Assembly: GCA_947626985.1 (NCBI GenBank)
Contig: CANQUG010000004.1
Span: forward strand, 1 to 64,000
Reading direction: 5' to 3'
From: an uncultured Lachnospiraceae bacterium
Lineage (GTDB): Bacteria; Bacillota; Clostridia; Lachnospirales; Lachnospiraceae
Length of the DNA: 64,000 nucleotides
Below are positions 1 to 64,000 of this stretch, in pieces. The notes beneath the pieces are model-generated. The model was not told the DNA's origin. It made no database searches and saw only the letters and a program-made list of their open reading frames with translations. Positions within the stretch are counted from its first letter, which is position 1, and every line of letters starts with the position of its first letter. The position numbers and the translations under genes are program-made.

Positions 1-3000
1 TTATTATTTAACCGCAACTGCGAAAATTGCCTTTCTATCTTCCTCACATTCAAATACATCTCATGTTATTATTTAACTCGAGCAGCCCATCGGAGGCGTT
101 ATTCCGATCATATTCAAATACATCTCATGTTATTATTTAACCTTATAACTTCTTTTATTTCGTCCAATGCTACGTATTCAAATACATCTCATGCTATTAT
201 TTAACCGTGGTGCGGTAGAGTGATGAAATGGGAAAAGCCATTCAAATACATCTCATGTTATTATTTAACGCCCACAGGGGCGCAGATTCTTTTCCGGGGA
301 CTGGAATTCAAATACATCTCATGTTATTATTTAACGCGCTTGTGGATATTCTTGCCTACGACATGCACATATTCAAATACATCTCATGTTATTATTTAAC
401 ACGAAAAGTTAAAAGGCATTCTGGCAAGACTGATCAAATTCAAATACATCTCATGTTATTATTTAACATTTTGTAGCCGTCCTCCACCAGGAATACCAGC
501 GATTCAAATACATCTCATGTTATTATTTAACTGCGAGACTACCACCCCCACAATCTTGCGGATATATTCAAATACATCTCATGTTATTATTTAACAGGTC
601 TTGGTCCATTTCAGGAGCATGGAGAGCAACATTCAAATACATCTCATGTTATTATTTAACCAGTAAACGAAGCTGCCCCCATCTTGGAGGAAAGCAATTC
701 AAATACATCTCATGTTATTATTTAACACATTGTTATCATGGTGCTTTGTCAGGACATGTAATTCAAATACATCTCATGTTATTATTTAACCAATTCCGCA
801 CTTCCTCGCAAACGCCCTGAGACATTCAAATACATCTCATGTTATTATTTAACGGTGAACGAGATGCCAGGATATGAATCAATATTCTGATTCAAATACA
901 TCTCATGTTATTATTTAACATGGGGCATTTGTGGCACCGGGAAGCGCGGGAACGCATTCAAATACATCTCATGTTATTATTTAACAGGGAAGAGCATGAA
1001 ATTTCATAAGATTCGAGGCGTATTCAAATACATCTCATGTTATTATTTAACATCCTTAAGATTTAAGGACTTCTTCCCGCATGAAATTCAAATACATCTC
1101 ATGTTATTATTTAACGGTCCGCTCTGTCTCCAAAGTTGTAGGACAGGACATATTCAAATACATCTCATGTTATTATTTAACGCTGTTAATGATGTAACAC
1201 AAGTTAAAGATATGGCATTCAAATACATCTCATGTTATTATTTAACTTCAGCACCAAAAGAGTCCGGATCTGCCAGTTTACATTCAAATACATCTCATGT
1301 TATTATTTAACTGAAGAGAATGAGTACCTTTATTGCAAGAATGATATTCAAATACATCTCATGTTATTATTTAACGCCCCGTTTAAAAGCCCCATATTGC
1401 TAAAATGCCTAATTCAAATACATCTCATGTTATTATTTAACATTCTGGCGTTGCTGGCCGCTGCGGGGATAGTAATATTCAAATACATCTCATGTTATTA
1501 TTTAACGCCCGCCCAGTCAATAGACGGAACCTTACAGGCCCATTCAAATACATCTCATGTTATTATTTAACGAAACACTTATGGAAATGAGCGGACAAGA
1601 AAACTTTATTCAAATACATCTCATGTTATTATTTAACGATGCCACGCCGCAAGGTAACGATAGCATACCAGAATTCAAATACATCTCATGTTATTATTTA
1701 ACTAAACCGGAGATCGCATATCCGATATCACCGGGTGATTCAAATACATCTCATGTTATTATTTAACTTTGCGGGCGTAGAATAGAATAGGGCAAACTAC
1801 ATTCAAATACATCTCATGTTATTATTTAACGATAACACAATTCCCAGAAGTAGCAAGAGCGAACCTATTCAAATACATCTCATGTTATTATTTAACTTTT
1901 CCGATCTCTCCCATACATGGACGCGGCACTAATTCAAATACATCTCATGTTATTATTTAACATAATTTCAAGGATTATAATATTTGCCAGAGCATATTCA
2001 AATACATCTCATGTTATTATTTAACGGGGGTGTTAGTCAGTCAATATTGTTACACTCAGAGATTCAAATACATCTCATGTTATTATTTAACTTAAAAGCA
2101 TGGTACTGGCAGACCTGCCGAAAGCCAATTCAAATACATCTCATGTTATTATTTAACGGTGAATGAAATGCCAGGGTACGAAACGGTTTTTTATTCAAAT
2201 ACATCTCATGTTATTATTTAACTCAAATGCTTTAGCTTATAAACTTTGCACTAACCGATTCAAATACATCTCATGTTATTATTTAACGCGGGAAAAAGAT
2301 AGGGATAAAAACTGGGAGGTAATTCAAATACATCTCATGTTATTATTTAACGACAAGGGCGGGGAAACATTCGTTCACAAAATGGATTCAAATACATCTC
2401 ATGTTATTATTTAACAACGAAGCTGCAGGAAGTAACAGCGCGGCAGATCAAATTCAAATACATCTCATGTTATTATTTAACCACTCCCGAAGCTGCGCCT
2501 TGCTCTCTGAAAGGAATTCAAATACATCTCATGTTATTATTTAACCCTATCAAAACCGATTTCCATGCCGGCCACGACGAATTCAAATACATCTCATGTT
2601 ATTATTTAACTGGCGTTTGCTCAGGCAAACAGCAATACTACGGCATTCAAATACATCTCATGTTATTATTTAACAGTCTACCTAAAGGTGCAGTTCAAGG
2701 AGCCGACCGAATTCAAATACATCTCATGTTATTATTTAACATGCTGGTAAAAAGAAAGAAAGAATATAAAAATAATTCAAATACATCTCATGTTATTATT
2801 TAACTTACCAATCTGTTTAAACTCTCCTGTAACTGTATTAATTCAAATACATCTCATGTTATTATTTAACATGTTTGAGCACAATGCAATTAATGACTTT
2901 TTATATTCAAATACATCTCATGTTATTATTTAACGTGGCTCTCATTTGCGCTTCTGATACTGTTATTGCATTCAAATACATCTCATGTTATTATTTAACA

Positions 3001-6000
3001 ATTGCCGGCAAGTGGGGGAATGGAGAGGACCGGAATTCAAATACATCTCATGTTATTATTTAACGGTATCAGAGCAAACACAATCAATGAATTGTACCAA
3101 TTCAAATACATCTCATGTTATTATTTAACATAGCATGCTATTGTTGTTTTGTCAATATTATTATATTCAAATACATCTCATGTTATTATTTAACCCAGAC
3201 GGAGGTCATGCCGGTCACTGTACCGATTCTATTCAAATACATCTCATGTTATTATTTAACGCCTCAAACGTGATGGCGTTTTCCAGAGCATCTTATTCAA
3301 ATACATCTCATGTTATTATTTAACTTGCCTATCCTTAAGATTTAAGGACTTCTCCCTCTAATTCAAATACATCTCATGTTATTATTTAACCGGAAGGTTA
3401 GTGATTGCTGTGGATGCCGCGCTTTATTCAAATACATCTCATGTTATTATTTAACAGAGAGGGGGAAGGAACTGCCGGAGCTTCTAAGGAATTCAAATAC
3501 ATCTCATGTTATTATTTAACAAGTAGAAGAGCTGCTGGACAAGCGAAGCGACGAATTCAAATACATCTCATGTTATTATTTAACACGGTAAAGTTCACCT
3601 TCTTCTACTTCGTAATACAATTCAAATACATCTCATGTTATTATTTAACCTGCTAAATTTTCAAGACACCAAATTCTTTCCTTGATTCAAATACATCTCA
3701 TGTTATTATTTAACTGCCAGATTCACCTTCTGATATTAAATTATTATGATTCAAATACATCTCATATTATTATTTAACCTATCCGGCCGTCACTAAACTC
3801 TAACATGAAGTGCATTCAAATACATCTCATGTTATTATTTAACTACCAGCGGATGATATGGCAAAAATCTGCCATATCTAATTCAAATACATCTCATGTT
3901 ATTATTTAACAAAAAGACAATAATCAGATTATTAGAGCGTAGCAATTCAAATACATCTCATGTTATTATTTAACTCCTCTTTCACAAACACAACGGCGTT
4001 CGCAAACGGATTCAAATACATCTCATGTTATTATTTAACCTGCGATATCGAGAAAAGCGTTCATGAAAGAATTATTCAAATACATCTCATGTTATTATTT
4101 AACAGATTATTTAACGCAATGCGGCTTCATTCGTGACGAATTCAAATACATCTCATGTTATTATTTAACGTGATTGTGTCCCAGATACCCCCGAAAAAGT
4201 CTTATTCAAATACATCTCATGTTATTATTTAACAGGAGAAAAAGTTATGTTAGAGAAAACATTATCAAATTCAAATACATCTCATGTTATTATTTAACGA
4301 CGCCCCTATTAGGGCGTTTCGTCTTAATTTTCAAATTCAAATACATCTCATGTTATTATTTAACTAATGCGGTCCATGTATTTGTCATAATTTTTATCAT
4401 TCAAATACATCTCATGTTATTATTTAACAGGAACTGACAATCGAGGAAATCATTAAAAAAACAGATTCAAATACATCTCATGTTATTATTTAACGGGTCA
4501 TTTTTTCAAAAAAAACTTTTAATTTACTATATTCAAATACATCTCATGTTATTATTTAACCAGTCGGTTGCAACATCGCCAAACTCTAACTTTGCAATTC
4601 AAATACATCTCATGTTATTATTTAACCATCTGGATGCCGGTGATCACCACATCGTCAGCCTATTCAAATACATCTCATGTTATTATTTAACTGGTTTCAA
4701 ATTTGTACGAAAGGCCTTTATCCGGCATTCAAATACATCTCATGTTATTATTTAACCGAAGGAAGTGATCTCCGGGAAGTGGGGAAACGGATTCAAATAC
4801 ATCTCATGTTATTATTTAACAAGCTGGAGTCTTACAAGAACACCCTGCTGGAGCATTCAAATACATCTCATGTTATTATTTAACGAGATGAAAAAAGCGG
4901 AAAAGAAGGAACAGAGCCTATTCAAATACATCTCATGTTATTATTTAACTTAGGTTAGATTTTAGTGACGGTAGACTAGTAGAACTATTCAAATACATCT
5001 CATGTTATTATTTAACAAATATCTCTTTTGTACCACTAACGGACGTTTCACGATTCAAATACATCTCATGTTATTATTTAACCGAACCATGGTAAATAAG
5101 CGCTCTGATGAGTCTTATTCAAATACATCTCATGTTATTATTTAACCACAACAAATGGAAAGAAAGCACTCTGAAGAGTCTTATTCAAATACATCTCATG
5201 TTATTATTTAACTGTTTTATATTTGTGCCACCATAGCATATTTTTTGATTCAAATACATCTCATGTTATTATTTAACTATGGCGTGCTGCGCTACCCGGT
5301 CTTTAAAAAGCAGATTCAAATACATCTCATGTTATTATTTAACACGAACAGTGAGAGATGTGAGATTTTATAGGATTGATTCAAATACATCTCATGTTAT
5401 TATTTAACGGAGGGCGTGAACAACGCCAACACAGGTACACAGGGATTCAAATACATCTCATGTTATTATTTAACTAAAGATTTAAAAGATAATAAGAAAA
5501 TGTGTGATTAATTCAAATACATCTCATGTTATTATTTAACCATTACGCTTTCCCGGCTCGTGTCGCAGATAATAATTCAAATACATCTCATGTTATTATT
5601 TAACAATGTCACCGGCATCGCAGTGTTCGTGAATACCCTATTCAAATACATCTCATGTTATTATTTAACCTTATCGGCTCCGGGGAAAAAGGATAAAAAA
5701 GCAATTCAAATACATCTCATGTTATTATTTAACGGGAGAAAAGCGGCCCGCCTGATAAAGGACAAAAATTCAAATACATCTCATGTTATTATTTAACCGA
5801 ACAAAATAGGTATTGTACTTGCCCTGGACGGATTCAAATACATCTCATGTTATTATTTAACGGAGACTTTTATAGAGGAAATCCAGACTTCCAACGAATT
5901 CAAATACATCTCATGTTATTATTTAACGCAACCGTTCGTTGTGGAGTATGCCCGGCGAAGGTCATTCAAATACATCTCATGTTATTATTTAACGCATCTG

Positions 6001-9000
6001 AGATGCTGCAGTTTCATGCTGTGGAGCTCCATTCAAATACATCTCATGTTATTATTTAACCTAAATGTTCCATTATTTGGTCGTAGGTTTCAAGGATTCA
6101 AATACATCTCATGTTATTATTTAACTCAGAGCCGTTACTTTAATAAATCGAAGGGCGGTATTCAAATACATCTCATGTTATTATTTAACTTAATTCGTGC
6201 GATGTATGCCTCATAATTTTTGTCATTCAAATACATCTCATGTTATTATTTAACTATGAAGCAGGTTACGAATCCGCTGAAATAATCATATTCAAATACA
6301 TCTCATGTTATTATTTAACGTTTTGGTGTTTGGAGAACTTAGTCGAACAAGGGAATTCAAATACATCTCATGTTATTATTTAACAAACCTACGACTGCGT
6401 TGTAAAAGTCTATGACAGATTCAAATACATCTCATGTTATTATTTAACGGGTACAAAAACTTATATGCAGATGGTTCAGGAACATTCAAATACATCTCAT
6501 GTTATTATTTAACTAGTTACGTCGGCGAAACGGCTTACTTCTCGCTCATTCAAATACATCTCATGTTATTATTTAACTATTCAATCCTTTATTATAATTA
6601 TTTAATAAAACAATTCAAATACATCTCATGTTATTATTTAACTCTACATTTTCTAAATCATAACTTTTAATAATGTTAATTCAAATACATCTCATGTTAT
6701 TATTTAACATGGATAAAACATATTTAGAATTGCAATCAAATTAATTCAAATACATCTCATGTTATTATTTAACTTCCGTATGACTGTACACCAGACACCG
6801 CCAGCTTCCATTCAAATACATCTCATGTTATTATTTAACTTAGCCTCGCTCTCCGGTTTAGCAGCTTCCTTGTATTCAAATACATCTCATGTTATTATTT
6901 AACCTGGCAGATGGGACAGTGTACCCATCCGTATTTGTATTCAAATACATCTCATGTTATTATTTAACGGCTGAAAAGGGAATGTCGCTTGATGATATTC
7001 TCAATATTCAAATACATCTCATGTTATTATTTAACTCTGTATGCGTCTGTATCGTTATATATATTCGGGATATTCAAATACATCTCATGTTATTATTTAA
7101 CGTTGCATTTCGTGTTGCATCGCATTACAAATCAGTATTCAAATACATCTCATGTTATTATTTAACGGGGTTACGAAAGAGACGATAGAAAGAAACGTGC
7201 TATTCAAATACATCTCATGTTATTATTTAACCGGAAAGCTAACAAGGCTTTTGCGAGGTATTGCGTATTCAAATACATCTCATGTTATTATTTAACGTAG
7301 AACAGCCGGAAGCATTGGAATGGCATTCGAGGTATTCAAATACATCTCATGTTGTTATTTAACCCGGATTAACGCAGGCACAGCTTTCAGAGTTTTTATT
7401 CAAATACATCTCATGTTATTATTTAACAACTGGAAATGTCCGGGAACGAGGGGACTGTTACATTCAAATACATCTCATGTTATTATTTAACCTGCCCCGT
7501 TTGCGATATTCAGCAGGCAGGATTTGCATTCAAATACATCTCATGTTATTATTTAACATCTACGACCGGTCCTACGTCGGGAAATGGATTTTATTCAAAT
7601 ACATCTCATGTTATTATTTAACTTGTAAAAGCCGCCCTGTTTGTTGTCAATTCCTCGTATTCAAATACATCTCATGTTATTATTTAACACAAAAGAACGC
7701 AGAATGGTAATTGCAAAGCAAGAATTCAAATACATCTCATGTTATTATTTAACCAACGCCTTTGTGGTAAATGGGGATGCTCTGCAAGAATTCAAATACA
7801 TCTCATGTTATTATTTAACTCGAGGAAGAGCTTGGCAAGATTGCAGACAAAGGCTATTCAAATACATCTCATGTTATTATTTAACCCGGGCGATATTTTG
7901 GAATACAGAGAAGGTGGTGATATTCAAATACATCTCATGTTATTATTTAACAATGTCACCGGTATTGCGGTATTTGTCAATACACTATTCAAATACATCT
8001 CATGTTATTATTTAACGCCAAAGAGTATGCTAAGCAGGCTAAGGCAAGCGCATTCAAATACATCTCATGTTATTATTTAACTCCTCCGGCAGTTCCGGCA
8101 ATAGCGCAACGGTGATATTCAAATACATCTCATGTTATTATTTAACGACAGCGAATGGACACGGGCGCAAAGTGTATTTTTATTCAAATACATCTCATGT
8201 TATTATTTAACTAAACTTTGGCAGCCTAGAGAACCTAATGGCCCGAAATTCAAATACATCTCATGTTATTATTTAACTTATGACAGGAGGAACATCCGCA
8301 CTTATTACTGGAAATTCAAATACATCTCATGTTATTATTTAACTTGTAATCTATAATGATTACCTTCAGCACTTAGAACATTCAAATACATCTCATGTTA
8401 TTATTTAACAAATGCAGAGGCATCGTCTTTTTTAATCTGCTCAAATTCAAATACATCTCATGTTATTATTTAACGCAGACAGTCCGGAAGAAACCACGCT
8501 CTGTGCGTTATTCAAATACATCTCATGTTATTATTTAACAAGTTGACTTCATGGACCCGCCATAGGGAATGATCATTCAAATACATCTCATGTTATTATT
8601 TAACATTCTGGCGTTGCTGGCCGCTGCGGGGATAGTAATATTCAAATACATCTCATGTTATTATTTAACTTTCGCTCTCTGCGGTGTTCTCTCGTGCTAT
8701 CTGCATTCAAATACATCTCATGTTATTATTTAACACAGCCGTTTGTCTGCGCCCGTTCAAATTCACGCTATTCAAATACATCTCATGTTATTATTTAACT
8801 CACCTTGGTCGGGTCGAGCATTTTGCCGGTCACTTATTCAAATACATCTCATGTTATTATTTAACAGGAAGCTCTTCATCTATTCCGCTCGGAATTTGCA
8901 ATTCAAATACATCTCATGTTATTATTTAACAAAGCCGAAACCGCAGAAACCACGCTGAAAGGCTTATTCAAATACATCTCATGTTATTATTTAACTTTTT

Positions 9001-9775
9001 CGGATAGACAATTTCCCTATAAAATTTTCTCATTCAAATACATCTCATGTTATTATTTAACGAGGACAAGCCAAAGGGTTCCGGTAGTGCGTACATATTC
9101 AAATACATCTCATGTTATTATTTAACCTTTAGGGCGGTTTTGGACGTTTTGATGGCCATGAAATTCAAATACATCTCATGTTATTATTTAACCGAACGTG
9201 ATCGTCGTTTCCAGTGCGTCCTTGACTATTCAAATACATCTCATGTTATTATTTAACTTAACGCCGTTGCAGTTATAAAACTTGTTTCCCAATTCAAATA
9301 CATCTCATGTTATTATTTAACATCGTGCATATAGTAAATGGTACTACCGTCTGACATTCAAATACATCTCATGTTATTATTTAACGCCAATGCAACAGCA
9401 GTACAACGCACAGCAAGGCTATTCAAATACATCTCATGTTATTATTTAACTCTCTTTTTTCTCCGATACTATCCGGATCATGTACCATTCAAATACATCT
9501 CATGTTATTATTTAACAGCTCCCCGCTTCCGCTTCCGGAACCGGACACGCATTCAAATACATCTCATGTTATTATTTAACGGAAAGTGATCGGAACTATT
9601 AATTATCTGTCTGGTGATTCAAATACATCTCATGTTATTATTTAACCAGGCTAAAGCAGTAAAAGAGCTGGAAGAGGCTGTATTCAAATACATCTCATGT
9701 TATTATTTAACTAGGTATTTCCGCCGAAACCACTTTGCCGGACTTATTCAAATACATCTCATGTTATTATTTAAC
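1..9775 (-). CRISPR. Type I-B CRISPR array, about 150 repeat-spacer units, cut by the window's left edge
   Basis: A 30-bp repeat beginning ATTCAAATACATC and ending TTATTTAAC on the plus strand recurs about every 65 bp. By hand I count 150 complete repeats (first 48-77, last 9746-9775) plus the last 12 bases of another at 1-12, and 150 spacers of about 33-37 nt. Read on the minus strand the repeat starts GTTAAATAAT and ends ATTTGAAT. It contains the small stem ACAT-GAG-ATGT just before the 8-nt handle ATTTGAAT, as expected for Cas6 processing, so transcription runs right to left from the leader beside cas2. The newest spacers are therefore at the right and the oldest lie beyond the window. Only three repeats carry a substitution: 176-205 (base 194), 3749-3778 (base 3766) and 7334-7363 (base 7354). 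One spacer occurs twice (1442-1476 and 8605-8639). All apparent reading frames here are translations of the repeat, not genes. Confidence 0.99.
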
Positions 9776-9954
9776 CCCCCGCTTTTAAGCCATCTCTCAG
9801 ACTTTAATATACTCCAAATTCCTTGACTTTTCAACCCTTTTCGGGAATTATTACCAGCCTCCACAGTTATTTTTCATTTTTTCCTAATCAAGGCTCCAAA
9901 CCCCTTTAATTTCAAGGCTTTCACACATTTTTCCCTTCTCGGCACCTGGTAAAA
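9776..9954 (-). promoter_or_regulatory. CRISPR leader with array promoter
   Basis: This AT-rich, gene-free stretch lies between the cas2 stop and the first (newest) repeat, where a leader is expected. On the minus strand it holds a promoter with -35 TTGAAA (9829-9834) and -10 TATATT (9806-9811) separated by exactly 17 bp. Transcription would start about 25 nt before the first repeat. The leader end touching the repeat would be the site where Cas1-Cas2 inserts new spacers. The promoter is read from the sequence; its use is inferred. Confidence 0.85.
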
Positions 9955-10245
9955 TCACAGTATTAAGCTTTCTCCATTTTCACGATCTCCAGTTCCTAAA
10001 ATTTCCTCGCCAAAGACACCATCATTTAGCAACTTGATAATACATACGAAATCCTCCTGTTCATCAATTACCTTTTTTAGTTCTGTCTCTAGCTGTATTA
10101 ATTTCGATGGCGTCATCTCACCGCGAAACACAGATTTCTGAAAATGTGATAAATATTTTTTACACACTTTGAAAACTTTCTGCACTCTTTTTTCTCCAAC
10201 ATCATAAAAAAGAAATGCATAATTATAATTTATGTTCTTTTTCAT
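9955..10245 (-). CDS. cas2: CRISPR-associated endoribonuclease-fold protein Cas2
   Basis: A 96-aa protein of normal Cas2 length. The first strand ends FLFYDVG with the conserved Asp at about residue 15, followed by KRVQKVFKVCKKYLSHFQKS and VFRGEMTPSKL, typical of Cas2 from type I-B systems. Cas2 dimers bridge two Cas1 dimers in the integrase that inserts spacers at the leader end. The ATG follows the cas1 stop codon with no gap, so the two are translationally coupled. It is the last gene of the operon and lies next to the leader. Confidence 0.96.
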   Translation of the reverse strand: MKKNINYNYAFLFYDVGEKRVQKVFKVCKKYLSHFQKSVFRGEMTPSKLIQLETELKKVIDEQEDFVCIIKLLNDGVFGEEILGTGDRENGESLIL

Positions 10246-11244
10246 TTAGAAACCTTCTTTCAAACTGAATGGAATATATTCTTTTTCACCTGTAATCTGC
10301 TTTATTAGTTTATAACAATCCAGCTTAATTGCAGTTTGATATGAAACCTTTCTTTTTAAGACAGGATGCTGGAATACTGACTCCATCCTTCCTTCAAATG
10401 CCTCAATAAAAATCTTCCTTCCCTCATCATTTAAAATACAATAATTCACCTTCTTATCAAAGTGCTTCCCTACCTGAAGTCTTCTGTTATTTACCAGTTC
10501 AAAAATAGTCCGGAATACAATAACTGGTTTAAACACTTCACTCATATCAAGACTCAAGGAAAATCTGCCCTCAGATGGCTCATGAAGAAAACTTATTCTC
10601 TGATCCAAATGAGTTCGGTAAATCGCAGAAATTGTCTTAGTATAAAGCAGCGTATTTCCAAAAGACACCAAAGCATTCATAGGATTATCCGGGGGCCGTT
10701 TCACTCTTTTATTCATAACAAAATCTTCGGGAAGGAAATACTGAAAATCATGGTAAAATCGCATCCACACTTCACCTTCAGCAGCCATTAAGACCTTTAT
10801 ACTATCTGCACTGTCCACAGCTCGGAAAAACTCCTTACGTATCCAGTCCGTAGTATTCTTTACTTCTCTCTTATCATGCTTATAATAATGATAAAGCACC
10901 TCATAAATATTAATTCCTATGCCTTTCACTATAGATTTTGCAATTTTCAATCTGTCTTTCTGAAAAGCTTCCACCTGTTTTACCAGAAGTTTTCCACTCA
11001 TATACTGATCCCTTGGGTAGAAAGTCCCACTGTATCCACCATAATAATTAAAAAAATGTACTACAACATGATTCTGTGCGAAAAAATCCAGCAATTTGCT
11101 ATTGATACTAACCTCATTCAGGCAGTATATTTCTCTAGTGTTTTCTATTGGAATATATACATTTTTTTCATTTTTTCGAAAGCACAGTGAATTATCTTTT
11201 CTAGACAGTTCCCCCATAGATGATATATATTTTGTACTTCCCAT
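10246..11244 (-). CDS. cas1: CRISPR-associated integrase Cas1
   Basis: 332 aa. The C-terminal all-alpha catalytic domain shows NALVSFGNTLLY, FLHEPSEGRFSLSLDMSEVFKP and FRTIFELVN, which contain the conserved His and acidic metal ligands of Cas1. The protein integrates new spacers together with Cas2. A GTG at 11250 is also in frame, but AGGAG lies only 2 nt before it and 8 nt before the ATG at 11244, so I choose 11244. It sits between cas4 (45-nt gap on the ATG side to the upstream gene region) and cas2 (adjacent), forming the adaptation block of the operon. Confidence 0.96.
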   Translation of the reverse strand: MGSTKYISSMGELSRKDNSLCFRKNEKNVYIPIENTREIYCLNEVSINSKLLDFFAQNHVVVHFFNYYGGYSGTFYPRDQYMSGKLLVKQVEAFQKDRLKIAKSIVKGIGINIYEVLYHYYKHDKREVKNTTDWIRKEFFRAVDSADSIKVLMAAEGEVWMRFYHDFQYFLPEDFVMNKRVKRPPDNPMNALVSFGNTLLYTKTISAIYRTHLDQRISFLHEPSEGRFSLSLDMSEVFKPVIVFRTIFELVNNRRLQVGKHFDKKVNYCILNDEGRKIFIEAFEGRMESVFQHPVLKRKVSYQTAIKLDCYKLIKQITGEKEYIPFSLKEGF

Positions 11245-11295
11245 ATTCACTTCTCCTCATATGAAGATTTTCTGATATCTTCTGAAAATCCACCT

Positions 11296-11787
11296 TCAAA
11301 TGTAACAGTAATCATAATAAGCACACTTTCTGCATTTCGGCTTATTCAGGACAGGTGGCGTTTCATCCTGTTCCAGTAACTCCTGTATCTCACAAATATA
11401 CATATCAAGCTCCCTTTCTATATCTTCTGTAAGTTCAATGATTACTGTCTTTTTATTATTTTTGTTTTTTTCCACAAATTCCAGTTTTCCTTTACGAACG
11501 ACACCCTTCTCATTCAAAACTTTTAAATAATAGAGCAATTGCCATTTAGCTGCTTCCGCATCCGCATCTGACTTTTTTATTTCAGTCAAATATTCGGTGG
11601 TAAGTTTATCTAATTTTATATTGTCAATTGATATCTCCGTATTCCCATGTTCAGCTCTTTCCTCATGAAGCGCTTTACCAATTTTCACTTCTTCGCTGTT
11701 ATCCTCCAGATTCATACGATTCCCAAACAGATAGCACTGCCGTTTACAATGGAAATAGTAATTCACTAAAGTCCCGGTCACTTTCAT
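11296..11787 (-). CDS. cas4: CRISPR-associated exonuclease Cas4
   Basis: 163 aa, the usual size of a type I Cas4. The RecB-like nuclease core is visible (HEER, then a KGKLEFVEK strand that carries the catalytic Glu/Lys region). Cys14/Cys18 at the N-terminus and Cys152, Cys155 and Cys161 at the C-terminus are the likely 4Fe-4S ligands. In I-B systems Cas4 trims prespacers and fixes PAM choice and orientation with Cas1-Cas2. Ribosome site AAAAGGA lies about 8 nt before the ATG. It is transcribed after cas3, with a 91-nt gap in which I see no clear promoter. Confidence 0.95.
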   Translation of the reverse strand: MKVTGTLVNYYFHCKRQCYLFGNRMNLEDNSEEVKIGKALHEERAEHGNTEISIDNIKLDKLTTEYLTEIKKSDADAEAAKWQLLYYLKVLNEKGVVRKGKLEFVEKNKNNKKTVIIELTEDIERELDMYICEIQELLEQDETPPVLNKPKCRKCAYYDYCYI

Positions 11788-11878
11788 ATTTTTAATCCTT
11801 TTCTTATTCTGTCATTATGCCTTCTACTCAATTAATAATACGCTTTCTATAAAATTCCTTTGAATTTGTTTAGGAATA

Positions 11879-14458
11879 TTAAATAAAATCAACAAATTCC
11901 CCAATATTGTTTTCTATTTTTTCTCTGTTTAATTTTCCATGATCAAAATATTTTTCACCATCATCTATATAAAACAGTTCTCCAATTTTATCGTTATAAA
12001 TCAAATCAGAATTCTTTTTTATTTGATAAATAAAATAGTTCATTTTACTCTTCACCATTGACAATTTCACTCTTTTCTCTGAATAGTCCATATGAAGATT
12101 TCTTAAAAGTTCCCCATACTCTTTCCAAATTTTTCTTCCATCTATTTCTTCTCCATTTTCGTCCAGCAGAACCCTTGCCAGATAAACAGACATGCTCCAG
12201 GTATTCTCCGAGATCAGATTCATTTCCCTTTTAACTTCAGGATAATCCAATCTGCTTACCTGATTCTGAAAGAAACTGATAAGCCCGCTGTCTCCCACAT
12301 TATTCACATGCGTCTGTTTTAAAACATCCAGAATCCTTCCATAATATTCCTGAAAATCTTTTTGAACCAGAAGCTCTCTCATTTCCGGATTCTCCAGCGT
12401 AAACTTCTTTTCCACCCGAATATCCTTATCTCTTCCATAAATTGCTTCAGGCTCATCTAATTTAAAGAAATATACCCATCCTTCCCGACGGCAGGAACGA
12501 TTAATCCTGCCTAAAAACTGCTCTTCGCTGTCCAGTTTTGAAATGTTTTTATATCCAATATCCATATCAATGTCTACTCCGGCCTCCACAACCTGCGTAG
12601 CCACCAGAATAATTGCCTGATTCGTTTTTTTAATTTTCTCCAATATCCTGCTTCGTTCAATCAGGCTGTCCTCGCCCGACATATATTCAATATCACAGGA
12701 AATCCTTTCATCCTGCTGCAATCGTTTAAAAAAAGCAGACGCTGTCGTTTTACTTATAAACTCAATTAAAATTTTCTTTCCTTCCAATGAAGATTTTGCA
12801 ATATGGTCCGCAAGAGCATCTTCCACATTAGTCTCCTTCATAAGCTCATATGAAATTTTCACTCGTTCCCTGAAGCAGGGATTAAAAAAATATTTTTCTT
12901 TTTGGGTCATCAGTCTGATCGCAGGATATGTATCAGCCGATAACAAGTCTAAATCCGGCAGAGTCGCAGACATAATTAAAATTTTCATATTTAAAAGATA
13001 AGACAGTTCTTTTAAAAAAAAGATAATCTCTCCCCACAGAGCATTTTTATAGCTTTGTATTTCGTCCAATACTACCACACTGTTCATTAATTGATGAAAT
13101 CCAAATGCTGATTCCTTCGTATCCCCAAACAATGTTTCAAACAAATTTACATGCGTAGATACAATCATTGGATAATTTAAAAACTGCCGATCCAGCAAAG
13201 CCTTCTGATAATAGAATGGAAGCTCAGAATCCAGTGCATCACGTTCCTCCATGCTCATTTTAATCGGAGTAAGAGAATTAATGACTGCAATGTTGTCCAG
13301 AATCTCCGGATTATTTTCAAATATCTTCTGCAGACTGTTCATATTCTGTTCTACCAACGTATTAAAAGGATAGATATAATAGATTTTCTTCAACCTTGAA
13401 TCTGCCTTCATCAGCTGAAAACTTAAATCCACAGCTGTATTACTTTTCCCGCTCCCTGTAGGAGCTTCCAGAAAAAAGAGTGTTTCCCGGAAGTGTTCTT
13501 TTAAGACAGACTCCGCGTCCAGCAACATTTCTGTTCTTAACTGATCAATCGCTGTTTTTTGCCTCAAATTGTTCTCCGGTCCAAGATAAATATTCTTTTG
13601 ATATATTCGTATTTTTTTCATGAGGCCGGTATCTTCATATATACGAATCCATTCGGAAATTTTATCTAAATTTCCCAATTGAGTTACTTTCATACCAGAC
13701 TCGAACTCTGACGTTGCATAATAATCGCTCGCTAACAGTACAGAATATAATATTTTACTATAAACGTACAGGGAAATACCCTGCTCTATCGACAAAGTTC
13801 TGATATTTTTTTCCATATCTTTGACCCTGCCTCTGAGCATATCCCCTCTCAGAGAAAAATTCCCCCGATAGACAGTACATTTTCTCTGCTGAAATACCTC
13901 CGCAATATCCTGTCCAATTCCATCTTTTAATTCATTCAGAAATTTCTCAAACGCTTGCAGATCACTGTGATGTCTCGCTATAATATATGCATTGCAAAAT
14001 ATCATCTGCCTCAGCACTTTTTTATCTGTTTTACTAACTGCAGTACGTTTCATTTCATTAAAAAAATAATCTATATACAATACAGAAGATATTAAGGAAT
14101 GTCTGCTGGACACACAAAAAAACTCTCCCTGATCTTTAATGCAATAGTTTTTCATCTTTTCATTCTGGAACTTTGGATTGATTTTTCCCACATCATGAAA
14201 AAGTGGAATTCCCCGAATCATCTCCTTCAGACATTTTTTCCCTTCTGGCGTCAGTTCCGGGCATATTCTCCTGCAAAAACGTTCCAGAAACTCTTCCATG
14301 CCTTTTTCTTTCCAGACATCACTGAAATATCCTTCCGTCAGACGGATATGTTCCAAAAGCTTTTCTCTTTTAATGACCTCTCCCTTATTATTTTCTGAAA
14401 TATGAGCTTCATACTGATCTATATCTTTTATCAGACATTCTATCGTTTTAATATCCAT
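11879..14458 (-). CDS. cas3: CRISPR-associated helicase-nuclease Cas3 (HD + SF2)
   Basis: About 859 aa. The N-terminal HD nuclease is marked by LFHDVGKINPKF (His88-Asp89) and ARHHSDL. The SF2 helicase follows with Walker A EAPTGSGKS, a DEIQ motif II within VVLDEIQSY, motif III MSATLPD, and motifs V-VI VATQVVEAGVDID and QFLGRINRSCRR. Cascade recruits Cas3 to nick and unwind the target strand. An upstream in-frame ATG at 14473 is part of GAGGTGGG, the ribosome site for the ATG at 14458, so the latter is chosen. A strong terminator-like hairpin lies just upstream (14491-14524), which may lower cas3 and adaptation-gene expression relative to the Cascade genes. Confidence 0.96.
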   Translation of the reverse strand: MDIKTIECLIKDIDQYEAHISENNKGEVIKREKLLEHIRLTEGYFSDVWKEKGMEEFLERFCRRICPELTPEGKKCLKEMIRGIPLFHDVGKINPKFQNEKMKNYCIKDQGEFFCVSSRHSLISSVLYIDYFFNEMKRTAVSKTDKKVLRQMIFCNAYIIARHHSDLQAFEKFLNELKDGIGQDIAEVFQQRKCTVYRGNFSLRGDMLRGRVKDMEKNIRTLSIEQGISLYVYSKILYSVLLASDYYATSEFESGMKVTQLGNLDKISEWIRIYEDTGLMKKIRIYQKNIYLGPENNLRQKTAIDQLRTEMLLDAESVLKEHFRETLFFLEAPTGSGKSNTAVDLSFQLMKADSRLKKIYYIYPFNTLVEQNMNSLQKIFENNPEILDNIAVINSLTPIKMSMEERDALDSELPFYYQKALLDRQFLNYPMIVSTHVNLFETLFGDTKESAFGFHQLMNSVVVLDEIQSYKNALWGEIIFFLKELSYLLNMKILIMSATLPDLDLLSADTYPAIRLMTQKEKYFFNPCFRERVKISYELMKETNVEDALADHIAKSSLEGKKILIEFISKTTASAFFKRLQQDERISCDIEYMSGEDSLIERSRILEKIKKTNQAIILVATQVVEAGVDIDMDIGYKNISKLDSEEQFLGRINRSCRREGWVYFFKLDEPEAIYGRDKDIRVEKKFTLENPEMRELLVQKDFQEYYGRILDVLKQTHVNNVGDSGLISFFQNQVSRLDYPEVKREMNLISENTWSMSVYLARVLLDENGEEIDGRKIWKEYGELLRNLHMDYSEKRVKLSMVKSKMNYFIYQIKKNSDLIYNDKIGELFYIDDGEKYFDHGKLNREKIENNIGEFVDFI

Positions 14459-14490
14459 ACTTACCCACCTCATTATCTATTTTTTTATAC

Positions 14491-14524
14491 AAAAGAGGGA
14501 TCCAGACTGCCAGATCCCTCTTTT
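14491..14524 (-). terminator. Intra-operon terminator-like hairpin between cas5 and cas3
   Basis: AAAAGAGGGATC (14491-14502) and GATCCCTCTTTT (14513-14524) form a perfect 12-bp stem with a 10-nt loop, and the minus-strand transcript leaves the stem in a short T-run. It lies inside the otherwise tightly packed cas operon, so it is better read as an attenuator separating the Cascade genes from cas3-cas4-cas1-cas2 than as the operon end. Confidence 0.7.
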
Positions 14525-14560
14525 TTCGTCAAAACGTTTTATCAGCCGCCCTAGAGCTTC

Positions 14561-15355
14561 TTAGTAGAACACAATCCTTCTTCCATCCTCCAGCTGATAA
14601 ATCGGGATATCACTTACCTTCATAAAGGCGTTTGTGTATAAAAAATCCTGTATCAGATAATTATTGGTCCAACCATCCATTCCATACGGCAGTGCCTCCT
14701 GATATTTAAAACTGTCCCACACATCTGTCTCTCCCTGTTCCTCCAGTTCCATCTTATCATCTTCATCCAGATCAGCGATACTTATCCTGTTTTTCGGCGT
14801 GAGACACCCCAGTCTTCCGAATTCAAAAAATACTTCTTCCGTCTGCTCCACAGTGATCGCTGTAATATCTGCAGGATGATCATTTCTGCCCAAATATGGA
14901 TAATACACACAGGTTCGATTGCATATGGCATCGCGAATTTTTTTCGCTTCCCTGCAATCAACTAGAAGGCAGATTTCCCAGGCAGGATTTTCCAGCCATT
15001 GTTCTTTAACAATCAGATTACCTCCAAGTTCCCGCGAAGCATACCCTACAGAATTATTAAAATACTGTATTTTTTTGGGAATTAACCCTTTGCTTTCGCG
15101 AAAAGGAAGAATAGAAATTTTCAGGTCCTGCAGCCGCTCGTAAAATTCCGGATAGCCAAATGCCAAAGTCTCCTGCCCTTTTCTTTTCCCCGATTCCTGC
15201 ATCTGCGTATAACCGCCATACCCAAGAATCGCCCCAAATATGCCAAGGAGCGCTACCTTGTGTATATTGCCATATGTAAAATAGCAGTATGAATTCATTT
15301 CCGGTTTCCGGAAACAGGCATTACGCCCACTCAGCGTAAATTTCAGTATTTCCAT
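14561..15355 (-). CDS. cas5: Cascade subunit Cas5 (type I-B)
   Basis: 264 aa. The N-terminus MEILKFTLSGRNACFRKPEM is the typical first strand and FRKPE loop of Cas5b/Cas5h proteins, which cap the 5' handle of the crRNA and hold the large subunit. The ATG lies 2 nt after the cas7 stop, so the genes are coupled. The body has no motif I can assign to catalysis, as expected when a separate Cas6 does the processing. Confidence 0.92.
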   Translation of the reverse strand: MEILKFTLSGRNACFRKPEMNSYCYFTYGNIHKVALLGIFGAILGYGGYTQMQESGKRKGQETLAFGYPEFYERLQDLKISILPFRESKGLIPKKIQYFNNSVGYASRELGGNLIVKEQWLENPAWEICLLVDCREAKKIRDAICNRTCVYYPYLGRNDHPADITAITVEQTEEVFFEFGRLGCLTPKNRISIADLDEDDKMELEEQGETDVWDSFKYQEALPYGMDGWTNNYLIQDFLYTNAFMKVSDIPIYQLEDGRRIVFY

Positions 15356-15357
15356 AC

Positions 15358-16326
15358 TTATACCTCATTCATTGTGCGGATATCATAAAGTTTCATACAT
15401 TCCGCACCTTTCAGTTCTGTGGTATAGGGATTATAATACACATCCATTTTCAGAATTCTGTCTTTCATTGCTTCTAAAATCTCCGTACAGTTCAGGTTAA
15501 TCACATTTTTCTTCTCACCTTTTTCAAACTCGATATATTCCGACAAATTCGGAAGATACGTGTCCGGTGTTGTTTCCACAAACAGAGCAAACTCATTTTC
15601 GCATCCTACTTTAGAATTCGTGGCAAACGCAGTAGCCGACACCAGGGCAGTTCTTCTGAAATTCTGATAATCCTCCTCTGTATATCCCTCTGTAACTCCA
15701 AGTTCTTTAAATTCCTTATAAGCCAGCGGATTAATCACAAAAGGATAGAAATAGTGCGCTTCATTGCTGACAATCTTTGTTCCCAAAGTTGAATTCTTTG
15801 CTTCTTCTTTTTCACCTTCACCTTCATTTGAAGAATTGGATTTATCTTTTTTAGCTGTCCGGAACGGGGACAAAATCTGCTGTTCTTCCGGGTTTGTTCC
15901 AGAATATTTATTAAAGCCCTGTCCAATCTGCACTGCTCCGGTAATCGAGATATTACTTCCTGATTCGGCAAAAGTAGCTCCAAAATTCTTCACATCTACC
16001 GCCGACATCAGATTCGTCAGTACCTCTTTAACATTTTTACAATTCTTCAAATCCTTTACCTGAAACAGCTGCTCATACCGTTCCTTCAAAGTTTTAGGAA
16101 TCAGTGTTACTTCCCCTTTTTTTCCTTCGTCCGAAAGCTTCATGGACTTTATATACAATACTTTTTTTCCTTCATCATCCCACATCTTTTTCATCGGGTA
16201 TTTTAATGCTTTATCGCTTCCAAACGTTTCACCATCACTTGTTGTCTTGGGATATCCGGAAAAATCTGCATTCCAGTTTGCCATAACAGAAGAAATCCCC
16301 AATACTCCATACACTCGTTTATTCAT
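15358..16326 (-). CDS. cas7: Cascade backbone subunit Cas7 (type I-B)
   Basis: 322 aa. The N-terminus MNKRVYGVLGISSVMANWNA with NADFSGYP is characteristic of the Cas7b (Csh2/DevR-like) backbone proteins that polymerise along the spacer part of the crRNA and displace every sixth base. A charged, low-complexity insertion (SNSSNEGEGEKEEAKNST, about residues 168-185) probably forms an exposed loop. It is separated from cas8b by 1 nt and from cas5 by 2 nt, in the standard I-B order. The every-sixth-base geometry of this family matters for the pseudo-guide upstream of the operon. Confidence 0.93.
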   Translation of the reverse strand: MNKRVYGVLGISSVMANWNADFSGYPKTTSDGETFGSDKALKYPMKKMWDDEGKKVLYIKSMKLSDEGKKGEVTLIPKTLKERYEQLFQVKDLKNCKNVKEVLTNLMSAVDVKNFGATFAESGSNISITGAVQIGQGFNKYSGTNPEEQQILSPFRTAKKDKSNSSNEGEGEKEEAKNSTLGTKIVSNEAHYFYPFVINPLAYKEFKELGVTEGYTEEDYQNFRRTALVSATAFATNSKVGCENEFALFVETTPDTYLPNLSEYIEFEKGEKKNVINLNCTEILEAMKDRILKMDVYYNPYTTELKGAECMKLYDIRTMNEV

Positions 16327-16327
16327 T

Positions 16328-18172
16328 TTACTTTTCCTCCTTCATATAAATCAAATTATCACATGCATATCCTAAAATAATCATTTCCTGGTCAATTTTT
16401 CCATCCGGAATATAGCCTTCCACCAGAGCAAGCAAATTCTTCACTCTTCTGTCCATATCCGATATCGAATAATTATATTTTTTATAAAGCTGCAGGATCC
16501 GCGACTTTATCATTACATCAGACTTTGCATTCAAAAAAGGATTCAGCAGCGACTGGTTCCTGTCCTTTGACCGGTTCAGTGAAATCAGATATGCCGCCAG
16601 CTGTCCTACCGCATAAAAATACTCATCGTCATTTTCCAACGGAATTGTCTCTTTTGCTCTGATTTTCAGTTTCAGGGATTCCTTAATCCCGCTTATTGTT
16701 TCCGCCATATTAATTTTTCCTCCTGAAAAATAGTTTCTAAATGAATAACGCAGATCCAGCTGCCAAAGTACACGCTCACGGTATCTATTCAACAGATTTC
16801 CTTTTATCAGATTTATAGATACTTTCTCCAATATATTCTGAAATCCCCTGTCGATTCCCTTATATACCCAGTCGAATATGGCATCTCTTGCAAGGATCAC
16901 ACTCTGCTTCAGTATTTCGTCGTTAATAGTTATTTCACTAACATTCACGTAATAATTTCCTGACAGATAATTAGAAAAAAACACCGTATTAATTAATTCT
17001 CCCACCTGAATTCTGCTGTCATAAGTACCATACTTATCCCCATATTCTCGATGTTTGTCATACTTTGCACCTAAAATTGGTTCAAAATTGAATTTAGGTT
17101 CCATTTTGGTCTTATAGTCTGTGATATTATCCTGGTTTTGTATTTCCGCCTCATTCTTACCTTTCTGTATCCTGATATAATATCCTGACTCCATGCTGTC
17201 AGGTGCTTTCCCATTCTCAAATCCATTTATCTCTCGAGCAGCAGTATCCACATATATATTGTACTTCCTGGCTGAAGCAAAATTCATCAAAAGATCAAAG
17301 AACTGTTTTTGAAACAAAACTTTATCACTGTCCAGTAAATATGACGCCGGGTATTTTCTTGTTTTAAAGGAAAGCAATGGTTTCTTGGCATTCATTCCCA
17401 GATTATTATCCGGCAAACCATAAATTCTGTTTTCTATTTCTATATTATAATCATTGCTGTTATAAATATTAGGAAGAAAATATCTTCTTCCCTCTTTTTC
17501 ATAAAGTGCATTATCCTCCTTAAAAAATATTTTCAGATAATCCTTCCGACTGAAATCCACAACATCGTTTAAAGCAAAAATATGTTCTTTGATCCATATT
17601 CTCTTTTTTTCAATTTCTTCTTCAGGAGGAGCACCTTCCATCTCCTCGAACATCTTGCAAATTCTGCTTGCTTCTTTAGTTTTTTTATATTTTTTCTCTA
17701 AAGGATTTTTCAGAACGTCATAATATCCGTCAATAATCTCTTCCGTAAGTTTCCCGGAAACAATACTGTCCTTTTTTACCCAAAATGACAGATAATTATT
17801 CGAATGAATCACTTTCTTGGAATCTACCGGTTTATTCATGGAAACTAACCGACTCTGATAATCATAATTACAGATATCACGGAAACTGCTCTGACCAGCT
17901 ATCAGGGTATTAGTTTTCTTATCCATCCTGATATCTACATTCTCAATTATTCTCCCATCCTTCGCTACGATCAGATAAGTTCCAGCCGCTGGAATATAGT
18001 CATCCAGAATCAGCTTTGGCCCCTTTTTATCCAGTTCATCCCTGAAAACATCCAAACATTCCTGTATCACAGGAAAATCACCTCCCTTATATGTTCTTTT
18101 TACCTTGAAGAACCGAACAGATATAACCCGCCTGTCTGCGTCTGTCCGCTTCCACTCAGTTCTTAACTCCAC
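16328..18172 (-). CDS. cas8b: Cascade large subunit Cas8b
   Basis: 614 aa. Identification rests on size, position between cas6 and cas7, and overall similarity to the Csh1/TM1802-type large subunit; I cannot point to a catalytic motif, as the family has none. Large subunits read the PAM and recruit Cas3. The start is a GTG that overlaps the last 10 nt of cas6. No clear ribosome site precedes it, so it probably depends on translational coupling. No ATG occurs near the N-terminus; a later start is possible but would remove conserved-looking sequence. Confidence 0.88.
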   Translation of the reverse strand: MELRTEWKRTDADRRVISVRFFKVKRTYKGGDFPVIQECLDVFRDELDKKGPKLILDDYIPAAGTYLIVAKDGRIIENVDIRMDKKTNTLIAGQSSFRDICNYDYQSRLVSMNKPVDSKKVIHSNNYLSFWVKKDSIVSGKLTEEIIDGYYDVLKNPLEKKYKKTKEASRICKMFEEMEGAPPEEEIEKKRIWIKEHIFALNDVVDFSRKDYLKIFFKEDNALYEKEGRRYFLPNIYNSNDYNIEIENRIYGLPDNNLGMNAKKPLLSFKTRKYPASYLLDSDKVLFQKQFFDLLMNFASARKYNIYVDTAAREINGFENGKAPDSMESGYYIRIQKGKNEAEIQNQDNITDYKTKMEPKFNFEPILGAKYDKHREYGDKYGTYDSRIQVGELINTVFFSNYLSGNYYVNVSEITINDEILKQSVILARDAIFDWVYKGIDRGFQNILEKVSINLIKGNLLNRYRERVLWQLDLRYSFRNYFSGGKINMAETISGIKESLKLKIRAKETIPLENDDEYFYAVGQLAAYLISLNRSKDRNQSLLNPFLNAKSDVMIKSRILQLYKKYNYSISDMDRRVKNLLALVEGYIPDGKIDQEMIILGYACDNLIYMKEEK

Positions 18173-18855
18173 CGATAATTAACAAACCCGGCGCCTCGGC
18201 TGTTCATTTCTGCCACCCCTGTTCCCAATGACAGGTATGCCAGCTTCTGAGCTGTCTCATTGTCAGCGATCTGGAGCCGTATCTTATCGCCAAGCAGACG
18301 AATATTCTTATACTTCATTACAATAGGACCTTCATTCATAAATTCGAGCAAAGTATAAAGTTCAAAATCTTCCCGCAGTTTCTCTCCATAAAGAACATTC
18401 CATTTCTTGATCAGATTTACTTTAATTCTCTCCTCAAATGATTCCAAAGTCATATTTTTTCTCCAGTATCCTCCGTCAGTTTTCAGAATCACCGGAGTCA
18501 AAGTATAAATGCAATCAATCCATCTCTCAGGAATAATCCGTATCTCGGCAGTCAAACCCTTCATTTCCTGCGTATAATGATTGACACATACTTCCTGAAA
18601 ATGTTTCGCCAATTTCGAATCAACTGTCCGTATTGTGACCGTATAAATCCTCCCTTCTTTATAGACTTTGTCCTTTTCCAACGGATATGGAAGATCAAAG
18701 CAATACCCTTTGAAGCGATTTTCCTCGTGCATCTGCAGCAGCTCATCTATCCCGCCGAAGCTTTGATCGATAAATGACGCGAGTTTTTCCTGAACCTTAT
18801 CAGCAGGAATGAAAGTCAGGAAATAAAGTTTCAATCGAATCTGATATATGCGCAT
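18163..18855 (-). CDS. cas6: CRISPR RNA endoribonuclease Cas6
   Basis: 230 aa. Ends in the glycine-rich loop signature LGTGVAEMNSRGAGFVN (about residues 210-226) that identifies Cas6. It cuts the pre-crRNA at the base of the repeat stem and leaves the 8-nt ATTTGAAT handle. Ribosome site AGGAGG lies 6 nt before the ATG. It overlaps cas8b by 10 nt and follows the 146-aa gene by 11 nt. The same stem and handle occur in the degenerate repeats at 19524-19611, so this enzyme should also process that RNA. Confidence 0.95.
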   Translation of the reverse strand: MRIYQIRLKLYFLTFIPADKVQEKLASFIDQSFGGIDELLQMHEENRFKGYCFDLPYPLEKDKVYKEGRIYTVTIRTVDSKLAKHFQEVCVNHYTQEMKGLTAEIRIIPERWIDCIYTLTPVILKTDGGYWRKNMTLESFEERIKVNLIKKWNVLYGEKLREDFELYTLLEFMNEGPIVMKYKNIRLLGDKIRLQIADNETAQKLAYLSLGTGVAEMNSRGAGFVNYRWS

Positions 18856-18866
18856 TTTCGTTCCTC

Positions 18867-19307
18867 CTATAAAATTTCTCCTTCCTTATAGCATGCCGCT
18901 ATATATTCACGCGACTGGTAATAAACAGCAATATTATAATCACTTAAAAACCGATCAATCCATGACTGATAGACATTCATCAATGTATCAATAATAGATT
19001 CATCTTCTCCTACATCCTCTATTAATCTTTCATAAACTTCGCCTATGGTCCAATAATCCGGAACTGTATATCTGCACTCCTTTTCATTGTCAAAGTCTCC
19101 TTTTTGGATCCGGCATTTTTCAATAAATTCATCAGCCACCTTTTCAATTGGCTCGCAATGAAAAACATCTGCATATTTATATACACGTTCAATTGTTTCT
19201 TTTCCCAGCTGTTTAACCACCTCCTTACGACGTCTTTTTACAGTCCGTCCTATATATTCGATAAGACTGCACGTATAAAACAAATTATTATTATTCTTTT
19301 CAGCCAT
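18867..19307 (-). CDS. Uncharacterised 146-aa protein at the head of the cas operon
   Basis: I do not recognise a named family. The protein is alpha-helical and soluble in appearance, without membrane segments or signal peptide. It begins MAEKNNNNLFYTCSLIEYIG and contains RRRKEVVKQLG, a stretch ADVFHCEPIEKVADEFIEK and a C-terminal QSWIDRFLSDYN segment. My impression is of a small conserved Firmicute family, but I cannot name it. A TTG at 19328 is in frame, but AAAGGAG fits the ATG at 19307 and forms part of that longer frame, so 19307 is chosen. It is the first gene after the consensus cas promoter and is 11 nt from cas6, so it is co-transcribed with Cascade. A role as a Cascade accessory, regulator or guarded factor is only a guess from position. 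Confidence 0.75.
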   Translation of the reverse strand: MAEKNNNNLFYTCSLIEYIGRTVKRRRKEVVKQLGKETIERVYKYADVFHCEPIEKVADEFIEKCRIQKGDFDNEKECRYTVPDYWTIGEVYERLIEDVGEDESIIDTLMNVYQSWIDRFLSDYNIAVYYQSREYIAACYKEGEIL

Positions 19308-19403
19308 GGACTTTATAGCTCCTTTCAAATTTTAATGTGCTCAATCTTCCAATATATAGAATCAATTTCTATTTACGAATCCTGGTTATCTGTGTTTTCT
19401 TCG

Positions 19404-19432
19404 ATTATAATACTGCTTTTTCAATATGTCAA
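19404..19432 (-). promoter_or_regulatory. cas operon promoter, perfect consensus
   Basis: On the minus strand TTGACA (19427-19432) and TATAAT (19404-19409) are separated by exactly 17 bp, a textbook vegetative promoter. Transcription would start near 19397, about 90 nt before the 146-aa gene. A promoter this strong in front of cas genes normally implies a repressor; the pseudo-guide target at 19443-19457 lies immediately upstream of the -35 box. Confidence 0.9.
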
Positions 19433-19442
19433 TGAATTTCTT

Positions 19443-19457
19443 ACAATATCTTGTCAT
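19443..19457 (-). promoter_or_regulatory. Predicted Cascade operator matching the pseudo-spacer seed
   Basis: The minus-strand sequence ATGACAAGATATTGT here matches the first 15 guide bases of the pseudo-spacer, ATGACCAGATAATGT, except at positions 6 and 12. Complementarity stops after 15. A bound complex covering 28-36 nt from 19457 would reach 19430-19422, over the -35 box of the cas promoter. The three bases 5' of the protospacer are TCG. The match is read directly; the operator role is inferred. Confidence 0.75.
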
Positions 19458-19464
19458 CGAGTTT

Positions 19465-19495
19465 TAAAAATAGTTCTCAAAACTGACCTTGAGAA
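19465..19495 (-). terminator. Terminator-like hairpin ending the pseudo-crRNA transcript
   Basis: On the minus strand TTCTCAA (19489-19495) and TTGAGAA (19474-19480) form a 7-bp stem with an 8-nt loop, followed by CTATTTTT. It lies between the second degenerate repeat and the cas promoter, so it would release a short RNA and keep its transcription apart from the cas operon. Confidence 0.6.
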
Positions 19496-19523
19496 TTTTC
19501 TGAATATTCTGATTCTACACCAT

Positions 19524-19611
19524 TTTCAAATACATCCAATGTTACTATTTATCATAATATCAGAACACATTATCTGGTCATATTCAAATACATCTTATGT
19601 TATTTTTCCAA
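19524..19611 (-). ncRNA. Candidate crRNA-like regulatory RNA (CreR/CreA type): two degenerate repeats and a 28-nt pseudo-spacer
   Basis: Pseudo-repeat 1 (19582-19611) and pseudo-repeat 2 (19524-19553) flank a 28-nt pseudo-spacer (19554-19581), shorter than the array spacers. On the transcribed minus strand both repeats keep the Cas6 stem ACAT/ATGT; the loop differs (AAG and TGG instead of GAG). Repeat 1 keeps the full handle ATTTGAAT that would form the 5' end of the mature RNA, while its 5' part, which processing discards, has decayed. Repeat 2 ends ATTTGAAA. This pattern of decay fits a functional crRNA-like guide rather than a dying array. Families with this layout are the CreA antitoxin RNAs and Cas-regulating CreR RNAs. 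I find no convincing own promoter upstream; GATAAT near 19641-19648 is the best weak candidate. Confidence 0.8.
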
Positions 19612-19655
19612 TTCCTTTATCAAACAGTGAAACACTGCCATTATCCCCAGTACCA

Positions 19656-19690
19656 GCGCCTCCAATGCAGGAGGACAGCAATGGAGGCGC
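19656..19690. other. Hairpin between adh and the pseudo-crRNA locus
   Basis: GCGCCTCCA (19656-19664) and TGGAGGCGC (19682-19690) are perfect 9-bp arms with a further inner TGC/GCA pair. No T-run follows on the minus strand, so it is not a standard terminator for the alcohol dehydrogenase gene that ends at 19756, though it may slow read-through into the pseudo-crRNA. Confidence 0.5.
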
Positions 19691-19755
19691 AAAAATCAAA
19701 GTTTCTCTCAATAGAAATCACACAATCCATGCCGCCGCATTTGATCGCCGCACAT

Positions 19756-20832
19756 TTACTGTCTTCCCCCGCAAATCCCCCACATCACATCCTCAGTCAC
19801 CTTATAAGGCACATTCTTAAGCTTCGCCTCATTTGCCAGCATCCCGTATACTGCCCGGTTCATCAGCTCTTCATCCGCCTCCATCGGGCCCAGCGCATCT
19901 GTGATAAACTCTCCAAAAGCCTGAACATCCGGGAATCCGATCAGTTCCAGCACCTTTTTCTGAACGGCTCCGTCCGCCTGGGCCAGATAGCCCGGCAGGA
20001 AATATCCCACTGCCTTTCCATGGGGAACTCCCTTCTCATAAGTCAGATAATAACTGAGCCCATGGGGCACGGCCGTGCCGGTGTGGGCAATAGCCATACC
20101 GGCCAGAGTGGAGGCAAAAAGAAGCGTATCACCTTCCTCGGCCGTCACTCCCGCGCCTGACAGAATTTTCCTTGCGTCTCCCCAAACCTTCAAACCAAAC
20201 TCGCACAGCATGCGGCTGAAATCCGTAGCATTGGAATTAATATAGCTCTCCAGGAAATGCCCCAGAGCATCCACATACGTATTAACCAGGACTTCTCTGT
20301 TCATATCCTTCAGATATTTCCCGTCTGCCAGTGCATATGCCGGATACATTTTATGAGAAATGCTGGACTTCGTGCGTTTGGCATGAATGGTAAGGACCGC
20401 ATTGGGCGTCACCTCTGAGCCTGTGCCGCAGGTGGTGGGAACCTCCACGATGGGCAGCGCCCCGCATTTTTTCTTCTCATAAAGAAGCTCCGCGCCTTCG
20501 TCCTTATTGGCAATCATCAGAGCGATGGCCTTGGCTGCGTCCATGGGGGAGCCGCCGCCCACGCCGATGACAAAGTCCGCGTTTTCCTCCAAGCCGTAAT
20601 CTCTTACCTTCCTCACCATTTCAATGGAAGGATTGGCTTCCGTCCGGTCAAACACACAGTATTCCACACCATTGTCCCGCAGCGCTTCCTCCACATCCGC
20701 CAACGATCCGTTCACAGCTGAACTTCTCCCTGTTACGATCAGGGCCTTCTTCCCCAGCGCGGTCCACTCCGGTGCATATTTTTTTACACAGTCACGCTCA
20801 CTGTAAATTTTTGTGGGTATCTGAAAAAACAT
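19756..20832 (-). CDS. Iron-containing alcohol dehydrogenase family protein
   Basis: 358 aa, the normal length of group III (iron-dependent) alcohol dehydrogenases. GVGGGSPMDAAK (residues 90-101) is the NAD(P)-binding glycine motif. VPTTCGTGSEVT and DALGHFLE (188-195) with later VPHGLSY and VPHGKAVGYF provide the Asp and His metal ligands. It should interconvert an alcohol or diol and its aldehyde in the cytoplasm; the substrate cannot be read from the sequence. The cupin gene lies 47 nt upstream in the same direction, so the two probably form an operon. Confidence 0.9.
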   Translation of the reverse strand: MFFQIPTKIYSERDCVKKYAPEWTALGKKALIVTGRSSAVNGSLADVEEALRDNGVEYCVFDRTEANPSIEMVRKVRDYGLEENADFVIGVGGGSPMDAAKAIALMIANKDEGAELLYEKKKCGALPIVEVPTTCGTGSEVTPNAVLTIHAKRTKSSISHKMYPAYALADGKYLKDMNREVLVNTYVDALGHFLESYINSNATDFSRMLCEFGLKVWGDARKILSGAGVTAEEGDTLLFASTLAGMAIAHTGTAVPHGLSYYLTYEKGVPHGKAVGYFLPGYLAQADGAVQKKVLELIGFPDVQAFGEFITDALGPMEADEELMNRAVYGMLANEAKLKNVPYKVTEDVMWGICGGRQ

Positions 20833-20879
20833 ACTTTCTTTCCTCCAGTTCCAAAAAGGCCGGCTCCGCAGAAAAACTC

Positions 20880-21221
20880 TTACGCATTATAGATCAGCGC
20901 CATAAACACCAGATCCTCATCAGAATTATTCTCCATGGAATGGCTCTGTCCGGGCTCGATCAGACACACATCCCCAGGTCCCACTTCCACCCGGGTGCCG
21001 TCGTCCTCCACGAACGTTCCATGACCCTCCAGAATATAGAAAGGCTCCGTCTCTCCCACATGCTGATGTCTTCCGATGCTGCAGCCCGGTTTCAGCTTCA
21101 CCTTCGCATACAGTCTGCCGTGTCCGTTCAGCTCCTCCTGTGCCAGAACATGCTCAAACTCAACCTCGCCGCTGCCGCCGCGCATTTTTTCCCTGACTTC
21201 GTGTTTTGTTTTTCTTACCAT
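20880..21221 (-). CDS. Small cupin-domain protein
   Basis: 113 aa, a single double-stranded beta-helix. Metal ligands of cupin motif 1 are visible as His52, His54 and Glu58 in GRHQHVGETEPFYILEG, and motif 2 has His94 in GQSHSMEN. Such small cupins bind a metal and act as isomerases, dioxygenases or sensors; which applies here is unknown. It precedes the alcohol dehydrogenase in the same direction and may act on a related metabolite. Confidence 0.85.
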   Translation of the reverse strand: MVRKTKHEVREKMRGGSGEVEFEHVLAQEELNGHGRLYAKVKLKPGCSIGRHQHVGETEPFYILEGHGTFVEDDGTRVEVGPGDVCLIEPGQSHSMENNSDEDLVFMALIYNA

Positions 21222-21576
21222 AATATTCTCCTTTCCGTTTTTCGCATTTTTTTAATCGCAAACTACAATCAGCCGTCCAAAATACTAAAAGCATTATATC
21301 ACACAGGCCGGAAATCGTCCACGTGAATTTCCCCTGCTCCATGAAAAACACCCAGACAACCCAAAACAGCCACACAGCCAAAATTTTCCCAAATATATCC
21401 CTTCCGCCGTGCGGAACAGAAGCTTCCTTGCGCTTTATTTCCACCTGTGTTAAAATGACGAGAGTCAAAGCTTCCAAACGAATATGGCAGCAGCCGCAGG
21501 TTAAATGTGCCAGACAGAAAAATTTCAGAGACTGAATCCTCATTCTGATACACAGATAATGAAGTATAAAATGGGT

Positions 21577-21717
21577 AAGAAAGTTCAAAATGAAATAAAA
21601 AAGTACGAAATGGAATAGCAAAAGTACGAAGCAAAATAAAGAAGTGCAGAACGAAATAAGAAAGTGCAAAGCAAAATAAGAAAACGCAAAGCAAAATAAG
21701 AAAGCGCAAAACGAATT
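21577..21717 (+). repeat. Seven imperfect tandem copies of a 20-bp A-rich unit
   Basis: Unit consensus is near AAGAAAGTGCAAAGCAAAAT, repeated seven times with one 21-bp copy, ending directly before the AGGAG of the next gene. The three central-to-right copies are the most alike. Apparent minus-strand frames rich in Phe, Leu and Ser are translations of this repeat. The rest of the 21222-21735 gap holds no gene I can support. Confidence 0.85.
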
Positions 21718-21735
21718 AAGAAAGGAGTGATCTTC

Positions 21736-21975
21736 TTGCCAGGATATCTCATTAAAGACACAACCCCGGAAGAGCGCAAACAAATCGTAGAGGATTCACT
21801 GGGAAACATCAGCGCCAGCTGCGACGGCTGCATGGCCGGACTGGCCGAAATGTACGACGCCTACATCCGCGGAGAAAAAGAAATCCGCGAAATCAATATG
21901 GAATTTCACGCCCGTTATGTAAAAGGCGACATGGAAAAAGAGGATACCGGCAGCTGTATCATGAAGCAGTTCTGA
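21736..21975 (+). CDS. Small conserved protein with paired cysteines, unknown function
   Basis: 79 aa if it starts at the TTG at 21736, which lies 8 nt after AGGAG; a GTG at 21727 in the same frame overlaps the ribosome site and is less likely. The protein begins with PGYLIKDTTPEERKQIVEDS and contains CDGCMAGLAEMYDAYI and a C-terminal DTGSC. I recall similar small proteins in Lachnospiraceae but know no function; the CxxC suggests metal or redox chemistry. A tandem repeat array lies immediately upstream and may affect its expression. Confidence 0.7.
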   Translation: MPGYLIKDTTPEERKQIVEDSLGNISASCDGCMAGLAEMYDAYIRGEKEIREINMEFHARYVKGDMEKEDTGSCIMKQF

Positions 21976-22062
21976 TCGTGAAACCCTGTAAACAAAACAT
22001 TCCCCGGTGAATCCGCCGGCAGCTGCACTACATCCGGAATCACATTTCAGAAAGGCGGAATC

Positions 22063-22851
22063 ATGCTGAATATTCCCGAATGCATAAAAACACAGATAAA
22101 CGACGTCCCCTGCACCTGCGACGACATCGGTTTATCCGGAAGCACCATTCTGCTCTTTCCGGACAAGGTACTGAAGATCCAGGAGCATTCAGAGGAAGCC
22201 GTTCATGAGCTCCGGGCCATGGAATGGCTTCAGGGACGCATCGCTGTGCCGAAAGTACTTGCTCACGCATACGCAGAAGGAAAAAGCTATCTCCTGATGT
22301 CAAAAATGAAAGGCCGGATGGCCTGCAGCGAATATTATCTGGAACATTTCCGGCTCCTTGTGGAGATACTTGCCCGCGCCCTCGAAAAATTATGGGAAGT
22401 CCCCATTTCTGACTGCCCTTTGGACTGTTCTCTGGATCAGAAACTGAGGGCGGCGGAATTCCGGGTAACCCATAATCTGGTGGACTGCTCTCTGGTAGAA
22501 CCGGAAACCTTCGGCCCGGGAGGATTTCAAAACCCTCAGGAACTCCTCCAGTGGCTGAAGGACCACAGGCCGGAGGAGGAACCGGTTTTGTCCCACGGAG
22601 ATTTCTGCCTGCCCAATCTTTTTGTCCAGGAGGATGGATCCGTGAGCTTTATCGACCTGGGCAGATGCGGCGCGGCGGACAAATGGCAGGATCTCGCCCT
22701 TTGCTTCCGAAGCCTGAGATGGAATTCCCAGGGCGAATACGGCGGCAAAATTTATCCGGAAAATGATCCCCTGCTTCTTTTCAAAAAGCTGGGCATGGAG
22801 CCCGACCGGGAAAAGCTTCGCTATTATACCTTGCTTGACGAATTATTCTGA
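22063..22851 (+). CDS. Aminoglycoside 3'-phosphotransferase-like kinase
   Basis: 262 aa, the size of APH(3') enzymes. The catalytic loop HGDFCLPN (His178-Gly-Asp180, Asn185) and the metal site FIDLGRCG (Asp198) are intact, so it should be an active small-molecule kinase. APH(3') enzymes phosphorylate kanamycin or neomycin, but this gene shows no mobile-element context and is probably a chromosomal homologue; resistance is not established. Ribosome site AAAGGCGG precedes the ATG. Its last 9 nt overlap the end of the convergent ATPase gene. Confidence 0.85.
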   Translation: MLNIPECIKTQINDVPCTCDDIGLSGSTILLFPDKVLKIQEHSEEAVHELRAMEWLQGRIAVPKVLAHAYAEGKSYLLMSKMKGRMACSEYYLEHFRLLVEILARALEKLWEVPISDCPLDCSLDQKLRAAEFRVTHNLVDCSLVEPETFGPGGFQNPQELLQWLKDHRPEEEPVLSHGDFCLPNLFVQEDGSVSFIDLGRCGAADKWQDLALCFRSLRWNSQGEYGGKIYPENDPLLLFKKLGMEPDREKLRYYTLLDELF

Positions 22852-23604
22852 ATTTCCCCCGTCCAGCAGCCTCCGGAGCATTTCCTCCCTGTTGTTGATA
22901 AACAGCTCCATCACCTGATAGCTTTCCGTTTCCTCATAAGCGCAGGGATGAATTTTCTCTCCCTCGAAGGAAAGAATTTCCGCCCCGGGAAGTCCCAGCA
23001 GAATCGGGGAGTGAGTGGCTATGATAAACTGAGAACCCTTTTTCACCATCTCTGAAATCTGTATCAGCAGGCTCAGCTGGCGCTGGGGCGACAGCGCGGC
23101 CTCCGGCTCATCCATAATGTACAGTCCTTCTCTGTCAAAGGACTGAATGTACCGCAGGAAGCTCTCTCCGTGGGATTGTTCATGGAGGGATTTTCCCCCG
23201 TACCTGGCGTAATAAACATCCTTCCGTTCCCCGTCCCGATACTCTTCCGCCTTGCTTGCCACGTTGAAAAAGCTTTCCGCGCGGAAAAAATAACCCGATT
23301 TCGCCCGTCGGTAGCCTTTTACCATACGGATGGACTCCGAAAGCTCCGACACATCCTGAAAGGTGCTGAACCGGTAATTTATGGTTCCGCCCTCCGGATT
23401 AAAGCCGTAGGCCACCGCGATCGCCTCCAGAAGAGTAGACTTTCCCGTACCGTTCTCTCCCACAAAAAATGTAACGCTGCGGGAAAAATCCAGTTTCTCC
23501 AGATTCCTGATCACAGGAATCTTCTGCAGATAGGACCTCCCGCTGATTCCGCTCCAGTCAATCTGAATCGACCGGATATAATTCTGATTCATCGTCATCC
23601 TCAT
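22843..23604 (-). CDS. AAA family ATPase (ABC/SMC-like, OLD-type head)
   Basis: 253 aa. Walker A GENGTGKST (49-57), signature SHGES (144-148), Walker B LYIMDEPEA (161-169) and the switch His in ATHSPI (His198) are all present, with no transmembrane or nuclease domain. This is the stand-alone, SMC-like ATPase type common in Firmicutes and often annotated AAA_21. Its role is unknown; some relatives take part in phage defence, but no partner nuclease is next to it here. Confidence 0.88.
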   Translation of the reverse strand: MRMTMNQNYIRSIQIDWSGISGRSYLQKIPVIRNLEKLDFSRSVTFFVGENGTGKSTLLEAIAVAYGFNPEGGTINYRFSTFQDVSELSESIRMVKGYRRAKSGYFFRAESFFNVASKAEEYRDGERKDVYYARYGGKSLHEQSHGESFLRYIQSFDREGLYIMDEPEAALSPQRQLSLLIQISEMVKKGSQFIIATHSPILLGLPGAEILSFEGEKIHPCAYEETESYQVMELFINNREEMLRRLLDGGNSE

Positions 23605-23638
23605 CCCGCCTCAGTTTCTTTCCATGGCTTCCGCTCAT

Positions 23639-24157
23639 TTACTCCCGCAAAAGCCGTTCTCTCTCCAGAGCTCCTATTTTCTCATGAATCCTTCCCAGAC
23701 CGTACATCAGCACTGCACAGACAAGCAGACTGATCCATCCTACCGGCGAACCAATCCAGGAATTCACAAATCCTGTACATAAATTCAGCATGCCCACAAT
23801 AAACAGCATTCTGGCAATTCTTTCCAGATGACGGATCCTGGAATCGATATCCGAAAAAAGGTCAAAGGCTCCGTTTTCCACTTTCTTCCGAAAATAAATC
23901 CACTTCAGCATTCTTCCTACATATTCGGCGCCGGTCTCCTCCATAAAACTCACATAATCACTGTCCGGTCCGCGCATTTCCAGACGAACCGCATATTCTC
24001 CCGGATCACAGGAGATAAATCGAAACTGACAGAACGAAACTCCGTCGAGCACCCAGCCGCTGAACGCCTGTTCATTCAGCCACCGCTCCTCCTTTTCAAA
24101 CTCCCAGACCCAGAACCATTTCCATACTGTTTTTTCACTTCTGTTTTTTTCGTCCAT
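23639..24157 (-). CDS. DUF2812 domain membrane protein
   Basis: 172 aa. A soluble N-terminal DUF2812-like region (WKWFWVWEFEKEERWLNE, FISCDPGEYAVRLE) is followed by two membrane segments (about MLFIVGMLNLCTGFVNS and WISLLVCAVLMYG). A start 7 codons earlier exists, but AGGAGG overlapping the padR stop serves the ATG at 24157. DUF2812 genes commonly follow padR genes, as here with a 4-nt gap, so the pair is a two-gene operon. Confidence 0.82.
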   Translation of the reverse strand: MDEKNRSEKTVWKWFWVWEFEKEERWLNEQAFSGWVLDGVSFCQFRFISCDPGEYAVRLEMRGPDSDYVSFMEETGAEYVGRMLKWIYFRKKVENGAFDLFSDIDSRIRHLERIARMLFIVGMLNLCTGFVNSWIGSPVGWISLLVCAVLMYGLGRIHEKIGALERERLLRE

Positions 24158-24161
24158 CCTT

Positions 24162-24569
24162 CTACCTCCTAAGCACACCGCTTTCTACCGGTGCTTTCCG
24201 CACAACCTCTCCGTTCTGTCCTGTCCCGCCGTTCTTCCCCAGGACTTCGTCTCCGCTGGCCACCAGCTGTCTCAGCCGCTCCAGTTCTCCTCTCAGGACT
24301 TCCTGTCCCCTCTCCGTCAGCTGGTATTCCTTCCTGCGGCTGCCCGTTTCTGTCTTCAGCGGCTGAATCCATCCCTTTTCACACAGACTGTTCAAAGCCC
24401 CGTACAAAGTTCCCGCCGCCAGATGAATCCTGCCCCCGGAAAGGGCTTCCGTCCGCTGCATAATACCGTACCCGTGCTGCGGCGTATACAGGGAAAGCAG
24501 AATATAATAGGCGGCTTCTGTCAAAACAATATTCTCGTGCAATCTCTTCCTCCTTTCCTCTCCTTCCAT
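24162..24569 (-). CDS. PadR family transcriptional regulator
   Basis: 135 aa. The winged-helix domain is clear: TEAAYYILLSLYTPQHGYGI, then LAAGTLYGALNSLCEKGWI and KEYQLTERGQEVL. The C-terminal helix for dimerisation follows. PadR proteins repress their own promoter and that of the neighbouring gene. Two inverted repeats in its promoter (24599-24617, 24629-24649) are the obvious operators, so the padR-DUF2812 operon is probably autoregulated. Confidence 0.92.
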   Translation of the reverse strand: MEGEERRKRLHENIVLTEAAYYILLSLYTPQHGYGIMQRTEALSGGRIHLAAGTLYGALNSLCEKGWIQPLKTETGSRRKEYQLTERGQEVLRGELERLRQLVASGDEVLGKNGGTGQNGEVVRKAPVESGVLRR

Positions 24570-24598
24570 CCATCAGCAGAAAATATATCGCCGGTAAA

Positions 24599-24656
24599 TA
24601 TATCGTCTTCCGATATAACGCACAGCCATTATATCGCCTCCCGATATAAAAGTCAA
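24599..24656 (-). promoter_or_regulatory. PadR-type operators inside the padR promoter
   Basis: Minus-strand promoter: -35 TTGACT (24651-24656), 17 bp, -10 TATAAT (24628-24633). Two inverted repeats with the same 5-bp gap occur: TATATCG-N5-CGATATA (24599-24617) and TTATATCG-N5-CGATATAA (24629-24649). The second fills the space between -35 and -10; the first lies at the transcription start. A further half site ATATATCG lies at 24583-24590. Confidence 0.85.
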
Positions 24657-24808
24657 GCACATTTCTGTCCTGTTTCCAAACAAATTCCTGGCGGTTCCAA
24701 ACAGGCAAACATTTTTTCTTTCATTCTCCATTGAAATCCCCCAAAAATAGAAATATAATACATATAACGAACGAATTTTAAGCTTTTCATTCCGACGGAG
24801 GTATTGCT

Positions 24809-25669
24809 GTGAACGTGCTTTTTGATTCCCGGCAGCTGCTGAAACTTATGTCCAGCCTTTACACTCTCACCGGCATCCGGGCAAATATCCTGAATCTCCA
24901 GGGCCGTGACATCTGTCTCACCTCTGATCACGCGCCCTTCTGTGAAAAAATCAATTCCACCCCCGAGGGTCACGAGCGATGCGTGGCGTGCGACGCCCGG
25001 GCCGTGCAGCAGTGCGCAAAAACAGAAAAGGGCTTCTACTTTTACCGCTGTCACGCCGGAATCTGCGAAGGCATCCTGCCTCTCCGCTCCGAAAACGGCC
25101 TGCCTCCCCTGGCTTATCTGATCTGCGGCCAGTTTCTGGACGACTCGCCGCTGGAGGAGCAGTGGGAAAACTGTCTCCGGACTCTGGACTGGCGGCCGGG
25201 CGGCACGGAGGAACTCCGTCAGGCATTTTTTCAGTTCCGCCAGTATTCGCAGAAGGAAGTCTCTGCCTACTCGGAAATCCTGGAGGCCCTGTCCTCCTAT
25301 ATCCGGCATAAGGAAATGATTCTCACCGCAGAGCGCACCGACCTTCAGAAGCTGAAGCTCTATCTGGATCAGCATTACATCGAAAAGCTGTCCCTGGACT
25401 CCATATCCGCGCAGCTCCACATCGGCCGCACCAAGCTGTGCATGCTGGCAAAAGAGCTGTCCGGAGGAAAAACCCTTTCCCACCTCATCACTCAGCGGAG
25501 AATCGACGCGGCCAAAACGCTGCTTCTCCAGAGCGATCAGCCTGTCTCGGCCATCGCGGAGGCCGTAGGGATCGGAGATTACAACTATTTTTCCAAAGTT
25601 TTCCGCTCCGTCACAGGCACGACTCCCAGCGCCTTCCGGAAAGCCCACCGCCGCGGCGCAGACGACTGA
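24809..25669 (+). CDS. PocR-domain AraC family regulator
   Basis: 286 aa from a GTG start behind GGAGG. The N-terminal PocR domain has a cysteine set (Cys45, 58, 61, 69, 81, 86) within HAPFCEKINS, ERCVACDARAVQQC and RCHAGI. The last ~105 residues form the AraC double helix-turn-helix (LSLDSISAQLHIGRTKLCML, then VSAIAEAVGIGDYNYFSKVF). PocR domains sense small hydrocarbon-type or sugar ligands. It lies just upstream of the sugar ABC importer in the same direction and is the likely activator of that operon. Confidence 0.9.
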   Translation: MNVLFDSRQLLKLMSSLYTLTGIRANILNLQGRDICLTSDHAPFCEKINSTPEGHERCVACDARAVQQCAKTEKGFYFYRCHAGICEGILPLRSENGLPPLAYLICGQFLDDSPLEEQWENCLRTLDWRPGGTEELRQAFFQFRQYSQKEVSAYSEILEALSSYIRHKEMILTAERTDLQKLKLYLDQHYIEKLSLDSISAQLHIGRTKLCMLAKELSGGKTLSHLITQRRIDAAKTLLLQSDQPVSAIAEAVGIGDYNYFSKVFRSVTGTTPSAFRKAHRRGADD

Positions 25670-25784
25670 CTGACTGCATGAGTTCTGCAGAATTTCCACA
25701 TTCTTACAGGATGAACACGTCAAACGTTCATCCTTTTTGTTTGTAAAGCGTGAAAATCCAGAATTTTTGTATTTTTCTCCACGA

Positions 25785-25826
25785 AACGTACGATTTTTCT
25801 ATCATATGTACGTTTTGCACTATAAT
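25785..25826 (+). promoter_or_regulatory. Promoter and inverted-repeat operator before the sugar importer
   Basis: AACGTAC (25785-25791) and GTACGTT (25808-25814) are perfect inverted 7-mers 16 bp apart, followed by a -10 TATAAT at 25821-25826. The -35 position (25798-25803, TCTATC) is poor and lies between the arms, which suits an activator-dependent promoter controlled by the AraC protein just upstream. A second TATAAT occurs at 25844-25849. Confidence 0.6.
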
Positions 25827-25962
25827 CCCGCAACTTATACAAGTATAATGAGAAATATCAATAGTCTTTTGTGGAATATGCCCATTTTTGTCCATTTTCA
25901 CAAAAGCCCGCAGGAAAGGTTCCTGCGAAACCCATATCAATTTAAAGGAGGATTACGAAACT

Positions 25963-27282
25963 ATGAAGAAGATTCTTGCACTGACTCTTGCCTGCACCAT
26001 GGTAGTCGGCGCGGCGGCGCCCGTGGCGGCAGAAGGCTCCGACAAGCTGGCGCTGAACGTCATCATTTCCCAGTACGGCGATCACACCCAGGAGTGGTGG
26101 CCCACCTTCGAGAGCAAATTTGAAGAAGCGAATCCGGATATCGACCTGAACATCGAGATCGTTTCCTGGAATGACCTGTACACCGTGGTCAACACCAGAA
26201 TCTCCACCAATCAGGCGCCCGACATCCTGAACATCGACACCTTCGCAGACTATGTAGCCGACGATCTGCTGATGCCCGCGGAAGACTACACCTCCGAAGA
26301 GCTGAAGGCCAAGATCCTTCCCAGCTTCTGGAACGCCAACGAGATTGACGGCACAGTATGGGCTCTTCCGATTCTGGCATCCGCCCGTGCGCTGTTCTAC
26401 AATAAGGACATCCTGGAAGCCGCCGGAGCAGAGGTTCCCACCACATGGGACGAAGTTCTGGACGCCTGCGAGAAGATCAAGGCCTACGACGAGAACATCG
26501 TTCCCTGGAGCCTTGATATCTCCACAGATGAAGGCCAGGCCGCATTCTCCTACTACACCTGGAACAACGGCGGCGGATTTACCGACGCCGACGGCAACTG
26601 GGCTCTGAACAGCGCCGCCAACGTAGAGGCTGTAAACTTCATGAAGACCCTCATCGACTCCGGATACTGCACGGCAGATCCCTACACGGAGACCCGCTAT
26701 CCGCAGCAGGACGCTTTCGCTGCAGGTTCTCTGGCCATGATGCTGGGACCGTGCAACCTTTATGACATCGCCGCAGGCGTGAACTTCGGCGTAGCTCCCA
26801 TGCCCACCAATGGAGACAATGAGTCCGTACAGATGGGCGTATGCGACCGTCTGATGGCCTTCCGCAACGATGAAGCCCCGGATCAGGAAGCGCGTACCGC
26901 TGCCATCAGCAAATTCTTCGACGCTTTCTACGATGCGGAAACCTATTCCGAATATATGGTATTCGAAGGCTTCCTGCCCGTTACCACTGATTCCGGCGAA
27001 ATCCTTGCCGCCAGCGCGGACAAATACACCAAGGGCGACGGCTCCGCCAACGGCGACAGCGAATATTTCGCTACCTTCTGCGACATGCTGGCATCCTGCA
27101 ACTTCTATCCGGCTTCCAAGCCCGAATGGAATGACGTAAAGCAGGGCGTGATCAATGCCGAACAGCAGATCTGCCAGGGCGCTGACGCTCAGGAAACTCT
27201 GGATCTCCTTCAGGAGGACATCCTGACGCTCCAGGAAGAAAACGAAGCTGCCGCTGAAGAAGAGGCTGCCGCAGAGGAATAA
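25963..27282 (+). CDS. Sugar ABC transporter substrate-binding protein
   Basis: 439 aa, family 1 extracellular solute-binding protein. A signal peptide (MKKILALTLACTMVVGAAAPVAAEG) precedes the mature protein, which has the usual ISTNQAPDILNIDTFADY and GTVWALPILASARALFYNKDIL segments. The Cys at position 11 is too early and badly placed for a lipobox, so signal peptidase I cleavage is more likely, although most Gram-positive homologues are lipoproteins. The C-terminus is an acidic Glu/Ala tail. AAAGGAGG precedes the ATG. Sugar specificity is unknown; fucose or an oligosaccharide is suggested by fucI nearby. Confidence 0.9.
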   Translation: MKKILALTLACTMVVGAAAPVAAEGSDKLALNVIISQYGDHTQEWWPTFESKFEEANPDIDLNIEIVSWNDLYTVVNTRISTNQAPDILNIDTFADYVADDLLMPAEDYTSEELKAKILPSFWNANEIDGTVWALPILASARALFYNKDILEAAGAEVPTTWDEVLDACEKIKAYDENIVPWSLDISTDEGQAAFSYYTWNNGGGFTDADGNWALNSAANVEAVNFMKTLIDSGYCTADPYTETRYPQQDAFAAGSLAMMLGPCNLYDIAAGVNFGVAPMPTNGDNESVQMGVCDRLMAFRNDEAPDQEARTAAISKFFDAFYDAETYSEYMVFEGFLPVTTDSGEILAASADKYTKGDGSANGDSEYFATFCDMLASCNFYPASKPEWNDVKQGVINAEQQICQGADAQETLDLLQEDILTLQEENEAAAEEEAAAEE

Positions 27283-27358
27283 GAGCTTTGTCCTGACAGA
27301 TATCTCAAAGCTCCGGCAGACATTCTGATTCTTTGTCTGTCTGTAAGCAGAACATATC

Positions 27359-27396
27359 AGGGGGTCGGACTTCCGTCCGATCCCCGTTTTATACCT
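27359..27396 (+). terminator. Attenuator-like hairpin between binding protein and permease genes
   Basis: GGGGTCGGAC and GTCCGATCCCC form a stem with a TTCC loop, followed by GTTTTAT. Placed after the binding-protein gene, it would make that gene more strongly expressed than the two permeases, a common arrangement in sugar ABC operons. Confidence 0.6.
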
Positions 27397-27458
27397 GAAT
27401 ATAACGAAAAGCACAGCTTGCCTTTACGCTGTCTGCTTTTAAAAAAGGGGGCGAAAGA

Positions 27459-28349
27459 TTGAAAAAACATTCTCTGCTGAAAAAAGCGGAACCATACGTC
27501 TGGCTCCTGCCCAGCATGCTTCTGATGGCCGTCATGATCCTGGTTCCCATCGTGACAGTGTTCCAGCTGTCCATGTCCCAGATCACCCGGGCCGGCGTCA
27601 TCAAGGGCTATAACGATTTTGAAAATTTCAAGGCGGTGTTCCGGTCGCCCACCTTCTGGCATACGCTGAAAAACACCCTGGTGTGGACGGTGACGGTGGT
27701 GGGATTTTCCACCCTCATCGGCTTTGTCATCGCCATGGTGCTGAATCAGGAATTCGTGGGACGCAAGATCGTCCGGGCCATCGTGGTATTTCCCTGGGCC
27801 ACCTCTCTGATCATTCAGTCCGTGATCTGGAAATACAGCATCAACGCCGACTACGGTTCCCTGAACGTGATCCTGCAGAAGCTTGGCGTCATCGAGAAAT
27901 ATATCAACTGGACGCCCACCGCCCAGGCCCACTTCGCCTGGGAATGCTGGATCGGTATTTTTGTCACGGTTCCCTTTGTCACCTTCTGCGTGCTCTCCGG
28001 CCTGCAGAGCATCGACACTGCTTACTACGAGGCGGCGGATATCGACGGCGCCAGCTTCTGGCAGAAGCTTGGACGCATCACCCTGCCTCTTCTGAAGCCC
28101 AGCCTTACGGTGTCCACGGTGCTGAATATCATTTATGTATTCAACTCCTTCCCCATCATCTGGACCATGACCAAGGGTGATCCGGCGGACAGAACCCACA
28201 CGCTGGCCACCTACCTGTACAAGCTTTCCTTCTACAATGGAAAATCAGGACAGGCAGCCGCGGTATCCGTAATCGGCTTCGTCATTCTGTGCATCTGCTC
28301 CAGTATTTACATGATTTTGTCCCTGAGGGCGGAAAAGGAGGAGCAATGA
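27459..28349 (+). CDS. Sugar ABC transporter permease (MalF type)
   Basis: 296 aa from a TTG start preceded by AGGGGG. Six membrane segments are visible, beginning YVWLLPSMLLMAVMILVPIV. The cytoplasmic EAA loop reads EAADIDGASFWQKLGRITLPLL. It pairs with the next permease to form the membrane channel. No ATPase gene lies in the locus, so a shared MsmK/UgpC-type ATPase elsewhere must energise it. Its stop overlaps the next start (ATGA). Confidence 0.92.
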   Translation: MKKHSLLKKAEPYVWLLPSMLLMAVMILVPIVTVFQLSMSQITRAGVIKGYNDFENFKAVFRSPTFWHTLKNTLVWTVTVVGFSTLIGFVIAMVLNQEFVGRKIVRAIVVFPWATSLIIQSVIWKYSINADYGSLNVILQKLGVIEKYINWTPTAQAHFAWECWIGIFVTVPFVTFCVLSGLQSIDTAYYEAADIDGASFWQKLGRITLPLLKPSLTVSTVLNIIYVFNSFPIIWTMTKGDPADRTHTLATYLYKLSFYNGKSGQAAAVSVIGFVILCICSSIYMILSLRAEKEEQ

Positions 28350-29188
28350 CATCGAGAAAACGAAAAAAATTAATTCAGAAAATATGCCTGTATCTCTTCG
28401 TGCTTGTGGTCTGCGTGATCATTCTTTATCCGTATTTCGTCATGTTCACCACCGCGGCCAAGGACAGGGATGAAATGTACGCGCTGAATATGACCATTCT
28501 TCCCCTGGAATGGAAATGGTCGAATTTTATCGAGATCTGGTCAGCGGCTCCCGTATTCCGCTACTTCCTGAACTCCATCATCATCGCGGGAGGCGCCACT
28601 CTGCTGGCCATCCTCTGCGGCATCCCGGCGGCGTACGCCATGAGCCGCATGCAGTTCAAGGGAAAATCCATTTTCCTGGGACTGGTGATCATGAGTCAGA
28701 TGTTTGCGCCGGTGGTGCTTCTGGTAGGCATCTATAAGCTGATGACGACGCTGAAGCTGGTGAACAGCCTGCTGGGCCTGATTCTTCTGAACGCCGCGTT
28801 TAACCAGGCTTTTGCTATCTGGCTCCTGCGGGGCACCTTTCTCTCCATCTCCCCGGAGATGGAACAGGCCGCCAAGATCGACGGCTGCGGAAGGATCGGT
28901 TCTCTCGTCAGGGTTCTGCTGCCCATGGCGGCTCCCGGCGTAGTGACCACGCTGATCTTCGTCTTCATCAACTCCTGGAACGAGTACACGATGGCGCTCA
29001 CCCTCATGTCCACGGATACGCTGAAGCCCATCACCGTGGGAATCAACGTTTTCTATGGGTTTAACATGATTCAGTGGCAGTACCTGTTTGCCACCTCCCT
29101 CTTTGCCACCGTACCGGTCATCATCCTGTTCCTGTGCATCGAAAAGCACCTGGCCGCAGGGCTCACCGCCGGAGGCGTGAAGGGATAA
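28346..29188 (+). CDS. Sugar ABC transporter permease (MalG type)
   Basis: 280 aa. An earlier in-frame start lies deep inside the preceding permease; the ATG at 28346 overlaps that stop codon as ATGA and follows AAAAGGAGG, so I choose it. The protein has a basic N-terminus, six membrane segments and the EAA loop EQAAKIDGCGRIGSLVRVLLP. It is the second half of the importer channel. Confidence 0.93.
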   Translation: MTSRKRKKLIQKICLYLFVLVVCVIILYPYFVMFTTAAKDRDEMYALNMTILPLEWKWSNFIEIWSAAPVFRYFLNSIIIAGGATLLAILCGIPAAYAMSRMQFKGKSIFLGLVIMSQMFAPVVLLVGIYKLMTTLKLVNSLLGLILLNAAFNQAFAIWLLRGTFLSISPEMEQAAKIDGCGRIGSLVRVLLPMAAPGVVTTLIFVFINSWNEYTMALTLMSTDTLKPITVGINVFYGFNMIQWQYLFATSLFATVPVIILFLCIEKHLAAGLTAGGVKG

Positions 29189-29223
29189 TTTCCGATACTC
29201 CGCCGGAGTTTCCAGTCAGACAG

Positions 29224-29329
29224 AAAACGGGACCGCCGGATAATTGCACAGCACACAATATATGGAGGAATCATATTTCCGTTCTTCCATATATTGCGTT
29301 CCGTCAGCAATTACCGACAGTCCCGTTTT
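29224..29329. terminator. Nested 100-bp palindrome, likely bidirectional terminator
   Basis: Three nested perfect arm pairs occur: AAAACGGGAC (29224-29233) with 29320-29329, TAATTGC (29241-29247) with 29307-29313, and AATATATGGA (29257-29266) with 29286-29295. The right end CGACAGTCC followed by T residues resembles the right end of a second nested palindrome at 36834-36931. It lies between convergent genes. Confidence 0.75.
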
Positions 29330-29370
29330 TTATGCGTAAGACCGCTCCTTGCCGCAAATCTGTCTTCCGG

Positions 29371-31818
29371 TTATTTCAGCTGAATTCCCCATATCTTACA
29401 GGATCTCGTGCCCACCACCACATAATTCTCATACACAGCCGGGGACGCCTCGATAGCGCCGTCGCTGAGCACAAAATCGTCATGGGTTTCCCCTGTTTTT
29501 CCATCCAGCAGATACATTTTTCCTCCGCAGCTGCAGTAAAGCACCTTTCCCGTGCCGTCAGAATTATATACGCACACCGGAGAGGACCAGGCATAAAACG
29601 CTACATGTTCCCACACGATCTCACCGGTATGCTTATTGATACAGGACAGCACACCGTCATACTCGGCCCCGGTTCTGGCGACCGTTACGTAGATGTAATC
29701 CGACAGATCTCCTCTGCCCACGGCAATGGTGGACTGCACTCCGCCGGACACGCCTGCCTCGGAAAAGCATTCATAATCCGTCTGCCAGACAATCTCCCCT
29801 GTTTCCGCGTCGATCTTCCAGATGGGAACATTGGCGGTATAGGAGCTTCTCCACCCCAGATGGAAGGAGGTGCTCACGTAAACATAAAGCTTCCCGTCCT
29901 CCACCGAGAGAACCGGCGTGGAATTGGAGTCGTCCAGAGTATCCTGTACCCACACCAGCTGAAGGGTGTTCAGGTCCATGCACATGAGATTTCCGCCGTT
30001 GTCCGCAACAAAAAGATATCCCTTGTATATGGCCGCGCTGGTTTCCATACCGGTCCAGTAACTGGATACATCCGTCCTGATTCCGTAATAATTCCATTTG
30101 ACCACATGATCCGGATTGATGGAGAACGTCCCGGCCTCCTGATCATACTGACTGTTCAGATGAATGAGATAGAGGATCCCGTTTTCTCCCGGATAGATCA
30201 GCGTATCCGTATCCGCGTCCACCAGCGGAGACGAATCAAAATAGCTGAGGGAGCCCCTGGTGGTAAAGGGATCCGCATTGCCGAAGGTATACATCACGCT
30301 GCAGTCCAGAAGATTGATGATAAACACCCGGGCCTGCCCCTCGCTGCTGTCATAGCCCGCGCCTACGTACATGACAGGATATCCCCGGGGATCCAGAGCG
30401 CCGGCGCCCTTAAAGGTATACCCCACATACATGGAGTCCCTGGTGGCTTTCCCGGTTCTGAGATCCGTGAAATAAATATAGCCGTCCATGCAGGCGTAGA
30501 TCACTTCCACCAGCTCATCATCCTCTTTGGCCCAGTCCTCCATATTCATATGGGCTTTCACCTCTCTGGGCCATTTCATCATGAGGGGCTGACCGGTCCA
30601 TCCGCTTCCGGTCCATGTGGCATTGGAGTAGGAAAGAGAACCCGTATCCCGGGACCAGACTCCCTCCAGGGCAAATTCCTTCATCTCCGCATAGCCATAA
30701 GCCGGGCTGTTGCGGAAATTGTCGCCCCGGAAGGTGACGATTCCCTCCAGATCCGTGTAATCTCTGCCAGGGCCGAATTCGATGGGCGAGACAGGAGAAT
30801 ACTCCGACACGTCGGAAAGAACCGCGTCATCCACCATGATTCCTGTGGACTGTATGAAATTTTCCGGCTTTGTAGCCTCCACGCAATGGGGCGCAAAGGA
30901 ATCCGGATCTACGTCCTCGGTAAATAAAGCTTTTACATCCTTAGCCTTAGTCTCTGCATCTTCATCCGCTTCCTTATCCGCATCCTCCCCGGAGGTCAGT
31001 TCCACAGTTCCTTCTCCGCCTTTTCCCTTTCCTGTACCTTCCGCTTTGTCACTGGATGCTATCCGCTGCTGATCGGAGGAATCTTTTCTGCTGCTGAAGG
31101 GCTTTTTCCACAACAGAACCCCTCCGGCAATCACAAAGACGAGAAACAGGCACATTCCCGTCAGCGCATAGATTCTGTTCCGCTGTGCGGCTCTGCGCTT
31201 CTTTCTTCTTTTCCGTGTTCCGGAATGCTGCGGATTTCTTCCGGCCGTTTTCTCTGCGGCGGGATACCTCCGCGTATTTTCGCTGCTTTTTTCTATATTC
31301 CTGCTCTTCTTTTCCAGACGCCTCTGAGCTTCCGCAAGCCTGGCCTCCATACGGTCTTCATAGCTTCCGGAGCGGGATTCCTCGGACCTCCTTCTCTGAA
31401 CCTCCGAAGCTTCCTCCGCTCTCCTTCTCCGGACCTCCGAAGCTCCTTCTGACGTCCTTCTCCGGACTTCCGGAGTTTCTTCCGGCCTCCTTCTCTGGAC
31501 TTCCGAAGTTTCCTCCGCTCTCCTTCTCCGGACCTCCGGAGTTTCTTCCGGTCTCCTTCTCCGGGCCTCCGAAGCTTCTTCAGTTCTCCTTCTCTGAATC
31601 TCCTGGCGTCTTTCTCCGCTTCCTTCCTGTGCGGAAGAACGTCTCGCCGTTCTCCTGCCGGACGACCGGGACTCCTCATCCCTCGATATATTCAGAACCT
31701 CCAGCTGTCTTCCGGCATTCCCGCCGCCTGCCTGAAAACGCCTGTCCGCTCTCCCGTCCTGTGCTTCAGGATCCCACCCGAAGCCTTCGCCGTTTCCTGA
31801 GCTGTTGATATTTCTCAT
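29371..31818 (-). CDS. Membrane-anchored PQQ-like beta-propeller protein with charged repeat N-terminus
   Basis: 815 aa. Residues ~1-210 are cytoplasmic and low in complexity: an 11-residue unit such as RRRRPEETPEV is repeated about seven times. One membrane segment follows (IYALTGMCLFLVFVIAGGVLLW), so the rest is outside the cell. The extracellular part (from ~residue 330) has beta-propeller blades of the PQQ/YncE type (DGYIYFTDLRTGKATRDSM, NGGNLMCMDLNTLQLVW, INKHTGEIVWEH, GGKMYLLDGKTGE). No PQQ-enzyme catalytic residues were recognised, so a binding or scaffold role is likely. The coding DNA of the repeat is pyrimidine-rich on the plus strand. Confidence 0.8.
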   Translation of the reverse strand: MRNINSSGNGEGFGWDPEAQDGRADRRFQAGGGNAGRQLEVLNISRDEESRSSGRRTARRSSAQEGSGERRQEIQRRRTEEASEARRRRPEETPEVRRRRAEETSEVQRRRPEETPEVRRRTSEGASEVRRRRAEEASEVQRRRSEESRSGSYEDRMEARLAEAQRRLEKKSRNIEKSSENTRRYPAAEKTAGRNPQHSGTRKRRKKRRAAQRNRIYALTGMCLFLVFVIAGGVLLWKKPFSSRKDSSDQQRIASSDKAEGTGKGKGGEGTVELTSGEDADKEADEDAETKAKDVKALFTEDVDPDSFAPHCVEATKPENFIQSTGIMVDDAVLSDVSEYSPVSPIEFGPGRDYTDLEGIVTFRGDNFRNSPAYGYAEMKEFALEGVWSRDTGSLSYSNATWTGSGWTGQPLMMKWPREVKAHMNMEDWAKEDDELVEVIYACMDGYIYFTDLRTGKATRDSMYVGYTFKGAGALDPRGYPVMYVGAGYDSSEGQARVFIINLLDCSVMYTFGNADPFTTRGSLSYFDSSPLVDADTDTLIYPGENGILYLIHLNSQYDQEAGTFSINPDHVVKWNYYGIRTDVSSYWTGMETSAAIYKGYLFVADNGGNLMCMDLNTLQLVWVQDTLDDSNSTPVLSVEDGKLYVYVSTSFHLGWRSSYTANVPIWKIDAETGEIVWQTDYECFSEAGVSGGVQSTIAVGRGDLSDYIYVTVARTGAEYDGVLSCINKHTGEIVWEHVAFYAWSSPVCVYNSDGTGKVLYCSCGGKMYLLDGKTGETHDDFVLSDGAIEASPAVYENYVVVGTRSCKIWGIQLK

Positions 31819-32106
31819 TTCCTTCCGCCCTCATTCCCAATTTCATCTTTTGTACCGGAATTACAGAATATCCTCTGCCCGGATTCCGGTATACACGCAT
31901 TTCATAATCCGTTCGCTTCCCATCCGTGTATCTTCCTGCAGATCTTCCCGCAGATCATTGCGCTTTTTCGCATTGTTCTTTCCGAATCCAACTCTATTTT
32001 ATTGTATTTTATACTAAAACGGTTGTTTCAACAAGATAAAATCCCCAAATTATACAATGATAAAAAAAATATTGGAAAGACGACAGAAGAAACCTCATTA
32101 CGGCAG

Positions 32107-32138
32107 AAAAATAGAGCAGACTGTGCTGCTCTATTTTT
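32107..32138. terminator. Terminator after fucI
   Basis: AAAAATAGAGCAG (32107-32119) and CTGCTCTATTTTT (32126-32138) form a perfect 13-bp stem with a 6-nt loop, 31 nt beyond the fucI stop. It can work in both directions. The rest of 31819-32168 holds no gene. Confidence 0.88.
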
Positions 32139-32168
32139 GAAACCATTCCTGTTTTTCGTTCAGGCAGA

Positions 32169-33971
32169 TTATTTCTTATACATGGGTCCGTAGGTCTGGC
32201 AGGCTCTGTAATCCGCGCCCTCTTTATCCATGCCGAAGGCGTTCCACGCTGCGGGACGGAAGATCTTCTCAGGATCCACATTGTGCATGCACACCGGAAT
32301 TCTCAGCATGGAGCAGAGAGTGATCAGGTCCGCGCCGATATGGCCGTAGCTGATAGCTCCGTGGTTAGCGCCCCAGTTGTTCATCACATCGTAAGCGGTC
32401 TTGAAGGGAGAACCCTCTTTTCCGTCGCATCTGGGCGTAAACCAGGTGCAGGGCCATGTGTAGTCCGTTCTCTTCCAGATCTTATCGGAAACATCATCGG
32501 GAAGGTTCACTGTCCAGCCCTCTGCGATCTGGAGAACCGGACCAAGGCCCTTCACCAGATTCAGACGGATCATGGTAGCAGGCATCTCTGCTCTGGTAAG
32601 GAATCTGGAGGAATATCCGCCGCCGCGGAAATAACCGTTGTCAGCGGGATTCCAGGTAGTGGCGTTCATAATGGCCTTCTGATCTTCCTCGGTCACGTTC
32701 CACCATTCCTTCATCACGCCGTTTCCGTTCTCATCCTTCGCTTCTCCGCAGGCGTCCAGGCAGGCGGCGCCGGAGTTGATCAGATGGATGAAGCCGCCGT
32801 TTTCCTTCGCAACGCCTTCCAGATCATAACCGGTAGCCTTCTTCACGGCCTCCGGGCTCCAGTAGGTACGAACATCGGCAAAAATCTGGGCACGGTTGGT
32901 CAGCAGCTTCATGAACAGCATTCCAAGACCGTTCAGGATATCGTTCTCCGTAGCAAGGATATAGGGCTCTCTGGCTCCTTCCCAGTCGAAGGAGGTGTTC
33001 AGCATGGCCTCCGGGAAATCGCAGTTGGGATAAAAGTCTGTCCACTGTCTCTGACCCTGGAAGCCTGCGGCGATGGCATTGTGTCCGATGGCTTCCTCGG
33101 AGAATTTCTCATCCAGCTTGTCACTTCCGCTCATGAGGTCCTTGATGATCACCATCATCTTCACCACGAACTCCCAGTCCGCATCCTTCTGCTCCCGGGA
33201 TTTCTGAATGAATTCCGGATTCTTGTCAAAGCCTTCCTTACAGAATTCCTTCGTCCATTTCAGCGCCTTCTCGTATTCCTCTTTATTATAAATGCCCTCT
33301 GTCATGCGGCGGATGATCTCCACCTCATCTATGGATTCCACACGCATTCCCAGATAGGACTCCAGGAAATCCGTGTCCATAATGGAGCCGCCGATACCCA
33401 TGGTAACGGAACCGATCTGCAGATAGGATTTCCCCTTCATGGTAGCCGCAGCCACAGCCGCGCGGCCGAATCTCAGCAGTTTTTCCTTTACATCCTCCGG
33501 GATGGAGGTATCGTCTGCCTCGCACACATCATGGCCGTAAATTCCGAATGCGGGAAGGCCCTTCTGTGCGTGGGTGGCCAATACGGACGCCAGGTAAACC
33601 GCGCCGGGTCTCTCTGTTCCGTTAAAGCCCCACACCGCCTTGATGGTGTTCCGGTCCATGTCCATGGTCTCTGCACCGTAGCACCAGCAGGGAGTCACTG
33701 TCAGCGTGATAGCCACTCCTGCCTTCTCAAATTTCGCCTGGCAGGCGGCTGCCTCGCCCACGCGTCCGATGGTGGTATCCGCGATCACAACCTTCACCGG
33801 TTCGCCGTTGGAGTATCTGAGGTTTTCTTCAAACAATTTCGCTGCGGATTTCGCCATGTTCATGGTCTGCTCTTCCAGAGATCCGCGTACGTCCAGGACT
33901 CCTTTCCGTCCGTCAATCGTCGGCCGGATGCCGATCACAGGATAATCACCAACGTATCTGTTTTTTGCCAT
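32169..33971 (-). CDS. fucI: L-fucose isomerase
   Basis: 600 aa, the family length. It begins [20 protein letters not shown] and carries [28 protein letters not shown], the active-site segment [18 protein letters not shown] and [12 protein letters not shown], which hold the Glu and Asp metal ligands. It converts L-fucose to L-fuculose (and D-arabinose to D-ribulose) in the cytoplasm. A start five codons earlier contains the ribosome site GGAGGG, so the ATG at 33971 is chosen. Kinase and aldolase of the pathway are not in this window. The gene is divergent from the flavoprotein gene. Confidence 0.95.
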
Positions 33972-34253
33972 TTTTTGTCCCTCCATTTTTTGTTTTTTCT
34001 GAATTATATAAGTTTTTGCTGTGCTTTATTGAAAACATCAAATTATGGTTTTAATTATACATCAGTCTTCCGGAAAAATCACGCAAAAAATAGTCAGGAT
34101 ATGGACATTTTTTGTGATTTTTGATCAGGCGGTCACCATTCGCCCCGCAGGAAGTACAATTTTGCCGGCCATATGTAAAATCGCTCATGCAGATTTTCAC
34201 CTCAGCCGCAGGAAATAACCAAAATTCAGCCTTTCAGAGGGCAAAAATCATAC

Positions 34254-34282
34254 TTGTATTTCCCGGAAGGTTTCCTTAAAAT
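34254..34282 (+). promoter_or_regulatory. Promoter of the Fe-S flavoprotein gene
   Basis: TTGTAT (34254-34259), 17 bp, TAAAAT (34277-34282). The divergent fucI side has a TATAAT in the 34050-34060 region on the minus strand but no good -35, so it probably needs an activator. Nothing else is seen in 33972-34318. Confidence 0.65.
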
Positions 34283-34318
34283 GAAAATATGTACAAAAAA
34301 AGACATGGAGGCATGAAT

Positions 34319-35266
34319 ATGAAAGTTTTAGGTATTTCAATGGGCCGCAAAAATGAACGCAGCGATATTTACTGCAAGCAGGTACTGAAAGGCGCGGAAG
34401 CGGAAGGCGCCGACGTTCAGTTCATCAACACTGTGGCAATGAATATCGGTCAGTGCCGCGGCTGCGGCGCCTGCTCCAAAGCTCCCGACGGAAAGATCAA
34501 ATGCGTACTCAAGGACGATTATCTCACACTGGAGGAGATGGTTCTTGACGCGGACGGTATCGTGATCGCGGCGCCGGTTTATTCCGTAGGCATCGTGGGA
34601 CAGCTGAAGAATTTCCTGGACCGCTTCGGCGCAGCCCATGACCGCGCATCCCTGCTGGAAGAGCAGAAGCAGCGCAAAGCGGAAGGCCGTCCCCTTCTGG
34701 ACGAGCGTTATTTCAAGGATCGCTACTGCAGCTATGTGGCGGTAGGCGGCGCATGGACGGAAGACTGGACCTGCATGGGCCTGCCGATGATGCATCTGTT
34801 CAGCTGCTCACAGGCCATGAAGGTAGTGGGCCAGATCAACGCAAACGATCAGGGCCGCAAGACCAGTCCGTTCCTCGACGAGCCCATGATGAACGATATG
34901 TTTGCCATGGGACAGAACCTGGCGAAAAATATCGGCGTTCCCTATGAGGAGACCACCTGGTTCGGCAGAGAAGGAACCTGTCCGGTCTGTCATCTGGATC
35001 TGCTCATGGTGAACGGAACGAACCAGGTAACCTGCCCGGTGTGCGGCATCCACGGACATATGGAACTGGACGGCGAAAAGCTGAAGGTGGTCTTCCCGGA
35101 GGAGGAGAAGAAACGCGCCCGCAATACCATTCCCGGACTCTACGAGCATCACAATGAAATCGGCGAAATGATGAGAATATGTATTCCGAAGCTGCAGGAG
35201 CACAAGGAATTCCTGGCTGAGAAGAGAAAAGAATATGCCGCGTATAAACCGGTATGGTCCGATTAA
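34319..35266 (+). CDS. NAD(P)H-dependent iron-sulfur flavoprotein with C-terminal zinc ribbon
   Basis: 315 aa. Begins MKVLGISMGRKNERSD, the phosphate-binding start of a flavodoxin-like FMN fold. It continues with CRGCGAC and KCVLKDD (Cys46, 49, 52, 62), the cysteine pattern of iron-sulfur flavoproteins, then IVIAAPVYSVGIVGQLKNFLDR. The C-terminal third adds two CPVC knuckles 18 residues apart, a rubredoxin- or zinc-ribbon-like module. GGAGG fits the ATG at 34319 better than the ATG two codons before. Electron transfer is likely; partner and substrate are unknown. Its divergence from fucI does not prove a role in fucose use. Confidence 0.82.
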   Translation: MKVLGISMGRKNERSDIYCKQVLKGAEAEGADVQFINTVAMNIGQCRGCGACSKAPDGKIKCVLKDDYLTLEEMVLDADGIVIAAPVYSVGIVGQLKNFLDRFGAAHDRASLLEEQKQRKAEGRPLLDERYFKDRYCSYVAVGGAWTEDWTCMGLPMMHLFSCSQAMKVVGQINANDQGRKTSPFLDEPMMNDMFAMGQNLAKNIGVPYEETTWFGREGTCPVCHLDLLMVNGTNQVTCPVCGIHGHMELDGEKLKVVFPEEEKKRARNTIPGLYEHHNEIGEMMRICIPKLQEHKEFLAEKRKEYAAYKPVWSD

Positions 35267-35460
35267 TTACATAAGTGCCTGAAATGATAAGAGCAGAATG
35301 CTATGGATAATAGTATTCTGCTTTTATTCATCTACGAGAATTTGATAACTGTAATTTTTTCATCTGCGGGAATTTGATAACTGAATTTTTCGTCTATGGG
35401 AATTTCATACAGAAATATTGAGCTTATGTCCATGAATTGATATAATTGGATGAAAAGACA

Positions 35461-35680
35461 GACACCAGATTAAAAAGATTATAAATGTAATGGATACACG
35501 TCCGAAAATCCGGACGGCAAGCCTGACTTCAGATAAAAGATTAAATGTAACGGATACATGTTTGAAAATTCGGACAGCGAACCTGACTTCAGATAAAAGA
35601 TTAAATGTAACGGATACATGTTTGAAAATTCGGACAGTGAACCTGACTTCAGATAAAAGATTAAATGTAACGGATACTGA
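35461..35680 (+). repeat. 60-bp tandem repeat, three full copies plus partial ends
   Basis: Copies at 35492-35551, 35552-35611 and 35612-35671 have an exact 60-bp period, with a decayed copy before 35491 and the start of another at 35672. Copies 2 and 3 differ by one base. The second half of the unit (GACTTCAGATAAAAGATTAA onwards) is identical in all. The period is a multiple of three, so a frame encoding LNVTDTCLKIRTANLTSDKR repeats stays open, but no ribosome site precedes it. The remainder of 35267-35769 shows nothing else. Confidence 0.9.
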
Positions 35681-35769
35681 TGAGTGAATCCAGATGAACA
35701 AATCTGTTTCCGGAGAAAAACAGCGCTGGACACGCACAAGAACAGAAAGGCACGGAAATTACTGAAATT

Positions 35770-36699
35770 ATGAAAGCATTTCACGAGGTACGCAGCTACG
35801 ATTCCGATTTTATGGTCTGGCAGTCCGCCTACCAGGACATCAGCTTTCTGGCTCACTGGCACCAGGAGCTGGAGCTGATCTACATCCATTCCGGCAAAGC
35901 CCGTTTTCGTATCAATGACGACGAATTTACCGCTTTTGCCGGAGATCTGATTTTTGTGGATACGGGAGATTTTCATTACAGCGACTCCTATGACTGCAAG
36001 AACATGCTGGACTTTATCGTCTTTGACCCGGGCATTATCAGCCCCCACTACGGCCGCTCAAATTTTGTCCATCCCCATATCACGGCAGAGACGCTGGCCG
36101 GTCTGGGGATGACGGAGAACACCAGGCAGCTCTTTGCCCGGGTGAGCCGCGAGCTGCGGGAAAAGGAGCCCTTCTATCAGGAAATCGTGTCCGCCATGCT
36201 GCGGGAATTCGTCTACCGCCTGCGCCGCCTTCTTCCCGTCCGCGAGGAGACGGCCGCCGCATCCAACGACCGGGCTGAAATGCTTTACGATATCCAGCAC
36301 GTTCTCACCTACATCGACGAGCACTATAACGAAGAGCTTCCTCTGTCCCTGGCCGCCTCCATGATGAACTTCAGCGAAAGCCATTTTTCCAAAGTGTTTA
36401 AAAAGCTGGTAGGGCTGAACTACATCGCCTATCTGAACGCCGTACGCATCGAACAGGCCGCTTCCATGCTCCGGGGCACCGGGGCAAAGGTTTCGGACAT
36501 CGCCCTGTCCTGCGGCTTCGGCAATGTGCGCTCCTTTAACCGCACCTTCAAAAAATATACCGGGTACACTCCGTCGGAATTCCTCATGCTGCCGGACGCC
36601 CAAGTGCGGAATTTCTCCTTCTACAAGCGCAAAGAGGAGCGGACTCATTATGTGCAGAATGATTCCCTTACGCTGGTGAAAAATTCCGCGCTGCCGTGA
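35770..36699 (+). CDS. Cupin-AraC family transcriptional regulator
   Basis: 309 aa. The N-terminal cupin sensor (AHWHQELELIYIHSGKARFRIND, GDLIFVDTGDFHYS) is followed by an AraC double helix-turn-helix (LPLSLAASMMNFSESHFSKVF and VSDIALSCGFGNVRSFNRTFKKYTGYTPSEF). Such proteins control carbohydrate genes. It could control fucI or the flavoprotein gene; no target site is evident. The ribosome site is weak. The last few codons and the following bases are duplicated 66 bp downstream. Confidence 0.9.
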   Translation: MKAFHEVRSYDSDFMVWQSAYQDISFLAHWHQELELIYIHSGKARFRINDDEFTAFAGDLIFVDTGDFHYSDSYDCKNMLDFIVFDPGIISPHYGRSNFVHPHITAETLAGLGMTENTRQLFARVSRELREKEPFYQEIVSAMLREFVYRLRRLLPVREETAAASNDRAEMLYDIQHVLTYIDEHYNEELPLSLAASMMNFSESHFSKVFKKLVGLNYIAYLNAVRIEQAASMLRGTGAKVSDIALSCGFGNVRSFNRTFKKYTGYTPSEFLMLPDAQVRNFSFYKRKEERTHYVQNDSLTLVKNSALP

Positions 36700-36788
36700 T
36701 GCGGTCCCTGCACAGGAATAACCAATTACAACTACGCTGCCATGGAAACCTATACGCTGCCGTAATACGGTCCCTGCACAGGCATAAC
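36689..36788 (+). repeat. Duplicated 34-bp segment covering the araC stop codon
   Basis: The 34 bp at 36689-36722 (last codons, stop and 3' flank of the regulator gene) recur at 36755-36788 with three substitutions. A partial third trace (ACGCTGCCATGG) lies between them. It looks like a small segmental duplication of the gene's 3' end. Confidence 0.75.
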
Positions 36789-36833
36789 GCCATGGCCTGC
36801 TGCGGCGAATAGAAAATCCCCCTGAAATTTCAT

Positions 36834-36931
36834 AAAAGGACTGTCGAACTACTGCATGACGGAGCGATATACCGGCGATTTTTGCATCTCTGATATATCA
36901 TGTCCTGTCAGCATTGAACGACAGTCCTTTT
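36834..36931. terminator. Second nested palindrome, likely terminator
   Basis: AAAAGGACTGTCG (36834-36846) pairs perfectly with CGACAGTCCTTTT (36919-36931). Inner pairs TGAC/GTCA (36857-36860 with 36907-36910) and GATATA/TATATC (36866-36871 with 36894-36899) give the same nested layout as 29224-29329, with a similar right end. It closes the plus-strand araC gene. The remaining part of 36700-37079 has no gene. Confidence 0.75.
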
Positions 36932-37079
36932 TTGTGAGCGGGCGGTTATACCCCCGAGAATCTCAGGATTCCGCAAGAATCCCTTTTAAATGAAGCTTAC
37001 TCCAAAATCCGCATTGAAAGACATGTGAAATATTTGCAGCTGCATGGCACGGCCGCAACTGTTTTCGCATTTCAAAGAC

Positions 37080-38204
37080 TCAGAATGCGGAAGCCTCCGA
37101 CGGCGGCGTAAAGATCTCGCCCGCCTGCTCATCCGTCAGATCTACTCCAAATACATTTTTATAGTAATTCTTCGTCTCCTCGATAATGTCGATATCGGAG
37201 AACAGCTCGGGATATACGGTCTGTGCCAGCCACAGCAGGGTTACTGGAGTATCCACGCCGCAGGTGTAGCTGCGGTACATACCCAGAGGCATTTTGTTCA
37301 CTTTCTGGTTCTTCACCGCATCGATCTCACTCCAGTCGTAGCTGCCGATGGTGTTTTCATAGAGATCCTCGGGCTGAGCCGCGTTAAAATTAGTGATAAG
37401 GATTCTCTGGGGATTCCATGCATAAATCTGCTCCATATTTACCGCTGTGGAATTGTCGGTTTCCATCTCCTCGCCCACGTTCACGGCGCCGATGGCGTCC
37501 GCCCACCACTGGCCGAAAAACTTCTGTCCAGAGGTGGTGATGGTGGTATCGTTATACTGGAACAGGAAGAAAATCCGCTCCCGCTCCTCGTCAGACAAAC
37601 CGCTGACCCGTTCCTGCACACGGTTATAGATCTCCTCGCTGTAATCCGAAACAAGCTGAGTACGATCGTTTTCCGGGAACAGCTGGGAGAGAAGCAGAAT
37701 CCAGTTGTTCAGAGTTTCAATGGCGTCATAACCCCACTTGCCGGGAGAAATGGCCAGCGCAGGGATTCCTGCGTCAAGAAGCTGCTGCCCCAGCTGAGCG
37801 CTGCCGGCCCCGTAAAAAACCACATCGGGCTCCAGCTTCAGCAGTTCCTCAATATTTACGTTCGTACCGTCGATAAATCCGGTCTCCGCGTTCAGAATCT
37901 CGGGATAAAGCTCGGACAGAAGACTGTTCTGAGCCGCCGTCATACTGGGCTCCGCCATACCCACGATTTTTTCCGCGGAGTCAAAAAATACGGCAAGCAC
38001 AGAGGGCAGCGGATAGATATCGCATACCACGATCCTGTTGATCTCCGCGGGAACCTCCACGGTGTTGTCCATATGATCCACCACTGTGATGGTGCCGGCC
38101 GTTTCCTCCTGAGCTTCGGCGCTCACCTGGATACTGCCCATGATGAGGGAAAACAGCATCACCGCCGTTAAGAGCAAACTCAAACGCCTGGATTTTTTTG
38201 TCAT
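37080..38204 (-). CDS. ABC importer substrate-binding protein (FecB/BtuF type)
   Basis: 374 aa. A signal peptide (MTKKSRRLSLLLTAVMLFSLIMGSIQVSAEA) without a lipobox precedes a helical-backbone binding protein of the periplasmic-binding family (TVEVPAEINRIVVCD, LPSVLAVFF, LEPDVVFYGAGSA, YAWNPQRILITNF). This type binds siderophores, haem, cobamides or metal chelates. AAAGGAGG places the start at 38204. It lies 250 nt downstream of the nitrogenase-like genes, in the same direction, and belongs with the FecCD permease and ATPase of that operon; no cargo can be read from the sequence. Confidence 0.88.
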   Translation of the reverse strand: MTKKSRRLSLLLTAVMLFSLIMGSIQVSAEAQEETAGTITVVDHMDNTVEVPAEINRIVVCDIYPLPSVLAVFFDSAEKIVGMAEPSMTAAQNSLLSELYPEILNAETGFIDGTNVNIEELLKLEPDVVFYGAGSAQLGQQLLDAGIPALAISPGKWGYDAIETLNNWILLLSQLFPENDRTQLVSDYSEEIYNRVQERVSGLSDEERERIFFLFQYNDTTITTSGQKFFGQWWADAIGAVNVGEEMETDNSTAVNMEQIYAWNPQRILITNFNAAQPEDLYENTIGSYDWSEIDAVKNQKVNKMPLGMYRSYTCGVDTPVTLLWLAQTVYPELFSDIDIIEETKNYYKNVFGVDLTDEQAGEIFTPPSEASAF

Positions 38205-38346
38205 TTTGTAATCCTCCTTTTGAAAATATATGATAAATTTCAGGGTTACCATGATCCTGACCGAATAAATATCCGGAGTGAAGCGCCTCACGGCAGTTTT
38301 TCTTCCGGGAACTGTAATAAAGCAGTTTGCAGCTGGACAGACTGAT

Positions 38347-38430
38347 TCAGCCTAACCGATGCTCCCGGATAAACTGTTTCAGACCGGTCACCAGTTCCGA
38401 AATCTGCGCACGGCAGAGCCGACCGGAAAA
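38347..38430 (-). pseudogene. Remnant of a duplicated nitrogenase-like C-terminus
   Basis: On the minus strand this stretch encodes FSGRLCRAQISELVTGLKQ followed by FIREHRLG and a stop. It is a diverged copy of the last 27 residues of the gene that ends at 38454 (FSGRIYRAQIPELVTGLKQ, FVQEHRLG, stop). No upstream part of the copy is left. It is a vestige of a tandem duplication, about 107 bp away from the intact 3' end. Confidence 0.85.
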
Positions 38431-38453
38431 CTTTTGCATCCGAGCAGACGGAC

Positions 38454-39695
38454 TCAGCCTAACCGGTGCTCCTGGACAAACTGTTTCAGACCGGTTACCA
38501 GCTCCGGAATCTGCGCCCGGTAGATCCGGCCGGAAAAGGCTTCGTGAGGCAGCGGAATAAACTGCGCGTCATCGGGACATATAGGCTGATAAAGAGGATC
38601 CGCGATAATCCGGGCCGCTCCCTCAAGATACGGTATCAGATCATCCTCGTCCCACGCCTGAATACAACCTTCTGAAAGAAGTTCCGGCGCGGTATCCACT
38701 GCGCACAGCACCAGCGCTCCCCTGCCTGTCTCCTCCTTCAGGGCGTTGGCAAGGGAAAGGGCTGTCACGCTTTCTCCGATGATCACCGTCTGTCCGGAGC
38801 GTTCTCCCGTACCCGGTTCCTCACAGATATTTTTCTCTGCGCAGGGCCGGCAGACCATCTCACAGTTTCCCGTCGCTGCCGCCCTTTTAAGTGCTTCCGC
38901 CAGTTTTTCAGTAAATTTTTCTCCGCAGGGCGTACCCACCACATAGGGGGTGCCAAAACGGGTCTGCAGAACTTTTGCCGCTTCAAGGCCGCAGGCAGAG
39001 ACTACCAGATTCACATCCGCCCCGCCCGAACGGACAACCTCCTCATACGAGCTACCCATGGCCCACACAGCGCCAATCCTGCACCCTCTCTTTTCCAGAG
39101 CCCGGCGCATGGCTGCATCGGTGCCATTGACAGTGAAATCAAGAGGAGTGACTCCCAGAATGTTTACCACAGGAGCATTCCCATCCGGCTTTCCGGATAA
39201 CTGTTCCTGCTCCGTCTCCTCCGACCTGCTTCGCTCCGCGCACAGCCGCCTGGCCACTTCAGCGAAGGCCATGGAAGCGCCGGATATATATGAATGCATC
39301 CCATCCGTGGAAAAACCGAAAACGGGAATCCCGGTCTCCCGCTCGATCTCCATGGCAACCGCCTGAAAGTCCACGCCGGTGAGCATGGGGATGGGAGTCC
39401 CCGCCAGAGCTATGAATCCGGGAGAAAGCTCCTTCGCCGCTCTGACCACATCGCCGATCAGCTTCCCGTCGTCTCCCATGAGCGCTTCGATCTCCGTCAG
39501 ACCGGAAAGAAATACAAGACTGTCCATATCGTACCAGCGGGGCTCATCGTGCGTGTTGTAAGTGGAATTACAGCCGGACGCATCGTGCATCACCGTCATA
39601 CCGCCCAACTCATAGAGAGCCGAACACACTCCCGACGTATCCCCGGTGTAAGTCGAAATAATCCTCGCAGTTTGTTTTACAGACAACAGCCACAC
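38454..39695 (-). CDS. Nitrogenase component 1-like subunit (NifK/NifE-like)
   Basis: 413 aa. The N-terminus carries HDASGCNSTYNTHDEPRWYD with Cys42, and Cys24 lies before it, positions suitable for Fe-S ligands. A third N-terminal cysteine, present in true NifK, is not evident (GTPIPMLTGVDF instead). The fold of alternating Rossmann-like segments fits the component-1 superfamily. It overlaps the upstream partner gene by 19 nt, so the two are coupled and presumably form a heteromer. The substrate is unknown; nitrogen fixation is unlikely because nifB, nifE/N pairs and other nif genes are absent. A copy of its C-terminal end lies downstream. Confidence 0.85.
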   Translation of the reverse strand: MWLLSVKQTARIISTYTGDTSGVCSALYELGGMTVMHDASGCNSTYNTHDEPRWYDMDSLVFLSGLTEIEALMGDDGKLIGDVVRAAKELSPGFIALAGTPIPMLTGVDFQAVAMEIERETGIPVFGFSTDGMHSYISGASMAFAEVARRLCAERSRSEETEQEQLSGKPDGNAPVVNILGVTPLDFTVNGTDAAMRRALEKRGCRIGAVWAMGSSYEEVVRSGGADVNLVVSACGLEAAKVLQTRFGTPYVVGTPCGEKFTEKLAEALKRAAATGNCEMVCRPCAEKNICEEPGTGERSGQTVIIGESVTALSLANALKEETGRGALVLCAVDTAPELLSEGCIQAWDEDDLIPYLEGAARIIADPLYQPICPDDAQFIPLPHEAFSGRIYRAQIPELVTGLKQFVQEHRLG

Positions 39696-41050
39696 CCCAT
39701 TCCTTTAATCTGTATCAGCGCCCGGGCATCCTTCGGTTCCCGGAACGCCCGGCACATCATCTCCGTCAGCTTCAGAATGCCGTCAAAGCCGTACATTCCT
39801 CCGCCCTCCACGATATTGACAAAATAATCCGTTCCCGCAAAATACGCGGCCTTCTGACCGACAGCCAGTATCTTTTCCTCATTTTCGCGGGGAGCGACCC
39901 GCATGCACGTGTGTACTGTGGGATACAGCAGCAGGTCCGGATTTTCCCGGGAAAGGACTTCAAAATCCTCTTTTTCATCCCCTGTAAAGCTGTCCGCATA
40001 AACCGCTGTCACATGGAAACCATGGGCGAGAAGCAGGCGGGCCAGACTCAGGGGTCTGGGAAAAGCGGTATAATCTATAATCACCGGCGTCTGTCCTATC
40101 AGCTCATGAGCCTCGTTCAAAGCCTGTTCGCAGGCGTCGATCCGCCGGGATATCTCCGCCGGATCCATCGGTTCTATCCCCAGCACTTCGCATAACCGCC
40201 GCAGATTTTCCGTTATTTCCTTATAGTCAAAGCTGAAGGGCAGATAAAGATGCTTCTGTCCCAGCTTTTCCTCCAGCATCTGACCGGCAGCGGCGGCAGC
40301 CGGAAAGGTGGTGATGCAGATGCTGCTCTCCGCCATGGCCTGGTAATCCTCGTAGGTTTTGCATGTGGTAATCTCCCGCACCTTATAGCCCGCAGAGACG
40401 GGCAGCGCATACAGCTCGCTGGTGTGGTCGAAGGCAAAATCATTGCCCACAAGGCTGACGGATCTCAGATTTTTCTCCCTGGGCTTCAAAAGGCTGTAAA
40501 GCTGCCGGCGCATGGTCTGATCCGGATTCAGCCCGCTCTTCCGCATAATGGGATTCATATAACAATCCGTGAAATCAATATCCGGAAATTTTTCCCGCAG
40601 AGTCCGGTATACCAGCTCCAGATCACACCCCATAAAATGATGGATACAGCTGGTGTAGACCAGAACGGCAGGCGGTTTTTCAGGGAGCTTTTGGATAATA
40701 TCCTCCACTCCTTCGATAATCTGACCTTCCAGATCGCCCTCCAGCACGTTATTCTGTCTGATGGCGATGGTGGAAAATCTGTCGGCAGCGCCCATCTCCG
40801 CCGCTGTCAGCACCACGCCCCGCAGACAGCCCTGGGCACAGACAAAAATCTCATGGGCGCCGGGAATCAGCATCCCTACGTGAACAATATTCCATGTGCC
40901 CCGGGCGGGCGCCGAATATTCCAGCCCTGAGACAAAGGGCGCACGGAAATCCGCTTTTCCTATGGTCACCGACACAACTTCGGGCGCTTCATGTCCCAGA
41001 CGCTTCAGGCCGCCGGCAGGCATGTTCTGTTTTTTCACTAATTTACTCAT
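39677..41050 (-). CDS. Nitrogenase component 1-like subunit (NifD-like)
   Basis: 457 aa. Cysteines at 71 and 75 ([12 protein letters not shown]) and at 135 and 142 ([15 protein letters not shown]) mark the Fe-S cluster region shared with NifD, BchN and CfbD relatives. The C-terminus ends GMGCGCCL, an unusual cysteine-rich tail. The start overlaps the nifH-like stop by 4 nt (ATGA). With the next gene it should form the catalytic component that receives electrons from the NifH-like protein. Cofactor and substrate cannot be deduced. Confidence 0.87.
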
Positions 41051-41799
41051 TGCAGCGCCTCCAGAATCTGTTTTGCCAGCAGGCGGTACTGTCCTGCCAT
41101 CTCGCTTTCCGGAAAAGCCTCAAGCACCGTCTTCCCCAGTTCCTCCGCCTCGAGGACTGTGTCGCTGCGGTCCAGGCTTCCCACGATCCGGCTGTGTATA
41201 TCCTCAGCCAGCTCCCGGACCTTTCCTTCCTCGTTTTTCACATTCCGGCGGTTCAGAATCAGTCCGCCAAAGGCCGCATAGCCGCGGTTCTTAAAGCCCT
41301 CCACAGCCACCGCGATATTCGCCGCGGCATGAATGGACATATTTTCTCCGGAGGTGACCACAAACACATGGTCCGCGTACCCCGGACGCATGGGCATGGT
41401 GAAACCGCCGCAGACCACGTCTCCCAGAACGTCATACAGCACCACATCCGGCTGATAGGTCTCATATGCGCCTTTTTCCTTTAATTTTTCCAGTGCGGCG
41501 ATGATGCCTCTGCCGGCACAGCCCATGCCCGGGGACGGTCCTCCCGCCTCGGTGCAGACGACGCCGCCGTAACCGATCTTCGTCATCTCCTCCAGGGACA
41601 TGGCGCTGCCCTTCTCCCTCACAAGCTCCAGAACGGTCTTCATCTCCTCCGGTCCCCGGAGAAGGATGGTGGAATCCGCTTTGGGATCACATCCGATCTG
41701 CATGACCTTCAGACCCTGTTCAGCAAGAGCGGCCGCCACATTGGAAACCGTGGTGGATTTCCCGATGCCGCCCTTTCCGTATACCGCGATTTTATACAT
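41047..41799 (-). CDS. NifH-like ATP-dependent reductase
   Basis: 250 aa. Walker [10 protein letters not shown] (8-16), CDPKADST (37-44), and both 4Fe-4S ligand cysteines, Cys94 in [10 protein letters not shown] and Cys130 in [12 protein letters not shown], are conserved. It should form a homodimer with one shared cluster and pass electrons to the component-1-like pair upon ATP hydrolysis. It is shorter than true NifH and lacks its C-terminal extension. It belongs to the same operon as the importer genes, 38 nt downstream of the ATPase gene. Confidence 0.93.
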
Positions 41800-41837
41800 T
41801 TGTTTTTAACCTCCTGATATTCTCTATATCATCCGCC

Positions 41838-43172
41838 TTATCCCGCGTAAGTGGTTTTCACATTTACTCCCGGCAGAATATTAAGCCGGTGGGACAGAGC
41901 TGCAATACTTTCTCTGGGGGCGTCCAGCGTTACATTTACGATACAGACGCCGCCGTCCCGGTAGGGAACTCCCATTCTCCCGATAATATAATCCCTGTAC
42001 TCGTGAAGCAGTCCGTTGATCCTGTCGCTGAGAGAATAATCCCTGAAAATCAGGGAAATCACTGCGATTGCCTGACCGTGTGTTTCCCCCGACATGCCCG
42101 TGTCAGGCTGAGCAGATACTTCCTTCGGACTTCCTGATCCGGAATGACCAGATGACTCCTCCAGGCTTCCTAATCCAGAATGACCAGATGACTCCTTCGG
42201 GTTTCCTGATTCGGAATGACCAGATGGCTCTTCCGGGTTTCCTGATTCGGAATGACCAGATGGCCTCTTCGAACTTCCTGCTCCACGTCGGCCGTCTGCT
42301 TCTTCCAAAGCTCCAGTATCTGAGCCGTGACCGTTTTTCGCTCTGTAACCTGCATTCAGCCCCTCCGCCTCTTCTTTCTCAATGATCTTCAGCGGCAGAA
42401 TACTGTAATAAATATTCCCGGCCGTCTCAATCTCGCCGATCACCGCCTGCACGCCGAACGCCTTTTTAATATTATCCTCCGTCAGCACCGTGGGCGTATC
42501 CCCGAAAATCGAGGCCCCGCCTTTCTGGAGAATCAGGGATTTCGAGGCCCGCATGAGAGCGTGGGTAGGATAATGGGTATTAAAGATACAGCACATTCCC
42601 TCAGCCGCCAGCCGCGACATGGTGTCCAGCACGATCAGCTGATTTTTAAAGTCCAGATTCGATTCCGGCTCATCCAGAATCAGCAGCTCCGGCTTCGCGG
42701 CCAGCGCTCTGGCGATAAGCACCATCTGCAGCTCGCCGCCGCTGATCTCCGTACATTTTTTATCCAGCAGGCCGGAAATCCCGAGCTGCTCCGCCAGTTC
42801 TTCCGCCTGGGCCCGCTGGGCGCTTCCCGGCACGGAAAACACGCCGATCCGGTTCGTGCAGCCAAGGAGGATCATATCCCGGGCAGTCATGGAAGCAAAA
42901 GCTCCCCGGGCCTGAGGAACATAGGAAACCCTCTGCCACAGCTTCCTGGAGGGCAATGTTCGGATATCCTCGCCGTCGATGAGGCATCTGCCCTCATTCC
43001 ATGTGAGAAATCCCATCATGCACCGGAGCAGCGTCGTCTTCCCGGCGCCGTTCGGTCCCAGAATAGCCACCAGTTCGCCGGAACCGGCGGAGAAATTCAT
43101 GTTCCTGATCACAGGTATATTTTTTTTATATGAAAAACTTCCATTTTCCACAGTCAGTTTCATTGTTTCCAC
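41838..43172 (-). CDS. FecE-type ABC ATPase fused to a TM1266-like domain
   Basis: 444 aa. Residues 1-260 are an ABC ATPase: Walker A GPNGAGKTT (39-47), signature SGGEL (144-148), Walker B LLILDEP (163-169), switch His200. A linker contains four copies of a 12-residue unit of the type SGHSESGNPEEP (DNA 42128-42271, 36 bp each). The last ~80 residues (ISLIFRDYSLSDRINGLLHEY, YIIGRMGVPYRDGGVCIV, LPGVNVKTTYA) form a TM1266-like domain, the ferredoxin-like fold of the putative Fe-hydrogenase system regulators, also present as a separate gene at 44297. This fusion is unusual and may couple transport to ligand sensing. Confidence 0.88.
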   Translation of the reverse strand: METMKLTVENGSFSYKKNIPVIRNMNFSAGSGELVAILGPNGAGKTTLLRCMMGFLTWNEGRCLIDGEDIRTLPSRKLWQRVSYVPQARGAFASMTARDMILLGCTNRIGVFSVPGSAQRAQAEELAEQLGISGLLDKKCTEISGGELQMVLIARALAAKPELLILDEPESNLDFKNQLIVLDTMSRLAAEGMCCIFNTHYPTHALMRASKSLILQKGGASIFGDTPTVLTEDNIKKAFGVQAVIGEIETAGNIYYSILPLKIIEKEEAEGLNAGYRAKNGHGSDTGALEEADGRRGAGSSKRPSGHSESGNPEEPSGHSESGNPKESSGHSGLGSLEESSGHSGSGSPKEVSAQPDTGMSGETHGQAIAVISLIFRDYSLSDRINGLLHEYRDYIIGRMGVPYRDGGVCIVNVTLDAPRESIAALSHRLNILPGVNVKTTYAG

Positions 43173-43254
43173 CTCGCGCTGCCGCTGCCGGCAGCTTTGT
43201 CTTTCGCCTCTGCGCGGCTGTTCCGCGGGCCGGCGCTCTTTGACACCGGCTTTT

Positions 43255-44283
43255 TCACAGCTGCCAGCCCTGCGAGCGGCGCATCAGTATGATAAAGAAC
43301 GGGGCGCCGATGATCGCCGTCAGAATGGATATGGGAAATTCCGCCGCGGAAAGGCTTCGCGCCGCCGTATCCACCAGCACCAGAAAAGCCGCGCCCACAA
43401 GCACGGAAGCAGGCAGCAGGGACAGATGATTGTTTCCGAACTTCATGCGGCACATATGAGGCACCAGCAGGCCCACCCAGCCCACCTGCCCGCACATGGA
43501 CACGCAGGACGCCGTCATCGCTGTGGCGCATGTGATAGTCACCAGACGGAGCGCCGTAATATTCACCCCCGACGCCCGGGCCTCCTCATCGCTCAGCGGC
43601 AGAAGATTCATCCTCCAGCGCAGCAGAATCAGAATCACAATGCTGACGATAATGGGAATCGAGCCCAGAAAGAGCGACCGGTAATTCGCGGAATCCAGAT
43701 TTCCCATAAGCCAGTAGGTAATCGCCGGAAGCTGGCTTTCCGTGTCCGCCGTAAATTTTACCAGAGAGATCAGCGCCGTAAACAGCGACCCGATCATGAT
43801 TCCCGCCAGCACAATGCTGTTCATCCCCTGCTGCTTCCTGCCGGAGCCCGCCATCACTGTCAAAACAACGGCCAGAATGCCGAACAGCAGGGAAACCGCC
43901 TGCACTCCGATAAGAGGAAATCCCAGCAAAAGCGCCAGCGCGGCGCCAAAAGCCGCTCCGGAAGCGACTCCCAGGGTATCCGGCGTCGCCAGAGGATTGG
44001 AAAACAGACTCTGAAAAGCGCATCCGGAGGCCGACAGGCCCGCTCCCGCCAGCAAAGCCAGCAAAATACGGGGCAGACGTATATTCCAGAGAACCATCTC
44101 CAGCTGGGGAGAAAGAACTTCCCCGCCGGTCAGACGGCCCATCATCGACCGGATCACGTCCAGCGGAGAAATGCTGATCCGTCCGATCCCCAGCGAAATC
44201 ACTCCCGCCGCCGCCGGCAAAATGGGAAGGATCACCTTCCACAGAGCGGGAATGCCCTCATTTTTTGTTTTATTTTTCTGCAT
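43255..44283 (-). CDS. FecCD-type ABC importer permease
   Basis: About 342 aa, with roughly ten membrane segments (for example VILPILPAAAGVISLGIG, LPRILLALLAGAGLSASGCAFQSLF, DTLGVASGAAFGAALALLLGF, and MCGQVGWVGLLVPHMCRM). It is the transmembrane part of an importer for siderophores, cobamides or metal chelates. An ATG at 44313 overlaps the previous gene; GAGGG fits the ATG at 44283 better. The ATPase follows 82 nt downstream and the binding protein is at 37080. Confidence 0.9.
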   Translation of the reverse strand: MQKNKTKNEGIPALWKVILPILPAAAGVISLGIGRISISPLDVIRSMMGRLTGGEVLSPQLEMVLWNIRLPRILLALLAGAGLSASGCAFQSLFSNPLATPDTLGVASGAAFGAALALLLGFPLIGVQAVSLLFGILAVVLTVMAGSGRKQQGMNSIVLAGIMIGSLFTALISLVKFTADTESQLPAITYWLMGNLDSANYRSLFLGSIPIIVSIVILILLRWRMNLLPLSDEEARASGVNITALRLVTITCATAMTASCVSMCGQVGWVGLLVPHMCRMKFGNNHLSLLPASVLVGAAFLVLVDTAARSLSAAEFPISILTAIIGAPFFIILMRRSQGWQL

Positions 44284-44296
44284 AAATGTAAATCCC

Positions 44297-44569
44297 TCAC
44301 TCATCACTGCCATCGCACTTTGTGATCACATTGGAATAGGCTGTCTTCGCGCTGACGCCCGGCAGCTTCCCGATCCTTCCCGACAGTGTGCTGATCACAT
44401 CCTGGGGCGCGTCAATGGCGATGCTGACAATACTGACGCCGCGCCTGCGGTAGGGCATCCCCATGCGCCCGATAATATAAGAACCAAACTGGTGAAGAAT
44501 CCCGTTCAGAGCTTCCACCGAACGCAGATCCTCCACAATGATCCCGATCACTGCAATTCTGGTCTCCAT
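44297..44569 (-). CDS. TM1266-like ferredoxin-fold regulator domain protein
   Basis: 90 aa from METRIAVIGIIVED; an earlier frame start at 44608 has no ribosome site. It reads SVEALNGILHQFGSYIIGRMGMPYRRRGVSIV and LPGVSAKTAYSNV, clearly homologous to the C-terminal domain of the ABC ATPase in this operon. Stand-alone TM1266 proteins are annotated as putative regulators of Fe-only hydrogenase systems; the fold resembles the ACT/NikR ligand-binding domain. It has no DNA-binding part, so it may act by protein contact. It is the first gene of the nitrogenase-like operon. Confidence 0.85.
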   Translation of the reverse strand: METRIAVIGIIVEDLRSVEALNGILHQFGSYIIGRMGMPYRRRGVSIVSIAIDAPQDVISTLSGRIGKLPGVSAKTAYSNVITKCDGSDE

Positions 44570-44659
44570 AAACTTATTTTCCCGTCCTTCCCTGAGAGAC
44601 GCTGACAATGCTTTCGCCTGGACTGGCAGACAAATCAGCCGTTCTCCCTTTTTCAGATC

Positions 44660-44692
44660 AAAAAAAGGACTGCACCACGAAAGATGCAGTCC
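44660..44692 (-). terminator. Intrinsic terminator inside the leader of the nitrogenase-like operon
   Basis: On the minus strand GGACTGCA (from 44692) and TGCAGTCC (to 44667) form a perfect 8-bp stem with a 10-nt loop, followed by seven T. It lies downstream of the promoter at 44836-44864 and upstream of the first gene, so it can act as an attenuator; it may also end transcripts from the flavoenzyme gene at 44951. Confidence 0.85.
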
Positions 44693-44864
44693 GAAAATAC
44701 GTCATTCCTCTGCCGCGCCATGAAACGCGTGCGCAGCGCGCCGCTCCCCGATGATGCCGGAAAGGGCTTCGCTGAAGAATCCTGTTCACCTGCTTCTTTC
44801 ATCTCAAAACAGTTTTTCGATGTCAGAACACAGGTATCATATCACAAAAAATTCAGGATTACAA
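44693..44864 (-). promoter_or_regulatory. Promoter and structured leader before the nitrogenase-like operon
   Basis: Promoter: -35 TTGTAA (44859-44864), 17 bp, -10 TATGAT (44836-44841), minus strand. The transcript would run about 135 nt through a GC-rich, foldable region (containing GCGGCGCGCTGCGCACGCG) before the terminator at 44660-44692, then about 90 nt to the first start codon. This is the layout of a riboswitch or attenuator. I do not recognise the aptamer; it lacks the cobalamin-box consensus I know. Confidence 0.6.
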
Positions 44865-44950
44865 CAGAATTTTCAGCCAAAATTTGTCCACATGCGGGAA
44901 AGCTCCAAATAATTAAGATTTTGCCGCAGCCTCAGCCGGCTTCCGCCGGA

Positions 44951-46897
44951 TCAGATATCCAGAGCCGCATGATATCCCCAGTACACCGCATTGGTGATGG
45001 TGGACACCTTCGCCGCATCTCCGATCACAGCCACATAGGGAGCCGCGTCTCTCAGCTCATCCACCACGTCCGTTCTGGAACGCTGGCCCAGCGCACAGAT
45101 CACGGAAGTTCCCGGAACAAGATGCTCCTGTCCATCCTTATCCGCACAGATAATGCCCTCCTCTGTCACCTTCAGTCCGCGGTAACCTGTATGTACCGTC
45201 ACATATTTGTCAATTTCCTTCAGAAGCAGCGGACGGTGACGCACATTGGCATCCGGAGCCAGAACGTCCCGCATCTCCACCAGATGGACCTTTTTGCCTT
45301 CCATGCCCAGATGGATCGCGCACTCGCAGCCTGCCAGGCCTCCGCCGAACACAACCACGTCATCCGACACTTTTTCTTTTTCCAGATAATAATTGTTTAC
45401 AATCACCACATTGGGGCCGTCCAGTCCGGGAATGGGCGGTACGAGAGGTTTGGACCCGACTGCGATGATCAGGGCGTCCGCCTGCTCCTTCTCCGCATAT
45501 TCCTTCGTGACCTCCGTATTCAGACGAATCTCCACGCCGGCCTTTCTGGCAAGAAGCTCGTAGGTTCCGGCCAGCTCGTACATCTCATGCTTGAAAGGCA
45601 GAGCCTGTTCACTCTTTAAAATACCGCCCAGAGCGTTCTCTTTTTCACAGAGGATAACCTGATGGCCTCTTCTGGCCGCGGTGTACGCCGCGTACAGTCC
45701 GCCGGGGCCGCCTCCGGCAACCAGCACTTTCTTTTTCACAGGCGCGGGAGCGATCTCGCAGCCCTCCATCTCACGGCCGATCAGCGGATTTACCGTACAT
45801 CTTCTGGTGGAAGTGGCGGCGCGCTCTGCCATGCAGGTGAAGCAGCGCAGACATTTCACGATTTCCTGATCTCTGTTTTCCGTCACTTTTCTGGGAAGGA
45901 AGGGATCTGCCAGAAGGGCGCGGGCCATGTACACGATATCCGCCTTGCCGCCGGCAATGATTTCTTCCATCTGTTCCGGGCTTCCCAGGCCGCCGATGGT
46001 GGCTACCGGAACGGAAACATGCTTCTTGATCTCCTCCGCCAGATATACGTTGCAGCCGTGGGGTTTGAACATGGAAGGATGGGTATCTCCGAAGCCCCTC
46101 TGATAGGTTCCGGCAGAAACGTGAAGAAGATCGATATAGGGTTCGATCTGTTTCGCGATGGCCACGCCTCCCTCCAGATCATATCCTCCCTCGATAAACT
46201 CCGAACCGCTCAGGCGGAACTCAATGGGGAAGCCCGGGCCTACCGCCTCTCGGACAGCCTTCAGCACCCCGATGGCCAGACGGCATCTGTTTTCCAGACT
46301 TCCGCCGTACTCATCCGTACGTTTGTTGAAATAGGGCGAGAAGAACTGATTCAGCAGCCAGCCGTGTCCTCCATGGATCATCAGCATCTCAAAGCCGGCT
46401 CTTTTAGCCAGACCGGCAACCTTGCCATAGGACTGTACGATATCCGCAAGCATTTCCTTCGTAAGCGCCTTCACGGGGACTCCGTCGGGACGGACACAGT
46501 CAGAAGGACCCCACTGATTCATGGAGTGCTGTCTGCTCTTGTCCGTCATGTAAGTTCCCGCATACATGCCCGAATGGGACAGCTCCAGACTGGGCATCGC
46601 TCCGTGACGGCGAATGGCGTCCGCAGTGTAGGTGGCGGCCGCCAGAGAATTCAGAATCGTGGTATCCAGATGGTAGGCATGGGAGCCGTCCGTCTCCGGA
46701 TGTACCATACATTCGCTGACAGTCACGGCGGCCGCGCCGCCTTTGGCGCGCAGTTCATAAAAAGCGGTGGATTTCGGGCCGATGCATCCGTCGTTGGTAA
46801 TATCGGTTCCTCCCATGGGAGCGGAAAACATACGGTTACGGTAGGTCACGTTTCCGATCTTAATGGGCTTGCAGAGATTCGGGTACTTTCTTTCCAT
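44951..46897 (-). CDS. FAD/FMN/4Fe-4S 2-enoate reductase-like NADH:flavin oxidoreductase
   Basis: 648 aa. An N-terminal old-yellow-enzyme barrel (KIGNVTYRNRMFSAPMGGTD, LSHSGMYAG, HGGHGWLLNQFFSPYFNKRTD) is followed by a 4Fe-4S motif CLRCFTC with a fourth Cys in RRCTVNP. The FAD domain then shows VLVAGGGPGGLYAAYTAARRG and the NADH domain VVVFGGGLAGCECAIHLG. The family includes 2,4-dienoyl-CoA reductase and the bile-acid enzymes BaiCD/BaiH, so it should reduce an activated C=C bond; the substrate is unknown. GGAGG sets the start at 46897. Confidence 0.92.
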   Translation of the reverse strand: MERKYPNLCKPIKIGNVTYRNRMFSAPMGGTDITNDGCIGPKSTAFYELRAKGGAAAVTVSECMVHPETDGSHAYHLDTTILNSLAAATYTADAIRRHGAMPSLELSHSGMYAGTYMTDKSRQHSMNQWGPSDCVRPDGVPVKALTKEMLADIVQSYGKVAGLAKRAGFEMLMIHGGHGWLLNQFFSPYFNKRTDEYGGSLENRCRLAIGVLKAVREAVGPGFPIEFRLSGSEFIEGGYDLEGGVAIAKQIEPYIDLLHVSAGTYQRGFGDTHPSMFKPHGCNVYLAEEIKKHVSVPVATIGGLGSPEQMEEIIAGGKADIVYMARALLADPFLPRKVTENRDQEIVKCLRCFTCMAERAATSTRRCTVNPLIGREMEGCEIAPAPVKKKVLVAGGGPGGLYAAYTAARRGHQVILCEKENALGGILKSEQALPFKHEMYELAGTYELLARKAGVEIRLNTEVTKEYAEKEQADALIIAVGSKPLVPPIPGLDGPNVVIVNNYYLEKEKVSDDVVVFGGGLAGCECAIHLGMEGKKVHLVEMRDVLAPDANVRHRPLLLKEIDKYVTVHTGYRGLKVTEEGIICADKDGQEHLVPGTSVICALGQRSRTDVVDELRDAAPYVAVIGDAAKVSTITNAVYWGYHAALDI

Positions 46898-47069
46898 GTC
46901 ATTTCCTCCTTCAGTCTTCAGGTTTGTATTATTTTTAATTATAATAAATCGTCCAGATTCTGACAACCTTTTGACACGACATATTTTATTGTCCTTATGT
47001 GACATGCTGTTTTTCATTCCTCCCATGATCCCCGCAATGGTTTTCATGAACAAACATGTAAAACGGCAG

Positions 47070-47110
47070 AAAAAATGAAACGGGCTGCCATCATTTCCGA
47101 TCACAGCCCG
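47070..47110 (-). terminator. Terminator of the Rpn-family gene
   Basis: CGGGCTG (47081-47087) pairs with CAGCCCG (47104-47110); on the minus strand the stem is followed by TTTCATTTTTT. It lies 44 nt after the stop of the gene at 47154. Otherwise 46898-47153 holds only the 5' flank of the flavoenzyme gene. Confidence 0.8.
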
Positions 47111-47153
47111 TCTCGTTCTATAGACGCCTTCCGCCAGCGTCTCCGTGCTTTTT

Positions 47154-48149
47154 TCACCTGTTATCCTGTTTTACCGCATCAGCATCTTTCAAATATGTCT
47201 CCAGTTCCTCTTCCTTCATATCAAGGCGTCTCGCAGCCTCCGAAACCGTAAAAATTCCATCTCTTATCAAATCAATATACGCTTTGATTTCACCTTCCGC
47301 GAAACCACTGCGCTTTCCCTCTGCAAAGCCGCTGCGTTCACCTTCCGCATATCCGCCTTTCCAGATCGTCTTCGCCTCATATTCCAGAATTTCTCCACCC
47401 ATAGCGGACGTCACTCCTCTCCTGACTTTCTCGTACTTTTCCGCTATCTTCTCCGCCACTTCCTTCATCATCGCCATAAGAGACTGCCTTACAAATTCAC
47501 TGATCTCCCCCTTCTGCACCAGTTCTGACAGCCGCCGGCAGATCCCGGCAGTCTCTTCCTGCAGTTTCAGAAGATATTCCTCATTCTTTTCGTAATCCCC
47601 AAAATGCTTTTCATGGACAAAGATGTAAAACGGCAGCAAAAACAGCAGCTTTTTCTCAAAGATTTCCTCTATCGTATATTTTTGTGTCTTCATCACCGGG
47701 ATTCCATAGGAGACATTTCCTCCCGGCGTCCGGATTTCCACTATCATTTCCTCCGGCGTATTCCGTGTATGGCGGAGGTACAGCACTGCTGACTTGGGGA
47801 ATGTGACAATGAACCTCTCTCCGTCCACCTCTCCCTCATCCAGTGCGATCTGCGCGTCATATTCAAACATGCGCATTATCATGCTGCTGTCCGCCGTACT
47901 CTGACATTCAATATGGTAGTTCTTATTCACCTTTCCGCATATCCGAAAACTGGTATCTGTGATCTTCTCTTTTGTATTTCCCTCCGGCTGCAGAACGTAG
48001 TGTTCATTGTGCAGGAACATAATTTCCTCATCTCCGGAATAGTCTTCCCCGAACACTTCGTTCACAACCGGTATAATCAGTCTGGTACAATCATGCAGCA
48101 TCGTTCCAAATACGTTATCATATACCGTATTTTCCACTTTGTTCCCCAT
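47154..48149 (-). CDS. Rpn family (PD-(D/E)XK) recombination-promoting nuclease / putative transposase
   Basis: 331 aa. The N-terminal nuclease fold has VYDNVFGTMLHD, TDTSFRICGKVNKNYHIECQ (Asp and Glu-x-Gln of the PD-(D/E)XK core) and RMFEYDAQIA. The C-terminus has the short repeats GYAEGERSGFAEGKRSGFAE typical of these proteins and a final SEAARRLDMKEEELETYL helix. Rpn proteins nick DNA and are often multi-copy in Lachnospiraceae. GGAAGAGG places the start at 48149. No terminal inverted repeats were seen, so it is not an obvious insertion sequence. Confidence 0.85.
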   Translation of the reverse strand: MGNKVENTVYDNVFGTMLHDCTRLIIPVVNEVFGEDYSGDEEIMFLHNEHYVLQPEGNTKEKITDTSFRICGKVNKNYHIECQSTADSSMIMRMFEYDAQIALDEGEVDGERFIVTFPKSAVLYLRHTRNTPEEMIVEIRTPGGNVSYGIPVMKTQKYTIEEIFEKKLLFLLPFYIFVHEKHFGDYEKNEEYLLKLQEETAGICRRLSELVQKGEISEFVRQSLMAMMKEVAEKIAEKYEKVRRGVTSAMGGEILEYEAKTIWKGGYAEGERSGFAEGKRSGFAEGEIKAYIDLIRDGIFTVSEAARRLDMKEEELETYLKDADAVKQDNR

Positions 48150-48372
48150 CCGTACCTCTTCCTGGATGCAGCTGCCGGAAAACGGAAAAACACTGCCAGC
48201 GGAAAGCATATAACAGAATTCTCATCTGTTATATGCGGGATTATAGCAGAATTTCACAAAAAAATCTATCCCATTCTCTTTTTCTTCGTACTTTTCAGAA
48301 TTTACAACATTCAAAAATTCAGACGCAATCATCAGCACTGCATGGAATTTAAAAAATCCAAATACACGGCCG

Positions 48373-48408
48373 AAAAAAATTCTGCCAGGTCTCGCCGGCC
48401 TGGCAGAA
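48373..48408 (-). terminator. Terminator of leuS
   Basis: TTCTGCCAGG (48380-48389) pairs with CCTGGCAGAA (48399-48408); on the minus strand the stem leads into seven T (48379-48373). It is 62 nt past the leuS stop. The rest of 48150-48469 shows no gene. Confidence 0.88.
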
Positions 48409-48469
48409 TTATCTCTTTATTTTATCCCTGCCGTCTGCTCTCCGCCCGCGCGGCGGCACGCTCCGACAT

Positions 48470-50872
48470 TTATTTCACTACAAAATTCACAATCTTATTG
48501 GGTACATAGATCTCCTTCACGATCTTCTTCTCCCCGATGGCCTTCTGCACCTTCTCATCCCCTCTGGCGATCTCCAGAACCTGCTCCTTCTCCGCATCCG
48601 TAGGAATGACAATGGTTCCCTTCAGCTTCCCGTTCACCTGAACGCCGATCTCCTTAGTGGCGTCCACGGTTTTGGACTCGTCGAATACCGGCCAGGACGC
48701 AAGGGACAGGAACCCTTCCCCGCCGATGGTCTCCCAGATCTCCTCGCAGAGATGAGGAGCGAAGGGGCAGAGCAGCTTGATGAGCACAGTAAGATCCTCT
48801 TTATTGATGCTGCCCGCCGCATAAACATCATTTACAAGAATCATCAGGCTGGCGATGGCCGTATTGAACTTCATGTCCTCAATATCCGCAGAGACCTTCT
48901 TAATGGTCTTATGCAGCTTGGACTGGAACTCCGGTGTGGAGGGCGCATCCGTCAGCTTATCCGTGAGAGCGGCCACACGCTCCAGGAATCTCTTGCAGCC
49001 CTTGGCGGAACTGTCGTTCCAGGGAGTGGCCACGCCATAGTCTCCCATAAACAGTACATAGGTCCTCAGCGTATCCGCGCCGTACTCATCCACGATATCC
49101 AGCGGATCGATGACATTCCCCTTGGATTTGCTCATCTTGTCCCCGTCCGGTCCCAGGATCAGACCCTGGGCGGAACGTTTGGCATAGGGCTCCGGCGTGT
49201 TCACAACGCCCAGATCGTACAGGAAACGGTGCCAGAACCTGGAATAGATCATATGTCTGGTCACATGCTCCATACCGCCGTTGTACCAGTCCACAGGCAT
49301 CCAGTAGTTCAGCTTTTCCCTGTCCGCAAAAACCTCGTCGTTATTGGGGTCGATATAGCGGAGGAAGTACCAGGAGGAACCCGCCCACTGAGGCATGGTA
49401 TCCGTCTCGCGCTTCGCGTCTCCGCCGCATTTCGGGCATTTGCAGTTCACGAAGGAATCGATCTTGGCCAGAGGCGACTCGCCCTCGCTGCCCGGCGCAA
49501 AATTCTCCACCTTAGGCAGACGAAGAGGAAGCTCCTCATAGGGGACGGCCACGTCGCCGCAGACGGGACAGTGCACGATGGGAATGGGCTCGCCCCAGTA
49601 TCTCTGACGGTTGAAGGCCCAGTCCTTCATCTTGTACTGAACGCCGCCTTTTCCAATGCCCTTCTTCTCCAGCTCCTGGATCATCCGGGCGATGGAGTCC
49701 TTCTTATTGGTATAGCCGTTGAGGAAATCGGAATTCACCATCTCGCCGTCGCCGGTGTAGGCTTCCTTTTCAATATCTCCGCCCTTGATGACCTCGATGA
49801 TATCCAGGCCGAAGACTTTGGCAAAATCATAGTCTCTCTGGTCATGAGCGGGAACGGCCATGATGGCGCCGGTACCGTAGCCCATCATTACGTAGTCGGC
49901 GATAAAGATGGGGATCTTCTTGCCGTTCACCGGGTTGATTCCCTCCAGGCCCTCCAGCTTCACGCCGGTCTTGTCCTTCACCAGCTGGGTTCTCTCAAAT
50001 TCCGTCTTTTTATTACACTCGGCGCGGTACGCTTCCACCGCGTCCATGTTCTGAATCCTGTCCGCATGCTTGTCGATGAGGGGATGCTCCGGAGCGATAA
50101 CCATGAAGGTCACGCCGAAAAGGGTATCCGGTCTGGTGGTGTAAATCTCCAGCTTATCCTCCACGCCGGTCACGGAGAAATCCACGAACGCGCCGGTGGA
50201 TCTGCCGATCCAGTTCACCTGCTGCTGTCTGATATTCTCCGGATAGGACACGGTATCCAGACCTTCCAGGAGCTTGTCCGCGTACTGAGTGATGCGCAGA
50301 TACCATACGTCCTTGGACTTCTGCACCACATCGCTGTGGCAGATGTCGCACTTTCCGCCCTGGCTGTCCTCGTTGGAGAGAACCACCTTGCAGGAGGGAC
50401 AGTAATTCACCCACGCCTTATCCCGGTAAACCAGTCCCTTCTCAAACATCTTCAGGAAGATCCACTGGGTCCATTTATAATATTTTTCATCTGTGGTATC
50501 GATCACTCTGTCCCAGTCAAAGGAAAAACCAACTCGTTTCAGCTGATTGGAAAACTTCTCAATATTTTCATCGGTAATGATTCTGGGATGGGTCGCTGTC
50601 TTGATGGCGTAATTCTCCGTGGGCAGGCCAAAGGCGTCGAAGCCGATGGGGAACAGCACGTTATAGCCTTCCATCCGGCGCTTTCTGGACACTACCTCGA
50701 TGCTGGAGTACGCTTTGATATGGCCCACGTGCATACCCGCTCCGCTGGGATAGGGGAACTCCACCAGTCCGTAAAATTTCGGCTTATCCAGGCCGTCCAC
50801 AGCGCGGAAGATTTTTTCATCCTCCCACTTTCTCTGCCATTTGCTTTCTATTTTCTTAAAATTGTGTTTCAT
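48470..50872 (-). CDS. leuS: Leucyl-tRNA synthetase
   Basis: 800 aa, the bacterial length. The HIGH motif occurs as PYPSGAGMHVGHIKAY (His48-His51), KMSKS as KMSKSKGNVIDPLDIV (about residue 574), and CP1 editing-domain features TTRPDTLFGVTFMV and GYGTGAIMAVPAHDQRDYDFA are intact. Zinc-type cysteine pairs CPSC and CDIC, and CPVC and CPKC, are present. It charges tRNA-Leu in the cytoplasm. No T-box sequence (such as GGGTGG with ACCGCG) appears in the ~190 nt upstream. Confidence 0.98.
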   Translation of the reverse strand: MKHNFKKIESKWQRKWEDEKIFRAVDGLDKPKFYGLVEFPYPSGAGMHVGHIKAYSSIEVVSRKRRMEGYNVLFPIGFDAFGLPTENYAIKTATHPRIITDENIEKFSNQLKRVGFSFDWDRVIDTTDEKYYKWTQWIFLKMFEKGLVYRDKAWVNYCPSCKVVLSNEDSQGGKCDICHSDVVQKSKDVWYLRITQYADKLLEGLDTVSYPENIRQQQVNWIGRSTGAFVDFSVTGVEDKLEIYTTRPDTLFGVTFMVIAPEHPLIDKHADRIQNMDAVEAYRAECNKKTEFERTQLVKDKTGVKLEGLEGINPVNGKKIPIFIADYVMMGYGTGAIMAVPAHDQRDYDFAKVFGLDIIEVIKGGDIEKEAYTGDGEMVNSDFLNGYTNKKDSIARMIQELEKKGIGKGGVQYKMKDWAFNRQRYWGEPIPIVHCPVCGDVAVPYEELPLRLPKVENFAPGSEGESPLAKIDSFVNCKCPKCGGDAKRETDTMPQWAGSSWYFLRYIDPNNDEVFADREKLNYWMPVDWYNGGMEHVTRHMIYSRFWHRFLYDLGVVNTPEPYAKRSAQGLILGPDGDKMSKSKGNVIDPLDIVDEYGADTLRTYVLFMGDYGVATPWNDSSAKGCKRFLERVAALTDKLTDAPSTPEFQSKLHKTIKKVSADIEDMKFNTAIASLMILVNDVYAAGSINKEDLTVLIKLLCPFAPHLCEEIWETIGGEGFLSLASWPVFDESKTVDATKEIGVQVNGKLKGTIVIPTDAEKEQVLEIARGDEKVQKAIGEKKIVKEIYVPNKIVNFVVK

Positions 50873-51018
50873 CTCTGACCTCCGTCATTTTTGAATGATC
50901 TGTTCCTTTACCTCTTTACCATTCTAACTATCCTATTATCTTACACTCCCGGGCAAAAATCAACCTAAAAATACCAAACTTTCCGAAAATCCGGGCCGTA
51001 CAACATATTCTTAACATA

Positions 51019-51047
51019 TTGTCAATCCCACTTTCCTATGCTAAAAT
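51019..51047 (+). promoter_or_regulatory. Promoter of the surface-acylation operon
   Basis: TTGTCA (51019-51024), 17 bp, TAAAAT (51042-51047), 35 nt before the ATG of the SGNH gene. It faces away from leuS. Confidence 0.7.
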
Positions 51048-51081
51048 AAATGTCATAATTTGACGAATTCTGGAGCAGTAT

Positions 51082-51897
51082 ATGGAAAAAAATACAACAG
51101 CCCGCCGAAGTATAAAAAGAACAGCATCCAAAAGAAAGACAATCTCCCCGGGAAAATGGATCGTTTTCGCCGCCGTCGCCGTCGTTCTGACAGCGGTTGT
51201 CTTTGCCGCCGTACATTTTTCGGGACGCCGTTCCTCCGGCAGCGATACCCAGGAGGGGATCCTCCATCTGAAGGAACTGGAGGCCAAAGACATGGCGGCC
51301 ATCGAGCAGGAGATCAAACAGCACAAACAGGCCGCCCGGGCCCGGGCTCTGGAGGAGGGCACCCTGTCCGTATGGGCCCAGTTCAGCGATTACGCGATTT
51401 TCGGCGATTCCCGGACTGTGGGCTTCTACTTCTATGAATTCCTGGATCAGCAGCGGGTGCTGGCGGACGGAGGCCTTACCATCGCCGATCTCTCCACCTA
51501 TATGGACCAGCTCAAACTGCTGAACCCCTCCGCTCTGTTTCTCTGCACGGGACTGAACGACGTAAGCATCGGATACTGGAACACTCCCGAGGAATATGTA
51601 GCGGCCTACGAGGAGCTGATGCAGCAGCTCATGAGCGAGCTTCCCGATACTCACATTTACATTAATTCCATTTTCCCCGCGCTGGATCCCGCCTTCGAGC
51701 AGTCCAGCGCATGGCGGAACATTCCTGATTACAATGCGGCTGTGAAGGCCTGGTGCGAAGAAAAGGGATATTCCTACATCGACAATACCCCTGTGTTCGA
51801 GGAGCACCAGGATCTGTACGACCCGGACGGAATCCATTTCCAGAAGGAATTTTATGAGTACTGGGCGATCAACATGCTTGCCGGAATGGAGATATGA
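51082..51897 (+). CDS. Membrane-anchored SGNH/GDSL hydrolase
   Basis: 271 aa. A basic N-terminus and one membrane segment (WIVFAAVAVVLTAVVFAAV) anchor an extracellular SGNH domain. Block I is FGDSR (Ser110), the Asn block is CTGLNDV (Asn159), and the catalytic Asp249 and His252 are in DPDGIHF. Such enzymes remove or transfer acyl groups on glycans. It is the first of four overlapping or closely spaced genes that together resemble an O-acetylation cassette. Confidence 0.9.
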   Translation: MEKNTTARRSIKRTASKRKTISPGKWIVFAAVAVVLTAVVFAAVHFSGRRSSGSDTQEGILHLKELEAKDMAAIEQEIKQHKQAARARALEEGTLSVWAQFSDYAIFGDSRTVGFYFYEFLDQQRVLADGGLTIADLSTYMDQLKLLNPSALFLCTGLNDVSIGYWNTPEEYVAAYEELMQQLMSELPDTHIYINSIFPALDPAFEQSSAWRNIPDYNAAVKAWCEEKGYSYIDNTPVFEEHQDLYDPDGIHFQKEFYEYWAINMLAGMEI

Positions 51898-52379
51898 TGG
51901 AACAGTTAAAAAAAGGAATTATCGCGGTAAAATATATCCTGCTGGTTCTGCTGCTGATCTTTATCGCCAGTCTTTTAAGCAGCGGCAGCATCAGCAGAGC
52001 CTCCATAGAACAGGTGTCCGAAAACGTGGCCCGGTCCCTGGAAATGGGCAGTCTGTCCCCCGCCGACAACCGTATGGTAAAACGGCTGTACGGAATCAAC
52101 GCCAACGATTACGAAGGGGTGTCCCTGTATGTCTCCGATTCCAACATGAAGGTGGAGGAAATCCTGATCGTCAGGCTCAGAGATACGGAACAGTCCAAAG
52201 ATGTGGAAGCGGCAGTCCAGAAGCGCCTGGACCGGCAGCTGGAGAGCTTCGAGGGCTACGGCCCGGAGCAGTGCAGGCTTCTGGAGGACCACATCCTGGA
52301 TGTGCAGGGCAATTACATCCTCTATGTCGTACATAAAGACGCAAAAGCGGCGGACAAAGCTTTTCAGAAAAGTCTGTAA
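51894..52379 (+). CDS. DUF4358 domain protein
   Basis: 161 aa. One N-terminal membrane segment (YILLVLLLIFIASLLSSG) and a small extracellular domain (MVKRLYGINANDYEGVSLYVSD, KVEEILIVRL, KRLDRQLESFEGYGPEQ) match DUF4358. Function unknown; genes of this family regularly accompany MBOAT genes in Lachnospiraceae, as I recall. Its ATG overlaps the previous stop (ATGATGG). Confidence 0.85.
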   Translation: MMEQLKKGIIAVKYILLVLLLIFIASLLSSGSISRASIEQVSENVARSLEMGSLSPADNRMVKRLYGINANDYEGVSLYVSDSNMKVEEILIVRLRDTEQSKDVEAAVQKRLDRQLESFEGYGPEQCRLLEDHILDVQGNYILYVVHKDAKAADKAFQKSL

Positions 52380-52454
52380 GCGAACGCCCGGCAGATCCGC
52401 CCGGCGCCCGGAAAACAAACCAGCAAAACATCCACAGAGCAGAGGAACTCCGTC

Positions 52455-53867
52455 ATGATATTCAGCAGCGTATTTTTTATATTTGTATTTTTGCCGATCG
52501 TACTCCTGGTATACTTCCTGGTACCCCGGAAATTGAAAAATCTTGTGATTCTTCTGTTCAGTCTGGTGTTTTATGCCTGGGGCGAACCTGTCTATATCGT
52601 ACTGATGCTTTTCAGCATTCTGTACAACTACGTGGCGGGAATCGAAATCGACTATCACCGCTCCCGCGGCATGGACGGCAGAGCCCGCTTCACCTTCTGG
52701 ATGGCTGTGGCGGTCAATCTGGGCATTCTGGGATTTTTCAAATACTACGGTTTTCTTCTGGAAAATCTTAACGCCATCCTGCCGGCGGAAATCCCGTTCC
52801 GGGCCCTGTCCCTTCCCATCGGTATCTCCTTCTATACCTTCCAGACCCTTTCCTACGTCATCGACGTTTATCTGGACAAAGTAGAGGTACAGCGGAACAT
52901 CATCAGTTTCGGAACCTATATTTCCATGTTTCCCCAGCTCATCGCAGGCCCCATTGTGCGGTACGCCGATGTGGAAGCGCAGCTGAAAAACCGCCGGGTA
53001 ACCCTGGCCAGGTTCGGCGACGGAACCGCCTGGTTCCTCCGGGGCCTGGGCAAAAAGGTCCTCCTGGCCAACAATATCGGCATGGCCTACGACGCCATTG
53101 CGGCTCTGCCCTCCGGACAGCTGTCCGTTCTCACCGCGTGGATCGGCTGCGCCGCCTACACCTTCCAGATCTATTTTGATTTCAGCGGCTACTCGGACAT
53201 GGCCATCGGCCTGGGAAAAATGTTCGGCTTTGAATTCATGAAAAACTTTCAGTACCCCTATACCTCCGCCAGCATCACGGAATTCTGGCGAAGATGGCAT
53301 ATTTCCCTGGGCTCCTGGTTCCGGGAATACGTATACATTCCCCTGGGAGGAAACCGGGTAAGCACGGCGAAGCATATCCGCAACATCATGGTGGTATGGA
53401 TGCTCACCGGACTGTGGCACGGAGCCGCATGGAACTTTATCTTCTGGGGACTTTACTACGGCGTGCTCCTGCTGATCGAAAAATATGCCCTGAAAAATAT
53501 CCTGGACAGACTGCCTGCCTTCGTGTGCCGGATCTACACCATGTTTTTCGTGATGATCGGCTGGGTATTCTTTTTCTCCCCCGGCATGGGCAGCGCCCTG
53601 CGGTATCTGGGAGCCATGTTCGGCATAGGAGGGGGCGGGTTCCTGAACGGAACCACCGTGTATTACTTCCGCAATTATTTTTTGTTGTTTATTGTTCTGA
53701 TTTTATGTTCCGGATCATATATTTATAAAAAGTTCCTTCAGATTTCCTTCGGAGGAAAACGGGAACACAAGGTCCTCGTACTGACCGCGTACCTTCTGAT
53801 CTTTCTTCTGTCCGCGGCATACCTGGTCAACGCTACATACAATCCGTTTTTGTACTTCAGATTCTGA
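52455..53867 (+). CDS. MBOAT family membrane O-acyltransferase (AlgI-like)
   Basis: 470 aa with about ten membrane segments. The family signature ITEFWRRWHISLGSWFREYVY and the catalytic His in MLTGLWHGAAWNFIFWG are intact. AlgI/PatA-type proteins pass acetyl groups across the membrane to surface glycans. Placed between DUF4358 and the DHHW protein, it is the core of the cassette. The glycan acceptor is unknown. Confidence 0.94.
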   Translation: MIFSSVFFIFVFLPIVLLVYFLVPRKLKNLVILLFSLVFYAWGEPVYIVLMLFSILYNYVAGIEIDYHRSRGMDGRARFTFWMAVAVNLGILGFFKYYGFLLENLNAILPAEIPFRALSLPIGISFYTFQTLSYVIDVYLDKVEVQRNIISFGTYISMFPQLIAGPIVRYADVEAQLKNRRVTLARFGDGTAWFLRGLGKKVLLANNIGMAYDAIAALPSGQLSVLTAWIGCAAYTFQIYFDFSGYSDMAIGLGKMFGFEFMKNFQYPYTSASITEFWRRWHISLGSWFREYVYIPLGGNRVSTAKHIRNIMVVWMLTGLWHGAAWNFIFWGLYYGVLLLIEKYALKNILDRLPAFVCRIYTMFFVMIGWVFFFSPGMGSALRYLGAMFGIGGGGFLNGTTVYYFRNYFLLFIVLILCSGSYIYKKFLQISFGGKREHKVLVLTAYLLIFLLSAAYLVNATYNPFLYFRF

Positions 53868-53883
53868 GTGAGGCAAAAAACAA

Positions 53884-55095
53884 ATGGCAACAAGAAGGGA
53901 AAATCAAGAAAAAATAGACCGCAGAACCATGCGCCGCCGTCTTCTGGCCAGGAGACGCGCGGAGGCCTGCCGATGGCTGGCGGGGATCTTTGTCCTGCTG
54001 CTGGCGGCGGCCGGGATCCTGAACATCGTCACAAAGGACAGGGAGTTTTCAGATTCAGAAAACAGAATGCTTGCCGCCTTCCCGGAATTTACCTGGGAAT
54101 CCGTGAAAAGCGGAAAATACATGAGCGAATTCGAGAGCTACGTCGCCGACCAGTTCTTCCTGCGGGACCAGTGGATCACACTGAAGCTCTATGAGGATAT
54201 CCTCCTCGGCAAACGGGAATCCAACGGCGTTTACCTGGGGAAGGACGGCTATCTTATGGAGGTCCCCGACGAACCGGACCAGGAAAACCTTCGGAAAAAT
54301 CTCAGCAGCATGGCCGCGTTTGCCGAAAGGCATCCCGAAGTGCCCGTTTACGTCAGCCTGGCTCCCAACGCCTTTTCCATCCTGAAGGAGAAGCTGCCCG
54401 AAGGAGCTCCCGTACGGGATCAGGCTGCCGATATTGCCGATATCCGTACGGCTCTGGGGGACGGAATCCGGTACATCGATCTGACGGACGCGCTCCGGGA
54501 ACACCATGAGGAATACATTTACTATAAGACGGATCACCACTGGACAAGCCTGGGAGCCCGCTACGCCTTCTCCAGACTGGCGGAGGATATGGAGCTGGGC
54601 GAGACTGAAACGGATTATACCGTTTATACTGTGGCAGACGATTTCCAGGGAACCCTGGCCTCCCAGAGCGGTTACCACAAATCCCGGGATACCGTCCAGA
54701 TCTATGAGCCTGCCGGCGGGGAAACGGATTACATCGTGCTTTACGCGGAGGAGGGCAAAAAGACCACCTCCATCTATGACAGCGCCAGCCTGGAGGAGAA
54801 AGACAAATACACCGTATTTTTCGGGGGCAATCACTCCCGGGTGGATATCAATACCACAGGAACACAGGACAGAAATCTTCTCCTGTTCAAGGATTCCTAC
54901 GCGAACTGTATGGTCCAGTTTCTGCTTCCTTATTTTCAGAATATCATTATGGTGGATCCCCGGTATTTTTACGACAACGTGGATAATATCATGGAAAGCC
55001 AGGGAATCACAGACGTGCTGTTCCTCTACAATCTCAATACCTTCGTATGCGACAATTCCATCGCGGATGTGCTGGCGGAGGAGGAATCTACCTGA
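53884..55095 (+). CDS. DHHW (AlgJ/AlgX-like) acyltransferase partner
   Basis: 403 aa. One membrane segment (residues ~31-50) anchors an extracellular SGNH-like domain with the DHHW motif at 217-220 (TDHHWTSLGARYAF), preceded by YLGKDGYLM and followed by KDSYANCMVQFLLPYF. This is the partner that receives acyl groups from an MBOAT protein. Its last 8 bp overlap the end of the convergent corA gene. Confidence 0.9.
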   Translation: MATRRENQEKIDRRTMRRRLLARRRAEACRWLAGIFVLLLAAAGILNIVTKDREFSDSENRMLAAFPEFTWESVKSGKYMSEFESYVADQFFLRDQWITLKLYEDILLGKRESNGVYLGKDGYLMEVPDEPDQENLRKNLSSMAAFAERHPEVPVYVSLAPNAFSILKEKLPEGAPVRDQAADIADIRTALGDGIRYIDLTDALREHHEEYIYYKTDHHWTSLGARYAFSRLAEDMELGETETDYTVYTVADDFQGTLASQSGYHKSRDTVQIYEPAGGETDYIVLYAEEGKKTTSIYDSASLEEKDKYTVFFGGNHSRVDINTTGTQDRNLLLFKDSYANCMVQFLLPYFQNIIMVDPRYFYDNVDNIMESQGITDVLFLYNLNTFVCDNSIADVLAEEEST

Positions 55096-56005
55096 ACCAT
55101 TTTTTCTTCACAAATATCCAGATCTCCGCTGCCACCGCCAGCGCGCAGATCACGCACACAGCCCCATATCCATGGGGCTGCTTCAGTTCCGGCATATTCT
55201 CAAAATTCATCCCGTACCACCCTGTCACCAGAGTGAGGGGCATGAAGATCGTCGTCACCACAGTCAGAAATTTCATGATCTCATTCTGGCGGAGCTCCAG
55301 CTGAGTCTGATGCATTTCCTGCAGCTGCAGGGAATACTCCTTCAGCATCAGCACCGTGTCGGACAGCCGCCGTGCTTTGCCCTCATACAGGCCGAACATG
55401 GCCGCTTCCCTCTCCCGGCCCAGCTCCGTCTCATACTGTCTGAGAACCTCTCCCACCTCGGAAAGCTGCTGGTAATGGATCCCCAGAGAAGACAGTTCCC
55501 TTCTGACGTTAAAAATCCTTCTGTCAAAATCCTGCTCCCTTCCGTCCATCAGCTGCTCCTCCAGCTTCGTGAGATTGTCCTCATAGTCCTGAAGAAACAG
55601 GCTGTCGTCCGCCAACAAAAATTCCAGGAGATGATAAAACAGCATACCCGGTGAGGACAGTTCCGCTCCATCCGTCATCGAAAGCCGGTCCAGCACATGT
55701 CTCACGAACTCATAGTCGTCCGCGAAGACCACTTTGTTCTCCGTCACGCAGAAGGCAAAAAAGCATTCCGTCCCGGGCGTCTTTTTTTCCGGCGGCATGA
55801 CGAAGGTCCCCGCCGCACAGCCATTCAGCTTTTCCGCCCGGCAGAACCGGATCCGTCTCTGTCTTTTCTCCACAAAAAGTCTCCGATACGCCTGGGGATA
55901 CCGCTCCGCCAGCTCATCCATGGACAAAATCTCCGCCGGACAGATTTTCGGAGAAGTCTCTCCCTCCTTTTGCGGATTTTTCTTTATGCTCCATCGATAT
56001 TCCAT
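55088..56005 (-). CDS. corA: CorA-like Mg2+ transporter
   Basis: 305 aa. A long soluble alpha/beta domain with a coiled stalk helix is followed by two C-terminal membrane segments. Between them is the selectivity motif as YGMNF, and the protein ends with a basic KKKWFR tail. It should form a pentameric magnesium (or cobalt) channel. Relatives lacking strict CorA features transport other divalent ions, so the ion is not certain. Confidence 0.9.
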   Translation of the reverse strand: MEYRWSIKKNPQKEGETSPKICPAEILSMDELAERYPQAYRRLFVEKRQRRIRFCRAEKLNGCAAGTFVMPPEKKTPGTECFFAFCVTENKVVFADDYEFVRHVLDRLSMTDGAELSSPGMLFYHLLEFLLADDSLFLQDYEDNLTKLEEQLMDGREQDFDRRIFNVRRELSSLGIHYQQLSEVGEVLRQYETELGREREAAMFGLYEGKARRLSDTVLMLKEYSLQLQEMHQTQLELRQNEIMKFLTVVTTIFMPLTLVTGWYGMNFENMPELKQPHGYGAVCVICALAVAAEIWIFVKKKWFR

Positions 56006-56178
56006 AACACGCTCACCGCTCCCGGAGAATCGTCACGATTGCTCCCTGTTTGTCAGATTCCGTTTCTGCAAGAACATGAAGTTCTGTTTCTGTTCATTCC
56101 TCATGTCTCCTCTTTACAGTCTTTCATATATAAACAAAAAACATTCCCCTGAAAATTCTTTTACAAACCAAAAAATCC

Positions 56179-56340
56179 TTGTACTTTTTTCGTTTATCAT
56201 ATAATATAGAGCGGAAAGAAATCACAGAGCCGCAGCGCGGATCTCTGTTTTCGCCCATAAGCAGCGGGTGGCCGTCAGGTCATGAGCGCTGCGGGAGGCG
56301 TTCCCGCTTCTCATCGTGTAACTGGAAAAGGAGGAAATCA
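56179..56340 (+). promoter_or_regulatory. carB promoter and structured leader
   Basis: TTGTAC (56179-56184), 17 bp, TAATAT (56202-56207). About 130 nt of leader follow, with paired segments CAGAG/CTCTG (56224-56246 region) and GCAGCG/CGCTGC (56261-56294 region), then AAAAGGAGG before the ATG. I do not recognise a PyrR site or known riboswitch. Confidence 0.6.
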
Positions 56341-56342
56341 AC

Positions 56343-59300
56343 ATGCCACAGAGAACAGACATTCATAAAGTACTCATTATCGGTTCAGGACCCATCATCA
56401 TCGGTCAGGCCTGCGAATTCGACTATTCCGGCACCCAGGCCTGCAAAGCGCTGAAAAAACTGGGATACGAAATCGTTCTGGTGAATTCCAATCCTGCCAC
56501 CATCATGACAGACCCGGAAATCGCCGACGTCACCTACATTGAGCCCTTAAACGTGGAACGTCTGGAACAGATCATCAGGAAGGAACGCCCGGACGCCCTT
56601 CTCCCCAACCTGGGAGGACAGTCCGGCCTGAATCTCTGCGCGGAGCTGAACAAGGCAGGGATCCTGGATAAATATCATGTAAAGGTTATCGGCGTGCAGG
56701 TGGACGCCATCGAGCGCGGCGAGGACCGTATCGAATTCAAGCATGCCATGAACGCCCTGGGCATTGAAATGGCCAGAAGCGAAGTCGCCTACAGCGTGGA
56801 GGAGGCCCTCGCCATCGCGGATCAGCTGGGATACCCGGTGGTTCTCCGTCCCGCCTACACCATGGGCGGCGCCGGCGGCGGTCTGGTATATAACCGGGAA
56901 GAGCTGAAGGTGGTATGCGCCAGAGGTCTTCAGGCCAGCCTGGTGGGACAGGTTCTGGTGGAGGAATCCGTCATCGGCTGGGAGGAGCTGGAGCTGGAGG
57001 TGGTCCGGGACGCGGACAACAACATGATCACCGTGTGCTTCATCGAGAACATCGACCCCATGGGCGTCCACACGGGAGACTCCTTCTGCGCCGCGCCCAT
57101 GCTCACCATCTCTGAGGAGGTTCAGAAACGGCTTCAGGAGCAGGCCTACCGGATCGTGGAGTCCGTGCAGGTCATCGGCGGCACCAACGTGCAGTTTGCC
57201 CATGACCCGGTAACCGACCGGATCGTTGTCATTGAGATCAACCCCCGTACCTCCCGTTCCTCCGCACTGGCCTCCAAGGCTACCGGCTTCCCCATCGCCC
57301 TGGTGTCCGCCATGCTTGCCACCGGACTGACCTTAAAGGACATTCCCTGCGGCAAATACGGGACTCTGGACAAATACGTCCCCGACGGAGATTACGTGGT
57401 GATCAAATTTGCCCGCTGGGCCTTCGAAAAATTCAAGGGCGTGGAGGACAAGCTGGGAACCCAGATGCGGGCCGTGGGCGAAGTGATGAGCATCGGAAAA
57501 ACCTACAAGGAGGCTTTCCAGAAAGCCATCCGGAGCCTGGAAACCGGCCGCTACGGACTGGGCCATGCGAAAAATTACGACACTCTGCCGAAGGAGGAGC
57601 TCTTAAAGCGCCTCATCACCCCCTCCAGCGACCGGCACTTCATTATGTATGAGGCCCTTCGAAAAGGAGCCTCCGTGGAGGAAATCTACGAAATCACCAG
57701 GGTGAAGCGTTACTTTATCCGGCAGATGAAGGAGTTTGTGGAGGAGGAGGAAAGCCTCCTGAAGTCCAAAGGCTCCCTGCCCTCGGATGAACAGCTCATC
57801 GCGGCGAAAAAGGACGGCTTCTCCGACAAATATTTAAGCCAGCTTCTGGATGTTCCCGAGGAGGACATCCGCAGGCACAGGATCGATCTGGGTGTGGAGG
57901 AAACCTGGGAGGGCGTGCATGTAAGCGGTACGCAGGACAGCGCCTACTACTTCTCCACCTACAACGCCCCGGACAAAAATCCCATCCGCAATGATCGTCC
58001 CAAGATCATGATCCTGGGAGGCGGCCCCAACCGGATCGGCCAGGGCATCGAGTTTGACTACTGCTGCGTACACGCCTCTCTGGCCCTGAAAAAGCTGGGC
58101 TTCGAGACCATTATCGTCAACTGCAACCCGGAGACCGTGTCCACGGACTACGATACCTCCGATAAACTGTATTTCGAGCCGCTGACTCTGGAGGATGTGC
58201 TGAGCATCTATAAAAAAGAGCAGCCTGTGGGCGTGATCGCTCAGTTCGGCGGACAGACTCCTCTGAATCTGGCTGCCGATCTGGAGAAAAACGGCGTGAA
58301 GATTCTGGGAACCTCTCCCGCGGTGATCGACCTGGCAGAGGACAGAGATCAGTTCCGCGCCATGATGGAAAAGCTGGGCATTCCCATGCCGGAATCCGGT
58401 ATGGCTACCACAGTGGAGGAGGCTACCGCCATCGCGGAGAGCATCGGTTATCCCGTTATGGTTCGTCCCTCCTACGTACTGGGCGGCCGCGGAATGGAAG
58501 TGGTTTATGACAGGGAGAGCATGACGGAGTACATGAACGCCGCCGTAGGCGTGACGCCCGACCGTCCCATCCTCATCGACCGTTTCCTGAATCACGCCAT
58601 GGAATGCGAAGCCGACGCCATCAGCGACGGCACCTGCGCCTTCGTCCCCGCTGTGATGGAACATATTGAGCTGGCAGGCGTGCATTCCGGAGACTCCGCA
58701 TGCATCATTCCCTCCGTGCATATCTCGGAGAAAAATGTGGAGACCATCAAGGAATATACACGGAAGATCGCGGAGGAAATGAATGTCAGGGGCCTTATGA
58801 ACATGCAGTACGCCATCGAGAAGGATAAGGTGTATGTGCTGGAGGCCAATCCCAGAGCGTCCCGTACCGTGCCGCTGGTATCCAAGGTGTGCAACATCCG
58901 CATGGTGCCCATCGCTACGGAAATCATCACCTCCGAGCTGACCGGACGTCCCTCCCCCGTTCCCGCGCTGAAGGAGCAGGTGATTCCCAACTACGGCGTA
59001 AAGGAAGCTGTATTCCCCTTCAATATGTTCCCGGAGGTAGACCCCATCCTCGGACCGGAAATGCGCTCCACAGGAGAGGTTCTGGGCCTTTCCCGCTCCT
59101 ACGGCGAAGCCTTTTACAAGGCGCAGGAGGCTACTCAGCTGAAGCTGCCTCTGGAGGGCACGGTGCTCATCTCCGTGAACCGCAAGGACAAGGCGGAGGT
59201 AGTGGATGTAGCCAGAAGCTTCCACGAGGACGGCTTCCGCATCCTGGCCACGGGAAATACCTGTGATCTCATCCAGGCAGCCGGCATCCCTGTGGAAAGG

Positions 59301-59567
59301 GTGAAGAAGCTGTATGAGGGCCGGCCCAACATCCTGGACATGATCACCAACGGCAAGATCGACCTGATCGTAAACTCCCCGGTGGGCAAGGACAGCGTGC
59401 ACGACGACAGCTACCTGAGGAAGGCCGCCATCAAGGCGAAGATCCCCTACATGACCACCATCGCCGCGGCCATGGCCACGGCCAGCGGCATCAAATATAT
59501 CAAAACCCATGGAAACGGTGAAGTGAAATCCCTTCAGGAGCTTCACAGCGAAATTCATGACAAATAA
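56343..59567 (+). CDS. carB: Carbamoyl-phosphate synthase large subunit
   Basis: 1074 aa, full length. Two homologous ATP-grasp halves are visible, each opening with a glycine motif (IIGSGPIIIGQACEFDYSG; ILGGGPNRIGQGIEFDYC) and containing PVVLRPAYTMGGAGGG and PVMVRPSYVLGGRGME. The allosteric MGS-like domain is at the C-terminus (ATGNTCDLIQAAGIPVERV). It makes carbamoyl phosphate for pyrimidine and arginine synthesis. The glutaminase partner gene carA is not in this window, and no pyr or arg genes flank it. Confidence 0.98.
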   Translation: MPQRTDIHKVLIIGSGPIIIGQACEFDYSGTQACKALKKLGYEIVLVNSNPATIMTDPEIADVTYIEPLNVERLEQIIRKERPDALLPNLGGQSGLNLCAELNKAGILDKYHVKVIGVQVDAIERGEDRIEFKHAMNALGIEMARSEVAYSVEEALAIADQLGYPVVLRPAYTMGGAGGGLVYNREELKVVCARGLQASLVGQVLVEESVIGWEELELEVVRDADNNMITVCFIENIDPMGVHTGDSFCAAPMLTISEEVQKRLQEQAYRIVESVQVIGGTNVQFAHDPVTDRIVVIEINPRTSRSSALASKATGFPIALVSAMLATGLTLKDIPCGKYGTLDKYVPDGDYVVIKFARWAFEKFKGVEDKLGTQMRAVGEVMSIGKTYKEAFQKAIRSLETGRYGLGHAKNYDTLPKEELLKRLITPSSDRHFIMYEALRKGASVEEIYEITRVKRYFIRQMKEFVEEEESLLKSKGSLPSDEQLIAAKKDGFSDKYLSQLLDVPEEDIRRHRIDLGVEETWEGVHVSGTQDSAYYFSTYNAPDKNPIRNDRPKIMILGGGPNRIGQGIEFDYCCVHASLALKKLGFETIIVNCNPETVSTDYDTSDKLYFEPLTLEDVLSIYKKEQPVGVIAQFGGQTPLNLAADLEKNGVKILGTSPAVIDLAEDRDQFRAMMEKLGIPMPESGMATTVEEATAIAESIGYPVMVRPSYVLGGRGMEVVYDRESMTEYMNAAVGVTPDRPILIDRFLNHAMECEADAISDGTCAFVPAVMEHIELAGVHSGDSACIIPSVHISEKNVETIKEYTRKIAEEMNVRGLMNMQYAIEKDKVYVLEANPRASRTVPLVSKVCNIRMVPIATEIITSELTGRPSPVPALKEQVIPNYGVKEAVFPFNMFPEVDPILGPEMRSTGEVLGLSRSYGEAFYKAQEATQLKLPLEGTVLISVNRKDKAEVVDVARSFHEDGFRILATGNTCDLIQAAGIPVERVKKLYEGRPNILDMITNGKIDLIVNSPVGKDSVHDDSYLRKAAIKAKIPYMTTIAAAMATASGIKYIKTHGNGEVKSLQELHSEIHDK

Positions 59568-59570
59568 AAA

Positions 59571-59740
59571 AGAATCCCGCCTGCGGGATTCTCCGCCTGC
59601 GGCGGGTCGCCTCAGCGACATCTTCCAATCCGCCGCAGTGCGATCCCGCGGAGCGTTTTTTATGCCATAGGAAATTCGGCGGAATTTCCTATGGCATAAA
59701 AAAATGCCTTCTCCTCTCGCGCATGAGAGGGGAAGGCATT
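59571..59740. terminator. Cluster of three hairpins between carB and the convergent gene
   Basis: First, AGAATCCCGC (59571-59580) pairs with GCGGGATTCT to 59592. Second, ATGCCATAGGAAATTC pairs perfectly with its complement (59656-59677 with 59682-59703, including T6/A6 flanks), a bidirectional terminator. Third, AATGCCTTC...CTCTC (59703-59718) pairs with 59725-59740 with one mismatch; on the minus strand it leads into seven T and should end the transcript of the gene at 59754. Confidence 0.88.
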
Positions 59741-59753
59741 CACTTTTCCGTCA

Positions 59754-60146
59754 TCAGAATTTATAAACCTCGACAGGATCTGAAAAGGAACAGATCTTCG
59801 CGGTGACATTTTTCAGATAGAATACCTCCGTATTCCCGTCGCCGGCCTTGTACATTCTCTGAAGGGAGGGATAGTACTCCAGCATATGCTCCTGAGCCTC
59901 GATCCGCTCATCCAGCACTGCCTCCGCTTCCAGACGGATCCATTTTCCGTGAGCCATGCCGCTGATCTCAATTTTCGGATTTTCCTTCATCTGTCGGGAA
60001 ACGTCCTTCACCTTGCCGGTCTGGATATAAAGCTTTCCTTCAAAGCAGTCGATGGTTCCGAAGGGACGCACCCGCGGCTGATCGCCTTCCATGGTAGCCA
60101 GGTAATAGGTGCCGCAGGCCTTCAAAAATTCAAATACTTCGTTCAT
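59754..60146 (-). CDS. Pyridoxamine 5'-phosphate oxidase-like flavin-binding protein
   Basis: 130 aa, a single split-barrel domain: TYYLATMEGDQPRVRPFGTIDCFEGKLYIQTGKVKDVSRQM, IEISGMAHGKWIRLEAEA. These small proteins bind FMN or F420-like cofactors and reduce unknown substrates; true vitamin B6 oxidase activity is unlikely at this length. It stands alone between carB and the polypyrimidine tract. Confidence 0.85.
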   Translation of the reverse strand: MNEVFEFLKACGTYYLATMEGDQPRVRPFGTIDCFEGKLYIQTGKVKDVSRQMKENPKIEISGMAHGKWIRLEAEAVLDERIEAQEHMLEYYPSLQRMYKAGDGNTEVFYLKNVTAKICSFSDPVEVYKF

Positions 60147-60322
60147 AGTACTCTCCTCCTTCTGATTTTTTTCAATTATACCTCTTTTTTCTTAATTTGT
60201 ATACTATTACTCTAATTTTATCTGTCTTCATTTCTTTGTTGCTTTTTCGGCTTTTTTCATTTCAAACTCCCATATCCGTTTTTCTTTGTCTGTTTTTGTA
60301 TTGACTTTCTCCCTGTTGTTTT

Positions 60323-60464
60323 TCTTTCTCCGTTTTTTCTCTGTATCATCTTTCTCCATACTGCTTTTCTTCTTTCGGTTTCTCTTTACATTGCTGTCTC
60401 TATACCGCTTTTCTTCTTTTGGTTTCTCTTTGCATTGTCCGCCTCTATACCGTTTTTTCTTCCG
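60323..60464 (+). repeat. 45-bp imperfect tandem repeat in a polypyrimidine tract
   Basis: Copies at 60361-60405 and 60406-60450 are nearly identical in their first 30 bases (CTTTTCTTCTTT, GGTTTCTCTTT), and a decayed copy precedes them. The whole tract 60230-60480 is T/C-rich on the plus strand; a Phe-rich frame across it is not credible as a gene. Confidence 0.75.
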
Positions 60465-60485
60465 ATTTTTATTTGCCGTGGAGCT

Positions 60486-61091
60486 TTATCTTCTCTTCCT
60501 CCTTTTTTCCTTCCGGAACTGTCGGATCTGCTGCCGGATCTCAGTATAATCCCGCTCAAACAGCTCCTGGCTGATCTGAGGACCCAGAATCTCCCAGGGA
60601 ACCATATCCAGAATCTTCTTTATGACAAAGGCCTTGCTCTTCCCTTCGTATTTCGCCATGCCGTTCAGTTCCTGAATATGAGCCAGCTCCGGCCGCCAGA
60701 GGATTTCCATCTTTTTCTCCCAGTTCACGCCGGGATTTTTCTCCGGCTCCCGGATCACATAAAAATCCATCTTTCCCTCAATCAGCTCCGCAGACAGGAT
60801 TCCCCACCACCCGGGAACCCTCTCCCGGATATGCGCGGCATGGGTGGAACCGACCACCACAAAATTGTAGTCAAAATACCGGTCATAATCCTGAATCTGC
60901 CCCGCAAGCCTGGCATAGGTGTCGGCGTCGCTCTTAATCTCGATTCCCGCCACCGCGGAGGGCAGAACCATCATCACGTCCGCCCTGGATCTGCCCAGCT
61001 GTTTCTCTTCTATAATCCGTACTTTCCCGTAAGCCTCCTCCAGAAATTCAAAAAGCGGCTCACGGATGTCCTTGTCATGCAGTACACACAT
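60486..61091 (-). CDS. sce7726 family protein (PD-(D/E)XK-like)
   Basis: 201 aa. The motif Asp38 with Glu51-Ile-Lys53 (RADVMMVLP then AGIEIKSDADTYARL) is the PD-(D/E)XK nuclease core, and the IQDYDRYFDYNFVVVG strand and WWGILSAE that follow fit the sce7726 family. The C-terminus is strongly basic. Function is unknown; the core suggests DNA cleavage. No mobile or defence partner is adjacent. Confidence 0.85.
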   Translation of the reverse strand: MCVLHDKDIREPLFEFLEEAYGKVRIIEEKQLGRSRADVMMVLPSAVAGIEIKSDADTYARLAGQIQDYDRYFDYNFVVVGSTHAAHIRERVPGWWGILSAELIEGKMDFYVIREPEKNPGVNWEKKMEILWRPELAHIQELNGMAKYEGKSKAFVIKKILDMVPWEILGPQISQELFERDYTEIRQQIRQFRKEKRRKRR

Positions 61092-61269
61092 GGGAAAGAT
61101 ACCCCTTTTATAAAAAATTGCGCAAATAAATCTGGCACAAACAGATTATAACAAACATTTCGTGAAAAAAACAGATGCATTTCCTGTGAAATACTGTTAT
61201 GATAAATAAAGACTGCCGCCGGGCGGCGGCAAAGAAAGGAAATCCAGAACAACAGGAGGAAAATCAGTC

Positions 61270-62553
61270 ATGAGCGATTATACCATCAATACAAAATGCG
61301 TCCAGTCCGGCTATACCCCCGGAAACGGAGACCCCCGGCAGATCCCCATTATTCAGTCCACCACCTTCAAATACGCCACCAGCGAGGATATGGGCAAACT
61401 TTTTGACCTGGAGGCCCCCGGATATTTTTATTCCAGGCTCCAGAACCCCACCAACGATTACGTGGCCGCGAAGATCGCGGACCTGGAGGGCGGAACAGCC
61501 GCCATGCTCACCGGCTCCGGACAGGCCGCCAATTTCTTTGCCCTGTTCAATATCTGCGAATGCGGAAGCCACATCGTATCCTCCTCCTCCATCTACGGAG
61601 GAACCTACAACCTGATGTCCGTAACCATGGCCAAGATGGGCATCCAGGTAACCTTCATCTCCCCCGACTGTACGGAAGAAGAGCTGAACGCCGCATTCCG
61701 GGAAAACACCAGAGCCGTGTTCGGGGAAACCATCGCCAATCCTGCCCTTACCGTACTGGATATTGAAAAATTCGCGAAGGCCGCCCATGCTCACGGAGTG
61801 CCCCTGATCGTGGACAACACCTTCCCCACTCCCGTGAACTGCCGTCCCATCCAGTGGGGCACCGACATTGTCACGCACTCCACCACGAAATACATGGACG
61901 GACACGGAGCCGCTGTGGGCGGAGCCATCGTGGATTCCGGAAAGTTCGACTGGATGGCACACAAGGAGAAATTCCCGGGACTGTGCACGCCGGACGAATC
62001 CTACCACGGCATCACCTACGCGGAAAAATTCGGCAAAGAAGGCGCGTTTATCACCAAATGCACCTCCCAGCTGATGCGTGACCTGGGCTCCGTACAGTCC
62101 CCCCAGAGCGCCTTTATTCTGAATCTCGGCCTGGAATCCCTGCACGTGAGAATGGCCCGCCATGTGGAAAACGGACAGGCCGTAGCGGAGTTTCTGCAGA
62201 ATCATCCGAAGGTTTCCTATGTGAATTATTCCGGACTTCCCGGCAACGCCTACTACGAAATCGCGCAGAAATATATGCCCAACGGAGGCTGCGGCGTGGT
62301 CTCCTTCGAACTGAAGGGCGGACGGCAGGCTGCGGAGATTTTCATGAAGAATCTGAAGCTTGCCGCCATCGAAACACACGTAGCGGACGCAAGGACCTGC
62401 TGTCTGAATCCCGCCACCTCCACCCATCGTCAGATGAACGAGGAACAGCTCATCGCAGCGGGCGTACCGGCCGGCCTGGTACGTATGTCCTGCGGTCTGG
62501 AGGACAAGAAGGACCTCATCGCCGACCTGACTCAGGCGCTGGAGGCTATCTGA
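61270..62553 (+). CDS. metY: O-acetylhomoserine sulfhydrylase (MetY-type PLP enzyme)
   Basis: 427 aa, the length of O-acetylhomoserine aminocarboxypropyltransferases. PLP Lys207 lies in HSTTKYMDGHG, with Asp182 in IVDNTF and YSRLQNPTND at the substrate side. It makes homocysteine from O-acetylhomoserine and sulfide; the alternative cysteine-forming or gamma-lyase activities cannot be excluded. AGGAGG precedes the ATG. No SAM riboswitch is evident in 61092-61269; a GC hairpin (61215-61230) lies there. Confidence 0.93.
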   Translation: MSDYTINTKCVQSGYTPGNGDPRQIPIIQSTTFKYATSEDMGKLFDLEAPGYFYSRLQNPTNDYVAAKIADLEGGTAAMLTGSGQAANFFALFNICECGSHIVSSSSIYGGTYNLMSVTMAKMGIQVTFISPDCTEEELNAAFRENTRAVFGETIANPALTVLDIEKFAKAAHAHGVPLIVDNTFPTPVNCRPIQWGTDIVTHSTTKYMDGHGAAVGGAIVDSGKFDWMAHKEKFPGLCTPDESYHGITYAEKFGKEGAFITKCTSQLMRDLGSVQSPQSAFILNLGLESLHVRMARHVENGQAVAEFLQNHPKVSYVNYSGLPGNAYYEIAQKYMPNGGCGVVSFELKGGRQAAEIFMKNLKLAAIETHVADARTCCLNPATSTHRQMNEEQLIAAGVPAGLVRMSCGLEDKKDLIADLTQALEAI

Positions 62554-62603
62554 AAATTATGAGCGGTCAAAGGGCATTTCTTCAGATTTGGCCATCTTTT
62601 ACG

Positions 62604-62643
62604 AAAAACTGTCTCCCCTCAGGAACGAGGGGAGACAGTTTTT
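62604..62643. terminator. Bidirectional terminator after metY
   Basis: AAAAACTGTCTCCCCTC (62604-62620) and its complement (62627-62643) form a 17-bp stem with a 6-nt loop. It lies about 50 nt after the metY stop and overlaps the end of the convergent HipA-like gene. Confidence 0.9.
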
Positions 62644-63761
62644 AGTTCATCCAGCCTTCGATAAAACATTTCTTTCCACTGAGGAGCTTCCTGAAAAACT
62701 TCCTCCCGCACCTCTCTGATCTGACGCAATCCAATATGTTCCACAGCCTCTCTCGCCGCTTCTCTCTGGGTCATCTTCTCAGGACAGACGGTCAGACAGT
62801 TCGCTCCGTCCAGAGTATCATAGCTGTAAAAGCTCTGATTGAAATCCATAATCGGATATAAGGAAAGATATTTATTCGTTTCATTATCAATGAGAAATCC
62901 CCAGTTCTCCGGGTGCCGGTCCGTATTTCCCACCAGATAATCTATAATATTCATGCCGTAATAGGTCACCGGATCTGTCCTGAGACATTCTTCCATCGTA
63001 TTCAGTTCATGATTGCAGGCATAGATATCAAAGGCCATTTTGGAAACCATGGAATACCTTCTGGAAGTGATTATCCGGCTTTTGGTCACTCTTTCTCCTG
63101 CATAATCATCCTCTTCATAGACTACCTGCTTAAAGTCAAAGCAGCAGCTGATTCTGCTGGCTGTCAGTTCACGCCTCACAGCATCCTCTCCCCCGTTTTT
63201 CAGCAGAAGAAAGCTTCCGTTCCTCCGTATCCAGGCCTTGGGAAAACACCCCTTCGTAGACAGATCGGGAGCAAGCTCCTGACTGGTAACCGTCATCTGT
63301 CTTCCTCTCAGCGACAGCTCCACAATAGCCTCATTTAACGGATCCTCATACAGATTAATTTGATCAAAAGAAATATCCTCCCCTTTGATTCTGACCCAGT
63401 AAATATCTGTCAGGGAGACGCAGTGATACGACAGGGAGATCGCCGCTCTGTCCCTGTCTGTAACCGCCTGGGCCATTCCGATGCTGTTTAAGATTTCTTT
63501 TGCGTGTTTTCTGTCGAGAGACAATACCCGGGAGGAACACCAGTGATAAAAATTCTCCAGATTGTTAATCTGAACATCAAAATCATGTTCCTCCTCCAGA
63601 TAAAGATCATATGGAAAAAGCTGTTCATTCCGTATAACCGCTTCCCCTCTGGTGGTAATCTCCGCAACGGTCACGGATCCGTGCATAATCTCGTAAGTGA
63701 TGATCTCTTTTCTTCTATTGTGAATATTTCTGCTAAAACCATCATCTCCAGCTCTCATCAT
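62619..63761 (-). CDS. HipA-like kinase domain protein
   Basis: 380 aa. The kinase loop IIDYLVGNTDRHPENWGFLID has Asp281 and Asn286, and the metal Asp306 lies in PIMDFNQSF, as in HipA and CtkA kinases. The N-terminal half is unlike HipA and I cannot assign it. HipB-type antitoxin genes are missing on either side, so a toxin-antitoxin role is not supported. The ATG at 63761 has GGGGGG 4-6 nt before it; a later Met at codon 26 is possible. Confidence 0.82.
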   Translation of the reverse strand: MMRAGDDGFSRNIHNRRKEIITYEIMHGSVTVAEITTRGEAVIRNEQLFPYDLYLEEEHDFDVQINNLENFYHWCSSRVLSLDRKHAKEILNSIGMAQAVTDRDRAAISLSYHCVSLTDIYWVRIKGEDISFDQINLYEDPLNEAIVELSLRGRQMTVTSQELAPDLSTKGCFPKAWIRRNGSFLLLKNGGEDAVRRELTASRISCCFDFKQVVYEEDDYAGERVTKSRIITSRRYSMVSKMAFDIYACNHELNTMEECLRTDPVTYYGMNIIDYLVGNTDRHPENWGFLIDNETNKYLSLYPIMDFNQSFYSYDTLDGANCLTVCPEKMTQREAAREAVEHIGLRQIREVREEVFQEAPQWKEMFYRRLDELKTVSPRS

Positions 63762-63948
63762 CAGCCCCCCTGGAACGCCGTTCTTATCCTCAGAAACTGC
63801 GGCAAAAAATCTGCAGCAATTCCGGTACCCCTATTATATCTCGAAATGGTTTACACAACAACGGTTGTTTCTCATATTGGTCATATCCTCCATATAATGG
63901 TTAATTTCCAAAATTTCCAAAATAATCGTCAAAAAAATTTTACGCATA

Positions 63949-63977
63949 TTGACAGGCAACCCCGCATATACTACTAT
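63949..63977 (+). promoter_or_regulatory. Promoter facing out of the right edge
   Basis: TTGACA (63949-63954), 17 bp, TACTAT (63972-63977). It should drive a gene that begins beyond the window. Confidence 0.75.
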
Positions 63978-64000
63978 AAATTTACCAACAGTAAGTCCTA

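Follow-up and report, generated by a model that had tools for sequence, protein, structure and literature searches.

The type I-B operon and the crRNA-like unit upstream of it

The window, meaning the whole stretch of 64,000 nt analyzed here (contig C4; the assembly totals 4.08 Mb), encodes a whole type I-B CRISPR-Cas system on its minus strand, in the order PDC-M10B-family gene, cas6, cas8b, cas7, cas5, cas3, cas4, cas1, cas2, and CRISPR array. The first gene in the operon (orf147, 18867..19307, 146 aa) matches the PADLOC family PDC-M10B at 5.4e-69, and cas6 (18163..18855; TIGR01877, 5.2e-17) starts 11 nt after it. These are followed by cas8b (16328..18172; PADLOC Cas8b, 1.8e-175, and TIGR02591, 1e-19, the latter below its cut-off), cas7 (15358..16326; PF05107, 4.9e-38), cas5b (14561..15355; TIGR02592, 3.9e-43), cas3 (11879..14473; TIGR01587, 1.1e-38), cas4 (11296..11787; PF01930, 4.9e-49), a type I-B cas1 (10246..11250; TIGR03641, 1.4e-124), and cas2 (9955..10245; PF09827, 1.1e-19). 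The initial annotation had Cascade repressing its own cas operon; as a correction to it, the gene at the head of the operon is a PDC-M10B gene rather than a known cas gene.

The array (49..9776, minus strand) has 150 copies of the repeat GTTAAATAATAACATGAGATGTATTTGAAT within the window and may continue past the window and contig start. It is large, with 149 spacers of 33–37 nt. As an independent check of the PAM, 7981 bases of the array region were compared with 50,697 phage records at an E value of 0.01, and no phage protospacers were found. Among named genomes, the nearest Cas6 sequences come from a Lachnospiraceae MAG, a Hespellia MAG, and Mediterraneibacter glycyrrhizinilyticus. The closest named relative of the window's Cas6 (L056, 4001–4690; 83%) has only a repeat-like remnant upstream; cas8, cas7, cas5, cas3, and cas1 were not found in the 8.7 kb around its cas6.

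Upstream of the operon, on the cas-gene strand and outside the array, is a crRNA-like gene (creR) with two degenerate repeats, each identical to the array repeat at 25 of 30 positions. In psi-repeat 1 (19582..19611), 17 of the first 22 nt and 15 of the last 16 match the array repeat, and the final 8 nt (19589–19582, ATTTGAAT), the presumed 5' tag, are identical to it. Psi-repeat 2 (19524..19553) matches at 18 of its first 22 nt (19553–19532), the presumed 3' handle after Cas6 cleavage, and at seven of the eight in the tag. Between them is a guide, or pseudo-spacer, of 28 nt (19554..19581, ATGACCAGATAATGTGTTCTGATATTAT), shorter than any spacer in the array. No Rfam matches were found in 18800–20000 at an E value of 0.5, and no terminator-like site in 19250–19800. 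No convincing promoter was found for the guide gene, the best candidate scoring 6/12, a value equalled by 63% of shuffled sequences; it may be transcribed by read-through from the upstream iron alcohol dehydrogenase gene.

The promoter of the cas operon is a perfect (12/12) sigma-70 promoter, with TTGACA at 19427..19432 and TATAAT at 19404..19409 on the minus strand, separated by 17 nt. A promoter scan gave three promoter-like sites, compared to 2.8 in shuffled sequences, with the other two scoring 9/12. Starting 25 nt upstream of the –35 box is the putative target of the guide, ATGACAAGATATTGT (19443..19457, minus strand), next to a TCG PAM (19458..19460). The initial annotation had reported that guide and target differ in 15 bases only at guide positions 6 and 12, that pairing then stops, and that the site adjoins a perfect cas promoter with a 17-nt spacer, and all of this was borne out to the base: 13 of positions 1–15 match, with all 13 of the positions expected to be read (1–5, 7–11, and 13–15) fitting, and positions 16–22 are all mismatched. 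A protospacer of the full 28 nt (19457–19430) would overlap the –35 box by 3 nt.

Taken alone, the match in the window is only moderately improbable, with shuffled guides equalling its score at the cas promoter in 4 of 2000 trials. At the window promoter, no guide from ten relatives scores above 11/15, versus 13/15 for its own, and among the 149 array spacers the top score there is 12/15 when the PAM is disregarded and 10/15 when TC is required. The PAM plus 11-nt seed, TCNATGACNAGATA, occurs a single time in the 4.08 Mb assembly, at the target itself, while the reversed control pattern does not occur at all.

Guide and target pairs in other Clostridia

Including the window, 58 loci anchored on cas6 were compared: 17 from 397 genomes of the same family, three from named genomes, eight new ones from 392 genomes of the order, and 29 from 391 genomes of the class, these samples overlapping. 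One further class match, with stop codons, was given no locus, and screening another 3 and 345 genomes added no cas6 locus. The 700 nt upstream of each were scanned, in ignorance of each genome's own repeat, for a CRISPR-like tag and a guide fitting a site with a TC PAM at 13 or more of 15 read positions. Sixteen of the 58 loci passed, as did 5 of 1740 dinucleotide-shuffled regions; at 14 or more of 15, the counts were 10 of 58 and 0 of 1740.

Fifteen pairs were kept. Fourteen are from among the 16 scan loci, and the other is L063, whose unit lies farther away and came from a wider search, outside both the 700-nt scan and the scan's null. L121 and L126, each with 12 of 13 read positions fitting within positions 1–15, were dropped, with about 0.2 loci expected by chance at the threshold used (5/1740). 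L069 also fits at 12/13 and was kept, having scored 14/15 and having both psi-repeats present. By sample, pairs were kept in 10 of 21 loci in the family set, one of eight from the order, and four of 29 from the class. The remaining 43 of 58 loci, including 11 of the 21 in the family set, have no kept pair; in two of them (L064 and L070) a crRNA-like unit is present, with no fitting target found.

Across these 15 pairs, all 13 read positions within 1–15 fit in 14 and 12 of 13 in the last, whereas none of the 210 cross-pairs, combining the guide of one locus with the target of another, exceeds 10/13. Position 6 is mismatched in 11 of 15 pairs, and position 12 likewise in 11 of 15; an unconstrained position should differ in 61%. 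At the other positions of 1–15, just 1 of 195 cells is mismatched (3 of 221 with L121 and L126 included), all these counts being conditional on a scan that tolerated two misses among 15 read positions and demanded a TC PAM and a tag. When every sixth position is ignored, 7 of 29 loci pass the 14/15 test, compared to two of 29 in any other phase. Sixth positions aside, unbroken pairing ends at 15–21 nt in 14 of the 15 pairs, as it does in the window; in L069 a mismatch at position 9 breaks it at 8.

The third base of the PAM, which the scan did not require, is A in 14 pairs and G in the window, and without any PAM requirement (and excluding tag-preceded targets) TC is found at –3 and –2 in 10 of 12 pairs. 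Clostridium tyrobutyricum has a type I-B system for which the PAM is described as TCA or TCG (PMC9171425). The guides themselves differ considerably between species, with a mean of 7.1 of 18 positions identical and a best of 13, yet they fit their own targets, so the two have evolved in step. This is covariation between species, with one genome for each. The initial annotation had offered covariation among relatives as a check on its reading, with independent divergence of guide and target as grounds for rejecting it. The reading survived this comparison, and with 15 of 58 loci having a pair in which differing guides each fit their own operon, CreR-type autorepression is supported as the likely meaning of the arrangement.

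In 11 of the 15 pairs the target starts 13–34 nt upstream of a –35 box. The others (L080, L105, L107, and L108) have it close to a start codon instead. In L107 and L108, at 280–430 nt upstream of cas6, the target just precedes a small gene which, as an impression from the sequence, resembles a helix-turn-helix regulator. The region upstream of cas6 in L068 and L071 has a different peculiarity: the promoter that the guide fits is located upstream of the guide gene, whose RNA should thus be part of the transcript that it represses and would limit its own synthesis.

Candidate autorepression by a guide RNA, and its alternatives

The explanation we strongly favor is that Cascade, guided by CreR, represses its own operon, so that the CRISPR machinery very probably turns itself down. 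CreR would be transcribed from 19611 towards 19524, and Cas6 would cut both degenerate repeats to leave an RNA of about 58 nt (8-nt tag, 28-nt guide, and 22-nt handle) beginning ATTTGAATATGACC. Loaded into type I-B Cascade, this RNA would guide it to the TCG-flanked site at 19457–19443, where 15 nt of pairing would hold Cascade without a full R-loop; Cas3, it is proposed, would therefore not act. The bound complex would obstruct RNA polymerase at the neighboring TTGACA box, and free Cascade would in this way lower transcription of the PDC-M10B gene, cas6, cas8b, cas7, cas5, cas3, cas4, cas1, and cas2, presumably as a single transcript. When Cascade was short or disabled, for example by a heavy crRNA load or, as the initial annotation proposed, by anti-CRISPR proteins, expression would rise. 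The short guide and short pairing agree with a report that in Haloarcula hispanica 24-bp spacers repress without interference (PMC10989794).

An improbable alternative, though the best of those considered, is that the guide RNA is an antitoxin, like CreA of the CreTA and CrePA systems, holding down a harmful product that could be either the PDC-M10B protein or a small RNA in the ~90-nt leader, with the cas genes as passengers. The first gene does belong to a two-gene defense candidate, and its type I-C relatives have both genes of the pair downstream of a site that a crRNA-like guide fits (see below). At the window locus, however, no DUF3990 gene was found in 17000–22000, nor a terminator-like site in 19250–19800. 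Nine other family loci have a guide/target pair but no M10B by tblastn, and their pairs are still upstream of cas6.

Less probable again is that the unit is the remnant of a small CRISPR array, with a spacer that resembles the promoter by chance and no regulation. Both repeats are degenerate, crRNA-like units without a fitting target exist in L064 and L070, and the window's score by itself is within reach of shuffled guides (4 of 2000). A remnant would not be expected to give PAM-flanked fits in 15 of 58 loci whose guides differ, compared to none of 1740 shuffled regions at 14 or more. The way in which psi-repeat 2 has decayed also argues against it. In nine loci, 155 of 198 positions are kept up to the Cas6 cut, within the presumed mature RNA, and just 33 of 72 after it; psi-repeat 2 was positioned where its first 22 nt fit best, which flatters the former number, and three of the loci (L057, L058, and L059), for which no array was available, were set against a relative's repeat. 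In the window itself, the tail after the cut is still 7/8. The tag of psi-repeat 1 is conserved at 67 of 72 positions, but since it formed part of the search this is not independent evidence. Decay of this kind in psi-repeat 2 is what selection would leave if the functional RNA had a tag of 8 nt and a handle of 22 nt, as has been measured for a haloarchaeal CreA (PMC8501985).

Two similar sites at one promoter are common for repressors, but that the two 15-mers here are binding sites of a protein regulator, rather than guide and target, is the least probable reading of all, given the mismatches at 6 and 12, the TC at –3 and –2 in 10 of 12 sites even without a PAM condition, and the variation of the sites between species.

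By its apparent mechanism, then, the window would be a further member of the CreR group, and autorepression of this kind is already known. The original description of CreR is reportedly that of Liu et al. (2023) in Cell Host Microbe. As described in PMC12737573 and PMC13131331, CreR is a crRNA-like RNA that regulates the cas operons of type I-B, I-E, and V-A systems, and the window resembles it in having a crRNA-like RNA that partly fits its own cas operon promoter next to a PAM. It differs in that the operon is headed by PDC-M10B, and in that the window example is known from its sequence. There is also a likeness to the CreA of CreTA as presented in PMC8501985 and PMC9458426, with two degenerate repeats giving an RNA of tag, guide, and handle, a PAM, positions 6 and 12 apparently unread, and a short seed fit at a promoter. 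The target of that CreA, however, is a toxin RNA and that of the window guide a cas operon, and the seed fit is 15 nt in the window versus positions 1–5 and 7–11 in CreA. Mutants of haloarchaeal CreA are reported in PMC8501985 to show that positions 1–5 and 7–11 are required and 6 and 12 dispensable. The 15 pairs can be regarded as a natural experiment on the bases that are probably read in vivo by type I-B Cascade (1–5, 7–11, and 13–15, but not 6 or 12), with pairing mostly held to 15–21 nt, enough for binding and perhaps short of calling Cas3.

PDC-M10B and its type I-C relatives

PDC-M10 is a candidate defense system in PADLOC-DB, with M10A, a DUF3990 protein, and M10B as its two genes. The window differs from it in having M10B alone, within a cas operon, with M10A not found in 17000–22000. 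The window M10B gene has no Pfam match over the cut-off and no NCBIfam match. Its protein is modeled as all-helical with confidence (pLDDT 92.8), but there is no solved structural relative (best E 4.2), so no function was read from the model. Relatives are numerous (3454 proteins at an E value of 0.001). DUF3990 proteins have a weak, sub-cut-off Pfam similarity to an ADP-ribosyltransferase family. M10A may be a toxin, and the window looks like a version of the arrangement without the suspected toxin. One idea, that the window M10B serves as the sole antitoxin of DUF3990 proteins encoded elsewhere in the same genome, was dropped because the four DUF3990 matches found there each adjoin a small ORF of their own.

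M10B neighborhoods were compared, with cas and DUF3990 queries, at 57 distinct loci, comprising all 29 matches of one search and the 30 best of 98 of another, so that the set leans to near relatives; L025, with no M10B match, was skipped. M10B is linked to type I-B genes without DUF3990 at two loci, the window and L062 (the same as L135), and to type I-C genes at 11, each with a DUF3990 gene; genes of this type I-C kind are among the nearest relatives of the window gene. At the remaining 43 loci, DUF3990 is nearby in 37 and absent in six. In L062 (645–1082), the M10B is 70% identical to that of the window and precedes cas6 in a second I-B operon, where no guide unit was detected; the stretch upstream gives the impression of the end of a transposon TnpB gene.

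The type I-C loci (L159–L168, also numbered L010, L011, L015, L016, L131, L132, L134, L136, L138, and L139, together with L169) have the order cas3, DUF3990 gene (M10A), M10B, cas5c, cas8c, cas7, then adaptation genes where the contig continues, with the gene families checked in L159 only. The L159 protein matches PDC-M10A and those of L011 and L015 are DUF3990 in Pfam; other I-C loci were assigned by tblastn similarity to the L011 protein. Between cas3 and M10A, in 10 of the 11 loci compared to one of the 43 unlinked ones, is an antisense repeat end (GATTGAAAT or GATTGAAAC), and in all ten the predicted RNA has a stable hairpin beginning about 21–30 nt after it. In seven of the ten, a TTC-flanked site upstream of M10A is fitted by the guide so defined at every one of the 10 read positions (1–5 and 7–11). 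None of 90 cross-pairs and none of 2000 shuffled guides reach 10, but eight of the cross-pairs and 13 of the shuffled guides reach 9, so that L136 and L139, at 9/10, count for little; L138 has no fit. Positions 6, 12, and 18 are each mismatched in six of the seven fitting loci. The presumed promoters after these sites score 8–10 of 12 and so are less certain than that of the window. The gap between M10B and cas5c is 16–26 nt in nine of the 11 loci, from which the Cascade genes probably share the M10A promoter.

This arrangement reads as CreA control of a toxin–partner–Cascade operon. In CrePA, as outlined in PMC12737573, a KilA-N toxin, CreP, is repressed by CreA, and the I-C relatives are similar in that a suspected protein toxin is preceded by a site matching a CreA-like guide. 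They differ in that this toxin is a DUF3990 protein (no KilA-N match was found for those of L011 and L015) with a protein partner, and in that the genes for Cascade come shortly after it on the same strand; at the window locus, no DUF3990 gene was found in 17000–22000. No title in the open-license literature was found to place DUF3990 under CRISPR control.

It is tempting to regard CreR and CrePA as two states of one device, a proposal whose chances we would put at about even. In the I-C loci of the Lachnospiraceae, a single Cascade-repressed promoter would drive a toxin of the ADP-ribosyltransferase kind (M10A), its partner M10B, and the Cascade genes, so that disabling Cascade would release the suicide pair and fresh Cascade at once; the window I-B operon would have kept M10B and lost the toxin. 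If this is true, PDC-M10 gains a function as a guard sensing anti-CRISPR proteins. The location of a candidate defense pair behind a guide-fitted site is the less expected result here and leads to a direct prediction of what releases the pair, and this link to M10 adds more interest than CreR alone. In L169 (2560–3160), the lone I-C locus of the eleven without a tag, M10A is frame-shifted near its start, unless the assembly errs; as one case, this suggests that the suspected toxin and its guard were lost together.
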